Shown here piece by piece: positions 1 through 56,576 of a stretch of 56,576 nt of DNA (positions within the stretch are counted from its first letter, which is position 1; the number at the start of each line of letters is the position of its first letter). The translations under genes were made by a program, and so were the position numbers. The stretch covers positions 1 to 56,576 of the IMG/VR virus record IMGVR_UViG_3300044546_000637; one strand, given 5' to 3'. The DNA comes from a virus. The notes under the pieces were generated by a model that was not told the origin of the DNA, searched no databases, and saw nothing but the letters and a program-made list of their open reading frames with translations.

Positions 1-955
1 TCGCCTTGTGAACCGTTGGTACCGTTAGTACCGTTAGTACCGTTAGTGCCAGCTGCGCCTTGATCGCCTTGTTCGCCCTGATTGCCTTGATAGCCTTGAT
101 AGCCTTGATAGCCTTGATAGCCTTGATCGCCTTGTGAACCGTTGGTACCGTTAGTACCGTTAGTACCGTTAGTGCCAGCTGCGCCTTGATCGCCTTGTTC
201 GCCCTGATTGCCTTGATAGCCTTGATAGCCTTGATCGCCTTGTGAACCGTTGGTACCGTTAGTACCGTTAGTACCGTTAGTGCCAGCTGCGCCTTGATCG
301 CCTTGTTCGCCCTGATAGCCTTGATAGCCTTGATAGCCTTGAAAGCCTTGATCACCCTGTTCACCCTGTTCGCCTTGATAGCCTTGATAGCCTTGATAGC
401 CTTGAAAGCCTTGATCGCCCTGTTCGCCTTGTTCGCCTTGTTCGCCCTGTTCGCCCTGTTCGCCTTGATAGCCTTGATAGCCTTGAAAGCCTTGAAAGCC
501 TTGATCGCCCTGTTCGCCTTGTTCGCCTTGTTCGCCCTGTTCGCCCTGTTCGCCTTGATAGCCTTGATAGCCTTGATAGCCTTGAAAGCCTTGAAAGCCT
601 TGAAAGCCTTGATCACCCTGTTCGCCTTGTTCGCCCTGTTCGCCTTGATAGCCTTGATAGCCTTGAAAGCCTTGATTGCCCTGTTCGCCTTGTTCGCCCT
701 GTTCGCCCTGTTCGCCCTGTTCGCCCTGTTCGCCCTGTTCGCCTTGATAGCCTTGATAGCCTTGAAAGCCTTGATCGCCCTGTTCGCCTTGTTCGCCTTG
801 TTCGCCTTGATAGCCTTGATAGCCTTGAAAGCCTTGATCGCCCTGTTCGCCTTGTTCGCCTTGTTCGCCTTGTTCGCCTTGTTCGCCCTGATTGCCTTGA
901 TAGCCTTGAAAGCCTTGTTCGCCCTGATTGCCTTGATTGCCTTCTCCGCCTTCGC
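1..955 (-). repeat. Collagen-like Gly-X-Y coding repeat with higher-order units
   Basis: About 106 consecutive 9-base units encode Gly-X-Gln or Gly-X-Asn. Near the left edge a larger unit recurs: the block starting at 1 begins again at 127 (126 bases) and again at 235 (108 bases). The two copies differ by 18 bases, that is two triplets. The opposite strand carries long spurious open frames of Ala-Leu-Ile/Phe. Confidence 0.95.
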
Positions 956-2726
956 CAATTAATATAGGCTCACTATCATTAATCTTAGCGTATAAACCAT
1001 CGTCATATTTAAATCTAATGTTATTGGCTCCATCGTTAAGAGCAACAGTATATCCATTAAATGGACTTGAATAAGTTGAATAAACAACACCTTCTCTTAT
1101 CCTCATGCTTCCGTAAACGTCAAGTTTAATTCCATTTGAATTAGATGGCGCTGTATCATTTATACCTACAGACCCATTTCTACTGGCGGTTAAGCAGTCA
1201 TTAAAATAATTTTCAGTTCCTAACCAAGTTCTTAAAAGAATGTCTCCAGTAGGAGCCTTTCCGCCAATTAATTGAACAACTCCAGCATTTCCTATTAGAC
1301 TGTTTTTGCCAACCAAATCTATTTGTCCTGCGCCATTATCAGCGCCAACTGCGCCCCAGTTATCGGTTCCTCCTGTTATTGATAATACATTATCATCTAC
1401 GTTTCTTCTAATTCCTATTGTAGATCCAATAATTAAACCGCCTTGGCTATTAACAGAGCTGCCTGAATTTGAATCACCTAATACACTTCCAGTAGCTATT
1501 CTACCGTTGATAACTAAATTAGTTCCGTCCCATCTTAAAAATTTACTCGTAGCCGCGTTTCCAATATAAAATTGATAAGCATTTTCTTGTCCTTCTCCCT
1601 GTGTGTTACCTAAGAAAAATCCATTACCAGAAAAAGCTGTTGCAGCATAGGTGATTCCGTCTGACTTAATATATCCTTGATTTCCGATAGTTAATCCATT
1701 AGCTCCAATTTTAGTTACGTTTTTATTATCACCAAAATAACCAGTCAACGCTAAAACATCTCCTCTTACAGACACTCCATTAAATTCAGCTTGACCATTG
1801 CCAACAATTCTAAAGCCAATAGATTGCGCGGATGGCTGCGTAGAAGTCTGCGCCCAAAGCCCGCCAACACCCGGAAACGAAGCTCCACTCGATGTGTGAG
1901 TAGAAAGACAATCGTAAACAATAAACGTTCCATTTGCCTGCTCAACCTTGCACTGCAATTGATCGCTAGGAGTAGCTTTGCCTAAACTTTTTTGTCTAAA
2001 AACTTTACCAGAAGTCCAAGTTTCAATGAAAGAACTTGATTGTAAATAAGCGTTTGCGTTGGCTAATTCAAGAACCTGAGAAGATAAAAAACCAGAAGTT
2101 ATTTTTCCGGCATCAACAGTTTGAATTTGAGCGTTTTTAATTCTTACTACTTGATTAGGAGGATTTGATGGATCTTCTACAACTTCAAATGGAACTTCAG
2201 CGCTAACTCCATTCCATACTTGAAAATTGTCAGCAACCAAAACAAAACTTTTATCTGTTCCATCTGCTTTTAAAAGGCCAGAAATATTATTATTTCCATC
2301 TAATTTAAGCATTGGCCCAAAACTAGCAACCCAAGATGATCCTGATCTTACATATATTTTATAATTATCATCAGTATCATACCAAATATCTCCAGTGTTA
2401 TAAGTTCCGCCAGTTGGAGCCGATGACTGATAATAAACTTTAGCTTTTCCGTCTGCGGATGTTTGCGCTCCTTCTGCTGATGCTTGTGCGGTTGCCGCGT
2501 TCGCAAGAGCTTCAGCCGCTTTTGCGTCAGCCAAGGCAGCATTAGCTATACCTAAGCTAGCATTTGTTGTTGCCTTTAATACGCTGGGCAGATTATTAGC
2601 GATAACGTTAAGAGAAATTCCAGCATTGATTCTTTGCGTTTCTTTGTCAGAATTGCTATAAAATATGAATTGATCCTCATTGTTTAACTGAGTCGCCAAA
2701 GGAAGTTCTGTTATTCTCTTGCTCAT
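1..2726 (-). CDS. Tail fibre protein with collagen-like repeat (C-terminus beyond window edge)
   Basis: The protein starts at the ATG at 2726 (MSKRITELPLATQ) and is open to the left edge, so at least 908 residues are present and the C-terminus is missing. The N-terminal pattern (I-T-E-L-P, then D-x-F) is common at the start of phage fibre proteins that attach to the tail tip. An alanine-rich, probably helical stretch follows at residues 55-75, then a 'GDIWYDT' element and a beta-rich body with 'SVGIND' and 'LDVYGSMRI' segments typical of long fibres. From about residue 590 on it is pure Gly-X-Gln or Gly-X-Asn triplets, which should form a collagen-like triple helix. It lies 13 bases downstream of a tail-tube-like gene in the same direction. 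Its job is presumably host recognition; the receptor-binding tip is not in view. Confidence 0.8.
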   Translation of the reverse strand, partial: MSKRITELPLATQLNNEDQFIFYSNSDKETQRINAGISLNVIANNLPSVLKATTNASLGIANAALADAKAAEALANAATAQASAEGAQTSADGKAKVYYQSSAPTGGTYNTGDIWYDTDDNYKIYVRSGSSWVASFGPMLKLDGNNNISGLLKADGTDKSFVLVADNFQVWNGVSAEVPFEVVEDPSNPPNQVVRIKNAQIQTVDAGKITSGFLSSQVLELANANAYLQSSSFIETWTSGKVFRQKSLGKATPSDQLQCKVEQANGTFIVYDCLSTHTSSGASFPGVGGLWAQTSTQPSAQSIGFRIVGNGQAEFNGVSVRGDVLALTGYFGDNKNVTKIGANGLTIGNQGYIKSDGITYAATAFSGNGFFLGNTQGEGQENAYQFYIGNAATSKFLRWDGTNLVINGRIATGSVLGDSNSGSSVNSQGGLIIGSTIGIRRNVDDNVLSITGGTDNWGAVGADNGAGQIDLVGKNSLIGNAGVVQLIGGKAPTGDILLRTWLGTENYFNDCLTASRNGSVGINDTAPSNSNGIKLDVYGSMRIREGVVYSTYSSPFNGYTVALNDGANNIRFKYDDGLYAKINDSEPILIGEGGEGNQGNQGEQGFQGYQGNQGEQGEQGEQGEQGEQGDQGFQGYQGYQGEQGEQGEQGDQGFQGYQGYQGEQGEQGEQGEQGEQGEQGEQGNQGFQGYQGYQGEQGEQGEQGDQGFQGFQGFQGYQGYQGYQGEQGEQGEQGEQGEQGDQGFQGFQGYQGYQGEQGEQGEQGEQGEQGDQGFQGYQGYQGYQGEQGEQGDQGFQGYQGYQGYQGEQGDQGAAGTNGTNGTNGTNGSQGDQGYQGYQGNQGEQGDQGAAGTNGTNGTNGTNGSQGDQGYQGYQGYQGYQGNQGEQGDQGAAGTNGTNGTNGTNGSQG

Positions 2727-2739
2727 ACTTATATTTACA

Positions 2740-3900
2740 TTAAGGATTGATAGATTCGTTAGTATAAATCGCGCTTAACGTTGGCTGATTGTAAGCTCCA
2801 GATATTAAGATACCTGTCGATTCGGTAATCTCAAACGACCAAGATGTTTGAATTATAGACTTGTCGCCAATTTGACCATTAATTGAATACGAATCTAATT
2901 TGGCGTTCTGTATCTTTACTCCTAGTTTTTTATCTTGGTTGGAGTTTTTAAACAAAATGTCAAAATCATAACCAGCAGCGGACACATCTTCTTGCGTGAA
3001 CTTCTCATTAAGCTTTTCAGCATCAAAAGAATTCACTATAGAATCCAAAGACATTGTTCCCACTATTGGTTTTTGAATCTTTCTAGCAAAAGGATAATTG
3101 CTGCCAAATCCATAAAGAGCTTTTCTTTCTAAGTTAACCGCAATATCTAACGATTGAAAATTATCGAATACAAAACCAAACTTAATTCCCGCTGATCCGC
3201 TGTTGTTTGTAGCGACAATACTTGTTGAGTTGTAAGGGCAACCTCCATCAAACACTCCAGTAAATGCGTTTTGAATTCTAGTTGGTCTAGAAGCGTTATA
3301 AAAATTAAACCCATATCTCTTGTTTTGCGCTTGCGAGTCTTCTCCCGCCAGAGCTGTATTTACGGCTGGAACATAATTTGTAGCTGAGTAGTTCGTAATC
3401 TGCGCGTTAGCGCCAACGTATTTGCAACTAACTTCGGCCATTTGACCAACAGACGTTCTAATACTATAAGAACCTAAATACGTATTACCTATTCCCAAAA
3501 CATTAAAATCAGTTGGAGTAAAAGAAGCTACAGCATCTTTAGCTTGATCGTTAGCTATCATTACATAAAAGTTTCTATCTTTATCGTCAGTTAAAATAGT
3601 ATATAAAGGATTTGTGTAGGCGTTATCAGTAAAATCTAATCCTAAATGTTTTTCATTCCATCCGTCATTCAATAAATAAGAAACGTCCAATTCTACATCT
3701 GGAGATAATTGGCTATGTCTTGCAGCAAACGCTGAAGACCCAATCTGCTTTAACGGCTGGCGATCCATATTAAAAGAAAAGCCATAGCTCTGAATAAAGT
3801 CTAAGCGAGAAACTGCGTTGCCAGTGTTACTCGCAGTAACGAACGCATCCCGCGAACCAACAAACATCATTTCCATTTCGTATGAAATTAGTTTTCTCAT
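2740..3900 (-). CDS. Tail-tube-like structural protein
   Basis: The 386-residue protein aligns by eye with the major tail tube protein at 16329. Both have an N-terminal 'sequence of residues ...YGFS(F/V), three residues, Q, ...' (here LDFIQSYGFSFNMDRQPLKQ) followed by a '(P/S)..(E/N)LD(V/F)SY(L/Y)L' strand and an 'LGLDF / LGFSV' element. It is therefore probably a beta-sandwich tail protein of the tube or distal-tail class. It overlaps the next upstream gene by one base and is followed 13 bases later by the collagen-containing fibre. The position next to the tape measure and fibres suggests a tail-tip or distal-tail ring subunit rather than the main tube. The exact role is inferred. Confidence 0.6.
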   Translation of the reverse strand: MRKLISYEMEMMFVGSRDAFVTASNTGNAVSRLDFIQSYGFSFNMDRQPLKQIGSSAFAARHSQLSPDVELDVSYLLNDGWNEKHLGLDFTDNAYTNPLYTILTDDKDRNFYVMIANDQAKDAVASFTPTDFNVLGIGNTYLGSYSIRTSVGQMAEVSCKYVGANAQITNYSATNYVPAVNTALAGEDSQAQNKRYGFNFYNASRPTRIQNAFTGVFDGGCPYNSTSIVATNNSGSAGIKFGFVFDNFQSLDIAVNLERKALYGFGSNYPFARKIQKPIVGTMSLDSIVNSFDAEKLNEKFTQEDVSAAGYDFDILFKNSNQDKKLGVKIQNAKLDSYSINGQIGDKSIIQTSWSFEITESTGILISGAYNQPTLSAIYTNESINP

Positions 3901-4838
3901 TAGTAAGCCTTTCTTGCCCCAAGCGGATCTTCTATTAGAGTTAAAGAAATATCATTTACGTTTTTGTAAACGAACGTGTGACTCCATTGATTTGAAAAGA
4001 AGAGTTTGTTTTGATCGTAAATCTTTGGAAACTTATATTGGAATTTTCTATATCCTTGTTTACCGCATAAAAAGTGCAAAATACATCTAGCCTCGTTATC
4101 CGAAATTCCTTTGAAATCTAGTTTTAATGATTTTAAAACATTAGCGTGCATTCCGAAATCAGCTCTTTTCGTGAAAGAATACGGCAGCTCTGTTTTGATT
4201 ACAGATGTTTCTTTTGATACTTGAGCTGGATAAGTTGGCTGAAAGAAAAACTCTTTTGTAAATTTCGAGTTAGAGATCGCAGTATTTTCGCCTACGCTAA
4301 TGTCACCAGTGACATAGTAAAAAGAATCGTATAAATTGTTTGCATTTGCGGCGATATTTCTTACTACATCAAATCTAGAGTAAGCTACTCCAGCAGAATA
4401 CTCGCCTTTCATATTGCTACCTGTAACGTAAGCAGTGTCCCATTTTAACAACGACGCAGCTTGATCAGAACTCAAAGATACGCTAACTGTATGAAGATCG
4501 TTTTCATTAAATGAGTTTTCGATATTGTCGCAAAACATACGAATCGGTTTATAAATTTGAGCTGGATCAGTATATAAGAAATGACCAGTACCATTTAAAG
4601 ATTCAATGTAACCAAGTATTTTGCGCGCATCTTCTTGCTTTTTGTTCTCAAACGGAAGATTCATTTTCATTTGCAAATGATTCAATCCTTTTGGCATAAT
4701 GTGCAGATAGTTATCTGTGGTAGTATATGCCGACAAGTCTGCGGAGAATTCAACTGTAGCGCCATAAGAAGGCGTATAGTCTAACGTTGCAGGTATAGAC
4801 CCAGATATATTTTGATCTCTATCGTAAAAGAAAGACAT
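3900..4838 (-). CDS. Minor tail protein with two tandem related domains
   Basis: This 312-residue protein appears to contain two copies of one domain. The first (about residues 30-130) has 'HLQMKMNLPFENKKQEDARKI' and a 'GTGHFLYTDP' element; the second (about 225-305) has 'SLKLDFKGISDNEARCILHF' and 'GYRKFQYKFP', followed by 'HTFVYKNVNDISLTLIEDP'. The pattern of a helix, a 'G..(K/H)F.(Y/F)..P' strand and a final 'S(V/L)(S/T)L' strand resembles the lambda gpM / minor tail family, which sits at the tail tip between tape measure and fibres. The family match is by eye only. It is translationally coupled by one-base overlaps to its neighbours on both sides. Confidence 0.5.
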   Translation of the reverse strand: MSFFYDRDQNISGSIPATLDYTPSYGATVEFSADLSAYTTTDNYLHIMPKGLNHLQMKMNLPFENKKQEDARKILGYIESLNGTGHFLYTDPAQIYKPIRMFCDNIENSFNENDLHTVSVSLSSDQAASLLKWDTAYVTGSNMKGEYSAGVAYSRFDVVRNIAANANNLYDSFYYVTGDISVGENTAISNSKFTKEFFFQPTYPAQVSKETSVIKTELPYSFTKRADFGMHANVLKSLKLDFKGISDNEARCILHFLCGKQGYRKFQYKFPKIYDQNKLFFSNQWSHTFVYKNVNDISLTLIEDPLGARKAY

Positions 4839-5614
4839 TAGATGAATCCTTGATATGTAAGAGTTATCACCAAATCATCGGTAGAAGATGTATTTAAAGT
4901 TTCTGATATAAGCTCCATATTGTCCATTGTAAATGTAGCTAATGAGCCTATCTCTATAGTAATCTTTCTACTATTAGAATTCAACAAGTAGTCAAAAGCC
5001 CTTTTAGCTTCATAGTCATCAACGCCGATAGTAAAATCAGCATTTACTTTAAACGGTTTAACTGTAACAACTTCCATTGCGCCGCTACCTGTTGGATGAT
5101 AGTAAGCTTCTCTTTTGCATTCTAACGAATAAGTAAAGGATTCAATTCTGTTAGTGCCGCTTCCGTCGCACTCGATTCTAATATCACCGGGCCTTACGAC
5201 TCTCAAAGCTCCAGTTTCAGAAGCTCCATTTCCTCCAAATTCATCTCCTACGTCTCCAAATATAGAGAAGCTTGCATTTAGATTTGGGAAATTGCCAACA
5301 GAAGCGGCAACTGAATACGATGTAAGGTAAGCCGAATTAAAGCCAAACTTTTTTCCTTTATAATCTACTCCTCCAACTAGAGGATTTAATCCTGTAAAAT
5401 TTAAAAAGAAATCGGCAGGAGATAAGTATTTCTGAACGCTTAAAGAAGATTGCGGCGCGCTAGAAGTGAAGGTTTTAAACTTTGAATAACCAATGACACT
5501 AACATGGTCAACTGGAAGAGAGTAGCCAAAATTAACACTATTAACGCCAAATATTTTGTGGCCGCTAATGTATAAACTATTATCGTAATTAGAGACTGAT
5601 GAATTTTTGCTCAT
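4838..5614 (-). CDS. Tail-tube-like structural protein
   Basis: The 258-residue protein resembles the other tube-like proteins in this window: an N-terminal 'V(N/Q)S(V/A)NFGYS' strand, a loop, then 'S..S..(V)QKYLSPADFFLNF', and a later 'FG..SAYLTSYSVAASVGNFPNLNAS' element that matches the '(Y)GIEAAVGSIPTASV' strand of the protein at 16329. It also has 'RPGDIRIECD', corresponding to 'RPGDITMELV' in that protein. It is probably a tail hub, distal tail or tube-extension subunit. It overlaps the tape measure stop by one base, so it is expressed with the tape measure. Confidence 0.55.
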   Translation of the reverse strand: MSKNSSVSNYDNSLYISGHKIFGVNSVNFGYSLPVDHVSVIGYSKFKTFTSSAPQSSLSVQKYLSPADFFLNFTGLNPLVGGVDYKGKKFGFNSAYLTSYSVAASVGNFPNLNASFSIFGDVGDEFGGNGASETGALRVVRPGDIRIECDGSGTNRIESFTYSLECKREAYYHPTGSGAMEVVTVKPFKVNADFTIGVDDYEAKRAFDYLLNSNSRKITIEIGSLATFTMDNMELISETLNTSSTDDLVITLTYQGFI

Positions 5615-8600
5615 TATCTACTTCTGAGTGCTCCCCCTAAACGTTTTTCTTCGTTAATGGTTTCAAGCACTACAGCCTTAATCCGTTCTCCCATCTTCTT
5701 ATAATCTACGCCACCTTGTGATGTTTGACCTTGTGACTCACTAGAAGAACTACTGCCAGAAACATTAATGCTAATGTTTACTGCGGTTCCTGTTTTAGAG
5801 TCAATTTTTGCCTTAGAGTCTGACGATTCTACGGTAGCGTCCATGCCAACTTCGCCGCCATCCGCAAATCTAGCGCGACCAGTATTCATTGAGTCAAGAT
5901 ACTGTTTGCCGTACTTACGGGTGGTGGCGCGATTCATAACGTATTCGCCGCCCATTAATAAGGCTGGAATATCATCTGTTGGTCCGCCACCATTGTTAAA
6001 TCCAGCGATCATTCCGCCATATGCTCCTCCTCTATATCCAATTGCATTTCCAACTCCAACGCGAGGTGCAGAATTAAAATATAAACTTTCAAATTTATCA
6101 TTTGGAATCGCATTTGCCAATCCTTGATTATTTAAAACAGTATTGTTTAAATTTTCAATTCCACCTTTAAAATTATTTTGCCCATAATCTAATTTCGTTG
6201 TTGGTTTAGTCTTCATTGCTGATCTTAATTTTCCAGCTCCATAAGCAACAGCAATAGAAGCCACGGTAGAAATAATCTGTTGTTGCATAGCTTTTCTTTG
6301 CTGTGTTCTGTAAGCTTCTCTCTTAGCGATAAGATCTAAACCTTGTTGTTGAGCACTAGTAACTTCTCCTTTAATAGTATCTTCGTTCATCAATCCAAAT
6401 CTAGAGAGTCTAGAGCTTTGATCTTCAAGATTAGCGTAAGCTGTTGATCCAGTTCCTTGCAATATATCAGTAGCGCCGCTTGTTGTTGTTTGATTTGCAA
6501 ACTTAGATAATTGATCGTATCCAGAAATTGCTGATCCACCACGAACACCAGGAAGAAAAATGCCACCATCATTCATCTTGGCGATATTTTCCGCGCCATA
6601 TTTTTGAACGGCAGATTTACGCATAACGTATTCACCAGCGCTTAACATTGCTGGTACGTCATCACGGATTCCAGATCCGCCAGTAACCATACCGCCAGTA
6701 GCGAATTTTTTAACGTATCCTCCTTGAGATCCTCCAATAGCAGCAGTAAAACTTCCAACTATATTTTTAGAGGCAGACTCTAACATTGCGGATTGAATTG
6801 TTTGCAGGAAAGATTTAGCTACATTTTGTAAAGCTTCTCCAATATTATCGGCCCCAGAAAGACCAACTTTCATAGCTTCAGTTAAACCGTCAGCTAATGC
6901 TTTTGGGGTATCTTGCCCAAGTATTTGTTGAAATGTTTTAGCTTCATCTAATAAACCAGAACCTTCGATTCTCAGGTTTTGTCCGATAGTGTTAGCTTTT
7001 CCAGTTGTTAAGTTAGAGCGCTCTTCCAAAGAAAGATCTTTAAATTCTTTACCTTTAAGATTTTGTTTTAATACAGAAGCTTTGGCTTGTTCCCTTAAAT
7101 TAATTGAAGTTCCAGAGTAAGCGTCTCCTTTAGATATTGTAGATATAATTTCACTACCTAATTGATTTGATATTTTAGTTTTTTCGTTTTCTGTAACCGC
7201 CGCTAAATTATTATATTGAGCCGTTAACTTTCTTGTGGCATCAATTAAACTAGATTTTTCTAATCTAAGTTCATCTGCTACTTTTTGATCTAAAGCCAAT
7301 TGACTTATTTGAGAATTATATGCATCTTGAATAGTAATCTTTCTTCTGATTTCGTTTCTTTCCGCACCAAATCTTTGTCTCGTTAAAGCCACATCAACTT
7401 TGTTGTTTTCGTTTTTATCGTTTTCTGATCTGACTAAAGCGTCTTCTGCATCCGTTAATTTTTTAGCGATATTAGCTCGCTTTACATCTTCGGTATAACC
7501 TGTTTTATACTGCTCCAAAGTAACTTTTTTAAATGCCGTTAGTTCGTCATCAACTTTAGCATTTTTAGCCATGTTATCTACTTCAATACGAGCAGAGATT
7601 GCTTTATTTTTAGCGTCGATTTCGTATTTTTGGGCAGCTAACTCTACATTTTGAGCGTACAGTTCATTAGCTTGCGTTGAGTTTGCAATGATGCTATTTA
7701 AACCTTCTATTTCTTTCGCATTCTTATCTGTTTGAGGAATAGCTTTTTCAATAGCAGCTTTAAATAACCTGTTCGCTTCTCCGATATCGGCTTTTCTTAA
7801 AGACTCAGCTGCTGGTTTTAAACTATCTAAAACTTTTGTTTGAGATTCTATACTTGCTTTCGCAAAACCAGGTATTAAACTAGCCGCCGCTTGTTGCCCC
7901 TCTCCTTGGTTAATTTTAGATAAAATTTGTTTTATAGTATCGTCAGATAAATTTTCTAATGGCCCTTTAGCATCTTTTCCTAAATCATCTCCATATCTTG
8001 GTATAGGTATTTTTCTATTATTTACAAAAGGGTTTTCTAACGCAGAAATAGAACCCTTCCTAGCTACAGAAGAAGGTCTTGAAAAATCCGAATTTAATAT
8101 TGATTTTATATTAAAATTTGATTCTTGATCATATGATTCTCTATTTATAAATGGACTATTTTTTACCAATGGCTTGTAAGACACAAGAGATCCTTGTTCT
8201 TTTGCTTTTTGAAGAGAAGTTCTTACAGATAAAATACTTAATTCTCTTTCTTTTTTCGCTTCCGCGTTTATTCTTTGTTGCGAATTTATTAATTCTTTTT
8301 CAATTTTTTGTTTTTCAGTAAGAATTGAATTATTCTCTCTAAGTTTTTTAGATTCTTCGTCTAACGTATTAATTCTTCTTTGATAAGCGTCGTTTATTAA
8401 AAACTCCTGTTCTGCTTGTCTGGCTAAAATAACTTCTCTTTTTTGAAGTTCTCTAACTCCGCCCGATTCACGTAAATCAATATTTGTTTCAGCTCTCTTT
8501 TTTGCTTTTGCTACAACTTCTTCCAAAGGTCTCCTTGAAACTTCTCTAAAAGCATTTAAGTCAAATTTTCTTACTTTAAGTTCTTCTCCTAATTCTGGGC

Positions 8601-11600
8601 TAGGAATTGTCTGTAATTTTGTAGATTGTGTTAGAAAACTTGTTAATATATCTTTGTTTATTTTTTTATCTATCCCAACGCCTTCAACGCCCCCCATTGC
8701 TCGGAGTACGTTTAATATATTTTGTATTTCTGACTCACTTAAACCATTAGCATCCCCGCTGCTAGATGTTACTCCTAAACTGTTAGCTTGATTTAAAACT
8801 TGTAGTTCAAGGGATTGTTGTTCTTTAGCTTCTTCTCCTTTTGTTTTTGCATCCCCCAATAAACCTAAAATCTTTTCCGCAGTTAATTCTTCTCCTGTTT
8901 TTTTGGCCTGATCGCCCAATTCTTTTAATTGCTTGGAAAATCTTTCTCCTTCTGTTTCTAGTGAACTTATATATTTGCCTATTACTGGAGCTAAATTAGC
9001 AAAAGCAGATGTCGCAACGCTTACTACGGCAACCAAAGGATTTATTTTCGTGCCTATAAAAGAAAGCCCCGTAAACACGGTCCCTAAAACTCCTCCAGCA
9101 GCTTCTAAACTCATTGCAGCTCCTGATCCTTCTTTAGCTAAAGATTGCATTGCTGATGTAGCTCCTACTGCTGCCGCTTGTAATGCGAAAAATTTTGTAG
9201 GATTAAATTCTTGTGGCTCTTTATTTGCTTTGCTTGTTTTTGAAACAGGTACTCCTTCTAAACTTGGGAATGGCAAATTTTTTATATTTGCCGCTGGACT
9301 TGATTTTATTTTAGATATAAAACTTTCAGTATTTGTTAAAAGATTTTTTTGCGCAGTTTCGTTTAACCCGTAAGTCACAGATAAAGACTTTATCTTTTCT
9401 ATTAAATTATTTTCGTTAATTGATCCATTTCTATAAGCTATCTGACTTAAAATAATTTCTTTAGTTAGTTTGTTCTTTGCGTCGCTTAAAATATTAGATG
9501 ACTCTATTTCTTTTTTTTGTCCTGCAATTGAATCTAACTCTTTTAGTGCGGCTCTTTTATCTTTTCTATTACCCCCAAACATTCCTGAGCCTTGAGCTGG
9601 TTTATCGTCGGCAAAATTTGGAATCTTCCCATCTGGTTCGTCTCTTGTGTTAATGACGGCAAATCCTTCTGGATTTTTTCCATTTTTTAATCTTGCGTCT
9701 TTTGTGATGCGGATTTGAGAAGGATCTAATCCAGCCGCCATTTCTCTTTCAACGGCAGCTTTTAATGGGTCTGCAAAGTTAGGAATGTAACCTAATGAAG
9801 CGGCTCCTGTTTGAAAAGACTCAGGATCAATAATAGCGTTTTCTTCTAAATTCGCCTTTACCATTATGCTGGACATTTTTTTGCCCGCATTATTTTTTAG
9901 CATACCTACTTTTTTAACAGCGCCAGGATCAGTTCTAATTTCATCAAATAAACTTAAAAGTTTTGTAGATTGTTTTCCTTCTTTTAAAATTGTCCCCAAT
10001 GTTTGTTTAATCTCTGATTGTCCTTGTTTTGGATTATTGTCAAAAGCTTTATAAAAAAGAGTTGCTCCATCAATTTGTGAAGTTTCGTTAAGCGAAATAG
10101 ATTGTCTATTAGCTTTTGTTGCCTTTATTATTTTATCTGGAGCGGTATCTTGGTTGCCGTTTATTAATTTGGCTAATATACTTTTTCTAGCGTACTCATT
10201 AAAATTAAGTTTAAGATCTCCCCAAGATCCTTTAACACCTAAAGCATTTTTTTTGTCTTGAGGGGCTTTATCTAAATCGCCAGGATAAAAATCAAAAATT
10301 GCGTTCGATCCTCTTGTTTCAGGCACGCCCAAATAATCACGGACTCTTTCTTCAAAATCATCTCCAGCTATAGTAGATGCTGGTCTAACTCCTATTTCAT
10401 TAGCAAAATTTGGAACGTATCCACCAGCTGCTCCGAGTTTTTTAGCTCCAGCAGGAAGGCCAAATGATCTAATCATATCTTGGTTAAAGATAGCCGATCC
10501 ACCGTTAGCGTAATTAGGCACAATATACTCGCTAGTATTAGCGATCATTGTTCCCTTTTTGCCGCCACCAAAAGCAAAATTTGGAATAGAAACTACTTTA
10601 GATGAAGAGCTAGCTCCTCCAACTCCACGGCTAACATCGGCGGCTTCTTGAGCTGGTAAATATCCAGATGAGCCTTTCTTTACAAGTTTCCCTGATGTCG
10701 CGCTAAATCCACCTGTTTGAATAGCTGGGGCAAGAGCGACAGATATATCTCTAACCTTTTTTAAAGCAATTTCTTGATCATTATAAATTTTCAACAAAGC
10801 TTTTTCTTGCGCTTTTCTATCTCCAGCAAGAGAGTTCATCCGCTGCATTACGCTTTCGTTACTAATCAATGTATTATATACCGCTTGCTCTAAAGCCTCT
10901 CTTTCTTTTACTTTAGAATTTAATCCTAGAATAGTCTGTAAAGATTCAGCCCCGAACTGAATAATATTTTTTGTTAATATTACAAACAAAGCAGTCAATA
11001 CAGGAATACCTACTTTAAAAAACACTCCTCCTAAGCCGCTAATTAAACCTTTTGCTATATTTCCCCCAATTCCTTCTGAATCTATAACACTATTAATTGA
11101 CGATACTAAATCCCCGAAAAAGTTTAACAAACCTTTTAAATTATCCGATACTCCAATTCGTCCTATTGAATTTGCTAATTTATCCGTGGAAACAGAAACG
11201 CTATTGATTATCGCATCTAGCGATTTATTTAATTCTATTTGTCTTTGATAAGCTTCACTACTTGCATTAGAAGATGTTGTTTTTGATTTATCAAATTGAC
11301 TTTCCGCAGAATTTAAATCTTGAAGTAAAGCATTTAAAATGTTGATGTTGTATTTGCTACCTACCGCTTCTAATGCTTGAATTTTTTCTGTGCCAGATAG
11401 AGTATTTAAAGTTGACGCCAATTCTTTAAGGATTGGAACGACTGGTCTTACGTTGCCAGCAGCATCTACCGAAGAAATGCCTATTTTTTGTAAAGCTTGA
11501 ATCGTATCTTCAGATCTGATTCTTGTGAAAATAGATTTAAATGCGTTACCAATTACAGCGCCACCACGCGCAGTCTTTTCTTGAACGGCTGTAATTATGC

Positions 11601-12303
11601 CGTTTAATTCGTCAAAAGATACGCCAACATCTTGAGCGATAGATCCAGCGCGAGATAAACCGTTAGCTAAATCAGCAGCAGAAACGGCGAATTTGCTATC
11701 TACGGCGACTAATTTATTTAAAATCTCTGAGGTTGTTAATCCTGAACTGCCGAAAGAATTTACCGCAGCAGTTAAAACATCAACAGCATCAGCCGCGCTT
11801 AAAGAAGTGAATCTAGCCAGCGTTAAAGCATCGTTAGTTCTAGATAAGGTTTCCTGCAAACTTAAACCTTGACGAGAGAATTCAACGGCGGCTTCGCTTG
11901 CTATTTTAAATGATTGTCCAGTATTTTTCGCCAATTCAAAAAGACTATCACCGAAACGATTAAGCTCATCTCCGCTTTTTCCGCTAACGGCACCGATTTG
12001 AGCTAAACTTTTTTGGACTTCTATTGTCGTTGTTACAAGGCTTGCAAAGGCGTTTTGAATACCGTTTATGATACCTACCGAAGCGCCGAAGGCGATAACA
12101 CGAGCATTAGATGCTGCGATAGACTTTTCAAACTCTGTAGCAAGCCCAGTAACCCTTCCAAGTGGCTGAGATAATTTTCCTAATGACCCTTCATTTAATT
12201 TAACATTAGCTTGTATATTAAGCGGCTTAAGCGCCTTTTCTTGCGCTTGAACAGACTCATTAATACCAGTAACTTTTCCTTGAATTGATAGTATGTTTGC
12301 CAT
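5614..12303 (-). CDS. Tape measure protein with TP901-type core and embedded PNFA-flanked nuclease-like domain
   Basis: At 2229 residues this is the largest gene in the window, and its length should set tail length. Residues about 60-330 are a TP901-type tape measure core, including a 'GGAVIGNAFKSIFTRI' element. Predicted membrane segments lie near residues 425-445 and 1071-1105, and long charged coiled-coil stretches occupy about 1150-1800. Between about 570 and 895 are five IPNFA/VPNYA-type motifs. Between the third and fourth lies a segment with a PD-(D/E)xK-like signature (FEE 650-652, D671, D696-x-K698). Two copies of a 'DD(V/I)PA(M/L)L..GEYVM' module sit near residues 1880 and 2110. It is preceded by the probable chaperone pair. 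The tape measure role is firm; the nuclease domain is an inference from motif spacing. Confidence 0.92.
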   Translation of the reverse strand: MANILSIQGKVTGINESVQAQEKALKPLNIQANVKLNEGSLGKLSQPLGRVTGLATEFEKSIAASNARVIAFGASVGIINGIQNAFASLVTTTIEVQKSLAQIGAVSGKSGDELNRFGDSLFELAKNTGQSFKIASEAAVEFSRQGLSLQETLSRTNDALTLARFTSLSAADAVDVLTAAVNSFGSSGLTTSEILNKLVAVDSKFAVSAADLANGLSRAGSIAQDVGVSFDELNGIITAVQEKTARGGAVIGNAFKSIFTRIRSEDTIQALQKIGISSVDAAGNVRPVVPILKELASTLNTLSGTEKIQALEAVGSKYNINILNALLQDLNSAESQFDKSKTTSSNASSEAYQRQIELNKSLDAIINSVSVSTDKLANSIGRIGVSDNLKGLLNFFGDLVSSINSVIDSEGIGGNIAKGLISGLGGVFFKVGIPVLTALFVILTKNIIQFGAESLQTILGLNSKVKEREALEQAVYNTLISNESVMQRMNSLAGDRKAQEKALLKIYNDQEIALKKVRDISVALAPAIQTGGFSATSGKLVKKGSSGYLPAQEAADVSRGVGGASSSSKVVSIPNFAFGGGKKGTMIANTSEYIVPNYANGGSAIFNQDMIRSFGLPAGAKKLGAAGGYVPNFANEIGVRPASTIAGDDFEERVRDYLGVPETRGSNAIFDFYPGDLDKAPQDKKNALGVKGSWGDLKLNFNEYARKSILAKLINGNQDTAPDKIIKATKANRQSISLNETSQIDGATLFYKAFDNNPKQGQSEIKQTLGTILKEGKQSTKLLSLFDEIRTDPGAVKKVGMLKNNAGKKMSSIMVKANLEENAIIDPESFQTGAASLGYIPNFADPLKAAVEREMAAGLDPSQIRITKDARLKNGKNPEGFAVINTRDEPDGKIPNFADDKPAQGSGMFGGNRKDKRAALKELDSIAGQKKEIESSNILSDAKNKLTKEIILSQIAYRNGSINENNLIEKIKSLSVTYGLNETAQKNLLTNTESFISKIKSSPAANIKNLPFPSLEGVPVSKTSKANKEPQEFNPTKFFALQAAAVGATSAMQSLAKEGSGAAMSLEAAGGVLGTVFTGLSFIGTKINPLVAVVSVATSAFANLAPVIGKYISSLETEGERFSKQLKELGDQAKKTGEELTAEKILGLLGDAKTKGEEAKEQQSLELQVLNQANSLGVTSSSGDANGLSESEIQNILNVLRAMGGVEGVGIDKKINKDILTSFLTQSTKLQTIPSPELGEELKVRKFDLNAFREVSRRPLEEVVAKAKKRAETNIDLRESGGVRELQKREVILARQAEQEFLINDAYQRRINTLDEESKKLRENNSILTEKQKIEKELINSQQRINAEAKKERELSILSVRTSLQKAKEQGSLVSYKPLVKNSPFINRESYDQESNFNIKSILNSDFSRPSSVARKGSISALENPFVNNRKIPIPRYGDDLGKDAKGPLENLSDDTIKQILSKINQGEGQQAAASLIPGFAKASIESQTKVLDSLKPAAESLRKADIGEANRLFKAAIEKAIPQTDKNAKEIEGLNSIIANSTQANELYAQNVELAAQKYEIDAKNKAISARIEVDNMAKNAKVDDELTAFKKVTLEQYKTGYTEDVKRANIAKKLTDAEDALVRSENDKNENNKVDVALTRQRFGAERNEIRRKITIQDAYNSQISQLALDQKVADELRLEKSSLIDATRKLTAQYNNLAAVTENEKTKISNQLGSEIISTISKGDAYSGTSINLREQAKASVLKQNLKGKEFKDLSLEERSNLTTGKANTIGQNLRIEGSGLLDEAKTFQQILGQDTPKALADGLTEAMKVGLSGADNIGEALQNVAKSFLQTIQSAMLESASKNIVGSFTAAIGGSQGGYVKKFATGGMVTGGSGIRDDVPAMLSAGEYVMRKSAVQKYGAENIAKMNDGGIFLPGVRGGSAISGYDQLSKFANQTTTSGATDILQGTGSTAYANLEDQSSRLSRFGLMNEDTIKGEVTSAQQQGLDLIAKREAYRTQQRKAMQQQIISTVASIAVAYGAGKLRSAMKTKPTTKLDYGQNNFKGGIENLNNTVLNNQGLANAIPNDKFESLYFNSAPRVGVGNAIGYRGGAYGGMIAGFNNGGGPTDDIPALLMGGEYVMNRATTRKYGKQYLDSMNTGRARFADGGEVGMDATVESSDSKAKIDSKTGTAVNISINVSGSSSSSESQGQTSQGGVDYKKMGERIKAVVLETINEEKRLGGALRSR

Positions 12304-12313
12304 CCTTTAACCT

Positions 12314-12334
12314 TTTGAGTATTTTACACTCAAA
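12314..12334 (-). promoter_or_regulatory. Small inverted repeat in the leader of the tape measure gene
   Basis: A 7-base stem, TTTGAGT / ACTCAAA, with a 7-base loop fills the 33-base gap between the upstream stop and the tape measure start. The loop itself holds the GTGTAAA-type motif seen upstream of other structural genes. It lacks a following T-run, so it is a possible translational or processing element rather than a terminator. Confidence 0.3.
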
Positions 12335-12336
12335 GA

Positions 12337-13329
12337 TTAACCTTCGCCATGTAATTTCATTAGCTCTTCCATATTAAGAGTTTTTTTCTCTTTCATCAAC
12401 TTATTAAGAGAAGTGCCCTTCATGTTGTTATCGTCCATATCTTCTTTACTTGCGCCGAATACCATAGATGCGCTAACATCTCCTTTTGGAGCGTGTTTAG
12501 AATCAAAGTCTTTTTTAGCGGTAGATTTGTCCTTATACGCTAGTAAAGCTTCAGGGTCTTTTCTAATATTGTCAGGAATATTCTCTACATTGTCAAATAT
12601 ACTCTTAAATATCTTACCATACATTATAATTCTTACTTGAAAATCAGTAAGTTTTACCATAGGCAAACCAAAGAATTCTGTCGGATAATCAAGTACCAAA
12701 AAATATTGATTAAAGAAGTCCATCAGAACAGTTTTCTGGATATTAATATCCATAAAGTCGTGCATGAATGTGTTATAAAGCAAGATAAACTCTACTAATT
12801 CCTCGTAAGACATATCCTCAAAGTCTTGTATCGAAAAAAATTTTTGTTTCAATTCTTCGTCTTTGTAAAAAGACTCGTAAATAATATAGTCGCTCGATCT
12901 ATTTGAAGCGTACTCTTCTACAGTTTTTCCTAAAACGCTTCTTCTTTCTGTTAATTTAGCTATCAACTTTTCTTTTTGCTCGTCTATTACTTTCTGAATC
13001 TCTTTAATCTCTAAAGATTTAAAAAGATTTTTTTTAGTAACATTCAACCGTTCAATATAAGATTGAATTTTAGCGATTTCTGCTTCATCGTTATCGCTCC
13101 AAAAACCTTCTTTTTTTGCAGTTTCCAACGACTGTTCTTCTGTAGGTATCCCCTTATCTACCGCTATCTTATGAAACTGTTTGTACCTTAAATCAAAAAT
13201 AGCTTTTTCATTGCAGCCTAAATGCTTAACAAAAATAGGGCTACTACGGTATTCAGCCGTTGAGTAGCCCTTAATGATTTCTGTAAACCTAATAAATAGG
13301 TCTATTTCACTCAAATTTTCCCGCTGCAA
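12337..13329 (-). CDS. Probable tail assembly chaperone, downstream half (gpT-like by position)
   Basis: The open frame is 330 residues but has no ATG start: the first possible start is TTG at 13329, and another TTG lies at the LSEIDLF segment. The sequence looks genuine from 'LSEIDLFIRFTEIIKGYST' on. It is acidic and helical, with a coiled coil near residues 85-130. It overlaps the preceding gene by 23 bases and lies directly upstream of the tape measure, exactly where many siphophages and myophages have a frameshift-expressed chaperone extension. A GGGAAAA heptamer sits in the overlap. I do not recognise the sequence family itself; function rests on position and expression layout. Confidence 0.55.
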   Translation of the reverse strand: MQRENLSEIDLFIRFTEIIKGYSTAEYRSSPIFVKHLGCNEKAIFDLRYKQFHKIAVDKGIPTEEQSLETAKKEGFWSDNDEAEIAKIQSYIERLNVTKKNLFKSLEIKEIQKVIDEQKEKLIAKLTERRSVLGKTVEEYASNRSSDYIIYESFYKDEELKQKFFSIQDFEDMSYEELVEFILLYNTFMHDFMDINIQKTVLMDFFNQYFLVLDYPTEFFGLPMVKLTDFQVRIIMYGKIFKSIFDNVENIPDNIRKDPEALLAYKDKSTAKKDFDSKHAPKGDVSASMVFGASKEDMDDNNMKGTSLNKLMKEKKTLNMEELMKLHGEG

Positions 13330-14041
13330 TGTCTTCGTCTAGTTTTTTGAAGTCGTCTTTAGAAACTGTTTTACTGAAATACCAAAAAGAAGTGAACGTA
13401 ATCAGTTTAGTGTAAACCTTTGTGAACAGCGGATCGCCGTTTTCATCGAGATCCGAAAGAGAGTCTAGTTTTTGTTCGTACGTTGATCCTTTAAACATTG
13501 GTTCGATTGGCCCATTCGCAACTTGCTTATGAGTCATATTCAAACAGAACCAGCGAATAACGCTGTTTTGCGCAATAGTATCAGCGGTATTGTTAAAGAA
13601 GGAAAGATAAACAGTTTCAAGATCAACAGCTTCTTTTCTCAGAACTGCGATTTGTTGAAGAACGTCGTTTTTCTCTAAAGATTCAGAGCCATCTTCTGTT
13701 TTCATCAACATATACTTTTGTTGTAATTTACCAATTGCGGCGTAAAGACTACTTAAACGCTGTGAGTCGTCTTGTGAAGAAAGACCTCCAGTATCAGAAT
13801 ACTTTTTAAGCAACATACCTTTTGTGAGAATGCCTTTCTTTACGCAGTTAGAAAGCTCAATGCTGAATTGAAGATCAGAGTCTTCAATATCTCTGCGCGA
13901 CGGCTGCTTAAAAACTACGCGATGCGGAACTTCTTCTGTTACTTTTTTAGTAATAGTAATGGTCTGACCATTTTCTTCTTTTGTTTCTGTGACATCAACT
14001 TCTTTTGGAAGCATGACTGTGAAATCGAATAATTCTTTCAT
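13307..14041 (-). CDS. Probable tail assembly chaperone, upstream half (gpG-like by position)
   Basis: The 244-residue protein starts at an ATG that overlaps the previous stop (ATGA). The N-terminus reads like a beta-rich tail chaperone domain ('MKELFDFTVMLPKEVDV', 'PHRVVFKQPSRRDIEDSD'), followed by mostly helical sequence. It ends in '..AAGKFE' with the codons GCG GGA AAA TTT GAG TGA, which contain a GGGAAAA slippery heptamer in the canonical X-XXY-YYZ phase. Together with the next gene, which lacks an ATG, this suggests a recoding event that makes a longer fusion protein. Position between the small tail genes and the tape measure supports a chaperone role; homology was not tested. Confidence 0.55.
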   Translation of the reverse strand: MKELFDFTVMLPKEVDVTETKEENGQTITITKKVTEEVPHRVVFKQPSRRDIEDSDLQFSIELSNCVKKGILTKGMLLKKYSDTGGLSSQDDSQRLSSLYAAIGKLQQKYMLMKTEDGSESLEKNDVLQQIAVLRKEAVDLETVYLSFFNNTADTIAQNSVIRWFCLNMTHKQVANGPIEPMFKGSTYEQKLDSLSDLDENGDPLFTKVYTKLITFTSFWYFSKTVSKDDFKKLDEDIAAGKFE

Positions 14042-14334
14042 TGTTTAAATGTGTGTTGAAATTCTACTCTGATAACTTCCAAATCGGAAGACATCTTTCT
14101 GATTGATTCGTTGCCCATGTCTAGCACGCGCTTGCGTAACCAACTCATTTGATCTTCGTCTAAATAGTTTGCTTGGCGCACAACTGGCTTAAAAGAATCT
14201 GGGGCAGAGGTGTATAGCAGAGCAAATTGCCTATCATGTTCATGCTTAATATCTTCTAAAATACCAAGCATCCTCTTGAACAGATCAGAGGTGTTCACCT
14301 TAACTTTATCATTTAAATATTCTTTGCCTGTCAT
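14038..14334 (-). CDS. Small phage protein upstream of the tail chaperone pair, function unknown
   Basis: This 98-residue charged, helical protein (MTGKEYLNDKVKVNTSD...) starts at 14334 with a good AAAGGA site six to seven bases upstream. It shares an ATGA overlap with the next gene, so it is the first gene of the leftward tail transcript. It contains a 'YLDEDQMSWLRKRVLDMGNESI' helix pair. I do not recognise it. Its place suggests a small tail assembly or regulatory factor. Confidence 0.6.
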   Translation of the reverse strand: MTGKEYLNDKVKVNTSDLFKRMLGILEDIKHEHDRQFALLYTSAPDSFKPVVRQANYLDEDQMSWLRKRVLDMGNESIRKMSSDLEVIRVEFQHTFKQ

Positions 14335-14372
14335 ATCCTTTTGCCTTATTATATATTACATTTAAAATCCAA

Positions 14373-14380
14373 AGTGTAAA
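14373..14380 (+). promoter_or_regulatory. AGTGTAAA motif upstream of the rightward head-tail island
   Basis: AGTGTAAA followed by GTAAAAT lies 7 bases before the ATG at 14388, inside a 53-base gap between divergent genes. Similar (A/G)TGTAAA motifs stand upstream of several other structural genes. It could be part of a late promoter, or a translational enhancer at this short distance. Confidence 0.3.
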
Positions 14381-14387
14381 GTAAAAT

Positions 14388-14840
14388 ATGGCGACTTCAT
14401 ACATTTCTGCTACACAGAAATCTTTTATTAATTCCGCAATGGATGATATCCATGAAACATTTTCGCGTGAAATTACTGTTATCATGAATCCAACAGTTGT
14501 TATCATATCTACTTCTCCTACCTACAACAGCTTCTACAAGAGAGATTTAGATAACACAGCATACAGTAGCTTAACTCCTCAGTCGTTTACATTTAAAGCT
14601 AGAATCAAGTATGTTTCAAATGAACAAAGCGTGTTTCCGGGTACCTTAGATCAACAAAAAGTTATTTATCCAACAGGCTCTGTTAAAATCAAAGTTCAGT
14701 ATGATGCTTATGTTAAACTAAAAGAAGCTAGAAAAGTTGATCTTGATGGGCGCAGATATTCTATAGCTTCTGATTACAAGCCTTATGGTATGTTTGGCCC
14801 ACAATACTATTCTTTCTTACTGTCTCCTGTTGACGAATAA
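14388..14840 (+). CDS. Putative head-tail connector / head closure protein
   Basis: The 150-residue protein (MATSYISATQKSF...) is beta-rich in its second half ('FTFKARIKYVSNEQ', 'GSVKIKVQYDAYVKL') with short helices at the start, as in small head-closure (stopper) proteins. It opens a four-gene rightward run that ends with the major tail tube protein, an order (closure, completion, terminator, tube) seen in many siphophages. The 'DLDGRRYSIASDYKPYGMFGPQYYSFLL' end also fits a connector, which often has a '(V)DG..Y.V....P.G....YY.V.L' pattern. The assignment is inferred from order and composition. Confidence 0.5.
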   Translation: MATSYISATQKSFINSAMDDIHETFSREITVIMNPTVVIISTSPTYNSFYKRDLDNTAYSSLTPQSFTFKARIKYVSNEQSVFPGTLDQQKVIYPTGSVKIKVQYDAYVKLKEARKVDLDGRRYSIASDYKPYGMFGPQYYSFLLSPVDE

Positions 14841-14843
14841 TTT

Positions 14844-15443
14844 ATGGCGTTTCAATTAGATAAGTCAGTTAAAAGGCAAGTTGCCCAATTAGTTAAAGAA
14901 GATTTCGATAAAAAGATCGAAAGAAGTTTTAATAATATTAAAGCTGAGATGATTAGAGAGCTAATGAATCATGAAATAACTAAAGAGATTTCAATTGGCG
15001 TAGGAGCGTCAAACTCAAGCAACACTTTAGGTGGCTATGGCAATTTGTTTACTTTTATTGGATTTGAAGCTGGCACTTCTCCTATTGACGCTATTAAGCG
15101 AGAATTTGATAAAACAGTTATTAGATTTCGCACATTAACTGATGATGGTCCAATCTGGAACATTTACCTGCCAGCTCCAGAAGACATTTGGGACGTTACT
15201 CCTATGCCTTGGGCCGAAGGCAGAAGCTGGGCCAAAGGCATTGAAACTGGCATTTCTGGCGTAGGTTGGTATCTTTATAATCAAAAGAAAAACTATCCAC
15301 AATCTCGTTCTGGCCCGGCTATTCAAGTTAAATCAAAAATTGCCTCGAAAGTTCGATTTAAAAATGTAAAATATATTAGCGACATTCTCAACCGCTACGA
15401 AAAGAAATTCTCTCAACTAGATGAAACCACAATACCAACATAA
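14844..15443 (+). CDS. Putative tail completion / neck protein
   Basis: The 199-residue protein begins with a basic helical region (KSVKRQVAQLVKEDFDKKIERS), then 'ITKEISIGVGASNSSNTLGGYGNLFTFIGFEAGTSPI', which resembles small neck proteins of the HK97 gp10 class. A Trp/Pro-rich centre ('PEDIWDVTPMPWAEGRSWAKGIETGISGVGWYLY') gives it a distinctive signature. It starts three bases after the previous stop and overlaps the next gene by 23 bases. It probably joins head connector to tail; this is inference. Confidence 0.45.
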   Translation: MAFQLDKSVKRQVAQLVKEDFDKKIERSFNNIKAEMIRELMNHEITKEISIGVGASNSSNTLGGYGNLFTFIGFEAGTSPIDAIKREFDKTVIRFRTLTDDGPIWNIYLPAPEDIWDVTPMPWAEGRSWAKGIETGISGVGWYLYNQKKNYPQSRSGPAIQVKSKIASKVRFKNVKYISDILNRYEKKFSQLDETTIPT

Positions 15444-16266
15444 CGTAGCCACTTCATTCGCTTTGTGGTTTGACCATCACCTTCTTAGCGAAGGCGAAGC
15501 TTTCTCAAATCAAACAGGTAAATTTTATAACTATGAAGATCCAAGAATATCAACTGCCTACAAAGTTTTTGGAAGTTCTCATAAACAATTCGTCTTTGAT
15601 TCCAGTGTATCTGGAGCAATTGTTCCCTCTGGTGTATTCGTCAATTCTGTTTTCAAGCCTAGGGGCGGCGGGTTGGTAATGGATTATCTTAATGGCCGCG
15701 TTTTAACTACTGGAGTTGCCGCCACAGCTAATGTTACAGGAGCTTACTCTGTTAAAGATTTTAGCATCTACATGAGCAATGAAGATGAAGACGATCTTAT
15801 CATTGAGAACAATTTTGACGAAAACCTCAAATTTCCTCGTAGCGGAACTTATATTCAGCCTTACGACGAGATTATTCCTGCTGTTTTCATTGTTTCTGAT
15901 TCTATCAAAAACAAACCTTTCTCTTTTGGCGGCGAAGACGAAACTCGCTCTATTATGAAATGCGTTGTTTTCACTGACAATCCATATCACTTAGATGGGG
16001 TCTTGTCGCTTTTTGCAGACACTCAAAAGAAAGTATTTACCGAAAAAGACTTTGGCGAATATCCTTTAACTGAATACGGCGACCTTAAATCTTATCCGTA
16101 CAATTACAGCGATTACTACGCTAACCCAAATCCTTCTGTTGAGCTGTTTATAGACGACGTTACTGTGTCTAAACTTAAAGACACTAGATCAAGATCGTCT
16201 AATGTAAAAACCTATATTGGCTTTATTGATTTTGAAATCACCCAATATAGATACCCTAGAGCATAA
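15421..16266 (+). CDS. Putative tail terminator / completion protein
   Basis: The 281-residue protein starts inside the end of the previous gene (ATG at 15421). It opens with 'NVATSFALWFDHHLLSEGEAFSN' and ends with 'YIGFIDFEITQYRYPRA', a short conserved-looking C-terminal strand. The middle is beta-rich and acidic ('SNEDEDDLIIENNFDENL'). Immediately upstream of the tail tube gene is the usual position of the tail terminator, although 281 residues is long for that family. I do not recognise the family. Confidence 0.4.
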   Translation: MKPQYQHNVATSFALWFDHHLLSEGEAFSNQTGKFYNYEDPRISTAYKVFGSSHKQFVFDSSVSGAIVPSGVFVNSVFKPRGGGLVMDYLNGRVLTTGVAATANVTGAYSVKDFSIYMSNEDEDDLIIENNFDENLKFPRSGTYIQPYDEIIPAVFIVSDSIKNKPFSFGGEDETRSIMKCVVFTDNPYHLDGVLSLFADTQKKVFTEKDFGEYPLTEYGDLKSYPYNYSDYYANPNPSVELFIDDVTVSKLKDTRSRSSNVKTYIGFIDFEITQYRYPRA

Positions 16267-16288
16267 GGATTCCATTTCTAGGCAAAAG

Positions 16289-16305
16289 AATGTAAAGTAT
16301 TTAAA
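16289..16305 (+). promoter_or_regulatory. ATGTAAA motif upstream of the tail tube gene
   Basis: The segment AATGTAAAGTATTTAAA lies about 25-40 bases before the ATG at 16329. It matches the (A/G)TGTAAA motif found upstream of other structural genes and is followed by a TA-rich stretch that could serve as a late promoter core. Confidence 0.3.
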
Positions 16306-16328
16306 CCTTCTCTTAACTTTTAAAACTT

Positions 16329-17450
16329 ATGGCACGTAATAGAGTAATTTATCAATCAGAAGCCCTTTTCGTTAGCGATGGTACTCTTGTACCAACAGCT
16401 ACTCATGCGGCTAACAACATCAAGCAGTTGCACCGTGTACAATCGGCCAACTATGGCTTCTCTGTCGCTCGTCAAGATATTAACCAATTTGGTAATCTTG
16501 CTCGTATTGACGCTATCATCTTGGAACCACCTACAATTAACCTTGACTTCTCGTATTACCTGACCACAGGTAACAACGAAACCGCTCTTGGTTTCAGCGT
16601 AGGAACTGGCGTCGGAACAACTTTGTCTTTTATTAGCGGTCTTATTGACTCTACACAGACAAACGACACTGCAACAGTTTCTGGTCGTAACTTCCACATT
16701 TTCACCGCTCCAGAAGGCAATGACGCTGCTGGTTCTGCTGGCTCCACTTTGACTGGTGCCGCTTCTAGCACCATCACAATCGGCAACGGTTTCGTTACCC
16801 AATACGGTATCGAAGCAGCTGTTGGTAGCATTCCTACCGCTTCAGTCACAATTGAAGGTTTGAATATCAATGTTGTTGAAGGCAACAGCGGCACTCTTCC
16901 TTCTTTGACTGTAGAAACTAGCGCTACTGGCTCTAATCAGTTCGTTCTTCCTGCTCCAACTACTGGCAGCGTAGGTCTCTCTGCTCTTCGCCCCGGCGAC
17001 ATTACAATGGAATTGGTTGATCCAATTATCGTTGATATGCCAACAGGCGTTGACTCTGGTAATTCCGCTGCGCATATTCAATCTTTCTCGATTGATATTC
17101 CAATTGGCCGTACCACACTTCAACGTCTCGGCAATCGTTTCGGCTACGCTAAGGTTATCGACTTCCCAGTTGAAGTTACCGTTAACGTTTCCGCTATTGT
17201 TGCTGACTTGAAAGCTGCTGGTAATCTCTTCTCGTTGGTTAACAACGACGATTTCAAGACCTTGAAATTCGCTTTCAGAGATCCAGCTAATGCTGAAAAA
17301 CTTGTTTACCAAATCAGAAATGCCAAGCTCGTTAGTGAAAGCTTGTCTTCTTCGCTTGGTGACAACAAGACAGTTGATCTCGTGTTCACATCGCAGATCG
17401 GTGCGCCACAAGACTCCACAAACGGCGTCTTCGTTGCTACAGCTTCCTAA
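16329..17450 (+). CDS. Major tail tube protein
   Basis: The 373-residue protein is beta-rich (residues 30-100 and 230-373 form the tube-like halves) with an insertion around residues 100-225 ('SGSTLTGAASSTITIG', 'ASVTIEGLNINVVEGNSG'). It is the best candidate for the main tube subunit: it lies at the end of the connector island, is followed by a strong terminator, and its codons are markedly enriched in C-ending choices compared with neighbours, as expected for a very abundant protein. Three other proteins in the window (2740, 4838, 48866) share its N-terminal pattern, suggesting duplication of the fold. Identity as tube rather than another tail ring is inferred. Confidence 0.65.
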   Translation: MARNRVIYQSEALFVSDGTLVPTATHAANNIKQLHRVQSANYGFSVARQDINQFGNLARIDAIILEPPTINLDFSYYLTTGNNETALGFSVGTGVGTTLSFISGLIDSTQTNDTATVSGRNFHIFTAPEGNDAAGSAGSTLTGAASSTITIGNGFVTQYGIEAAVGSIPTASVTIEGLNINVVEGNSGTLPSLTVETSATGSNQFVLPAPTTGSVGLSALRPGDITMELVDPIIVDMPTGVDSGNSAAHIQSFSIDIPIGRTTLQRLGNRFGYAKVIDFPVEVTVNVSAIVADLKAAGNLFSLVNNDDFKTLKFAFRDPANAEKLVYQIRNAKLVSESLSSSLGDNKTVDLVFTSQIGAPQDSTNGVFVATAS

Positions 17451-17473
17451 ACTAAATACCCCATAAACAACAA

Positions 17474-17500
17474 AGCCCCGAAGAAATTCGGGGCTTTTTT
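17474..17500 (+). terminator. Intrinsic terminator after the tail tube gene
   Basis: Stem AGCCCCGAA / TTCGGGGCT with a GAAA tetraloop is followed by TTTTTT on the plus strand. On the minus strand the hairpin is also followed by a short T-run after the fibre-array gene ending at 17516, so it can serve two converging transcripts. Confidence 0.9.
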
Positions 17501-17515
17501 ATTGGTTAGATTTTT

Positions 17516-17860
17516 TTAAACAGGAGGTTGAACTAAAATCCAGTTTAAAGAAGCTTCGTTCCACTCATGAAGTTCTCCGCTTGGGCATGGCACTGGAGCT
17601 TGCCATCTGCAAGTTTGTTCGTTTAGAACGAATGATGGAAACGGTTTAGGAGAAATAAAAGCATCTCTAGAAGAATCATAGGTATCTCCTATTCCTGCGT
17701 AATTTTTTCTAATAGTTCCATTATAACTTGTTTGAATCCAAGTTCCTCCAAGTTTAAGGTCACTAGCTAAGAACTCTTGTCCGCGATGCTGTTCTTCATC
17801 AGGAACAACAAGAACTCTTAATACTAGATTTTGCGAATTAATTTCTGCGAAGTGTGCCAT
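17516..17860 (-). CDS. Small phage protein at the end of the fibre array
   Basis: The 114-residue protein begins 'MAHFAEINSQNLVLRVLVVPDEEQ' and carries 'GTWIQTSYNGTIRKNYAGIGDTYDSSRDAFISPKPFPSF' and a final 'WILVQPPV'. I recognise this as a type of short protein common beside fibre genes in marine and freshwater phages, where the start is typically 'MAHFA.(I/L)....V..V.VV' and a 'W..TSYN' and 'G..YD...D.F..P.P..S' core follow. Its function is not established; a structural accessory or fibre-tip role is plausible from position. It is the last gene of the leftward fibre array. Confidence 0.6.
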   Translation of the reverse strand: MAHFAEINSQNLVLRVLVVPDEEQHRGQEFLASDLKLGGTWIQTSYNGTIRKNYAGIGDTYDSSRDAFISPKPFPSFVLNEQTCRWQAPVPCPSGELHEWNEASLNWILVQPPV

Positions 17861-17870
17861 AAAATTTTTA

Positions 17871-18836
17871 TTAAGCTCCTAAGTAACTAATGATAACTAC
17901 TCCAGAACCTCCGTTTTGTCCGCCGTTAGAATTTGTTCCGCCACCGCCACCACCGCCAGTTCCAGATTGGCCAGCTGTTGCGCCAACGTCACTTTGCCCT
18001 ACGCCACCAGTGCCACCACCTCCAGAACCAGCGCCTCCTCCAACATAATATCCAGCGCCACCACCGCCTCCAGCGTAAGCTGTACTAGTTCCTGAAATAT
18101 CGTAAGAAAGACCAGATCCGCCAGCTCCTCCTTGAAGATTTCCATCAATAGCGTTTCCGCCTACAGCTCCTGCGCCACCACCGCCGCCGCGTCCCCATGG
18201 ACTTCCTTCTCCTCCGTTATTCCCGCTGCCGCCTCCATCAGCATAGCCTATAGACGCGTGAGATTGAGCAGCGCCACCGCCAGAACCTCCGTTACCGCCT
18301 CCGTTATTTCCGTAAGCTCCGCCGCCACCACCGCTTGAGCTAGAAATAGAGGCAAAAGAAGATCCTGATCCAGTAGCTCCAGATCCTCCGTCACCACGCG
18401 CAGCTCCACCACCGCCGCCGCCAACTGTTACAGCGTAACTTCCAGCCGAAATTGAGTATGACCCACTATATCTTAATCCGCCAGCTCCACCACCAGCTCC
18501 GAAAAAGCCAGAAGCTCCACCGCCACCGCCACCTCCAGCAACTACTAAATATCTTATTGTAGCTCCAGAAGGAACTGATGAAACCGAGAAAGTTCCAGAA
18601 GAAGTAAATGTATGTATCTTATATCCGCCGCTTGTAGTTACTGTGCCACCAGTAGCTGAAATAGAATTACTCTTTCCATGCAAATTACTCATAGAAATCG
18701 TTGTGCCACTGCCGCCAACACCAGCAAGAGTACGCACAGCAGCGTCGTTCATTGAAATCGTCGCTGTTCCTGCAAGACCAAGTTCTAAATTAACTAGGTT
18801 AAGGGAAATTGGATTTGGTGATACCGGGAGTGGCAT
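17871..18836 (-). CDS. Glycine-rich adhesin / fibre-tip protein
   Basis: The 321-residue protein starts with 'LPVSPNPISLNLVNLELGLAGTATISMNDAAVRTLAG', a common N-terminal attachment domain of phage tail adhesins. Residues about 60-95 form a short linker ('GGYKIHTFTSSGTFSVS'), then residues 95-320 are dominated by runs of glycine separated by Ser, Ala and Asn. Such polyglycine sandwiches form the receptor-binding tips of T-even-type gp38 adhesins and related phage proteins. The variable residues between glycine runs are the likely receptor contacts. It ends with 'SGVVIISYLGA'. It lies at the promoter-distal end of the fibre array. Confidence 0.75.
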   Translation of the reverse strand: MPLPVSPNPISLNLVNLELGLAGTATISMNDAAVRTLAGVGGSGTTISMSNLHGKSNSISATGGTVTTSGGYKIHTFTSSGTFSVSSVPSGATIRYLVVAGGGGGGGASGFFGAGGGAGGLRYSGSYSISAGSYAVTVGGGGGGAARGDGGSGATGSGSSFASISSSSGGGGGAYGNNGGGNGGSGGGAAQSHASIGYADGGGSGNNGGEGSPWGRGGGGGAGAVGGNAIDGNLQGGAGGSGLSYDISGTSTAYAGGGGGAGYYVGGGAGSGGGGTGGVGQSDVGATAGQSGTGGGGGGGTNSNGGQNGGSGVVIISYLGA

Positions 18837-18900
18837 TTTATTTATTATTAATTAAACAACGTTTTTATCTAATAAGTTTTTGTTGTGTTGTTGGTGTATT

Positions 18901-21900
18901 TTAAGAATTAGTTTCTGTTGTTTCACTATCGCTTGCTAATTCTTTAACTGGTTTTAAAGGCTCAACAATTACTTTACCATTTTCGTCTGTCCATTCAGTA
19001 TCCATCATATGTTTGTCTTGGCGTTCGCCAATTACCATCCAAGAAATTTCGTCTGTGCAGGTAGAATCTTGAGCTTGAATTGTGAGAATATTGCCTGTAA
19101 CTTTTCCACGAATAGCAGTCCAACCGCTTTCGTTAGTAGTGAAACATTGAACTTCACGGCAGAGAGCTTCAAATGTGCCTTCTGTCATAGTGGCGGAGGT
19201 GTCAATATTCACGGATGCAGCACCGTTTACTAGTGTTGCTTTACCGCGATAAATAAGATCAGCTTGTGGACCTTCGATGAAAGAGTGAACAAGTTCGTGG
19301 GTTTCGGATTTTGAAGGTAGTGGATGTTCAATGCGGAATGAGCCAGAACCTTTGGAAAGAGAACCGGGAATATTGACAGCGCCGCCAGCAGCAATCGTCA
19401 ATCTTGCAGTACCGAATCCGCTACCGTAATTTCCATCACCACCATCTTCTGTAATATGAAATCCTGTTCCGCTAGCTTCACCACGAATTTGCCAGTTTTT
19501 TACGTCACGGTTTCTTAATAAAATTGCCGCACCATCAGTGCCGCCAGTTGTTCGCACAACTAATCCAATACCCCAAGCCGCTACTCCTGGTCCGCTAAAT
19601 TCTACAGGCGCATAATTACCTGTACTATATGTGACATTCAATCTAAAGTTACCAGGTGAGCTAGTCCCAATACCTACGTTGCCTGTCGAAGTTATACGCA
19701 TCCGCTCGGTAGAAACCGTAGCAAATTTCATGTTGCTAGATGTATCTACAGTAAACCAACCTTTTTCAACGGTGTTCGCATTATTGACCCACTGAATGAA
19801 TGAACCTTCCGCATCTGCTGCGGCTTGACGAAGAATAATTGCTCCTGTCGTCGCTGCGGCGTTTTGTATAAAACGTCCGTTTCCGTTTACGTCTAATGTT
19901 GCTCCGGGACTCGTCGTCCCAATGCCGACTTTGCCAGCAGCCGTTAGAACCATTGCTTGGGAAACCGTCTTGGTGTAAAACTCAAAATTACCGTCAGTAT
20001 CTACGCGAAATGTTCCGTTATTAGTTCCTGCCTTTGTAAAATAAAATCCTTGAGTAGAGGTTGCGTCTATTTGAATACGAGTATCAGAACCTCCACTGAG
20101 ATGTAATTTATAAGCAGGACTCGTCGTACCAATGCCGACCCTGTCATTTAGAGCGTCAACAAAAAATGTTCCTGAATCTATATTAAAATTACCAGTATCT
20201 CCTAATCTAAGACGTTCGGTTACTGCTCCAGAAGTTCCTGCTTCTATTACAAAATCATCAGTTCTTAATACTAAATCAGCAAACGCGCTATCTGCACTAT
20301 TTCTAGAACGTAATACATAATATGTATTACCTTCGCCTAAAAAGTGAAATAGCGATGTACCTGAACCAGCGACCGATAATCTATTTGCAGGACTTGCCGT
20401 TCCAATACCGACGTTACCGCTGCTGTCGATACGCATACGTTCTAAAAATCCTGTAGAGCCTGAGGGAACTGTTTCAAATACTATATTTGCTGGGGTGCTT
20501 GTGTCTGTCCATGTGCCAGCGGCAGAACCAGAGACTTGTGCGCCCCTAGTCCAAAGCGTTGCAGCATATCCGCCAAATTGGTAGCTACCAAGAAAGTTGC
20601 CAGTGGTTACAGCCGTTGGGCTTGCAAGTGTGCCATTGGCAAATTGAGCAACAAATACAGACGCGGATGTGCTGCGGATACTAATCCGCTCTGTGTTATT
20701 TGAGCCTTGCAAAATAATTGAAGGATTACCGGCAGCAAGAGCAGAAGACGAAGCAACCTGTAAGGAAGCTGTTGGTGCGGTTACGCCAATGCCGACGTTG
20801 CCACCATCAAAAATCACATTTGCCGACCCACCTTCGCGGCGAATGTAAAGATCGTCCGTGTTTCTTGGTCCAACAGCCCAAATGCTAGTACTACCACGAA
20901 CAAACATTACGCGACCATAGTCGGTGCTTTGAACGTAAATTTCACCACCATTGACATGGAGTTTTGCAGCAGGACTCGTCGTACCAATACCAACATTTCC
21001 ACTACTATTAATATGAAAACGCTCAAGATTAGATCCACCAGAATCTGTGGTATATATAGAAAATAAACCAGCATAATTACCAGAAGTAGAGTTTTCTCTA
21101 GCTCCTCTCATAGCAGCTGTTGTTGCTAGAATACTATTTCCCGAATTTGAATACGATCTCCAAGCAAGGCTGAGTCCAGTACCAGTACCTAAAGAAGCTG
21201 TACTATCTAATGAAATAATTGCGGTGCCTGACGGATAAGTAAACGCATTTGTTCCAGTCCAAGTGTTATTAGTTCCTAAAATAGATGCGCCCGAAGTTCC
21301 TTGAGCGCCAGTTGAACCTTGAACGCCAGTAGAGCCAGTTGCTCCTGTTCCGCCTGTTGAACCTACTGCTCCTTGCGTTCCAGTTGCACCTTGCGAACCA
21401 GTAATTCCTTGAATTCCTTGAGCACCAGTTGAACCTTGAACGCCAGTTGCTCCTTGAGTTCCTGTAGAGCCTTGAGTTCCAGTTGCGCCCTGTATGCCAT
21501 TAGGTCCAGTAAGTCCTTGTGTGCCTTGTGCGCCTGTGTTTCCTTGTACTCCATCTGTTCCTTGAGCGCCTTGCGAACCAGTTGTTCCTTGCACGCCTTG
21601 CGCGCCAGTTGTTCCTTGCGAAGAAGCTTGAAAAGCGCCACTTAAAAGAGTTCCACCAGCGCCAATATTTAAAGTTGAACCATCTGTTCCAGCAATAGTT
21701 ACTCCATTTGAAACAGTTAAAGTTTTTGACGAAGAACTACCACCAGCGATGCTAAATCCACTAGAATTCGCCGTAACAGTAACAGCGTTAACATTTGGCA
21801 CATTTAAGCCGCCACTCATAGTGTCGCCCGCCTTATTAACCGGGATATAGCCTAATATATTCGTTACGCTATTGTTTGCGACCCAAGACGAGCCATCCCA

Positions 21901-21969
21901 ACGCCAACTCCGGGTGCCGCTGGTATAAACTTGATTTAGTTCTGGTGATGTTGGGAAATTAAGGGCCAT
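18901..21969 (-). CDS. Tail fibre with collagen-like segment and conserved fibre C-terminal domain
   Basis: The 1022-residue fibre starts with '[23 protein letters not shown]', which also opens the neighbouring fibre at 21976 and probably anchors to the tail. Residues about 118-226 are Gly-X-Y triplets. The body has repeated 'SSGNVGIGT(T/A)SP' elements, a signature of phage and bacterial trimeric beta-helical fibres. In place of an S74 chaperone, the C-terminus (from about residue 890) has 'FRIEHPL', '[19 protein letters not shown]' and '[16 protein letters not shown]', a conserved fibre-end domain I recognise from other phages without knowing its role. Six bases separate it from the next fibre upstream. 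Confidence 0.85.
21290..21615 (-). repeat. Collagen-like Gly-X-Y repeat in fibre 18901-21969
   Basis: About 36 Gly-X-Y triplets, mostly GXQ, GXT and GST types, encoded by 9-base units with variable third positions. The triplets follow a short 'GALFKLL'-type reading in another frame that is not a gene. Confidence 0.9.
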
Positions 21970-21975
21970 TTTAAA

Positions 21976-24699
21976 TTATTTTTTAATTAACGCTTTTAGT
22001 TCTTCGATTTGGAGTTGTTGGTGTTCAATCTGTTGTTGTTGTTCTTTAATTGCTTCAATGAGAAGAGGAGCTAGCTTTGAGTAATCAATCGTAAGGTATT
22101 TCGCAGAAGCTGGCGCTTCTGAAACGATTTCGGGAAGAACTTTTTGAACAGCTTGTGCGCCTACGCCAACTTCACGTTTAACTTTATAGCCAAAAGATTG
22201 AGCGATAGAGTTAGCTTCGTAATAGAAACCTTCTAATGTTTTGACTTTATCAACTGCGTTTTCAATTTTACCTAAATGGGTTTTTAAGCGTTCGTCGGAG
22301 TAATAAGCTGTGATATTCCCAGCGCAACGAATAGAAGTGGAACTATCAGTTGGATCTACATAATATGCGGTATTGTTAGCGTCGTAAAAAATAGTAGCAT
22401 ATAATGTTGTTCCAGAACCATTATTGGTTGTGAACGCCATTGAAGCTACTCTAGATTCAGTTACTGAATTGAAAGAAGTTACATAACTGACTTCCCAACC
22501 GTCAGCCCAATCACTATTAATTGCTGAATATCCTGCTTGAAAATCGGTTACGAAAACTTGAGGATAATACCAAGAACTGCCAGTTTCTCCTATCCAAATA
22601 CAATTTGCAGTCGAATCATAACCAAATCTTACGGTATATGGAGAAGTCGATCCATCGCTAACTTGAGTTGCAAATACATTATACCATTGACCACCATTGT
22701 AATTATATCCACCAATATTAAATTCATGACATAAACCCGTGCTATACTGGTAAATTTTAACAGTAAAACGCAACATCGTATTTGAATTAAGCTTGGCTGT
22801 TGGAAGTTTAATTTTAATCGCACCAGTAATAGAGGATGATTGAGTTGTATATGATCCACCTCCTGGAGCAACAACACGCGTTGAATCTAGAGAAACATGA
22901 GAAGTTAATGTTCTATACAATACTGATGTAGATGCAGGATCACAATAATATGAAGTATTACTGCTATCATAAAAAAGTGGCGCTCGCATACTACCAGATG
23001 TAGTAGTATAAGCTCCTGTATGATAACATAATTCCAATGGATCACCAGCAGCGCCAGAATTTACAGTATCTGTATAAACATTATTTCCAAAAAACCCGTA
23101 AGCCGAACTAGCCGAACTATACATATTAGTATAGGTAATTGCATTTAATCTACTGGTACTGGCTGGATCGCAATAATATCCTGTATCATTACTGTCATAG
23201 AAAATTGGTGCGCGGAATGAACCATAAGCTGTTACATAATTACCAGTATTAATACCAAGAGCTACGTTTCCAGTTCCGCTAATATCACTGCTGGAACCGT
23301 TAACCCAGAAAAACATTCCTGCTGCGGCACTACTGTAATCAACACCTATTCCCGAAAATTTTGTAGCATTAGAACCAAATACAAGAACTGGAAACGTGGC
23401 AGACAAAAGCATGCTGCGATTCCAACCACCAGTCATTGTTGTTCCGCCATTATTTACAAATGTTCCATTAAGATTAGTTCCGCTCGCTGGATCACAATAA
23501 TAACTTGTATTATTACTATCATAAAATAATGGAGCGCGAAAACTTCCAGCAGATTCAACATAGTTTCTTGGAAAATATGAATAACCAGTATTCATAATTC
23601 TCAAACCAATCTGCGGGCCAGTTGCGTAACTGTCCGTAGTAGCAAAAGCCATATGAGTACCTTCACTGCCGTTATTACTTACGTAAATACCAGCTTGAGC
23701 AGCTGCATTGTTACCAACGCCGAAAGTAATTGCGCCTTCGTAGGAATTTCCTCCACCAGTCCCACCGCCTGGATTAATATGAACGCCACCAAGTACGGAA
23801 GTGCCAATACTAAACGAACTATTTGCAATTCCACTTGCACTAAGATAATTATAAGAATTTACCGCACTCCAAGCTTGAGTGTTACCTAAAATTGTTGCAC
23901 CCGAAGTTCCTTGTGCGCCTGTTGCGCCAGTTGCGCCAGTAGAACCAGTATTACCAGTATTACCTGTTGAGCCTGTCGCGCCTTGCGAACCAGTATTACC
24001 AGTATTACCAGTAGTTCCTGTTGTTCCCTGCGCGCCTGTTCTTCCTTGCGTTCCTTGAGCACCTTGCGAGCCTGTAGCTCCTGTTGTTCCTGTTGTTCCT
24101 GTAGTACCCTGCGAACCAGTAGCTCCAGTTGAACCTTGAGCGCCATTTACGCCGATTGTTCCACCAGTTCCTTGCGATCCTGTCGCACCTTGCGAGCCAG
24201 TGATACCTTGAGTACCCTGAACTCCCTGCAACCCCTGAACGCCCTGCGACCCTTGAATACCAGTAGTTCCCTGCACTCCTTGAGTGCCTTGCACGCCCTG
24301 CGTACCCTGCGCGCCTGTAGTTCCTTGCGAAGCATCAGTAAAAGCGGCGCTCTTAAGAACTCCACCAGCTCCAATATCCAAATAACCATTATCAGTTCCT
24401 TGAATAGCTAAAGTGTTGCGAACAGTTAAAGTTTTGCTAGTTTCACTTCCACCAGCAACAGAGAACCCGGTGGTATGAGTTGTTGGCGAAATTCCGTTAT
24501 ATGTCTTTCCAGTTAATACTGAATGAATTCGCGCATTAGCAAGTGTTCCAGTTACAATATTGTCCGCATTTGTAGTATCAAAGAAAGAGCTGTTGAAAGC
24601 TTTCCAAGACGTACCGTTCCAGCGCCAATTTTTGTTTTGGGCGTTAGTATAGACTTGATTTACAGTCGGGTTTGCGGGAAATGAAATTGGAACGGCCAT
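21976..24699 (-). CDS. Tail fibre with collagen-like segment and S74 intramolecular chaperone
   Basis: The 907-residue fibre opens with '[27 protein letters not shown]', shared with the fibre at 18901. Residues about 125-270 are Gly-X-Y. The body repeats 'F(R/Y)[18 protein letters not shown]' four or more times, a beta-structured fibre repeat. The C-terminal about 110 residues are a Peptidase_S74 chaperone: '[14 protein letters not shown]' near residue 802 carries the Ser-Asp...Lys self-cleavage motif, and '[15 protein letters not shown]' and a final leucine/glutamine coiled coil follow. In characterised phage fibres this domain trimerises the chain and then cuts itself off at the serine. Confidence 0.9.
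23890..24330 (-). repeat. Collagen-like Gly-X-Y repeat in fibre 21976-24699
   Basis: About 49 Gly-X-Y triplets of GTQ, GVQ, GST and GNT types. Segments of 18 to 27 bases recur exactly inside it and also in the fibre at 31205 (for example the stretch encoding [16 protein letters not shown]), which makes inter-gene recombination possible. Confidence 0.9.
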
Positions 24700-24708
24700 A
24701 CTATATTA

Positions 24709-24716
24709 TTTTACAT
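24709..24716 (-). promoter_or_regulatory. ATGTAAAA motif upstream of fibre gene 21976-24699
   Basis: On the coding (minus) strand ATGTAAAATAATATAG lies about 10-25 bases before the ATG at 24699. It matches the shared (A/G)TGTAAA motif with a TA-rich follow-up. Confidence 0.25.
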
Positions 24717-24744
24717 TAATTTCTGTTAGTTTCTAATAGGTATA

Positions 24745-27700
24745 TTAGTTGGTTTCGAGTGCGGCTACGCGGGCGCGTAGGGATTGAAGTTCTGCAACTA
24801 GGTTGGCGATAACTTCAGATGAGGAGGCTTGCATGGCTTGATAGACAGGCTTGCCGTCAGAATCTACGGCGTCTTTTTCGCCACTAACAGACGAAGGAGA
24901 TACCTCAGCAAATTCGTGAGCAACGAAACCAACGCCCTTGTCGCCAGTATCCCAATCGAACGTGCGCGGTTTTAGAGCGTCGATAAACGCGCCGCTGCCA
25001 GTAAGGTCTTGGACGTTAGATTTGCGGCGATAGTCGGAACTGGTTGCGTAGGTTGTGGTGCTGCCAGACGAACTAATTGAGCCAGCATTTACCCGCGCAG
25101 AGCCGTTGTCTGTATAAAATGCAATATGAATTGGAGTAGAGCTATTGGCACCTAAGTCCCAAGAACCAGTAGCTCGCGCATAAATTCTTCCATCGCTCGT
25201 AATGTTTGTGCCATTAACACGGTTAAATGTTGGATCAGTATTTGTCGTCCCCACCAGCAGAGTGCCGCTGCTGTCGATGCGCATTCTCTCTACGACAGTA
25301 GTGCCAAATGTATTTCCGGAACTTGTATTATGGGTATATAGAGCTATCGCAGAACCCCAACCAGCTTCTCTTATTCCTCTAACTGCTGCCGTTATCACAT
25401 CTTCATTTTGAAACTGAAGTATGCCACCGTGACCATCAGTAAATGTACTATTACCTGTTACTATTGCAATTCCGTTATTAAATGCAGGAGTTCCAGTTCC
25501 GGCATTAACTTCAAGTTTTGCGCTAGGACTCGCAGTACCAATGCCGACGTTACCAGCGTTGCTAATACGCAACCTCTCGATTGGCGCAGTGTCCTGCGGA
25601 GATGTCCAAAAAGATAAACCATTCGCTCTTGAAAAACCTAAATTATCTTCAGAAACCGCGCCCATCATGGCGTATTTTCCAGCCGTAATGTTACCCATTC
25701 TTATGCCAGTAAAAGCTCCCGCGTTAGTGGCTGAAGATGGATCAGTTCCAAAAAACTCACCAGCAATGTCAACAAACCGAGTAGTATTACTGTCGTAAAT
25801 TCCTGTATAATATGTTGTCAGTTTAGACGTAGGACTCGTCGTCCCAATGCCGACGTTACCGCTGGCTTTTAATACAAGAATACCGGCGCCTGGGTCGTTC
25901 TGATTGTACAAATAAATATCTTGGGCAGTGACACTTCCATTAAAGATGCCTATGGCTCCGCTGCTGAAACCTTTGCTATATACATTTCCACCCTGACCCG
26001 CATAAAAATTACTGTGAACAAATCCCCAGTTACCACTTGCTGTGGTTGAAACAAATGTATTTGCTCCAGTACCGCTAATTGTTCCAGTCACGGCGACGCC
26101 AGTGGAGGTGAGTGTGAAATTACCTAAAGCACCTGCGTATAAATACAATGTGTCTGTGGTGTGTTGATAATCAATGCCGCCACGATACGACTCATTGCCC
26201 GTTGTTCCATCACCAAACCAGATTGAGCCATTTCTATTTGATGCACTAGCGATAGTTATGCCATTGTTGTAATCAGTGCCTGTATTTATGACAAGTTTGT
26301 TTGCCAAATATCCAGAAGGCGAACTCGTCCCAATGCCGACGTTGCCGCTGCTCGTCGCAAAGTTGGCTCCTGTGGTAGACGACAACGCCCCGGTCACGGC
26401 GAGGCCGGTGGAGGAGAATGTGCCAATCAAGGAACCGCTGGCAAAGTGTTTTGAAGTCAACCCATACATTCCGACATCGCGCCAAGCAGAGCCTGTGCGA
26501 TTGTAAGCCTGTAACACACCAATGTTGCTGCCGGAGTCATAACCTACTTCTAGATTAGAGCCAGATGGCGCGGGCGAAATAGAAGGAAAATATGCTCCAA
26601 CTGCACCGCTGATTGAACTGCTCGCGCTCAACGTCGTAAACGCATTTGTATTTGCCCAAGTATTCGCTGTACCAAGAATCGAAGCTCCCGAAGTTCCTTG
26701 AACGCCCTGAGCACCAGTTGTTCCTTGTGCTCCTACTGTTCCTTGTGTACCAGTAGCTCCTTGGCTACCAGTTGTTCCTTGTGAACCGTTTGTTCCAGAA
26801 GTTCCTTGTGCGCCAGTTGCTCCTTGAGCGCCTGTTTGACCAGTGATACCTTGCGTACCAGTGATGCCTTGAACGCCTTGAGCGCCAGTTGAGCCTTGAG
26901 CACCAGTATCTCCAGTTGTTCCTTGCGAGCCGTTAGCTCCCTGAACTCCTTGAGTTCCTTGAGCGCCTTGTGAACCAGTTGCGCCTTGCGCACCAACTGC
27001 ACCTTGAGCACCTGTTGCACCTTGCGAACCAACTGCGCCAGCAGCAGCATCTACCCATTGAAAAGTATCGCCATCATAGTAATAAATCATCAATGTACCA
27101 GATGTGGAGTTCCACCAAAGATCATTAACGGTTGGAGAGCCGGGCGCAGAGTCAGATGTTGTTATTTGTGTTCCTTTAAGACCTTGAACACCTTGCAAGC
27201 CTTGAATGCCTTGCGCGCCTGTGGAGCCTTGCGCGCCATCAGAACCAACGTAGCCGCTAGCGCCTTGCGAGCCAGTGACGCCTTGAACGCCTTGAACGCC
27301 TTGCAATCCTTGAACGCCTTGAAGTCCTTGCGTGCCCTGAACACCTTGAGTGCCTTGAACTCCCTGAACACCCTGAACGCCTTGAATTCCTTGCGATCCT
27401 TGAGCGCCAGTTGTTCCAGTTGCTCCTTGTGCGCCATCAGCGCCAATGTAACCAGCAGTTCCTTGAGAACCAATAGTTCCTTGAACGCCTTGAGTTCCTT
27501 GTGATCCCGTCGTGCCTTGCAGACCAGTGATTCCTTGAACTCCTTGTGTTCCTTGGCTACCAGTTGCTCCTTGTAGACCAGTTTCTCCTTGGATTCCTTG
27601 CGTTCCTTGAACGCCTTGAACGCCTTGAGCACCTTCTAATCCCTGCAATCCTTGAACGCCCTGCAACCCTTGAACGCCTTGAGAACCAGTTGCTCCTTGC

Positions 27701-30700
27701 GAACCAGTTTCTCCTTGGATTCCTTGAACGCCCTGCAACCCTTGAACGCCTTGCAACCCTTGAACGCCTTGCAACCCTTGAACGCCTTGCAACCCTTGTG
27801 TACCTTGAGCGCCAGCGTCACCAACGTCACCAGTTCTAGCAAAAGTAATTACAATGTCTTCGTTGTTTGAGAAAGAATTTACGCCAGATAATTTACTTAC
27901 TGGAACTTTAAAGTAATTTGTCGCATGAGTATGACTTCCAGTGATACTAAATAAAACAGAATTAGCTGGAGTTGTTTTGCTAGTGATCGAGAAGTGACCT
28001 TTGATTGCAGAAGTAGAATCATCAATGGTCTGTAAGAAATTGTATATAGAAACGCTTAAATCGTCTGTTTGGCTAATGTATAATTCAGTAGCAGAAGAGA
28101 ATAGAGCGTTATTTAAACGAAGTTTACCAGATGTTGGGTCAGCGTCAGTTGTTGAGTCGCTGAAAGTATAATCGAAAGCAGCGCCGCCGAATGTTCCAGC
28201 AGTTCCTTGTGCGCCTGTTACACCTTGTCCACCAGTTGTTCCTTGTGGACCAGCGATAGCAGAGAAAGCTTCTACCCAATTGCTGCTATAATAAATATTT
28301 AAATTACCGTCAGAAGAATTCCACCAAAGATCATTAGCTTCAGCAGAAACTGGAGCAGTTGCAGAAGTAGAAATTTCAATACCTCTGTCGCCTTGAACAC
28401 CTTGAGTGCCTTGAACGCCTTGAGTACCTTGTGCGCCTTGTGATCCAGTAATTCCTTGAACTCCTTGAGTGCCTTGAGTGCCTTGTGAGCCTGTTGCACC
28501 TTGAGAACCAGTAACGCCTTGAGTGCCTTGAACGCCCTGAATTCCTTGTGTGCCTTGAACGCCTTGCAGTCCTTCTAATCCTTGAATTCCTTGTGTTCCT
28601 TGAACTCCTTGTGTACCTTGCGCACCTTCTAAGCCTTGAATACCTTGAGTTCCCTGCGCTCCTTGTGAGCCTGTTGCTCCTTGAGCGCCAGTAATTCCTT
28701 GAACTCCTTGTGTGCCTTGAACGCCTTGTAAGCCTTCTAAGCCTTGAGTGCCTTGAATTCCTTGTGTTCCTTGAACGCCCTGCAATCCTTGAACGCCTTG
28801 AACGCCTTGAGTTCCCTGAACGCCTTGAACGCCTTGAACTCCTTGAGTTCCTTGTGAGCCTTCAAGTCCTTGAAGACCTTGAATTCCTTGAGTTCCTTGT
28901 GTGCCTTGCGAACCAAAAGTGCCTTGAGAACCGTCTGCGCCGATATAACCAGCAGATCCTTGAATACCAGTTGTTCCTTGAACACCTTGAATTCCTTGAA
29001 TGCCTTGCGCGCCTTCGGCTCCTTGAATACCAAGCAATCCTTGAATTCCTTGCGTACCTTGAACTCCTTGAGTGCCTTGAATACCTTGTGTGCCCTGAAC
29101 ACCTTGCGTTCCTTGAACTCCTTGCGTTCCTTGAACGCCTTGAGTTCCTTGAACGCCTTGTAATCCTTGAGAGCCTTGAACGCCTTGGCTACCACCAACA
29201 GAATTCCAAGTTGCGCCATCACTAATTAAAACAAGAGTCTTATACTGTTCTAAGTAATAAGCATTAGCTCCATCAATTTGCCCATTGTAAGTAGCGTCAA
29301 CAGTAATTTGCGCAGATCCTTTGTTTGTGATAACAAATTGGCGACCAACATTAGAAGAAGCTGAGATTAAAGTGGCAGTATATGGAGTAGCGGAATCAAA
29401 AACAATATTATCATCACTAGTTGTTAAAGTATAGTGACCAGTTTTTACATTTACGTTTCTAACAAAAGAATCGGCGTCAAGAGTTCCAGTAACATTAAGA
29501 TAATTGAAAACGCCAGAAGGTAAAGTAGCAACACCACTTAAGTTTGCGGCGTTTCTATAATACGTTGAATCATTTCCGTCTAAAGAATCTGAATCAACAG
29601 CTTTTCCTGTGATTGAAAGTTTTTCATCTTCTAATTCGTTGATTGCATCTTGAACATTAGTTGAAGAAATTCCGCTGTACGGAGTGTTAACAATAATTGA
29701 AGCATCAGCTTGTTTATTTCCCCAAAGACCAGAGCCGCTATTATAAATTAAGAAATCGTTGTTAGCTAAACCAGTAATTTTTACGTCATGAATTTCGTTT
29801 AGTTCAAAACCGTTTTGAACTTTAACGTATAATTGACCGTTACCGTTATTTGCTCTAGCTATAACACCAATGAAAACAAGATGACTTGGAGCGAGCGCTC
29901 TAGTTGCAGTAAAAGTGCCGGGTGTTGAGCCTAGCCAAACAGAATCACCAGCTTGAAAACTTCCAAGAGAAAGCCCTTCAACAACACCGTTAGACATTAC
30001 AAATCCAACACCGTTTGGAGCAATAGATTCTAATACAACACCTAATGTTTTGCTTGATGTAGCTTCAGTAGAATTAGAAGCTCTTTTTACAGAAGCGCGA
30101 TCTCCATGAGCGCCGAATAAGTAAACAACTTCACCTTTATTAAGAGTTGTCGCTTCTGCATTTGATACATAAGAAACAGCATCTTGACCAACTTGAAGAA
30201 CTACGTTTCCGCCTTTTAATCCAAGGTCAATTGTTCCATCTTCTTCGTTCCATTTTAAACGAGCTGGAAGTGAACCAAACGTTGTTCCAGTATGGAAATC
30301 AACATAATCAGTATGAGATATTGCGCCGCTAAATAGACCAGTAAAAACGCCGCTTAATACTACATTTCCTGTAATATTACTTCCATCTCTAAAATAAGAG
30401 CTATCATATCCATCTAAGAGATTAGAATCGGCAGCTTTACCAGTAATTGAAAGGTAGTTATTAGGAAGATCTAATAAACCAGTAATATCATTTGTGATTC
30501 CTGTTGTATCAACAAATATATAGCCAGTTAAGTTACCAGCATTTCGATAATAGTCAGCGCCAGTTCCGTTAAGTTTCGCAGAATCGGCGGCTTTACCAGT
30601 TACGCTAAGATAAAGACCGCTTAAGTTCAAGTCGCTAATAACTCCAGTAGCATCTGCTACTGAGAAGTTTACCTGCGCGCCTGATTGAGAACCTAAGTAG

Positions 30701-30711
30701 TATTTACCCAT
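24745..30711 (-). CDS. Long tail fibre with three collagen-like segments and S74-type chaperone
   Basis: At 1988 residues this is the longest fibre. It opens with '[20 protein letters not shown]', an N-terminus also seen at 31205 and 33217, followed by '[10 protein letters not shown]' repeats. Residues about 430-500 match the protein at 31205 ('SF(V/I)RNV', 'GRQFVI.NKG', 'GQIDGA..Y'). Collagen-like blocks lie at about residues 507-775, 964-1182 and 1222-1344, separated by small beta domains containing 'NDLWWNS'. The C-terminal third has 'SGNVGIGT(S/A)SP' repeats and ends in an S74-type chaperone with '[13 protein letters not shown]' near residue 1891 (Ser-Asp...Lys retained) and a coiled coil. 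It is first in a group of three related fibre genes. Confidence 0.9.
26680..27045 (-). repeat. Collagen-like Gly-X-Y repeat, third block of the 1988-residue fibre
   Basis: About 40 Gly-X-Y triplets with GAQ, GTT, GSQ and GVQ units. It directly precedes a '[18 protein letters not shown]' element, which also follows the collagen block of the fibre at 18901. Confidence 0.9.
27165..27820 (-). repeat. Collagen-like Gly-X-Y repeat, second block of the 1988-residue fibre
   Basis: About 70 Gly-X-Y triplets dominated by GVQ, GLQ and GTQ. Near 27640-27800 the 18-base unit encoding GLQGVQ is repeated almost exactly several times in a row. Confidence 0.9.
28385..29190 (-). repeat. Collagen-like Gly-X-Y repeat, first block of the 1988-residue fibre
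   Basis: About 89 Gly-X-Y triplets, mainly GVQ, GTQ, GIQ and GLE. It begins just after '[10 protein letters not shown]', the same junction as in the fibre at 31205. Confidence 0.9.
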
Positions 30712-30826
30712 GTTATTATAGTTACCTTAATCCGATAACTAGATTTACAGTTAAATTGAGCATAAAACGAACTATATTTTAACCATTTAAGGCTAAAACA
30801 TAGCTGCTATATAAACTCAACCTAAC
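30712..30826. other. 115-base gap between fibre gene 24745-30711 and the small gene 30827-31186
   Basis: AT-rich, without an open frame or clear hairpin-plus-T-run. It contains CTGTAAATC on the minus strand, a weak relative of the shared upstream motif, about 40 bases before the fibre start. It may hold a promoter for the long fibre. Confidence 0.4.
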
Positions 30827-31186
30827 TTATGGGGTTGGAGCAGAGCCAGAAGGGGCAACACCAGTATCCCAAGGCATTTTGATTTCTACTGGATCGCTCT
30901 TAGCGAGTTGCTTGGCGATTTGCTCGTTAACGTGCTCTTCGTAGCTGCCAGTTACGACACTTTGAACCCACGCGATAACATTAGCTTCAGTAAGAGTTTC
31001 AAATGCAACGAACTGTCCGTCAGGAACGTTCGCGCTTGTGAAAGGAGTAGCGCCAGAGAATTCTCCAACGTTGCCGTTTTCGTCTGTACCGATTTTTTTC
31101 CAGTAGGTTTGAACGATAGCGTTCTTATTTGCGCCTTCGTCTTTTACCTTGATACCTGTTACTTTCCATGTATATGTGATAGCCAT
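30827..31186 (-). CDS. Small conserved phage protein between fibre genes
   Basis: The 119-residue protein reads 'MAITYTWKVTGIKVKDEGANKNAIVQTYWKKIGTDE' and ends in a flexible 'GVAPSGSAPTP' tail. The 'TYTWKVTG(L/I)K' start with a 'V.Q.YW...G.DE.GN.G.F.GATPF' core is a short protein type I associate with marine phage structural regions; its role is unknown. It is placed between two long fibres, so a baseplate or fibre-accessory role is plausible. Confidence 0.65.
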   Translation of the reverse strand: MAITYTWKVTGIKVKDEGANKNAIVQTYWKKIGTDENGNVGEFSGATPFTSANVPDGQFVAFETLTEANVIAWVQSVVTGSYEEHVNEQIAKQLAKSDPVEIKMPWDTGVAPSGSAPTP

Positions 31187-31204
31187 AAATTTATATATTT
31201 TAAA

Positions 31205-33181
31205 TTAGTTTTTAATGTTTTCCAGCACTAAAATGCGGTCTTTTAGTGATTCGATGGTAGCTTGCTGCTCTTTCATCGCTTCGATAAGAAGAGCTGTGAT
31301 ATTTCCGTAGTAAACAGCTTTGTTCTTTTCTTTTGTTTCGATATTTTCGTATTCATATACGACTTCTTTTAAAACTGGTTCAATTTCCTGCGCGACAACG
31401 CCAACCATACGTTCAGTTTTACCAGTATAGTTAAAATAATAACCATTTATCTGCATTACCTTATTTAATGCGTTATCAATACGAACAATATTTTCTTTTA
31501 ATCTAATATCAGAAGCGCTTCCATAAGCGGTAATATTAGAATTCGCTACGATTGCTCCGTTACTTCCTAGACTAATAACCGCGCTACCACTTCTATTTGC
31601 GCTAAAAATACGAACTCCAGAGGTAAATCGCATTGAACAGTAAGCGTCATTCAAATCAACAATGTCGCCATCATCAGCGAGAATGATGCCTCCACCCGAA
31701 GCGTTATTTTGGCTAACGCTTATAGATCCAGCAAAATTGGAGTTTGAATTTGGATCTAAATAATATGCAGTATTGTTAATATCGGAAAAAACTGCGGCAT
31801 AAATTGTATTTTGAACTCTTACGTTATTATCTCCATTACCTATCGACATTAATTCAGCTTCGGCACCACCATTAGAAGTTGGTGAATCATTATAGAATCT
31901 TGTACCGCCGTAATTCCAGTACCCACCAATGCGAATACCTGTATGGTAACCAATAATTAAATCTGGATATGGATAATCCCAACCTCCTCCAGCTTGACCA
32001 ATTGAATAGTGATTTGCTCCAAAAGTTACATTAGAATTTCCACCAACACCCGTGAAAGATAAACGGGATAAAGTTCTTTCTGTATTGTCTATTGTTGCGC
32101 CAGAAATTCCCTGCGCTCCTGTTGCGCCAGTTGATCCTGTAGATCCAGTTGAGCCAGTCGCGCCTTGTGAACCAGTATTACCAGTATTACCTGTTGCGCC
32201 TGTCGCCCCCTGCGCGCCTGTAGCGCCTGTACCGCCTGTAGATCCAGTTGAACCTGTTGCACCTTGCGAACCGGTATTACCAGTATTACCTGTTGCGCCT
32301 GTCGTCCCCTGCGCGCCTGTTCTTCCTTGCGTTCCTTGAGCGCCTTGCGAGCCAGTAGCTCCTGTTGAGCCTTGTGAACCTGTAGCGCCGTTAGTACCAG
32401 TAGTTCCCTGCGCGCCTGTAGCTCCAGTAGTTCCTTGTGCTCCAGTTGCGCCTGTTGAGCCTTGCGAACCAGTAACGCCTTGTGTACCTTGAACTCCTTG
32501 AGTTCCTTGTGGGCCTTGCAAACCTTGAGTACCTTGAACACCCTGCGTTCCTTGTGGGCCTTGTAAACCTTGCGTACCCTGAACGCCTTGAGTTCCTTGA
32601 ACGCCTTGCGTACCCTGAACGCCTTGAGTTCCCTGTGGACCCTGAGTTCCTTGTACGCCCTGCAAGCCTTGAATACCTTGAATGCCTTGCTTACCAGCAT
32701 CAGCGTTCCAAGTTGATCCATCGCTAAACACAGATATAGATTGATATTGCGGCAAAGAATAAGTATCTGCGCCATCAATCTGACCAACTCCAGAAGCGTT
32801 AACTGTAACAGTTCCAGCTCCTTTATTTTTGATTACAAACTGTCTTCCAGCGTTGCCAGAAGCGTAGATTAAACTAATTGTCTTTGGATCAGCTGAACTT
32901 GAGATAATAACATCGTCAGCAGTAGAAACTGTATAATCAACGAACTTGGTTGATACATTTCTAATAAACGAATCAACATCTAATGTACCAAAAACACCAG
33001 AAGGTAAATTTGCAGTTCCAGTTAGATTAGATGCGTCTGCGTAATAAGATGAAAGCTGCCCGCTTAAGCGAGTTGAACTATAAGCTATGCCACTCTGCGC
33101 GTTTAAGAAAACGCCAGTATCAACATCAACGATTTGAAAATCAACTTGTTGAGGACTTGCTCCTAGATAGTAAACTCCCAT
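31205..33181 (-). CDS. Tail fibre with collagen-like segment and S74 intramolecular chaperone
   Basis: The 658-residue fibre begins '[19 protein letters not shown]' and, through about residue 155, parallels the long fibre at 24745 ('SFIRNV', '[10 protein letters not shown]', 'GQIDGADTY'). Residues about 164-362 are Gly-X-Y, including a 'GTQGLQGPQ' block with rare prolines. A compact beta domain follows, then an '[14 protein letters not shown]' repeat like that of fibre 21976. The C-terminal S74 chaperone shows '[14 protein letters not shown]' near residue 557 with the Ser-Asp...Lys cleavage motif, '[17 protein letters not shown]', and a terminal coiled coil. It looks like a short-form paralogue of the neighbouring long fibres. 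Confidence 0.9.
32095..32690 (-). repeat. Collagen-like Gly-X-Y repeat in fibre 31205-33181
   Basis: About 66 Gly-X-Y triplets. The part encoding [19 protein letters not shown] occurs twice about 110 bases apart, an internal duplication. Confidence 0.9.
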
Positions 33182-33216
33182 ATTGCTTTATGTTAATTTC
33201 AAAATTCATCGCCCAC

Positions 33217-35247
33217 TTATGAAACGACAGCGCTAATTACGCTAGCAGTCCATTTGATTGTAGCGGCGGCTTCGCCTTTAACTTGGAGCTTTAGAGAATC
33301 TGTTGTATTGTCGCCATCAACGAACACTTCCCAAGGAGCGTTGCTTTCAGAAGCGAACTTTGTGACGATAGCGTTAGCGACAAGAGCTGTATTACCAGCT
33401 TTGTTAGCAACCAAGCAATCATAAGACCAAGAAGCGGCTTTGGCGTTTGTTGTATCGAACGCTGTGATTGTTCCTTTGAAAGAAGCGGCAGAATTATTTG
33501 CGATAGTGACTCGTCCAGATGTTCCGTTTAAGAACATTTCTGTGGTTGCGTCGTCTGTAGTTGTGCAGTAAACTGCAAAGTGATCAGACTTAGCTTGAGC
33601 AGAACCTGAAACTGTAATGCCACCGATAACAAGATCGTTAGCTGTGCCAGAACCGTTTGTGGTGATGTAATCAAGTGTTACTTGACCAGTGCGAGGATAA
33701 AGAACGTCAAGGTCAGTTGTTTGAACGCCAAGACCAGTGATGTGACCGTAAATATCAACTAGACCAGTGAAATTCTGGATTACAACGCCTTGAGTATTTG
33801 TGCTAACTGTGCTAACGGCAGCAGATGTATCTTCGTGAGAAACAACAATCAGATTAGAACCATTGTCAGTAACAAGAATTCCGCTAGAGCCGCTAATAGT
33901 AATGTCATTTACGTCGCCATTAGAGCCTGTGATGCGGATAATCGCATCATTAGTTCCACCAGCAGCGACAGCAAGGTCGTACATGGTGAATTCCGATGTG
34001 ATCGGCATATTGTAGTATGTCGTTCCATCGTTTGTGAACTGCCAGCGATCAAGACCTTCGTTCCAGCGGAGAGCTGTGTTTGCTTCTGTGCCGCGTTCAA
34101 TTTCAATACCACCGTTTTCAGTTGGTACTGCTCCAGTAAAGTCAGCGTTAAGAGTAATTAGCGCATCACCGATGTTTGTTTCGGTTGTGTTAATGTAGGT
34201 TGTAGTACCGCTAACAGTTAAGTTACCAGTAATGACTAAACTACCATCAAGTCTTAAAAGATTTGCGTCGGATTTGTAAGCCGAAACTTTTGTCGCGTCG
34301 TTTGGACCGAAAACAACAGCGTCAGAGCTTTGAACAGAGTTTAAGAAAACAACTGGACCAGCTTTAACTGTTAATGTATCAGAAGCATCACTACCAAGAA
34401 TCACATTACCATTTGCAGTAAGATCGCCAACTGTAATTCCGTTTGTGGTAGAATTTCCGCTGTTTGTTACGCTTTCTAAATCTCTAGCATACGATTCATT
34501 GATTAAAGTTCTCAGCAAACCAGACAAAGTATGAACAGAACCTTCACTTGGAGCAGTTGTGGTTACGCCGCTAGCAATTTGATCACGAACAATAACTGCG
34601 GTTTGACCAGTAGCAGAGAGAACGTGACCAAATGGGTCAAAAGTGAATACAACACCAGTGATAGCAGAACCAGCAGCTGCGGCAACAGTAACATCAGCTA
34701 CGCTAGAAGTATCTTTGTGAGAAATTGTAATTGCATCAGTAGCAACAGAAAGTTCAAGACCAGTTCCAGCAACTACTTGAACAAAATCATTGAAAACTTG
34801 ACCGCTAACACGACCAGTTAAATTGATATTAGCTGTATTAGCAGTTGGGCTAGAAGCATTAACTTGGTAAAGATTACCAGCGTTGATAGAGAGGTAGCCA
34901 GACAAGCCTGTGCCGAAATCCCATACAGAATCAGACGTTGAAACGCCTGTGCCGTTTTCCGCGACAGTTTCAGAGATATCGCGGAAAGCAGCAGAGCCAA
35001 GAGTACCAGTGAAATTGGAGATAATTCCTGTGGCAACTCTCAAGTCATAAGCTTGACCACTAAGGTAACCAGAGATACCAGTGGTAAAGTCGAATGTAGC
35101 CTTTGTGCTTGGGGTTAAACCAGTTTGTCCACCAGAAACTGTCTGGTCGATAACGTACTGTTTAAGGTCAGCGGCAACAATCGACGCAGAGCCTGTTGTA
35201 AAGTTGATTTGATTGCCGACCAGTGAGCCTGTATAGTAGATAGCCAT
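33217..35247 (-). CDS. Tail fibre / baseplate-proximal structural protein
   Basis: The 676-residue protein starts 'MAIYYTGSLVGNQINFTTGSAS', sharing the (M)(G/A)xYYxG start with the next two fibres. It has 'SGYLSGQAYDLRVATG' elements, 'VVFGPNDATKVSAYKSD', and a 'GDALITLNADFTG..P.ENGGIEIERG..ANTALRWNE..DRWQFTNDG' segment that is a hallmark of fibre proteins in T4-like marine phages. The C-terminal 100 residues ('GTSGRVTIANNSAASFKGTITAF' to the end) parallel the C-terminus of the next protein at 35291. There is no collagen segment and no S74 domain. An SD-like GGAGA lies upstream of the start. Probably the first fibre of the array, near the baseplate. Confidence 0.8.
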   Translation of the reverse strand: MAIYYTGSLVGNQINFTTGSASIVAADLKQYVIDQTVSGGQTGLTPSTKATFDFTTGISGYLSGQAYDLRVATGIISNFTGTLGSAAFRDISETVAENGTGVSTSDSVWDFGTGLSGYLSINAGNLYQVNASSPTANTANINLTGRVSGQVFNDFVQVVAGTGLELSVATDAITISHKDTSSVADVTVAAAAGSAITGVVFTFDPFGHVLSATGQTAVIVRDQIASGVTTTAPSEGSVHTLSGLLRTLINESYARDLESVTNSGNSTTNGITVGDLTANGNVILGSDASDTLTVKAGPVVFLNSVQSSDAVVFGPNDATKVSAYKSDANLLRLDGSLVITGNLTVSGTTTYINTTETNIGDALITLNADFTGAVPTENGGIEIERGTEANTALRWNEGLDRWQFTNDGTTYYNMPITSEFTMYDLAVAAGGTNDAIIRITGSNGDVNDITISGSSGILVTDNGSNLIVVSHEDTSAAVSTVSTNTQGVVIQNFTGLVDIYGHITGLGVQTTDLDVLYPRTGQVTLDYITTNGSGTANDLVIGGITVSGSAQAKSDHFAVYCTTTDDATTEMFLNGTSGRVTIANNSAASFKGTITAFDTTNAKAASWSYDCLVANKAGNTALVANAIVTKFASESNAPWEVFVDGDNTTDSLKLQVKGEAAATIKWTASVISAVVS

Positions 35248-35273
35248 TTTTTAAATTCTCCGTTATTAAATTA

Positions 35274-35280
35274 TTTACAC
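35274..35280 (-). promoter_or_regulatory. GTGTAAA motif upstream of fibre gene 33217-35247
   Basis: On the minus strand GTGTAAATAATTTAATAA lies about 15-35 bases before the start at 35247, with a GGAGA ribosome site between them. It belongs to the recurring motif set. Confidence 0.3.
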
Positions 35281-35290
35281 GATTTTGTTG

Positions 35291-35980
35291 TTATTTTACT
35301 TGTATTAAATCTAGAAATGCAACCCAGTGAATTGTAGTCGCCGCCAAACCTAAAGCGCTGATCTTCAAGTAACCATAAGTTGTGTCAGCGTCGATTAAGA
35401 TTCCGCCAACTGCCAACTCATCAGTTATTCCGTTCACAATTGTTCCTCCAACAATTTCTGTGAATCCTGCGCTTATACCTTTCTTAATTGTGCCTTCTGC
35501 GTTAAACGTTGATGTTAAACCAGCAGTTGATCTTCCAATAACTCTCACTTTAAAGAACCATGAAGTGTTATTAGGCAAAGTTAACTTCTTGATTTGATTT
35601 GGAAACGCCAACTCATAAGTTCCAGTTGTTGTTGTTTCTCTTTTTAAAATAAATTCGGAATATTGAGCATCACCAGCTTGAGAAAAACTGCCATCAGCAG
35701 CTGTACGAATACCACTTAAAGTATTGTCTGTTCCACTACCAAGAAGAAGTGTGCCTGAGACAGAGACATTCTTTTCAAAGAATACGTCGTGAGTAGGATC
35801 AATCTGATCTGCGAAAATACCAGTAACGAAATTGTATTGACCACTTGTTAAGTGATAATATTGACCACCAGTTCCTCCTTGTAAGTCAGGAAGCGAGTTA
35901 TGATTGAACTGATCCGCTTCAATAATTTGAATCGGCCCATCATCATTACCAGATATAATAATTTCAACTACTTCGGGCAT
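35291..35980 (-). CDS. Fibre-associated structural protein
   Basis: The 229-residue protein has 'HNSLPDLQGGTGGQYYHLTSGQYNFVTG' near residues 28-55, a short 'L..LQGGT.G.YYHL...Q' module seen in many phage baseplate and fibre proteins. Its second half ('SQAGDAQYSEFILKRETTTTGTYELAF' to 'TTIHWVAFLDLIQVK') parallels the C-terminal 100 residues of the protein at 33217, so the two share a fibre-end or head domain. It overlaps nothing and starts two bases from the end of the next upstream gene. Confidence 0.65.
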   Translation of the reverse strand: MPEVVEIIISGNDDGPIQIIEADQFNHNSLPDLQGGTGGQYYHLTSGQYNFVTGIFADQIDPTHDVFFEKNVSVSGTLLLGSGTDNTLSGIRTAADGSFSQAGDAQYSEFILKRETTTTGTYELAFPNQIKKLTLPNNTSWFFKVRVIGRSTAGLTSTFNAEGTIKKGISAGFTEIVGGTIVNGITDELAVGGILIDADTTYGYLKISALGLAATTIHWVAFLDLIQVK

Positions 35981-35981
35981 T

Positions 35982-36323
35982 TTATGAGAGTGATGTTATG
36001 CCTGATGTTACCGAAATAACTCCTTTTAATATTTTTTGAAATGTACCATTATCAAATTTTACTAAAACATCATACTGCAAATCGCCCGGATGTAATGCCG
36101 CAGTTTGCGCAGCAGTTAAAGCAAGTTTGATTGATCCAATACTAGGATTTGTTTTCGTTACTGTAAAAGCAACAAGTGTTGGCGAATAATAATTCTGTTT
36201 TATTTCTGCATCAATTGTTGCAGAAGTAAGATTGATTGCTACGCCTCCAGCATCTTTAAGTATAAGACTAACAGAATAATCTGTATTTGTTTCTATGGAA
36301 ATGTTGTAAGTAGAAGCAGACAT
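35982..36323 (-). CDS. Small beta-sandwich baseplate/fibre protein
   Basis: The 113-residue protein, 'NISIETNTDYSVSLILKDAGGVAINLTSATIDAEIKQ', is of the small Ig-like type common upstream of phage fibres ('G.d....l...d..G.p.dLtg.t..a.ir'), resembling the N-terminal domain of BppU-like baseplate proteins. The later part includes 'GSIKLALTAAQTAALHPGDLQYDVLV', characteristic of that fold ('Lt..qt..l..G.Y.YDv'). It is the first gene of the leftward fibre array, right after a terminator. Confidence 0.65.
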   Translation of the reverse strand: MSASTYNISIETNTDYSVSLILKDAGGVAINLTSATIDAEIKQNYYSPTLVAFTVTKTNPSIGSIKLALTAAQTAALHPGDLQYDVLVKFDNGTFQKILKGVISVTSGITSLS

Positions 36324-36344
36324 TGTTAGAAGCGTTCATTTAAA

Positions 36345-36351
36345 TTTACAC
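36345..36351 (-). promoter_or_regulatory. GTGTAAA motif at the head of the fibre array
   Basis: On the minus strand TGTGTAAATTTAAATG lies 22-30 bases before the ATG at 36323 and just after the terminator hairpin at 36353-36380. This is the best-placed copy for a promoter that restarts transcription into the fibre array. Confidence 0.35.
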
Positions 36352-36352
36352 A

Positions 36353-36380
36353 AAAAGCGCACTTTTAAGGGTGCGCTTTT
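36353..36380 (-). terminator. Intrinsic terminator between head genes and fibre array
   Basis: Perfect 10-base stem AAAAGCGCAC / GTGCGCTTTT with an 8-base loop, followed on the minus strand by a TTTTT run that is part of the stem end. It lies 22 bases after the stop at 36403. Confidence 0.8.
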
Positions 36381-36402
36381 GAATTTTAATTAAAACTAGA
36401 CT

Positions 36403-36891
36403 TTAGTAGATGATGAAACCTGTACCAGTAGCAACCAAACCCATAACATCATTAAACATACTCTTGTTTACAACTTGAGTTGGTCTTGCTTGATAATAAT
36501 TATAAGCATAAACAAGTTTGTTAACTTCTTCCATATGACTTTTCGATAAAGAATGAAACTGTTTGCTCACTTCGTTTGTATTAACAAACACAATTGTATT
36601 GTCTTCGTCTTTTAAAGACAAGATTCCGTTTCCAGAGGAAGAACCAATAGATTTGATGACGTTTCTCGACTTCTTTTTGTAGTAGCTCGCCATATAAAGA
36701 TGCTTGAGAATATCTTGTTCTTCTTTTCCAAGACTAGCATCTTCGCCTGTGAAATTAGTAAAAATCAAGTTGTTGATTTCGCCTAAGTTTGCGGTAATCC
36801 AACCAGAAATGACACTGATATTAGCTTCTGCTACATCAGCGTCAAATTCGTAGAAGAATATACCGCTTGCTACTTGTTCGATATTAGCCAT
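36403..36891 (-). CDS. Putative head-tail adaptor protein
   Basis: The 162-residue protein is mostly helical: 'LGEINNLIFTNFTGEDASLGKEEQDILKHLYMASYYKKKSRNVIKSI' followed by a helix with 'HSLSKSHMEEVNKLVYAYNYYQ'. Small helical proteins just downstream of the capsid gene are typical head-tail adaptors or connectors, and 'E..IL..LYMA.YY.K..R' fits that type. It overlaps the upstream gene by 8 bases and ends before a terminator. I do not recognise the family; the role is inferred from position. Confidence 0.45.
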   Translation of the reverse strand: MANIEQVASGIFFYEFDADVAEANISVISGWITANLGEINNLIFTNFTGEDASLGKEEQDILKHLYMASYYKKKSRNVIKSIGSSSGNGILSLKDEDNTIVFVNTNEVSKQFHSLSKSHMEEVNKLVYAYNYYQARPTQVVNKSMFNDVMGLVATGTGFIIY

Positions 36892-37279
36892 TTAAGATTT
36901 TGTTCATAGCAATCTTCTGTTTTTCAGAAAATAGCTCTTTTTGTTTTGGTTGAGGAGAAAAATAACCACGACTCTGAACGTTCTGAGTGTCAAACTGCCT
37001 CATCAAACGCTTCTTTAACATAGGCTTGCTGCCAGATTGATCAATGTAAAGACGACGCGCCAACGCTTGCATTTGCATCTCGTTCATCTCATCTAAATTT
37101 TCTTCAAAGATAGAGCGATTTGCTGTGCCAAAAATATTTACTTCTTTAACGCCTAAAGCGGTTTCTAGTTCACGAACTTTATCACGATACTCCTTAGAGT
37201 TCTTATCTTGAATGCTGTTTAAAGCACTCATAAGACTCGGATTTTCTTTAACTTTAGACTGTCCAGTTGATGTTTCCAT
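36884..37279 (-). CDS. Small head-region protein with SAP-like motif
   Basis: The 131-residue protein is basic in its second half. A segment around residues 60-95 ('NEMQMQALARRLYIDQSGSKPMLKKRLMRQFD') fits the SAP helix-extended loop-helix pattern ('L..LAR.L.I..SGSK..L..RL'), a small DNA-binding motif. It ends in 'KQKELFSEKQKIAMNKILNG'. It lies downstream of the capsid terminator with its own upstream GTGTAAA-type motif. A role in DNA packaging or as a head-interior protein is possible. The SAP match is by eye. Confidence 0.5.
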   Translation of the reverse strand: METSTGQSKVKENPSLMSALNSIQDKNSKEYRDKVRELETALGVKEVNIFGTANRSIFEENLDEMNEMQMQALARRLYIDQSGSKPMLKKRLMRQFDTQNVQSRGYFSPQPKQKELFSEKQKIAMNKILNG

Positions 37280-37298
37280 ACTAGATGATACCTTACAG

Positions 37299-37308
37299 TT
37301 TACACTTT
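37299..37308 (-). promoter_or_regulatory. AAAGTGTAAA motif upstream of gene 36884-37279
   Basis: On the minus strand AAAGTGTAAACTGTAAGG lies about 20-30 bases before the start at 37279, directly after the capsid terminator. AAGG within it may act as ribosome site. It is one of the longest matches to the shared motif. Confidence 0.35.
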
Positions 37309-37324
37309 TCTAGAGTATAGAGAA

Positions 37325-37351
37325 TAAAAAACCCGCCTCTTTCGAGGCGGG
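37325..37351 (-). terminator. Intrinsic terminator after the major capsid gene
   Basis: Stem CCCGCCTC / GAGGCGGG with a four-base GAAA loop (minus strand), followed by TTTTTT. It is 20 bases past the capsid stop, which suits a gene expressed at very high level. Confidence 0.92.
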
Positions 37352-37370
37352 CTTCGTAAGAACTATTCTA

Positions 37371-38510
37371 TTAGACGATCTTGCCAACAAGCGCACGATT
37401 GTCGAGAATCATGCGGCCTTCTTCCATCGAGCCGAAATAACCGATCTTATTTTGGCGGATGCTGAATTGGTCGTCGGCAACGAGCGTGAATTCCGAGTTG
37501 GAATCTGGATCGGTAGCGACAACACGAAGGAGTGACTCGCGGCTGCGGTCAATACCAACGATGATTTCTTGTGTGGAACCAGTGAAGTCACCAGAGCTTG
37601 TACCATCAGCCTTTGTGAAGGTGGTGGCGTCAGCAGCGGTGTCGAAAATGGTGTTGAACTTTTGGCCTTTGCCCATTTCAACGAATTCCAAGATCGAAAC
37701 GCCGTAGAAGCTTGGAATGCCAGCTGCACCGTAGATAGCGGAGCGCATTTCGTCAGTGGCAGGAATGCCAACTGAAGAAGCTGTGCCGCCAGCAGCGGTG
37801 ATACCAGAAACGGTGTTGATTGGGTTATAAGCCATTGCACGAATTTGCTCAACGATTTCTGGGGAAACCAGAATGTCGGTCAAACCAGCGCGAGCGCCAC
37901 CAGCAGGAGTACCGTTAGCCCACGATGTGGAGATACGCTTTGCGAGGGTGAGCAGTTCGTTCAAGTCAGCCAAGAGGAAACGACCAGCTTGGTTAGCTTT
38001 TTGAACGTGCTGCTTGCTGTTTGTGGTGGCGGCTGCGAGAGCGGCCATTACCAGCGAGGCGGAAGTGCGTTCTTGTTTCAAGAGAACTTCTTGGGCCATG
38101 CGGGTGAAGGTTTTCGCTACAACGTCCATACGATGTTTGGCAGCGTACTTACGATCAAACGACAGAGCGCTGTCGAGGCTGTAAGTAGCGACTTTCAATT
38201 CGGATGTGGTTGGGAGAACTTGATTGGTTGGAAGACCACCAGCGACTGACTGAGAATATACTGTGATATAGTCTTCGTCATTGATGTCGAAGTAGAGGTC
38301 GAGCGGAATGCTGGGATTGTCGTCGGCATTGAATGGCAGAGTTGTGAACAAGTTGCTCAGTGTAGGAGCGTTGTTGATAACTTCTGCAAGTACAGGTCCG
38401 ATGAAAGAGGCGAGAGCAACTTGCGCATCGTAAGCGATGGTGCGGTTGCGGCTAGCCATAGCTTTGATAAGCTCAATCTGTTCTGGTGTGCGCTTTAATG
38501 TGATTTTCAT
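37371..38510 (-). CDS. Major capsid protein (HK97-type fold)
   Basis: The 379-residue protein is identified by position after the scaffold-protease and decoration candidate, by size, and by sequence style: an N-terminal helix, 'ASFIGPVLAEVINNAPTLSNLFTTLPF', a 'QEVLLKQERTSASLVMAAL' spine-helix region near residues 140-160, a 'TDILVSPEIVEQIRAM' segment of the type found in HK97 P-domains, and a C-terminal 'EGRMILDNRALVGKIV'. Its codons are strongly biased toward C- and G-ending choices, as in highly expressed genes. A ribosome site AAGGA lies upstream, and it ends at a strong terminator. The N-terminus shows no long prodomain, so scaffold is supplied by the gene at 39201. Confidence 0.85.
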   Translation of the reverse strand: MKITLKRTPEQIELIKAMASRNRTIAYDAQVALASFIGPVLAEVINNAPTLSNLFTTLPFNADDNPSIPLDLYFDINDEDYITVYSQSVAGGLPTNQVLPTTSELKVATYSLDSALSFDRKYAAKHRMDVVAKTFTRMAQEVLLKQERTSASLVMAALAAATTNSKQHVQKANQAGRFLLADLNELLTLAKRISTSWANGTPAGGARAGLTDILVSPEIVEQIRAMAYNPINTVSGITAAGGTASSVGIPATDEMRSAIYGAAGIPSFYGVSILEFVEMGKGQKFNTIFDTAADATTFTKADGTSSGDFTGSTQEIIVGIDRSRESLLRVVATDPDSNSEFTLVADDQFSIRQNKIGYFGSMEEGRMILDNRALVGKIV

Positions 38511-38544
38511 TATAAATTTTTTCCTTTTATATTTTATTGTTCAA

Positions 38545-39165
38545 TTACATACGCAGACCTACAACAGCGAAACCGCCGTTGAATTGATCAGCAACACCGT
38601 TAAGAGTTGTGCGTGAGCCTGTTCCAAGAACAAGGCCGAGTTTGCCAGCGTCACTGTGAGCGCAGCCTGTAACTTTACCACCATTGGCGGAAAGTTTGAA
38701 GCCAGAGCCAACTGTGAGGGTACCGTCGATAGCGCCAGCGCCAAGCGAGAAGATACCACGAGTAGCAACTGGAACAGCTTGACCAGGCAGAACACACATC
38801 AGCTCTTCCGCTTTTTGGCGGTAGTAGAGAAGTTTTTCGCCGTTTTCATCTGTTTTAGCAGTTTGACGGAGAGTGATGCCGAGGCAGTTTGTGAGGTCGC
38901 CAGAGGCGGCAGGTGTAACCTTGAGGTTAACCTTTGGATATTGGGCAGCACCGATATGCGGATAATCGGTTTTGCCGAGGTATGAGTCGGAAGCGTATGA
39001 AACAGGATCTAAGTCAAAGTTACCTGCGGAAACTTTAACGAAAACACCTGCGTCACCGCTGCCAACGCCTGTTGTGCTCTCGTTAACGGCAGCGTCAACA
39101 AGGGCGTACATATTGACCACGTCAAACTCATTGAGTTGACGGAATGGTAAGAGACGAATAGCCAT
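38545..39165 (-). CDS. Putative capsid decoration / head stabilisation protein
   Basis: The 206-residue protein is beta-rich and glycine-rich ('GVFVKVSAGNFDLDPVSYASDSYLG', 'RGIFSLGAGAIDGTLTVGSGFKLSANGGKVTG', ending 'NGGFAVVGLRM'). The 'PG.AVPVATRGIF' element and the 'G.KL.......G......G..LG' end are typical of phage head decoration proteins of the lambda gpD-like class and of proteins located between scaffold and capsid genes. Its start has AAGGA upstream and codon bias like the capsid gene. Decoration is inferred from order and composition. Confidence 0.55.
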   Translation of the reverse strand: MAIRLLPFRQLNEFDVVNMYALVDAAVNESTTGVGSGDAGVFVKVSAGNFDLDPVSYASDSYLGKTDYPHIGAAQYPKVNLKVTPAASGDLTNCLGITLRQTAKTDENGEKLLYYRQKAEELMCVLPGQAVPVATRGIFSLGAGAIDGTLTVGSGFKLSANGGKVTGCAHSDAGKLGLVLGTGSRTTLNGVADQFNGGFAVVGLRM

Positions 39166-39200
39166 ATTGTTTTCCTTATTATATATTTACTTGATTGTTA

Positions 39201-40814
39201 TTATTTAGAATAGCTTACGCTAATGTTTTCACGCGAAAAAGCTTGTGCAAACTTATCGCGGAAGTTGATTTCGACAGATGTTTGACTATCTGGCGCGGTG
39301 TTTGTAGCAACAGCGCTTTCGAGAGCAGCTGTAATGTCAGGTTTCTTGTCTTCTACCTTTGTTTCAACAACGGTAGCAACAGAAGCTTTGCTAACTTCTT
39401 TGAGGCGAGCTTCAACTTGTTCTGAAATCTTCTTTTCGATTTCAGCGGCTTGCGCCTTGATGAAGTCCTTGCTCTTGTGTTTCCATACAACACCAAATTT
39501 TTCTTTGTAAGAAGCGAAAGCTTCTTCAACAGAATCAAGAGTTTGAACTTCGCCAATGATAACCTTGCGGTCTTCGTCAGAGAGTTCGTAAGCAGCATCA
39601 AGTTCGCTAACGCGAGCATTGAGGCGAGCAACGGCTTCTTCTTGAGTTTTCTGTTCTTTAATTTTATTCAACTCTTCTTGAGTTGCGGCCAAAGAAGCTT
39701 TCATTTGTTCAACAGAAGCAACAGTTTCGTTGTAAAGCTTCTGAGCTTGTTCTTTAGCATTTTTTTCGGCAGCGATTGAATCGCGGTATTCTGTGTCTTT
39801 TTGTTTGATAGCTTCTGTGAATTGGCTGGTCATTGAAGCAACAGCTTCTTCACCGAACTTTTTCTCAAGAAGAGCACCCTTGAGTTCTGCGATAAGTTTT
39901 TCTAAGTCCATATGGTTTATATTTTTTACATTTTTTATCTCTAAAATGGAATTTGATTTTTTATTCATTAAAAACGCCATCACCTCGTGACGGTAATCTT
40001 TTGATGAATCTTGCATCTCTAAATCTTGCGGCTCCTCCTCTGAAGCTTCATCTTCGGAGTCTCGGAGAGAAACTGAAACCTTAGAATCAAATGCCACTAC
40101 GCCATTAACTTGCGCAGCTGGATTTGTAGTGAATCCTCCTCCTAGCGGATAGATTTCTCCAACGATAACTCTGTTAATCGCTGTGCCATCTTGCATTCTT
40201 CCGTTGCCGCCTCTACTTTTTAAAAATTTTGAGTATTCTGCAACAGTTTCTGGATCAGTAATGATGTCCGCTTCTTTTAAATTGTCGCTTCCAACAGCTA
40301 AATAATAACTGCTAAAACCAATTTCCCAACTTGCCGAAATTGAGTTTCTGAACGAATCAGCAGGATCAGAATTGCGAATCATCAAAGAAGTAAAAGACGA
40401 ATCTACTGTTTTATAAACAACTCCTGCAACTGATAAATAAAATGGATCTAATGTTTTGCTCGCTTCTTCTTCTGTCATGGAGACATTGTCGCTTAATCTA
40501 TTAAATCCGTAGTTAGTGATATGACCGATAACACGTTTCTTGTTATGCTCGATATTTAGATACTTGTTAACAAATCTTTTAGCGATTTTAGCAGCAGTAG
40601 CTCCTGAAATACCGTCGCCATTATGGTTTACCATATTTGGCACAGCTAAGTTAAAAGACACTCCTAATAAATCAGGATTATCTTCAAAGTTAATATTTGG
40701 AGAGAGCTTTTTCAGCTCATCAAGAGAAGCTTTGGAAATTTGAAAATCTTTGCTGCCCACTTTGTGACAAGCGACAGAAATGTTATCTAATTTCGTCTTA
40801 TACTTAAACGCCAT
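39201..40814 (-). CDS. Prohead protease fused to scaffold protein
   Basis: The 537-residue protein has two parts. Residues 1-about 250 look like a capsid maturation serine protease: 'FVNKYLNIEHNKKRVIGHI' with a candidate catalytic His, and 'SFRNSISASWEIGFSSYYL' with a candidate catalytic Ser in the usual 'vS..we.g' setting. An acidic linker follows ('SEDEASEEEPQDLEM'). Residues about 300-500 are a long coiled coil rich in Lys, Glu and Ala, as in scaffold proteins, and the end 'FRDKFAQAFSRE' is a conserved-looking capsid-contact helix. An internal ATG at 39911 (MDLEKLIAEL) marks the start of the coiled coil and could give a separate scaffold product, as in lambda C/Nu3. Confidence 0.75.
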   Translation of the reverse strand: MAFKYKTKLDNISVACHKVGSKDFQISKASLDELKKLSPNINFEDNPDLLGVSFNLAVPNMVNHNGDGISGATAAKIAKRFVNKYLNIEHNKKRVIGHITNYGFNRLSDNVSMTEEEASKTLDPFYLSVAGVVYKTVDSSFTSLMIRNSDPADSFRNSISASWEIGFSSYYLAVGSDNLKEADIITDPETVAEYSKFLKSRGGNGRMQDGTAINRVIVGEIYPLGGGFTTNPAAQVNGVVAFDSKVSVSLRDSEDEASEEEPQDLEMQDSSKDYRHEVMAFLMNKKSNSILEIKNVKNINHMDLEKLIAELKGALLEKKFGEEAVASMTSQFTEAIKQKDTEYRDSIAAEKNAKEQAQKLYNETVASVEQMKASLAATQEELNKIKEQKTQEEAVARLNARVSELDAAYELSDEDRKVIIGEVQTLDSVEEAFASYKEKFGVVWKHKSKDFIKAQAAEIEKKISEQVEARLKEVSKASVATVVETKVEDKKPDITAALESAVATNTAPDSQTSVEINFRDKFAQAFSRENISVSYSK

Positions 40815-40817
40815 GAA

Positions 40818-42809
40818 TTACTTTACAGCAGAATGATACAAAATAGCCGCAGAATATTCGTCCAATAGAAATTCATCAGCAGTATCAGTGATTTCTTTCA
40901 TTGGTTGAAGCTTTTCGATATTGCCTAAATCTTGTACACAAGCTTGTAGTCTAGTTGTCCATTCTTCTTTGCTAGAAGCAGCAACAACTTTCTTACATAG
41001 CTCGATTACGCTCGATTTTTGCTGATCGTTAAGCTTAGATACGCCAAACTTTTCAGCAGTGAACGTCTCAGAAGCTTTCATGAAAGCGTCAACTGCATAA
41101 ACAGTAGATTGAATATCAGAAGTAGAAGCTTTTGACTTTGTTCCTAGCGGTCTGCCAGGTATAGAGTTCTTTGGTTTCGCCGTTGGAGTTCTAGAAAGTT
41201 TATTAACTGGCTTTCCAGCGGCAACAGGAGCAGCTGGCTCTGGTGCGTTTGGATCTTCAGTCATTGGAACGCCGCCAACAAGAGGATTGTAGTATCCTTT
41301 CTTTCTTTCTTCTACGAGTTTGTCTTGAGCTGGACTTAATTCTTCCGAAGAAGGCAATTTGCCGTTAGCCATAGCTTCAATACCTTGTTCTGGAGTGATA
41401 ATCGACAGCTCCATCAAACGGCTAACTGTGCGCATATATTGAATCTCGTCTTTAAGATCAATTTGTTTAAATTTAGCAGTAGGATAAGCTTTAAATCCTA
41501 AATCTTTTGAGATGCGAATGATTTCTGGTTGAAGAATGTCGTTCAAGAAACAGTTGCGCGATTCTTTAAGGCGCTCCATGAAGAAGCCAATCTTCGCGGT
41601 CTGACCGTTGTACTTGTCGTCGCCAACAAGAACGTTCATTAAGCCTTCTTTAATATCTTGATTAAGAATCTTGTATTTTTCTTCGCCAACAACCTTCTTT
41701 AAGTCAGGAATAATGAATTCAGCTTTTGTTGTATGGTCAGAAACGAGAACTCTGCCAACGCTTTCGTTCATAAACAACGATTGCATTGCCGCCATATTTG
41801 CTGGATTGATGCCGCCCTCGTCAGGAGGCGCGCCCATAGTGATAAGCAACAATACATTCTCTACTGTGCGAGAAATAGCTTGGTCAATATGCTTTAATTC
41901 CAGTTTCGCATTAACATCTTCCATGATCGGAAAGGTAAACGGAATTGCAAATGGCTCGTAGTCTTGTTTCTTATAGAAAGAGTATAGCAAAAATGATGGA
42001 TCAAGTTTAATCTTTAATCCATCTCTAAAATAAGCCTTATCTTTAACCTTCTTCTGCATATCAGCAGGAAGAGCTTTAAACAATTCTCTATCTGCGTCGT
42101 CTTTTGGATTTCTGAGTCTTTCTAACTCGTATTCAGAAAGAAGTTTTTCGTAAATCGCTTCTGAAAATGAAGCGGAAACTTTAGCAACGATTTCGTAAGG
42201 ATTAATTAAGATGTAGCGAAGAGGAATCTTGTTATTGACGACTCCGTTTTCGCTTAAACCAGACAAAAGTTTAAAATCTTCTGCTTTAAATTTTCCGTCG
42301 ATACGGTAATAGAAGATGTTTCCGCTGCGATAGTATTCGCGGAAGTATTGGTCTTTCAATTTCCATAGTTTGATCTTCTCAAACCACTTAGTAAAGAATT
42401 CTCTACTACGCGCAGTGCCGCCTTCAAGATAAATCTCTGTATTAGCGAACTCTGTGGCAATGTCGATTGTGTTTCTAACTAAAGCGACGTTTGCGTAAGC
42501 CTTTTGGCAAAGCAAAATAGCATCACGAATGTCAACACCGTCTTTAGAGAACTGATAAGGAAGCATTCCTTGACTCAAAAGAGCATAGCGGCGAATGTTG
42601 TGGTCAGTTCCGTTTCTTGGAATCTTTGTGCTCTGTGCTGTGTCTGTAGCTCCTTGAACTGGACGGCTATAAGAAGCTTTGGCAACTTCTGTGAAGTAAG
42701 ATTCTCCTAAAAGCTTTGGTTCGTAGTTGTTATGAACAGGAAGCGAGCTGCTTTCTGGCTTGTTGAACTTGCTCCAATAGTCCGACTTCTTGTTATATGA
42801 ACGCGACAT
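40818..42809 (-). CDS. Portal protein
   Basis: The 663-residue protein lies between terminase and prohead protease and has the portal pattern: an N-terminal helical region 'QKAYANVALVRNTIDIATEFANTEIYLE', a wing with 'FREYYRSGNIFYYRIDGKFK', 'LRYILINPYEI', a clip/stem region 'KLELKHIDQAISRTVENVLLLITMG', and a crown-type helix with 'LNDEIQYMRTVSRLMELSIITPEQGIE'. A proline/alanine linker (residues about 515-560) precedes a C-terminal helical domain. It forms the dodecameric ring through which DNA is packaged. A GTGTAAC-type motif stands upstream of its start. Confidence 0.88.
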   Translation of the reverse strand: MSRSYNKKSDYWSKFNKPESSSLPVHNNYEPKLLGESYFTEVAKASYSRPVQGATDTAQSTKIPRNGTDHNIRRYALLSQGMLPYQFSKDGVDIRDAILLCQKAYANVALVRNTIDIATEFANTEIYLEGGTARSREFFTKWFEKIKLWKLKDQYFREYYRSGNIFYYRIDGKFKAEDFKLLSGLSENGVVNNKIPLRYILINPYEIVAKVSASFSEAIYEKLLSEYELERLRNPKDDADRELFKALPADMQKKVKDKAYFRDGLKIKLDPSFLLYSFYKKQDYEPFAIPFTFPIMEDVNAKLELKHIDQAISRTVENVLLLITMGAPPDEGGINPANMAAMQSLFMNESVGRVLVSDHTTKAEFIIPDLKKVVGEEKYKILNQDIKEGLMNVLVGDDKYNGQTAKIGFFMERLKESRNCFLNDILQPEIIRISKDLGFKAYPTAKFKQIDLKDEIQYMRTVSRLMELSIITPEQGIEAMANGKLPSSEELSPAQDKLVEERKKGYYNPLVGGVPMTEDPNAPEPAAPVAAGKPVNKLSRTPTAKPKNSIPGRPLGTKSKASTSDIQSTVYAVDAFMKASETFTAEKFGVSKLNDQQKSSVIELCKKVVAASSKEEWTTRLQACVQDLGNIEKLQPMKEITDTADEFLLDEYSAAILYHSAVK

Positions 42810-42826
42810 ATGATTATATATTAAAA

Positions 42827-42834
42827 GTTACACT
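42827..42834 (-). promoter_or_regulatory. AGTGTAAC motif upstream of the portal gene
   Basis: On the minus strand AGTGTAACTTTTAATATATAATC lies between the terminase stop and the portal start, about 17-25 bases before the ATG. It is a one-base variant of the shared motif followed by a TATATAAT-like stretch. Confidence 0.3.
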
Positions 42835-42867
42835 AAAAGTATCAAAAGTACTTTTATGACTTTCGTT

Positions 42868-44739
42868 TTACCTCACGAAGAACGGAGTAAAAGTTTGCGG
42901 CTGTTGTTCTGGACAATCCATCATATCAAAATAGATTTTCATCATCCAGTTGCCTAATACTAAGCAAGAGTATGAGTCTTTACGGGTTTTTTCTGCTCCA
43001 CTTTGTCTTTTTAGTTCTGGCGGCAAGTCAAAACTCTGATGTCCATTAGCTGTTGTTGTTGGAATGATTAAGGAACATTGCGCTTTAACCAATTCGATCA
43101 AATCAGATTGATGATCAACGAAATCGACCATCTTTGCATCGTTCGTTTGATTATCTTCTTGATCACGGAAGAATTTAATCGTTTTAATTGGAATGGTCTT
43201 GTTCTTTTGAGCTGTGAAATCGTTATCAACAGCTTCTGCGGCGAACAACATCTTTCTATGATCGAAGTTAGATTGCAATAACTCGTTAGCGTAGCGAATC
43301 CAAGAGCTTGTTGGAACTCTAAGGTAACAAATGCGAGTGTCTTTTAAATTATACGCTCTTCTTGCTCTACGAATTTCGTCTTGATACTTTTCAGGCGAAT
43401 CAAAATCAGCTTCAAACATTTTAATTTCGATTTTAGCGTTTTTAAATACTTCGCTTTCGTTTGCGGCATTAATAAACTGCACGCCGCCGTTATAGTCTCC
43501 GCACATTCCAACGATGTTGAAGTTATTCATCAAGTAAGCTAAATAGTCGATGTGCTTTTTAAGATTAGTTCCTGATACAGCGTAATTATGAACGAGAATT
43601 CCTTTGCGATTAGGAACATCGAGCTTAATAAGGTTCATGGCAAAGTCGTCAGACGATTCATTCTCTGCCCACGAAGGATCGAAGCTTAAAATATAATCAG
43701 AACCTTTCTGACCAGCCACTTCAATAGCCTGTCCTTCAAGCGGCTTGATTGTGCATTCGTGCATCTTGCTTAGTTTAAAGTAACCAGAAGAATCGTCCAT
43801 GAATCTAGAACCGAATTCTCTTTGGAACTGTGATTCAGACATAGTTGACTTGGCTTGAGTCAGCAAACTTTCATCGTAAAGACCATGAGGAGCTACATCA
43901 TAAGCGAAATGCAAGATAGCTCTAGTCGAATTACCTTTTCCATCCTTTTCCGGAAACTTGATAAGCGATTCATATTGCTTATACAACTTATACATATACT
44001 CAAACTGATAAGACGCAGAAGACAGTACAATAATTTTATTATTCGGCCATCTAAAACGCTCTTCTTCAGTCATATCTCCTCTAGCGATCAACTGAGTCTC
44101 CAAATCATATACTTCTTTTCTCTCTGTTGGATTTTGCACAACAGAAAGGAACGGAATAATAACTTCGTTAAAGATTCTTTCGGGCATCAACAAGAACTCG
44201 TCAATCATCATACGGTGAAAGCGAAAACCACGAAGCTTTTCACCGTCACCAAGTGGTAAGCAGGTAATTTTGCTGCGGCCAAACTCCATTGTCCATTCGT
44301 CCGAACTCTTAGATACCTTTGTGATAGCTTGCTTTAAGAAAATAGCATTTGGCTTGTCCGCGATTTCCTCAATCTTGCGGAAAATCATCTTTGCTTGACG
44401 AAATGTTTTACTTACAATGCCAATGTGAACACCTTGATTCAAAATCGCGTCTAATGCAGCGAAAACAGCACAGGTGAAGCTCTTGGAGAGACCGCGACTC
44501 CATACCATCATGGAGTAATCTGTTTCAAACATCGTTTTAATTGCGAGATGCTGAAACGGAAACGGTTTTACACCACAAATAATCTCAGAAGCGAACGAAA
44601 TGTTGCTGCGCAGAAATTTATATAGAAGAATCTTAGCTTCGCGCTCTTCTAGATAACCTTCTTTCTTTAAAATCTCTTCGTTTACTTTATTGCTATTGTA
44701 AATGCTTTTTCTTTTTTGGTCGCCAACGATCCAAGCCAT
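42868..44739 (-). CDS. Terminase large subunit (ATPase-nuclease)
   Basis: I place the start at the ATG at 44739 (MAWIVGDQKRK), because AAAGGA lies six bases upstream; the frame is open to 44796 but that would overlap the previous gene further. The product is 623 residues. The ATPase half has a Walker A-like 'WSRGLSKS' (80-87) and a Walker B 'MMIDEF' with D180 and E181, and 'VLSSASYQ' as coupling motif (near 240). The nuclease half has 'YILSFDPSWAEN' (D354) and 'MCGDYNGG' (D415). It pumps DNA into the prohead through the portal. Its start lies inside the end of the ERCC4 nuclease gene, indicating coupled translation. Confidence 0.92.
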   Translation of the reverse strand: MAWIVGDQKRKSIYNSNKVNEEILKKEGYLEEREAKILLYKFLRSNISFASEIICGVKPFPFQHLAIKTMFETDYSMMVWSRGLSKSFTCAVFAALDAILNQGVHIGIVSKTFRQAKMIFRKIEEIADKPNAIFLKQAITKVSKSSDEWTMEFGRSKITCLPLGDGEKLRGFRFHRMMIDEFLLMPERIFNEVIIPFLSVVQNPTERKEVYDLETQLIARGDMTEEERFRWPNNKIIVLSSASYQFEYMYKLYKQYESLIKFPEKDGKGNSTRAILHFAYDVAPHGLYDESLLTQAKSTMSESQFQREFGSRFMDDSSGYFKLSKMHECTIKPLEGQAIEVAGQKGSDYILSFDPSWAENESSDDFAMNLIKLDVPNRKGILVHNYAVSGTNLKKHIDYLAYLMNNFNIVGMCGDYNGGVQFINAANESEVFKNAKIEIKMFEADFDSPEKYQDEIRRARRAYNLKDTRICYLRVPTSSWIRYANELLQSNFDHRKMLFAAEAVDNDFTAQKNKTIPIKTIKFFRDQEDNQTNDAKMVDFVDHQSDLIELVKAQCSLIIPTTTANGHQSFDLPPELKRQSGAEKTRKDSYSCLVLGNWMMKIYFDMMDCPEQQPQTFTPFFVR

Positions 44740-45656
44740 GATTGATCCTTTTCTATGAAGTATTGAATGTCTGTTTCCCAAAGTTTTGGGCCGCAAACGA
44801 GAAGTTTAGGTATTAACGCTACGCTATTTTTTCTGCTACCAGAAAAAACGAATTGACAGTTCTTGTGGAACTCTTGTTGCAACAAACGCATATTGTGATA
44901 TACGAATTTTAAGTTGGATTTATGTGAGGTGAAGTCGTTATTGTTCTTGATCTGATCAAAACTAGATTCCACTACAATAAACAAGAAACAATCCATAGAT
45001 TTGCATCTCTCGATCTCTCTTTTAAATCTGTCAAAGTTTTCTCCAACTAAAGTGCTCTTAAAATCACCTTCTGATTTTCTATCAACAAATGTTTTAGAAT
45101 AATTTTGCCCACCAGCAGTATAGTCTCCAAAATCTAGCTTAACTTCTCTCTGATTCTGAAACTGCAATGGCTGCTGCTCTCTTGTATCAATGAATATATT
45201 AACGTTAGAGTAGTCAGAGTAAAAATCTTTGTGGATATTCTTTGTGAACATTGGCTTTATGCCAATCTCAGAACAAGCCGCCGAGTAAGAACCGTAATGC
45301 TTCTTGAAACAGTCGATACTTGGCAGTTCGCTTGTCTCAATTTCGATATGACTAGGCGCAACAACTAATTCTTTGTTAGCTACTCGCCTTTCAAGCAGTT
45401 GTTTGATATACGGTTTAACAACTTCTGCTTTTTCAAAGTTGCACCACTTTAATAACTGCTCTCTGTTCTCGAAATCCTTTTCAAAATAAGACTCTTTATC
45501 CTTGAAGCTTAGCTTTGTACCAGTTAAGAGGTTTTTCTTCGGGTAATGGGCGCAGTAGTAGTCTGCAAGCGACATCTTATGCTTCTTCAAATGAGTATGA
45601 AGACTTCTTTCGCTTGGAAAATCTTGATTACATTCTTTGCACTTAAACGGCATCAT
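44682..45656 (-). CDS. C2H2 zinc finger - ERCC4-type nuclease
   Basis: The 324-residue protein has an N-terminal classical C2H2 finger (C6, C9, H22, H26 in 'CKECNQDFPSERSLHTHLKKH') and, from about residue 150, an XPF/ERCC4-type nuclease domain: 'IFIDTREQQPLQF' (D157), 'LDFGDYTAG' (D178) and 'FVDRKSEGDF' (D192, R193, K194, D198), followed by 'ENFDRFKREIERC'. This is the GD...(E/D)RK...D signature of structure-specific nucleases. There is no visible helix-hairpin-helix domain. It overlaps TerL by 58 bases and the small-terminase candidate by 14, so it belongs to the packaging operon; trimming branched or concatemeric DNA before or during packaging is a reasonable inference. Confidence 0.82.
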   Translation of the reverse strand: MMPFKCKECNQDFPSERSLHTHLKKHKMSLADYYCAHYPKKNLLTGTKLSFKDKESYFEKDFENREQLLKWCNFEKAEVVKPYIKQLLERRVANKELVVAPSHIEIETSELPSIDCFKKHYGSYSAACSEIGIKPMFTKNIHKDFYSDYSNVNIFIDTREQQPLQFQNQREVKLDFGDYTAGGQNYSKTFVDRKSEGDFKSTLVGENFDRFKREIERCKSMDCFLFIVVESSFDQIKNNNDFTSHKSNLKFVYHNMRLLQQEFHKNCQFVFSGSRKNSVALIPKLLVCGPKLWETDIQYFIEKDQSWLGSLATKKEKAFTIAIK

Positions 45657-46719
45657 CTAATGATATGCCCAAGATACGAGCTTTCCACTCAACCATACTT
45701 TCAAGCTTGCCAGCTTCCTCTCTAACAAGAGTCTTTTGCATTTCAGCGATCTTGATCATGTTAGCGCGCTCTTCTTCGTCTTGAAACAGCTGAACAATAG
45801 CTAAGATAGAAGCATTCTCCTTTTGTCTAGCGTTGATGCGCCCTGATCTATCACCTTGAAGCTTTTTAATCAAGCTTTCTACGCGGCCTTCGCATTGATG
45901 ATACTCGCCGCTCTTCGCTTTGATGATTTCGGCAAGACGAATACTCATTTCGTTCTGCTCTTGAGTATCTTCAAACATTTTATTCAGCTTATCCAAGTGT
46001 CTTGAAGTTGTTTCCAAGTTGATAATTTCTTTGCACACGTTCATGTACAAATTAACTTCATCAGCAGTAAGGTCAGGCTTGTCCCAAGTCATTCTAATGA
46101 ACTCTTCCTCGAAAATATTACGATCTTCTTGTGATGTATAGCAGTTAATGATCTTTTGAAACCGCGAGTTGGCTAAATTGATAGTAAGCTTCTCAATACA
46201 GAATTTATGTTGGCGGTTTAATTTTTCTTTATTGATCTTTTCGCCAGTAGCTTGATTGATTTTGTTAACTACGCGCTCAACAGAACGCGGAACTAAATAC
46301 TTTACGCCAATAGCGCTTTCGGATTCAGGTTGACCTTCTGCGTTTACCGTTCTAATGAAGTTTGCCACAGCTCTTTGCTCAACTCCAAGGTTAACAATTC
46401 TGCGATCAGGAAAAATGAGTTCGGCAATTCTTACAGCAGACAATCCAATAGCTGTTTGATCAATAATAAACTCTTTTTGAGACTCTGAGAACTCAATGTC
46501 CGCTGCTCTTTCATACTTAGATGTTTTATAATTGATTTTGTTGCTTGCTAAGAACGATCTAATAGCAATTCCCTGCTTAGACCGCCCATCAAGCTTCTCA
46601 TTAGCAAAGAATTTGCGCGTGATAGTATTTAAATCAGGAAATTGTTTGGCTAAGTCTCTAATTTGTGTTGCCTCTTCGTTTGTGAAAGAGATGTCTGTTG
46701 TTTCTTGTTTAGCTTCCAC
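45643..46719 (-). CDS. Putative terminase small subunit / packaging DNA-binding protein
   Basis: The 358-residue protein starts at a GTG (46719) with a strong GGAGGA site eight bases upstream. The N-terminal half reads like helix-turn-helix modules ('EATQIRDLAKQFPDLNTITRKFF', 'KEFIIDQTAIGLSAVRIAELIFPDRRI'), while the C-terminal half is long and helical with coiled-coil character ('LEESMVEWKARILG' end). Position two genes before TerL, DNA-binding-like modules and an oligomerising helical region fit a small terminase. The family match is not recognised, so the name rests on context. Confidence 0.5.
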   Translation of the reverse strand: MEAKQETTDISFTNEEATQIRDLAKQFPDLNTITRKFFANEKLDGRSKQGIAIRSFLASNKINYKTSKYERAADIEFSESQKEFIIDQTAIGLSAVRIAELIFPDRRIVNLGVEQRAVANFIRTVNAEGQPESESAIGVKYLVPRSVERVVNKINQATGEKINKEKLNRQHKFCIEKLTINLANSRFQKIINCYTSQEDRNIFEEEFIRMTWDKPDLTADEVNLYMNVCKEIINLETTSRHLDKLNKMFEDTQEQNEMSIRLAEIIKAKSGEYHQCEGRVESLIKKLQGDRSGRINARQKENASILAIVQLFQDEEERANMIKIAEMQKTLVREEAGKLESMVEWKARILGISLDDAV

Positions 46720-47416
46720 TTAAAATATCCTCCGATTGTAAAATTTTTAGAGCTACTTGTCTAAATAGCTTCTTAAGATTTTTGATTTGTTTATATCCAG
46801 CCTTTTTACCCTTTTCGTTCGTCTTGTAGCCCATTTCCGCCGCTACCTTCTCCTCGTCCACACCGTCAACGAAAAGCCTTGTATAGACCCTGTATTGCTT
46901 AGGAGCAAGGTATAAGCGCATTTCTTCATGAAGGCGAGCTGCGCTAGATAAAATGTCAAAATTCTGATCTCGCATTGAGTGAACAGCATCTGTGTGGCCT
47001 TCGATAGATACACAAAGCTTAACATCGTATGCACTCTTTTTTGTTTTCTCCCATTTCCTGTATAAAGGACATTCAGAACACTGTCTTCCGCTTGGTGTGA
47101 TCGAGCACGCTGGTGGTTCGTTGCCTTGATTATACTTGCAACCTAAACATGGGCGAGTATAGTTAGAGTAGTTGTTGCGAAGCAAGTTCTTGATCTGATT
47201 AGAAGTGATTCTAGCTATCCAAGGTTCAAGTGCGCGATCTTGCTTCCACATATGCCACTTCTTTGAGATATGGAATCGCACAATCTGTGCGACATCTTCG
47301 TAATCCATCCAACAAATAGCTTTGAGCTGCCAGATATATCTGTGCTTCTCAATGATTTTGTCTATAATGTCTTTTTTATCTTCGTAGGTTATCTTACCGA
47401 GCTTTTGAGCTTCCAT
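46709..47416 (-). CDS. Sigma-70-like RNA polymerase sigma factor with cysteine-rich insert
   Basis: With the ATG at 47416 the protein has 235 residues; the frame is open to 47548, but that extension lies over the zinc-ribbon gene and looks non-coding. Residues about 38-85 match sigma region 2 ('MDYEDVAQIVRFHISKKW', 'ALEPWIARITSNQIKNLLRNNY'). Region 4 follows at about 160-215 ('LHEEMRLYLAPKQYRVYTRLFVDGVDEEKVAAEMGYK'). Between them are C90, C93, C104, C113 and C116, a probable zinc-binding insert not found in ordinary ECF sigma factors. Region 3 and anti-sigma genes are absent. It sits in the packaging operon and probably redirects host polymerase to phage late promoters. Confidence 0.75.
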   Translation of the reverse strand: MEAQKLGKITYEDKKDIIDKIIEKHRYIWQLKAICWMDYEDVAQIVRFHISKKWHMWKQDRALEPWIARITSNQIKNLLRNNYSNYTRPCLGCKYNQGNEPPACSITPSGRQCSECPLYRKWEKTKKSAYDVKLCVSIEGHTDAVHSMRDQNFDILSSAARLHEEMRLYLAPKQYRVYTRLFVDGVDEEKVAAEMGYKTNEKGKKAGYKQIKNLKKLFRQVALKILQSEDILSGS

Positions 47417-47771
47417 ATTTTTCGGGAGATAGGCCATCAATACCATCAGAGCGCTTTGCTTTGAATTTCTTAGCTTGCGCTTGCATGGGATTCCGTTGTA
47501 GATCTTCAAGGCTGAAGGCTTTAAAGCCTCCTTCCATTGCGATTTCAACGTCTAACGACTCTATGTGTGGAAGCTCCTCAATATCGGAAGAATCTTCGTC
47601 ATCGTCTTCTACTTGTGAACTGCGAATAGCAGTTGGTTTCTGCTGAACTTTTGCCGTTGACTGTTGAACAGCTTTCGAGCCAAAAGAAGAACCGCATTTT
47701 GAGCAAAAGTTTGGCGCAAATCCAACATACTCATGTTTTGCGCCGCACGATGAACAGAAAGTGATAGCCAT
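47394..47771 (-). CDS. Zinc-ribbon protein
   Basis: I choose the ATG at 47771 (MAITFCSSCG), which starts just after the previous stop at 47776; 47795 is an alternative. The 125-residue protein has an N-terminal zinc ribbon (C6, C9, C23, C26), a low-complexity Gln/Ser stretch, an acidic block 'EDDDEDSSDIEELPHIE' near residues 55-70, and a basic C-terminus. It overlaps the sigma gene by 23 bases. A ribbon with an acidic segment next to a sigma factor resembles small transcription co-factors, but no function is shown. Confidence 0.65.
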   Translation of the reverse strand: MAITFCSSCGAKHEYVGFAPNFCSKCGSSFGSKAVQQSTAKVQQKPTAIRSSQVEDDDEDSSDIEELPHIESLDVEIAMEGGFKAFSLEDLQRNPMQAQAKKFKAKRSDGIDGLSPEKYGSSKAR

Positions 47772-47775
47772 ATTA

Positions 47776-48117
47776 TTATTTAGATATGCGGTCAACCTTA
47801 TCGTTAAGGTTTTCCAGCTTTACTAATATCTTAGTAATATCTTTCTGTATTTCAACCATTTTGTCTGTATTAACTGGCTTTCCTTCGTCATCTACTATCT
47901 TTGAAAGGCGTCGAGAAATATTTTTTACCTCTGTATTAACGTAAGACATTTGCTCTGCCTGAACTTTCATCTCTAAAGCAACAGGATTAAAATCATCCTT
48001 CTTTACATACGTTGTATTTAGGTAGTACAACGTACAGGCGATCAAAATTCCGCCAAATACCTTAATAATATTTGCCCAACTATTCAACTGAGACGTTTTT
48101 GACGTTGCGCTGCTCAT
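47776..48117 (-). CDS. Single-pass membrane protein with coiled coil
   Basis: The 113-residue protein has one hydrophobic segment at about residues 15-33 ('WANIIKVFGGILIACTLYYL') followed by a charged helical tail with heptad-like Leu/Ile/Val ('VNTEVKNISRRLSKIVDDE', 'ITKILVKLENLNDKVDRISK'). This layout is common for phage lysis-linked proteins (holin-like or spanin-like) and for small membrane anchors. It overlaps PhoH by 38 bases. No lysis enzyme is visible next to it, so the lysis idea is weak. Confidence 0.6.
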   Translation of the reverse strand: MSSATSKTSQLNSWANIIKVFGGILIACTLYYLNTTYVKKDDFNPVALEMKVQAEQMSYVNTEVKNISRRLSKIVDDEGKPVNTDKMVEIQKDITKILVKLENLNDKVDRISK

Positions 48118-48859
48118 CTTTTATTCTATAACGGAGATTAATATTGTTAATCTTCTTTACAACAAATTTTAAGATTTCGCTTCTTTTAATATCTTCTTCA
48201 GAGAACTCAAAAGTATAGATTCCTTTTTCCATGCAGTCTTCTCCAGTGAAAAGTTCAAAGAAATCAAGGAAACCATTCTTAACTTTAATGTCGGACTGCA
48301 TAAAATCTCCGCATAAAAAGATTTTTGTACCTTCTCCGATTCTAGTTAAGAGAGTTGTAATCTCTTTAGCTGTAAAGTTTTGCACTTCATCAGCAATAAT
48401 GATTTTATCAGTGAATGTGCTGCCTCTTAGGAAGTTAACTGGTATTGCGGTAAGCCTACCATCGTCTTTAAGACGGTAAGCATCAGTAGCTTCGATCATT
48501 TCGTGAACTTTATCCTCAAGAGGAATCAAGTAAGGCGCAAATTTGTCGCCAACTGTTCCGGGCAGTGCTCCTAGAGATTTCTCTCCGCTCTCTGCGATTG
48601 TTCTAATGTAAATGATTTCTTTGTCATTGTTGCTAATGAGGTTTAACGCTGCGTAAACAGCCATAAATGTCTTTGATGTTCCCGCTGGTCCAGCGATGAA
48701 AGAGATTTTGGTCTGCTCGTTTAAAAGTATTTTTAATAAGTCTTGTTGCTTATCTGAAAACTTAAATTTTCTTTCTTTAAATTTGATTTCTTGTTTTAGT
48801 TGCGGAATTGTGATTCCCGCAGGTTTAGTTTTCTTGTTCTTAGGGGCTTTTTTTGCCAT
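48080..48859 (-). CDS. phoH: PhoH-like ATPase
   Basis: The 259-residue protein has Walker A 'GPAGTSKT' (57-64), Walker B-type 'KIIIADEVQNF' (D157, E158), 'NFLRGSTFTDKI' and 'LCGDFMQSDI', all diagnostic of the PhoH family, which is widespread in marine phages. The N-terminus is a lysine-rich tail (MAKKAPKNKKTK). Cellular PhoH proteins are ATPases linked to RNA metabolism; the phage role is not settled. It is followed closely by the tail-tube-like gene upstream and overlaps the membrane protein downstream. Confidence 0.9.
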   Translation of the reverse strand: MAKKAPKNKKTKPAGITIPQLKQEIKFKERKFKFSDKQQDLLKILLNEQTKISFIAGPAGTSKTFMAVYAALNLISNNDKEIIYIRTIAESGEKSLGALPGTVGDKFAPYLIPLEDKVHEMIEATDAYRLKDDGRLTAIPVNFLRGSTFTDKIIIADEVQNFTAKEITTLLTRIGEGTKIFLCGDFMQSDIKVKNGFLDFFELFTGEDCMEKGIYTFEFSEEDIKRSEILKFVVKKINNINLRYRIKDEQRNVKNVSVE

Positions 48860-48865
48860 AAAGTG

Positions 48866-49654
48866 TTAAACCATCTCTTCAATAATCTGCAATCCTCCTT
48901 TAGCTACTCCGTTGGAATCAACAGAGAGACTTTGATTAGATAAAACGCCAGCTACCGAAAAAACAGTAGCGTCCGACATTGTAATTGTGCAGGTTACTGT
49001 TGTGTTTGGTTGATAATCAGATAGCCAATCTGCATTGGACAGTCCGTTTACTTGCAAAGATTTTGTAACTTTAGAAACGCTAACTTTTTCGGGATATTCC
49101 GAGCCAATAACAAAATTTGGAACTCTATCAACTTGAATATCGAAAGAAATATTCTCGTACTGTGAGATTGGAGTAGTGGAAAAGCTTGGAGCAGAGAATT
49201 GAATTGTTGTTGCTCTTAAAGGCGAGAGCAAAACCTCAGAAGAAGCTTGCTGTTCAGTATAAGCGTAAACTCCTGTGCCATTAGCTAATCCGTAAGAGTC
49301 GAATTGTAAAGCGGCAGACGCAACTTTCCAAGGTTCAAACGATGCGGAAAAACTTTTTAAATAACATTTACTAAATTGGTAATCTGGAACTTTGATTGCT
49401 GATCCGCCAACAGAATCTCCAGTTAAATTGATGATTTTGTTGATTTCTCCAGAAACTAAAAGAACATTTGCGGAAATACTTGAACTTTTTGGGCCAGTTT
49501 GAATGTAGTAATCCATCTCCTGACCAATTCTTCTAACTCTTTTTAAACTAGTTGTGTTTGATGCGCTTAAACTAGTTGCGTACAAGATGTTGTCGGTAGC
49601 GCTATCAGCGTTCGTAAAATACGCCCTGATTTTATCGTAAGTAACGTAAGGCAT
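48866..49654 (-). CDS. Tail-tube-like structural protein (fourth copy)
   Basis: The 262-residue protein resembles the other three tube-like proteins: 'LKRVRRIGQEMDYYIQTGPKSSSISANVLL' matches the early strand-loop-strand, 'DYQFSKCYLKSFSASFEPWKVASAALQFDSYG' matches the '(Y)..S.S....VGS.P.A...' strand, and 'ATTIQFSAPSFSTTPISQYENISFDIQVDRVPNFV' corresponds to the 'RPGDI....HIQSFSIDIPIGR' strand of the tube protein. It is separated from the tail genes and sits between PhoH and the MscS-like gene. It may be a tail-tip or head-tail ring protein. Confidence 0.55.
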   Translation of the reverse strand: MPYVTYDKIRAYFTNADSATDNILYATSLSASNTTSLKRVRRIGQEMDYYIQTGPKSSSISANVLLVSGEINKIINLTGDSVGGSAIKVPDYQFSKCYLKSFSASFEPWKVASAALQFDSYGLANGTGVYAYTEQQASSEVLLSPLRATTIQFSAPSFSTTPISQYENISFDIQVDRVPNFVIGSEYPEKVSVSKVTKSLQVNGLSNADWLSDYQPNTTVTCTITMSDATVFSVAGVLSNQSLSVDSNGVAKGGLQIIEEMV

Positions 49655-49658
49655 CTGA

Positions 49659-50024
49659 TTATTTTACACTTTTTTTGAACTGTTTAAGATCAGCGTCGTC
49701 AATCATTGCTAGCCGTTTCAAGAACTTGACATTTTCCAGTTTCACGTTCTGCATAACAAGACGACTGCCGCCAGTAATGATTCCTTCTTCGTTTACGTCG
49801 TAGATAAACAAAGTTGTTGACATTAAGCCGATTCTCACAATTCTCGCTGGGCTTTTTGTGCCGTCCCAAAACATTAAAACGTCATCTTCTTTTAATCCAG
49901 ATGTCATTTTAAAGATAATGCTCTTGACAATGTTGATGATAAATTCTTTAAACAGCAACGAAGCAACGCCCGCTACCAAAAGTACCGAATTTTGAGAAAT
50001 AAAAGAATTCATCTGATCTTCCAT
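49659..50024 (-). CDS. Small MscS-like membrane protein
   Basis: The 121-residue protein has one hydrophobic segment (about residues 11-33, 'SVLLVAGVASLLFKEFIINIVKS') followed by 'LKEDDVLMFWDG', 'ARIVRIGLMSTTLFIYD' and 'GSRLVMQNVKLENVKFLKR'. Laid against the pore helix and beta domain of the MscS mechanosensitive channel, the order of elements agrees: pore helix, GD-V, G-x-V-x-x-I-x-x-(S)TT, then an N-G/S-x-(V/I)-x-x-N strand. It has only the pore helix and beta domain, not the two outer helices nor the C-terminal cage. It may form a small pore or a membrane anchor. The match is by eye. A GTGTAAA motif precedes the start. Confidence 0.5.
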   Translation of the reverse strand: MEDQMNSFISQNSVLLVAGVASLLFKEFIINIVKSIIFKMTSGLKEDDVLMFWDGTKSPARIVRIGLMSTTLFIYDVNEEGIITGGSRLVMQNVKLENVKFLKRLAMIDDADLKQFKKSVK

Positions 50025-50031
50025 GCTATTT

Positions 50032-50041
50032 TTTACACTTT
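50032..50041 (-). promoter_or_regulatory. AAAGTGTAAA motif at the start of the leftward operon
   Basis: On the minus strand AAAGTGTAAAAAATAGC lies 7-17 bases before the ATG at 50024. It occupies the 52-base gap between the two divergent gene blocks, so promoters for both directions must lie in or near this gap. Confidence 0.35.
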
Positions 50042-50076
50042 AACTGGAAAAACCACCTCTTGAACTACTATAACTT

Positions 50077-50325
50077 ATGAACGGAAAAGGATCAAAACGT
50101 CGCCCATCTTCTATCTCTTCTGACGAATTCGCAAACAGAATTGATGATATTTTTAAAAAGAAAAATAAGGTGCAAGTGCCTGTTCTTCAAGACAAAGACG
50201 GCTACTTCATTGTAATTCCAAAAAAAATGCTCAAAAAGGCTGGACTTAATGAAGGAGATAGTGTTGATTTCACTCCATCAGGAGACGGATACCTCGTTTC
50301 CAAAACTTTAAAACCAAATAAATAA
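50077..50325 (+). CDS. AbrB/SpoVT-type DNA-binding protein
   Basis: The 82-residue protein has a basic start (MNGKGSKRRP, typical of a family of short phage proteins) and a C-terminal swapped-hairpin motif: 'YFIVIPKKMLKKAGLNEGDSVDFTPSGDGYLV', matching the AbrB/MazE pattern '(v)tIPk.ll...gl..GD.v.v....dg'. Such proteins dimerise and bind AT-rich DNA near promoters. It is the first gene of the rightward block, next to the divergent control region, which suits a regulator. Confidence 0.7.
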   Translation: MNGKGSKRRPSSISSDEFANRIDDIFKKKNKVQVPVLQDKDGYFIVIPKKMLKKAGLNEGDSVDFTPSGDGYLVSKTLKPNK

Positions 50326-50329
50326 TTTT

Positions 50330-50890
50330 ATGGGAATGTTCGACACAATTATCGTTAGCGACACTCTTCCTTACTCAGAGGAAATGATTTGCCTTGGCCT
50401 AAACTCTAATAACGGCGATTTTCAAACTAAAGATTTGATCAATTGCTTAGAAACTTATATTATCCAAGGCAAAAAACTCTTTGTACGAAAATACGAAGTG
50501 AATAAATTTGTCGAGCCAGAAAAGCCATCTGGCCCTTGGGATTTCGGCCATATGGAAAGAAGCGGAGAGTATCTTGAACAAGTTAACCATCACGGCAAGA
50601 TCGTTTTCTACACTTATTACCGAGACGTTCTTGATCTTTGGGACTGCTCCGTAGATTACGAAGCTACTTTCACTCACGGCGTTTGCGATAGCATTGTTTT
50701 GGCGAAATTCACTAAAGAATCAAACAAAGAGAGACTAGAAAATGAGAAGAGATGGAAAGAGCAGATCGCTAAAAACCATAATCTTTGGTACAATAAGTAT
50801 ATTTTTTATACTCTCACTTACCGCAATTTCTCTCGCTACAAATATAAGTTTTTTACAGCAATCGCTAACTTTTTTCACAAAATCGCATGA
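50330..50890 (+). CDS. Phage protein of the 'MGMFDT' type, function unknown
   Basis: The 186-residue protein begins 'MGMFDTIIVSDTLPYSEEM' with 'NGDFQTKDLINCLETYIIQGKKLFVRKYE', a layout ('MG(M)FD.i......LP......g.....FQTKdL.....Y.I..DG.L') I recognise in phage and plasmid proteins of unknown role. The C-terminal 50 residues are basic and aromatic ('YKYKFFTAIANFFHKIA') and could lie at a membrane. It shares an ATGA overlap with the next gene. Confidence 0.65.
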   Translation: MGMFDTIIVSDTLPYSEEMICLGLNSNNGDFQTKDLINCLETYIIQGKKLFVRKYEVNKFVEPEKPSGPWDFGHMERSGEYLEQVNHHGKIVFYTYYRDVLDLWDCSVDYEATFTHGVCDSIVLAKFTKESNKERLENEKRWKEQIAKNHNLWYNKYIFYTLTYRNFSRYKYKFFTAIANFFHKIA

Positions 50891-51105
50891 CCTTAACAAC
50901 TAACAAAGAAATCTACAAAGGAGACATCGTTGCAATGACTGCTGCGGTGTATCAAGAACTCGCAAATCGAGACATTCGTTTTAATTCTGTGCGAGAAGAT
51001 GATGAATTTTACGATTTCTTATCACAAAGTCTTGACATTTGGTTTAAAACCGACCACTCTAAAAATTATGAACTCAAAAACTCTCTCAGAGATTCCTCTC
51101 TTTAG
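50887..51105 (+). CDS. Small protein, function unknown
   Basis: The 72-residue protein (MTLTTNKEIYKGDIVAMTAAVYQEL...) is acidic in its centre ('REDDEFYDFLSQSLDIWF'). It starts in an ATGA overlap with the previous gene and overlaps the next by 38 bases, which supports it being a real, coupled gene. Not recognised. Confidence 0.55.
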   Translation: MTLTTNKEIYKGDIVAMTAAVYQELANRDIRFNSVREDDEFYDFLSQSLDIWFKTDHSKNYELKNSLRDSSL

Positions 51106-51355
51106 CGCAGATTTGGCCGATAGTCTCACATCAACTAGCCTCAAATGGCATTATGAGAATACAATGCAAAATGTTAAAATTTTGCAGTCTAAAAAGAAAT
51201 TAGAAAGTTGGGAAACAGAGGATTTGGAATACAACCTCACTCTCGCGGGTGCTCTTCGCATAGTTTGTGATTATTATGGAGTAGAAACTAATGAAACCAA
51301 AGAAAAATCTAAAAAACAAAAAACCAGCAAAGTTAAAGCTTCCAAAAAAGTTTGA
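51068..51355 (+). CDS. Small protein with lysine-rich C-terminus, function unknown
   Basis: The start at the ATG at 51068 (MNSKTLSEIPLFS) is preferred over 50999, since the extra residues lie over the previous gene. The 95-residue product is helical with a 'WHYENTMQNVKILQSKKKLESWETEDLEYNLTLAGALR' region and a C-terminal Lys-rich tail ('KSKKQKTSKVKASKKV') that suggests nucleic acid binding. It overlaps the next gene by 65 bases. Confidence 0.5.
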   Translation: MNSKTLSEIPLFSADLADSLTSTSLKWHYENTMQNVKILQSKKKLESWETEDLEYNLTLAGALRIVCDYYGVETNETKEKSKKQKTSKVKASKKV

Positions 51356-51527
51356 AGGCCACATTAACGCGCTAAAAGCTTACTCTACGGAAACGCAAGA
51401 GAAGCTCTTGTCCGATATTTTAATGACTGCTTATGTAATCGGTATTGAATCTACCGTTAGCGAAGAATATAAAACATTTTTAAAGTATATCGTAGATGGC
51501 GACAAAGAAATGGTTGAATTCGTATGA
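51291..51527 (+). CDS. Small basic-to-helical protein, function unknown
   Basis: The 78-residue protein (MKPKKNLKNKKPAKLKLPKK...) has a strongly basic first 20 residues, encoded by the same bases as the lysine-rich tail of the previous gene in another frame, then a helical part ('STETQEKLLSDILMTAYVIGIES'). Its stop overlaps the start of the phosphoesterase (ATGA). Not recognised. Confidence 0.5.
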   Translation: MKPKKNLKNKKPAKLKLPKKFEGHINALKAYSTETQEKLLSDILMTAYVIGIESTVSEEYKTFLKYIVDGDKEMVEFV

Positions 51528-52159
51528 AAATTATTTGTATTTCAGACACTCATGGACTTCACGGTCATTTAAAAGGTAAGATTCCAGATGGAGATATGAT
51601 TATCCACTCTGGAGACTTTTGTAATGGCGGCGATTACTTTGATTGCGTCGAGTTTTTCGCATGGTTCGGCTCTTTGCCGCACAAATACAAGCTTGTTATC
51701 GCTGGTAATCATGATAAATGGATGGAAAAAGCAAGCCGTTCTGAAATCAACGCGATCATACCGCCGGGCATTCACTATCTTCAAGATGAAGGCGTCACAA
51801 TTGAAGGTTTAAACTTTTGGGGATCGCCAGTTCAACCAGAATTCTTTGATTGGGCGTTTAATCGCAAACGCGGATTGGCTATTCAAGAACATTGGAACTT
51901 GATTCCAAAAAATACTGATGTTTTGATTACTCATGGTCCACCTATGAGTATTCTTGACAAAGCTCCGGGCAATGTTCACGTTGGATGCGCCAACTTATTC
52001 ACTACAATCACTGAAAACCTTAAACTTAAGCTTCATGTTTTTGGCCATATCCACAATGGCTACGGCATTGAAGTTAAAAACAACACTATGTTTGTTAATG
52101 CAGCTATCTGCACTGAACAATACAAACCAATTAACACTGCTAGAACAATCGAACTCTAA
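51524..52159 (+). CDS. Calcineurin-like metallophosphoesterase
   Basis: The 211-residue protein shows all five metal-binding blocks of the family: 'ISDTHG' (D8, H10), 'IIHSGDF' (D31), 'AGNHDKW' (N62, H63), 'ITHGPP' (H137) and 'FGHIHNGYG' (H175, H177). Length and order match the short bacterial and phage metallophosphoesterases related to the mammalian brain protein 239 type. It will hydrolyse phosphodiester or phosphomonoester bonds using two metal ions; the natural substrate is not evident. It is coupled to the gene before it by ATGA. Confidence 0.88.
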   Translation: MKIICISDTHGLHGHLKGKIPDGDMIIHSGDFCNGGDYFDCVEFFAWFGSLPHKYKLVIAGNHDKWMEKASRSEINAIIPPGIHYLQDEGVTIEGLNFWGSPVQPEFFDWAFNRKRGLAIQEHWNLIPKNTDVLITHGPPMSILDKAPGNVHVGCANLFTTITENLKLKLHVFGHIHNGYGIEVKNNTMFVNAAICTEQYKPINTARTIEL

Positions 52160-52164
52160 ATAAT

Positions 52165-52764
52165 ATGACAGCAGAAGAATACATTTCACAAGGTAAAGAA
52201 AAAACAGAAAAGAAAGTATGGTTTTGGCCTACTGGGTGGTACGTTGCGCCATACGCTCTAGGTTTTAGAGAGTGGGACAAGTATTACGCTTACTTGTCCG
52301 TTCAGTATCCTGTTCAGCGTTTCCTAAGAGAAACTTATGATGATTGCTATTATTCAGTTGGTTCCAATTACCGATTTATTAAGCGCAAAATCAAGAATTT
52401 CTTGCGTCATCCACGCAAAGAGTTTCGTAACGCTGTGTTTGATAAGAGCGGAGAAATGGATATGGTCGAAATTATTGTTTTGTTTCATCTTGCTTGCGTT
52501 GTTGAGCTAGTTGAAAGAGAAAAATATCTTGAACATATTTGTTCAGAGACTGAAAAGGAAATTCAATTCGTTAAACAACTTAAAGAAGCTTACGATTACG
52601 CTAAAGGTGGACGGCAAAAGCTTTTAGACGATATTCACAATCACGCTTTGAGTTTAGAGAATGATAATTTCACAGCTTACATTGAAATGGACAAACACCT
52701 TAACGAATGCGACACAGTTTTGTGCGACTTTGTGGTTAAAAACCGCGAAAAGTTTTGGACCTAA
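52165..52764 (+). CDS. Protein of unknown function
   Basis: The 199-residue protein (MTAEEYISQGKEKTEKK...) has an aromatic N-terminal third ('VWFWPTGWYVAPYALGFREWDKYYAYL', 'FLRETYDDCYYSVGSNYRFIKRKIKNFLRHPRKEF') and a helical C-terminal half with acidic residues. It starts five bases after the phosphoesterase. I do not recognise it, though the style is that of phage early-region accessory genes. Confidence 0.6.
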   Translation: MTAEEYISQGKEKTEKKVWFWPTGWYVAPYALGFREWDKYYAYLSVQYPVQRFLRETYDDCYYSVGSNYRFIKRKIKNFLRHPRKEFRNAVFDKSGEMDMVEIIVLFHLACVVELVEREKYLEHICSETEKEIQFVKQLKEAYDYAKGGRQKLLDDIHNHALSLENDNFTAYIEMDKHLNECDTVLCDFVVKNREKFWT

Positions 52765-52765
52765 A

Positions 52766-52972
52766 ATGAAAAGCTTAGTTTTTAGATTAATTTGGGCGCT
52801 ATTAGCTATCCCAGCCTTTATTGTGCTGGGAGGCTTAACATTCTTGATTCAAATGACCTTTAACTCTAAAGAAGCCGGGCGTGACTTTGTTAAAGGCTTA
52901 AAAGAATTGTTTTTTTATATTAAAAATGGTTCTCAGCCACCTTATGAAGAGGATTTGAATGACGCAAACTGA
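52766..52972 (+). CDS. Small single-pass membrane protein
   Basis: I take the ATG at 52766 (MKSLVFRLIWALLAIPAFIV), which follows the previous stop by one base; the frame extends further upstream only over the previous gene. The 68-residue product has one hydrophobic segment at about residues 4-30 and a charged C-terminus ('DFVKGLKELFFYIKNGSQPPYEEDLNDAN'). It overlaps the HNH gene by 14 bases. A holin-like or envelope role is possible but not shown. Confidence 0.6.
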   Translation: MKSLVFRLIWALLAIPAFIVLGGLTFLIQMTFNSKEAGRDFVKGLKELFFYIKNGSQPPYEEDLNDAN

Positions 52973-53495
52973 TACAATAGTTGATACTTTAGTGACGCAT
53001 CAAACTGTAACACATAAAACTTGTCGTGCTTGTAAATTGCTTAAGCTTTTCTCTGATTTCTATGTGAATAAGGCAGGTCGATTTGGTCTTAGGGGAAGTT
53101 GTAAAGAATGCCATGATAAAACTCCACATAGAAATTTAAAAACGAGGAGAGATGTAGCAAGATGTTTAAAAATTAGTTATATTAACCATTTAGGCGGCGC
53201 ATGTATCAGATGCGGACATTCTGTTCCGGAAGCAATAGACTTTCATCACATTGTCCCGTCAGAGAAAAAGTTTGAGATAGGAGAGTGTAGAAGAAAATTA
53301 GATGATGAAGAACTTATAAAAGAACTACAGAAATGCGCCCCATTATGCAAGAACTGCCACGCCGAATTTCACGCTGGAAGATTTGATTTAGAACCATACC
53401 TACACAAAATACCAAAATTTAATGAAAACACTGAAAAACAGGATAGTACTGGGGATGACCTTGTACTTGGGATTCAAATTAGCAACTTTGATTGA
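52959..53495 (+). CDS. HNH endonuclease with zinc knuckles
   Basis: The 178-residue protein has an N-terminal zinc-binding unit (C22, C25, C48, C51 in 'CRACKLLKLFSDFYVNKAG...CKEC') and an HNH core: 'CIRCG' (C82, C85), 'IDFHHI' (D94, H96, H97), then 'CAPLCKNCHAEFHAGRF' (C130, N132, C133, H134, H138). A GAGG ribosome site precedes its start. Free-standing HNH genes in phages act as homing or packaging-associated nucleases. The last 30 residues are low in order. Confidence 0.85.
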   Translation: MTQTDTIVDTLVTHQTVTHKTCRACKLLKLFSDFYVNKAGRFGLRGSCKECHDKTPHRNLKTRRDVARCLKISYINHLGGACIRCGHSVPEAIDFHHIVPSEKKFEIGECRRKLDDEELIKELQKCAPLCKNCHAEFHAGRFDLEPYLHKIPKFNENTEKQDSTGDDLVLGIQISNFD

Positions 53496-53527
53496 GCTAT
53501 TTTTAATATTTTTAATTAAGGCATAAC

Positions 53528-54049
53528 ATGAACAAATACATATTCGTTGACTTAGATGAAACATTAATCCATACTTATGGATTATTCTCCAAATCAGTTA
53601 TGCCCGGTTATCAAAAGATAACTTTAAGCTCAAAAGAGCATTATAATACGAAGGTTAGAGAATGTTCTGTCGCGTTTCTTGAGCAAGCTCGTAAGAAGGC
53701 TAAGGTTTTTATGCTCACAGTAGCTACAAGAGACTATGCTCTTGCCATGAACAAAGCCTTTTCCTTTGGATTTGAGGCCGAAGATATATACTCTCGTGAG
53801 GATATTCGCGGGCGCACTGGCAAAATTCCTCAAATTGAACCGGGCGCTGTTTGGTTGTTCGATAACCTTCCAGAAGACTATAACGAAGAAAAATGTCGCT
53901 ATTTGGCGCATTTGGGGCCGTTGAATTACGTTCAAGTTTCCGAATTTGACCATTATTCAGGCTCTTCTACTACTCTTCCTGATTATACGGTAGATAAAGA
54001 AGATATCTCTAATGAGTTGTTGGCGCTTTTAGCGGAAAAGGTTAAGTAA
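53528..54049 (+). CDS. HAD-superfamily phosphatase (FCP1-like)
   Basis: The 173-residue protein starts with the HAD nucleophile motif 'IFVDLDETLIHTYG' (D8, D10, T12). A 'VFMLTVATRDYA' motif II follows, where Thr is the phosphate-binding residue, and a final 'AVWLFDNLPED' motif (FDN in place of DD). The 'DLDETLIH' form is typical of FCP1/NIF-type phosphatases. It would dephosphorylate a protein or small molecule in the cytoplasm; in phages such enzymes are linked to nucleotide or polynucleotide end processing. Placed between two HNH genes. Confidence 0.78.
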   Translation: MNKYIFVDLDETLIHTYGLFSKSVMPGYQKITLSSKEHYNTKVRECSVAFLEQARKKAKVFMLTVATRDYALAMNKAFSFGFEAEDIYSREDIRGRTGKIPQIEPGAVWLFDNLPEDYNEEKCRYLAHLGPLNYVQVSEFDHYSGSSTTLPDYTVDKEDISNELLALLAEKVK

Positions 54050-54058
54050 AGTATTTAT

Positions 54059-54763
54059 ATGGCGCTAACTAAAAAAGCAAAACAAACAAATCAAAAAAAA
54101 GAGTTAATTGTGACGGCAGAAATGCTTGCTGAAATTAGACTCTTAGTAAAAAGAATCGGCGGAATAGAAAACTTCAACTATGCAATGGATGTTTGGGAGT
54201 ATAAGGGGCCAAAAAAAAGGATTGAAGATGTTATTTCTCCAGAACAATTAGCTAAGATGTATTATCATGACGAAGATGGAAATTTGTTTTTAAAAAACAA
54301 CAGTGGTAATAAAAAGGCTGGTGATAAAGTTGGCTTTTTAAAACGTCAGGGATATATAGTAGCCAGTATAAAATTTGAGGGTTATTATTTTACGGTTTTT
54401 CTTAATAAAATTATTTTTTGTTTACATAATGGTCGTTGGGCCAAAAAAGGCTATAAGGTAGATCATATAAATGAAGATAAAACAGATAATAGACCTTGCA
54501 ATCTAAGAGAAAGTACTAATTCTCAAAACGCCAGTAACAAATCATTGTACGAAAGTAACAAATCAGGGGTAAAAGGTGTTTTTGTGCGTTCTATTTCTGA
54601 TGATCGCGTGCGTGTTGATGCTTGTGTTTCTTGTAATGGGAAGAAATATTTCAAGTCGATGACTGTTAAAAAAGAATTTGTTGAAGCTACAATTCAAATA
54701 CTTAAAGCTTGGCGAGATGAAATAGGTCGAAAATTACACGGAGAATTTTTCAACGAAGGTTAA
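54059..54763 (+). CDS. HNH homing endonuclease with AP2-like DNA-binding domain
   Basis: The 234-residue protein has an NUMOD-like start, then an HNH_3 core near residues 115-165 ('NKIIFCLHNGRWAKKGYKVDHINEDKTDNRPCNLRESTNSQNASNK'), and a C-terminal AP2-like domain ('SGVKGVFVRSISDDRVRVDACVSCNGKKYFKSMTVKKEF'). H-N-R/N positions and the 'VDHI(N/D).D..DNR..NLR......NA.N' pattern are diagnostic of T4-type homing nucleases such as the SegA/AP2 family. It starts nine bases after the HAD gene. Confidence 0.85.
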   Translation: MALTKKAKQTNQKKELIVTAEMLAEIRLLVKRIGGIENFNYAMDVWEYKGPKKRIEDVISPEQLAKMYYHDEDGNLFLKNNSGNKKAGDKVGFLKRQGYIVASIKFEGYYFTVFLNKIIFCLHNGRWAKKGYKVDHINEDKTDNRPCNLRESTNSQNASNKSLYESNKSGVKGVFVRSISDDRVRVDACVSCNGKKYFKSMTVKKEFVEATIQILKAWRDEIGRKLHGEFFNEG

Positions 54764-54766
54764 TTT

Positions 54767-55363
54767 ATGAATCAAGAAAATCAACAGCCAGAAGAGCTAT
54801 CTATGTCTTTTCAAGAAAAAGATGCGATTTTTCGTTATAAAAGAAGCCAGCATATGGATATAGACGAGTTTGTAAAGCTTTATTTTGAATACAAAAATAG
54901 ACCAACTCCAGAAGATTTGTCGGAGTCATTTATCGCTGATTTTGAAAAAGGCACATTAACTAACAGAAATTCAGGCAAAGAGATTACTAGTATATGGAAC
55001 GGATACAAAAGGACCTCGTTTAAAAGAAAAAATCACCATGTTCATACTTTGCTATATACTATGTATCACAAGCGTTGGCCTGAAATAAATATGCTTGTAG
55101 ATCATAGAGATAAAAATCCCTTAAATAACTCTATATCTAATTTATATGAAGTTACTATGAAGCAAAATAATAACAATAAAAAACTAAAAAATTATAAGTA
55201 CGGAATATTCATATTAACGTTTAAAGATGGATCTAAAAAATACCGTGTTAAAAGATGCGGCAAACATTTAGGTTATTTTGAAACACATGAAGAAGCTATG
55301 CTCGTTTCTTTAGCCTATGATAAACAGCTAGAAGAAGAAGGAATTAAGCCAAAGGCTAGGTAA
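54767..55363 (+). CDS. HNH homing endonuclease-like protein
   Basis: The 198-residue protein has a diverged HNH_3 core: 'HHVHTLLYTMYHKRWPEINMLVDHRDKNPLNNSISNLYEVTMKQNNNNKK' (about 87-137), with 'VDHRDKNPLNN...NL' as the motif. A C-terminal 'SKKYRVKRCGKHLGYFETHEEAMLVSLAYD' region looks like an AP2-type or repeat DNA-binding tail. It lies four bases after the previous HNH gene and is the last gene before the large non-coding block. Codon use is AT-rich and lysine-rich like its neighbour, so the two may have entered together. Confidence 0.78.
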   Translation: MNQENQQPEELSMSFQEKDAIFRYKRSQHMDIDEFVKLYFEYKNRPTPEDLSESFIADFEKGTLTNRNSGKEITSIWNGYKRTSFKRKNHHVHTLLYTMYHKRWPEINMLVDHRDKNPLNNSISNLYEVTMKQNNNNKKLKNYKYGIFILTFKDGSKKYRVKRCGKHLGYFETHEEAMLVSLAYDKQLEEEGIKPKAR

Positions 55364-55368
55364 AATTC

Positions 55369-55444
55369 TCCCCCGCCCGGAAAGTGAGTTTTTGTTCCTA
55401 TTCTTTTAGATATTTTCTCATTTTCTCAGAAAAGGGTGGGGGGA
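55369..55444. repeat. Inverted C-run / G-run pair
   Basis: TCCCCCGCCC (55369-55378) can pair with GGGTGGGGGGA (55434-55444) with one mismatch and one bulge, closing a loop of about 55 bases. It lies just after the last HNH stop codon, so it could be a terminator-like structure or a structural landmark. Confidence 0.4.
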
Positions 55445-55501
55445 TAGTGTTTCTTTTAGGTATGTTTATATACAGGTAAGATATATAAGCTAATCAAGGG
55501 T

Positions 55502-55536
55502 AAGTAAAGCAAGTAAATGTAAGTGAGATAAGTAAA
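55502..55536 (+). repeat. Four short direct repeats (iteron-like)
   Basis: AAGTAAA occurs at 55502, 55511 and 55530, with a variant AAGTGAG at 55521. Starts are spaced 9, 10 and 9 bases, close to one DNA turn, which is typical of binding sites for a replication initiator or a regulator. Confidence 0.45.
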
Positions 55537-55575
55537 GATAGCCTTGGGGGTAATTAAATTAAGATGGTTTAAATT

Positions 55576-55600
55576 GATGGTAGAGTGAGGAATTACCATC
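55576..55600. repeat. Inverted repeat
   Basis: GATGGTA (55576-55582) and TACCATC (55594-55600) form a perfect 7-base inverted repeat with an 11-base loop, followed by a run of eight Cs. Confidence 0.6.
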
Positions 55601-55610
55601 CCCCCCCGCG

Positions 55611-55750
55611 CCCTATACAATTCGCTATATACTTTTTTATATAAGGGCGGGGGGTGTATATAGCGCTATATACTTTTTGATATAGTGCTATATCATTTTT
55701 GATACAACGCTATATCATTTCCTCGCGCCACTATAGAATTCGCTATAGTG
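55611..55750. repeat. Array of CTATA-type palindromes
   Basis: The perfect 18-base palindrome GTATATAGCGCTATATAC is at 55656-55673. GATATAGTGCTATATC (55679-55694) is a 7+2+7 near palindrome. CACTATAG / CTATAGTG around AATTCG is at 55729-55750. An earlier degenerate copy, CTATACAATTCGCTATA, is at 55612-55628. Units at 55608 and 55725 begin alike (CGCGCC, then CTATA-type, then AATTCGCTATA). These look like repeated sites for one dimeric DNA-binding protein. Confidence 0.6.
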
Positions 55751-55896
55751 TTTTTCGCATCCTACCAAAAAAACAAAAAACGTGTCAAGCGAATTTCTAA
55801 AAATAAAAAAATAGTTCGTGCGATTTTTTTCTTGAATTCGGCAAATAAAAATGCACGCTGTTTTTCGTTACCAACAACAACACAAAAAAAACACAT

Positions 55897-56427
55897 ATGA
55901 AAACAGCCACCGCCACCGCCACCGCAACCGCAACCGCAACCGCCACCTTGTCACCAATCGCCGCCGCACTTTTGAGCGTGCCCGCCGGTCAATTTGTTGG
56001 CGTCTCATGGAGCCGCCCGATGAAAACCCGCAAAGGAGTTTCCGACATCATCACAAAATCAGTCCGCTCAACGGTTCAAGTCGGCGCAAAGCACGACAAC
56101 CGCCAATCGGTCATCGAGGCCCGCGCCAATGGCGACGCGCCCGCAGAGAATCAGGGTTTACCGTGGGGCAAATGGGTTGACGGCATGGAGAATCGTTTGA
56201 TAGAGCACAAGGGAGCTTTCTATCTCCGCCTTTACCCCGTGAACAACAGCGACGGCACGCCCCGCGCTTGCAAAACCGTTTTCCGTCTCAACGGGAAAAG
56301 CGTCTCCCGTGCCGTGATCGAGTCCCTTTGCCTCGCGTCTGAATTTGCCGAGAAAAAGGAATTTGCTTGTTATACGCTAGGGGAAAAAAATTTGATTGCG
56401 GTGCGGAGCGTGCGCCGCGTAAGCTAA
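55897..56427 (+). CDS. GC-rich gene of unknown function
   Basis: The 176-residue protein (MKTATATATATATATATLSPIA...) starts with an eight-fold Thr-Ala repeat coded by ACC/GCC/GCA units. A conserved-looking core follows: 'VSWSRPMKTRKGVSDIITKSVRSTVQVGAKHDNRQSV', 'ENQGLPWGKW', 'LIEHKGAFYLRLYPVN', 'AVIESLCLASEF'. I recognise this as a phage-type protein with 'NQGLPWG.W' and 'HKG..YLRLYP' motifs, of unknown role. Base composition is much richer in G and C than the neighbouring genes, and the frame offset ATG-run at 55851 is a shadow. It is followed by a terminator. Confidence 0.7.
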   Translation: MKTATATATATATATATLSPIAAALLSVPAGQFVGVSWSRPMKTRKGVSDIITKSVRSTVQVGAKHDNRQSVIEARANGDAPAENQGLPWGKWVDGMENRLIEHKGAFYLRLYPVNNSDGTPRACKTVFRLNGKSVSRAVIESLCLASEFAEKKEFACYTLGEKNLIAVRSVRRVS

Positions 56428-56454
56428 CGCAAAGCAACGCAACGCAACCAACGA

Positions 56455-56480
56455 CCCGCCCCGAAAAGGGCGGGTTTTTT
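56455..56480 (+). terminator. Intrinsic terminator after the GC-rich gene
   Basis: Stem CCCGCCC / GGGCGGG with a six-base loop (CGAAAA), followed by TTTTTT, 28 bases after the stop at 56427. Confidence 0.9.
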
Positions 56481-56484
56481 CGTG

Positions 56485-56576
56485 CCCCTACCCCTACCCC
56501 TACCCCTACCCCTACCCCTACCCCTACCCCTACCCCTACCCCTACCCCTACCCCTACCCCTACCCCTACCCCTACC
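56485..56576. repeat. CCCCTA hexamer tandem repeat to the right edge
   Basis: About 15 uninterrupted copies of CCCCTA (TAGGGG on the other strand) run from just after the terminator to the last base. It is a telomere-like simple repeat, but equally a common place for assemblies to break. True length is unknown. Confidence 0.95.

Follow-up and report, generated by a model that had tools for sequence, protein, structure and literature searches.

A variable slot between PNFA motifs in the tape measure protein of uncultured phages, carrying a domain with a nuclease-like core

Virion-borne enzymes and the tape measure protein of the window

Virion-delivered effectors have so far been found in phage heads (Alt, MuF toxins, polyvalent proteins) and in contractile injection systems (Tme). 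Tme of Streptomyces davawensis is related to tape measures, is loaded in a tail-like particle and has a nuclease domain, which is C-terminal, EndA-like and contains a DRGH motif (PMC11126660). The MuF polymorphic toxins of temperate phages are virion proteins that combine a conserved carrier with variable enzymatic domains; MuF is a head protein, its toxin is C-terminal and is accompanied by an immunity gene (PMC5576092). The polyvalent proteins of phages and plasmids, like Alt of phage T4, are enzymes ejected together with DNA, and many of them act on nucleic acids. They are predicted to be packaged in heads or transferred by conjugation, and tape measures are unmentioned in the paper on polyvalent proteins (PMC5512222). 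Our literature searches found no report of ordinary tailed phages whose tape measure has a slot for interchangeable enzymes; Tme, MuF toxins and polyvalent proteins came closest.

We analysed a stretch of 56,576 nucleotides of viral DNA (the window; positions 1 to 56,576 of IMG/VR record IMGVR_UViG_3300044546_000637), in which a single ORF encodes a tape measure protein (TMP) of 2229 residues (Table 1). The TP901-type domain of this protein scored well above curated cut-offs (TIGR01760, 125.6 bits compared with 28.8; PF10145, PhageMin_Tail, 101.5 compared with 33.2). Like TP901-1-type TMPs, it has an N-terminal PhageMin_Tail domain and a ruler region; unlike them, it has a PNFA-bordered slot, which we read as a cargo slot. 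The segment in this slot (203 residues, 635-837) lies between GYVPNFA and GYIPNFA and is thus internal, whereas the nuclease of Tme is C-terminal; its motif is E-D-(D/E)xK, the DRGH motif being absent from the window TMP, and the slot is swappable and found in phages. In contrast to MuF, the carrier is a tail protein and the genes around it are conserved.

The first-pass annotation had proposed a nuclease-like domain embedded in the TMP between PNFA-type motifs, and the ORF, residue numbers and motifs that it gave were exact. Within the TMP, DDFEERVRDYLG starts at residue 648, NAIFDFYP at 667 (D671) and WGDLKLNF at 694 (D696, K698), and additional PNFA-type motifs begin at 572, 595 and 893. 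The TMP contains five [IV]PN[FY]A motifs compared with 0.008 expected from shuffled TMP sequences. No second ORF of at least 60 residues overlaps positions 10190-10430 on either strand. Two C-terminal modules of the TMP, residues 1867-1925 and 2102-2150 (DDVPAMLSAGEYVM...YG), are similar to the framework that precedes the slot (SEYIVPN...IFNQDM); the PNFA unit may be one form of a module that the TMP repeats.

Table 1. Features of the tape measure gene and other genes of the window (residue numbers refer to the TMP)
Feature	Position	Strand	Basis
Tape measure protein, 2229 aa	5614..12303	-	TIGR01760 tape_meas_TP901 E 2.2e-36; PF10145 E 7.5e-29; phrog_4211 E 2.3e-50
Framework before the slot, residues 560-636, with SIPNFA, IVPNYA and GYVPNFA	10396..10626	-	64-87% identity, 17 divergent TMPs
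GYVPNFA, residues 628-634, upstream cassette border	10402..10422	-	sequence motif
Nuclease-like core, residues 647-712: G647, F650-E651, D671, D696-x-K698, K712	10168..10365	-	conservation, 52 representatives
C-terminal part of the cassette, residues 713-837, restricted to the window type	9793..10167	-	low model confidence
GYIPNFA, residues 838-844, downstream cassette border	9772..9792	-	sequence motif
Short conserved module after the slot, residues 845-898, DPLKAAVEREMAAGLDPSQIRI..NTRDEPDGKIPNFA	9610..9771	-	present in 122/142 TMPs
ERCC4-type nuclease gene	44682-45656
Sigma-70 region 2 protein gene	46709-47548
PhoH gene	48080-48859
HNH_3 endonuclease gene	54059-54763

A fixed slot with exchanged contents

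A DNA pattern for GGY[IV]PNFA identified more than 120 stretches, mostly encoding large tape-measure-type proteins with several such motifs. The insert is preceded by a framework of about 75 residues (GVGGA..SSKVVSIPNFAFGGGKRGTMVANTSEYIVPNYAGGGSAIFNQDM...GYIPNFA), which is well conserved between the window and divergent TMPs (Table 1) and is found at residue 594+/-14 of these proteins. Scans with the framework detected about 240 relatives in IMG/VR viral contigs, and genome contigs gave two; from these relatives 142 distinct regions downstream of the framework were extracted. The stretch from the framework to the next border motif measures from 90 to more than 330 residues and is mostly unrelated in sequence between phages. 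It is followed by a module of about 55 residues with the consensus PL..A..RE..AG...IR....L.n..NP.G.AV.NTRDEP.G.IPNF, which may belong to the border or to a contact with the tail tube. The framework is kept at the protein level, its four-fold sites being near saturation (0.39 compared with 0.32 expected). No empty slot was found among the 142 regions. Compensation of cassette length by ruler length was rejected, the two lengths being uncorrelated (r = 0.00, 37 TMPs).

Used as a direct query, the window segment (217 residues) found in the first scan nothing beyond identical copies and one relative at 92% (L007), and no relative in genome contigs or phage records. Neither the cassette nor a 331-residue query made of framework plus insert (from L060) had a match among 50,697 phage records, in which whole-TMP matches were restricted to the N-terminal part. 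A TMP of the same type was observed on a contig of a Verrucomicrobiales MAG (L209, contig CALFSW010000038.1); this is possibly a hint to the host or a mis-binned phage.

The first-pass annotation had suggested comparing related phages for variability of the PNFA-flanked insert, and two comparisons show that the insert is indeed variable and is swapped. First, the window and L007 are 96% identical in DNA over cassette residues 660-844 (dN 0.024, dS 0.085, dN/dS about 0.29), and their TMPs are only 13-26% identical in most windows of residues 1150-1750. Such a cassette on such dissimilar rulers indicates recent transfer of the cassette between the two. Second, the window and L040 are 95-99% identical in four of five compared neighbouring genes (85% in the fifth), 98% at the C terminus of the TMP and 88-93% in the framework, whereas the cassette region of L040 is unrelated and 236 residues longer. 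Hypervariability is not unique to the cassette, which is one of two fast-changing parts of the protein, because the ruler region (900-1750) is also strongly divergent between these relatives. A 2023 survey of phage protein mosaicism was unable to confirm recent mosaicism in tape measures (PMC10684548); the window TMP is a clear example of a domain exchanged recently within such a protein. Two genes upstream and three genes downstream of the TMP gene are kept across relatives that carry different cassettes; an immunity gene specific to the cassette, as known from toxin systems, is therefore not apparent.

Other enzymes occupy PNFA-bordered segments. An ORF of L093 starting at base 3939 (+ strand, 3548 residues) encodes a TMP (PhageMin_Tail, E 6.4e-24), and between its PNFA motifs lies a clear CCA-adding tRNA nucleotidyltransferase (PF01743, PolyA_pol, E 1.6e-14); one member of the insert set matched this enzyme in PHROGs (phrog_2244, E 2.4e-57). 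The CCA-adding enzyme of L093 suggests a cargo for tRNA repair or anti-defence. In L136, L142, L145, L150, L161 and others, an extra cassette with a P-loop (GPAGSGKST) is present directly after the framework and before the nuclease-like cassette; the Pfam match of this P-loop domain is weak (E 0.004). These domains show that PNFA-bordered segments of TMPs are able to hold enzymes that are not needed for tail measuring.

The nuclease-like core of the cassette

The order and spacing of three motifs had been taken as those of a restriction-nuclease fold. Spacing alone is a weak argument, because a loose D-x(10-40)-[DE]xK pattern is common by chance in this TMP (40 observed compared with 26.7 expected); the stricter E-D-[DE]xK pattern is expected 0.05 times. 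The nuclease-like character of the domain was nevertheless borne out by profiles and by conservation. A motif-based profile was built from 57 TMP inserts selected by motif, leaving out the window and L007, and matched 138 of the 142 downstream regions, the window among them. Three of the four regions that it missed are truncated (6-84 residues), and in the fourth, L164 (252 residues), the D...ExK insert is of another kind and ends in a P-loop stretch. The window insert scored 21.3 bits, which was reached by none of 1000 free shuffles and by none of 1000 shuffles in which the seven motif residues were fixed (best 13.2). As it is conserved across other TMP inserts, the window core is more than a chance occurrence.

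A second profile was grown from one insert by homology alone, with no motif filter. It recruited 137 of the 140 other regions and matched the untrimmed window insert, PNFA ends included, with an E-value of 3.4e-7; once the PNFA ends were trimmed the insert scored 9.7 bits, a value reached by 0 of 997 free shuffles and 2 of 995 motif-fixed shuffles.

Conservation was counted in 52 representatives less than 50% identical to each other. G647, F/Y650, D671, D/E696 (27 D, 25 E), K698 and K/Q712 were present in all 52, and E651 in 50 (51 with an acidic residue). Conservation of D671, D696 and K698 in relatives had been set beforehand as a refutation test of the nuclease reading, and D671, D/E696 and K698 were retained throughout these highly divergent sequences. 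These counts are biased towards the motif, as D and [DE]xK had been criteria in choosing the seed set; the homology-only profile lifts this objection for family membership, not for the exact fractions. Around E-D-(D/E)xK-(K/Q) the rest of the insert is hypervariable, to the point that inserts are otherwise unalignable. Judged by this conservation pattern, the core of the cassette likely has a nuclease-like active site that would work like that of a metal nuclease.

A different nuclease-like insert type, SSxVDGYKI...IDLLE(V/I)KSG, was observed in two relatives (L152:4226-4720 and L164:4226-4770) and is apparently unrelated to the main family.

The fold of the insert was predicted with AlphaFold2. 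For the window insert the overall confidence was low (pLDDT 65, pTM 0.46), with block means of 83-91 for residues 648-707, and a Foldseek search with this model gave a meaningless result. The insert of L159, modelled with 103 aligned sequences, reached a pLDDT of 88.7 and a pTM of 0.78. It is predicted as a mixed alpha/beta domain, in which three antiparallel-looking N-terminal strands and helices are followed by the FE helix (122-141, E134), a strand at D156, a helix, a strand beside E180-x-K182 and a final helix. In a coevolution analysis of 115 sequences (Neff 97), the top pair was 157-181, which adjoins D156 and lies within E180-x-K182; we did not use this pair as proof, because it is compatible with neighbouring strands and leaves their direction undefined. 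The window type has a layout unlike that of most relatives: its FE helix comes straight after the border motif, and strand-like sequence is found after the core, not before it. This layout recurs in the first insert of L160, which the C-terminal part of the window cassette (residues 713-837) partly resembles; pairwise similarity is weak (Z 2.6).

The cassette, a candidate member of the PD-(D/E)xK superfamily, shares with nucleases of the Mrr, Hjc and YraN families the succession of an acidic residue in a helix, a D, (D/E)xK and a K/Q in the next helix. It differs from them in the interval between D and (D/E)xK, which is about 25 residues with a short helix between, and in the lack of significant sequence, profile or fold match. 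The window insert had no significant match in Pfam, NCBIfam, PHROGs or PDB sequences, and family searches of Pfam and PDB sequences matched no known nuclease. The profile search against PD-(D/E)xK families that the first-pass annotation had called for did not support its assignment: hhalign comparison with Mrr and YraN gave nothing significant, the Mrr profile being small (7 sequences, at least one of them doubtful). Foldseek comparison of the L159 family model with PDB and viral models gave nothing below E 0.001. The top PDB matches of this model, G proteins, were rejected as chance (E >= 0.036, TM about 0.2).

The cassette might be no nuclease but an enzyme with another fold and reaction in which E, D, D/E and K are used by coincidence, and the family model, with its three antiparallel-looking strands first, indeed matches no PD-(D/E)xK structure. 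We consider this unlikely: metal nucleases are classically recognised by interchange of D and E before an invariant x-K, together with an acidic residue in the helix ahead of it. PD-(D/E)xK folds are, moreover, frequently missed by detection.

Possible roles of the cassette

With about even confidence, we propose that a fixed slot of the TMP holds this segment as a cargo cassette, which has a nuclease-like core and would be ejected with the DNA and act on nucleic acid in the host. The slot would open after residue ~634 between PNFA borders, and E651, D671, D696 and K698, plus K712, would form a metal-dependent active site. Lying in the tail tube, the TMP would leave it together with the DNA or before it and take the cassette along. 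Once at the inner membrane or in the cytoplasm, the cassette would refold and act on nucleic acid at the start of infection, be it host DNA, a rival element, or RNA or DNA of a defence system. An anti-host or anti-competitor role by delivery into the host, as put forward in the first-pass annotation, would fit such a course. The lambda TMP touches inner-membrane proteins during injection (PMC13190303), and a TMP-related effector of a contractile injection system is a nuclease (PMC11126660). Against the cargo reading counts that a globular domain of about 200 residues must pass the narrow tail tube. Recombination within the conserved framework and module would allow related phages to swap the cassette; we propose that catalysis is kept in this way while the remainder of the domain is diversified. 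Release of the cassette by proteolysis at the PNFA motifs, also suggested at first, found no support, and PNFA may just serve for linking or docking.

The divergence and exchange of cassettes could also be those of a contact module, whose diversity alters binding to inner-membrane proteins or evades defences that grip the TMP, such as SNIPE. SNIPE and ManYZ bind the TMP during injection, and TMP mutations allow escape (PMC13190303). We regard a contact module as rather improbable, as an E-D-(D/E)xK-(K/Q) motif that stays invariant through extreme divergence is not expected of a pure binding module, and as the CCA-adding enzyme occupies the same kind of slot. The presence of the domain in nearly every TMP of this type is what a core function would give, and the nuclease might have a task within the phage, such as tail assembly or the handling of genome ends in the tail tube; housekeeping of this kind would require neither such sequence turnover nor swaps of unrelated cassettes between close relatives, and is very unlikely. 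A selfish homing nuclease that spreads among TMP genes by cutting them would account for transfer between diverged TMPs and for the constant occupancy of the slot, but is the least probable reading, since other enzymes sit between the same motifs, no splicing domain (homing element or intein) was found with Pfam, and the framework, being conserved as protein and not as DNA, offers no fixed DNA target.

Extending the cargo proposal to the whole group, we suggest tentatively, a little short of even confidence, that the TMPs of a widespread group of uncultured phages form a polymorphic delivery system, in which a PNFA-bordered slot holds interchangeable nucleic-acid enzymes ejected with the genome: an unrecognised, fast-evolving nuclease family in nearly all of them, P-loop domains and a CCA-adding enzyme in some. 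If the cassettes are active, the tape measure would serve as a delivery vehicle arriving first at the membrane or cytoplasm of the host, before the host's defences, and a domain family named by no database searched would gain a function.

Elsewhere in the window, several large tail-fibre-like genes were observed at 18901-33181; the tail-fibre-like gene at 24745-30711 has seven collagen-repeat stretches and an S74 chaperone domain.
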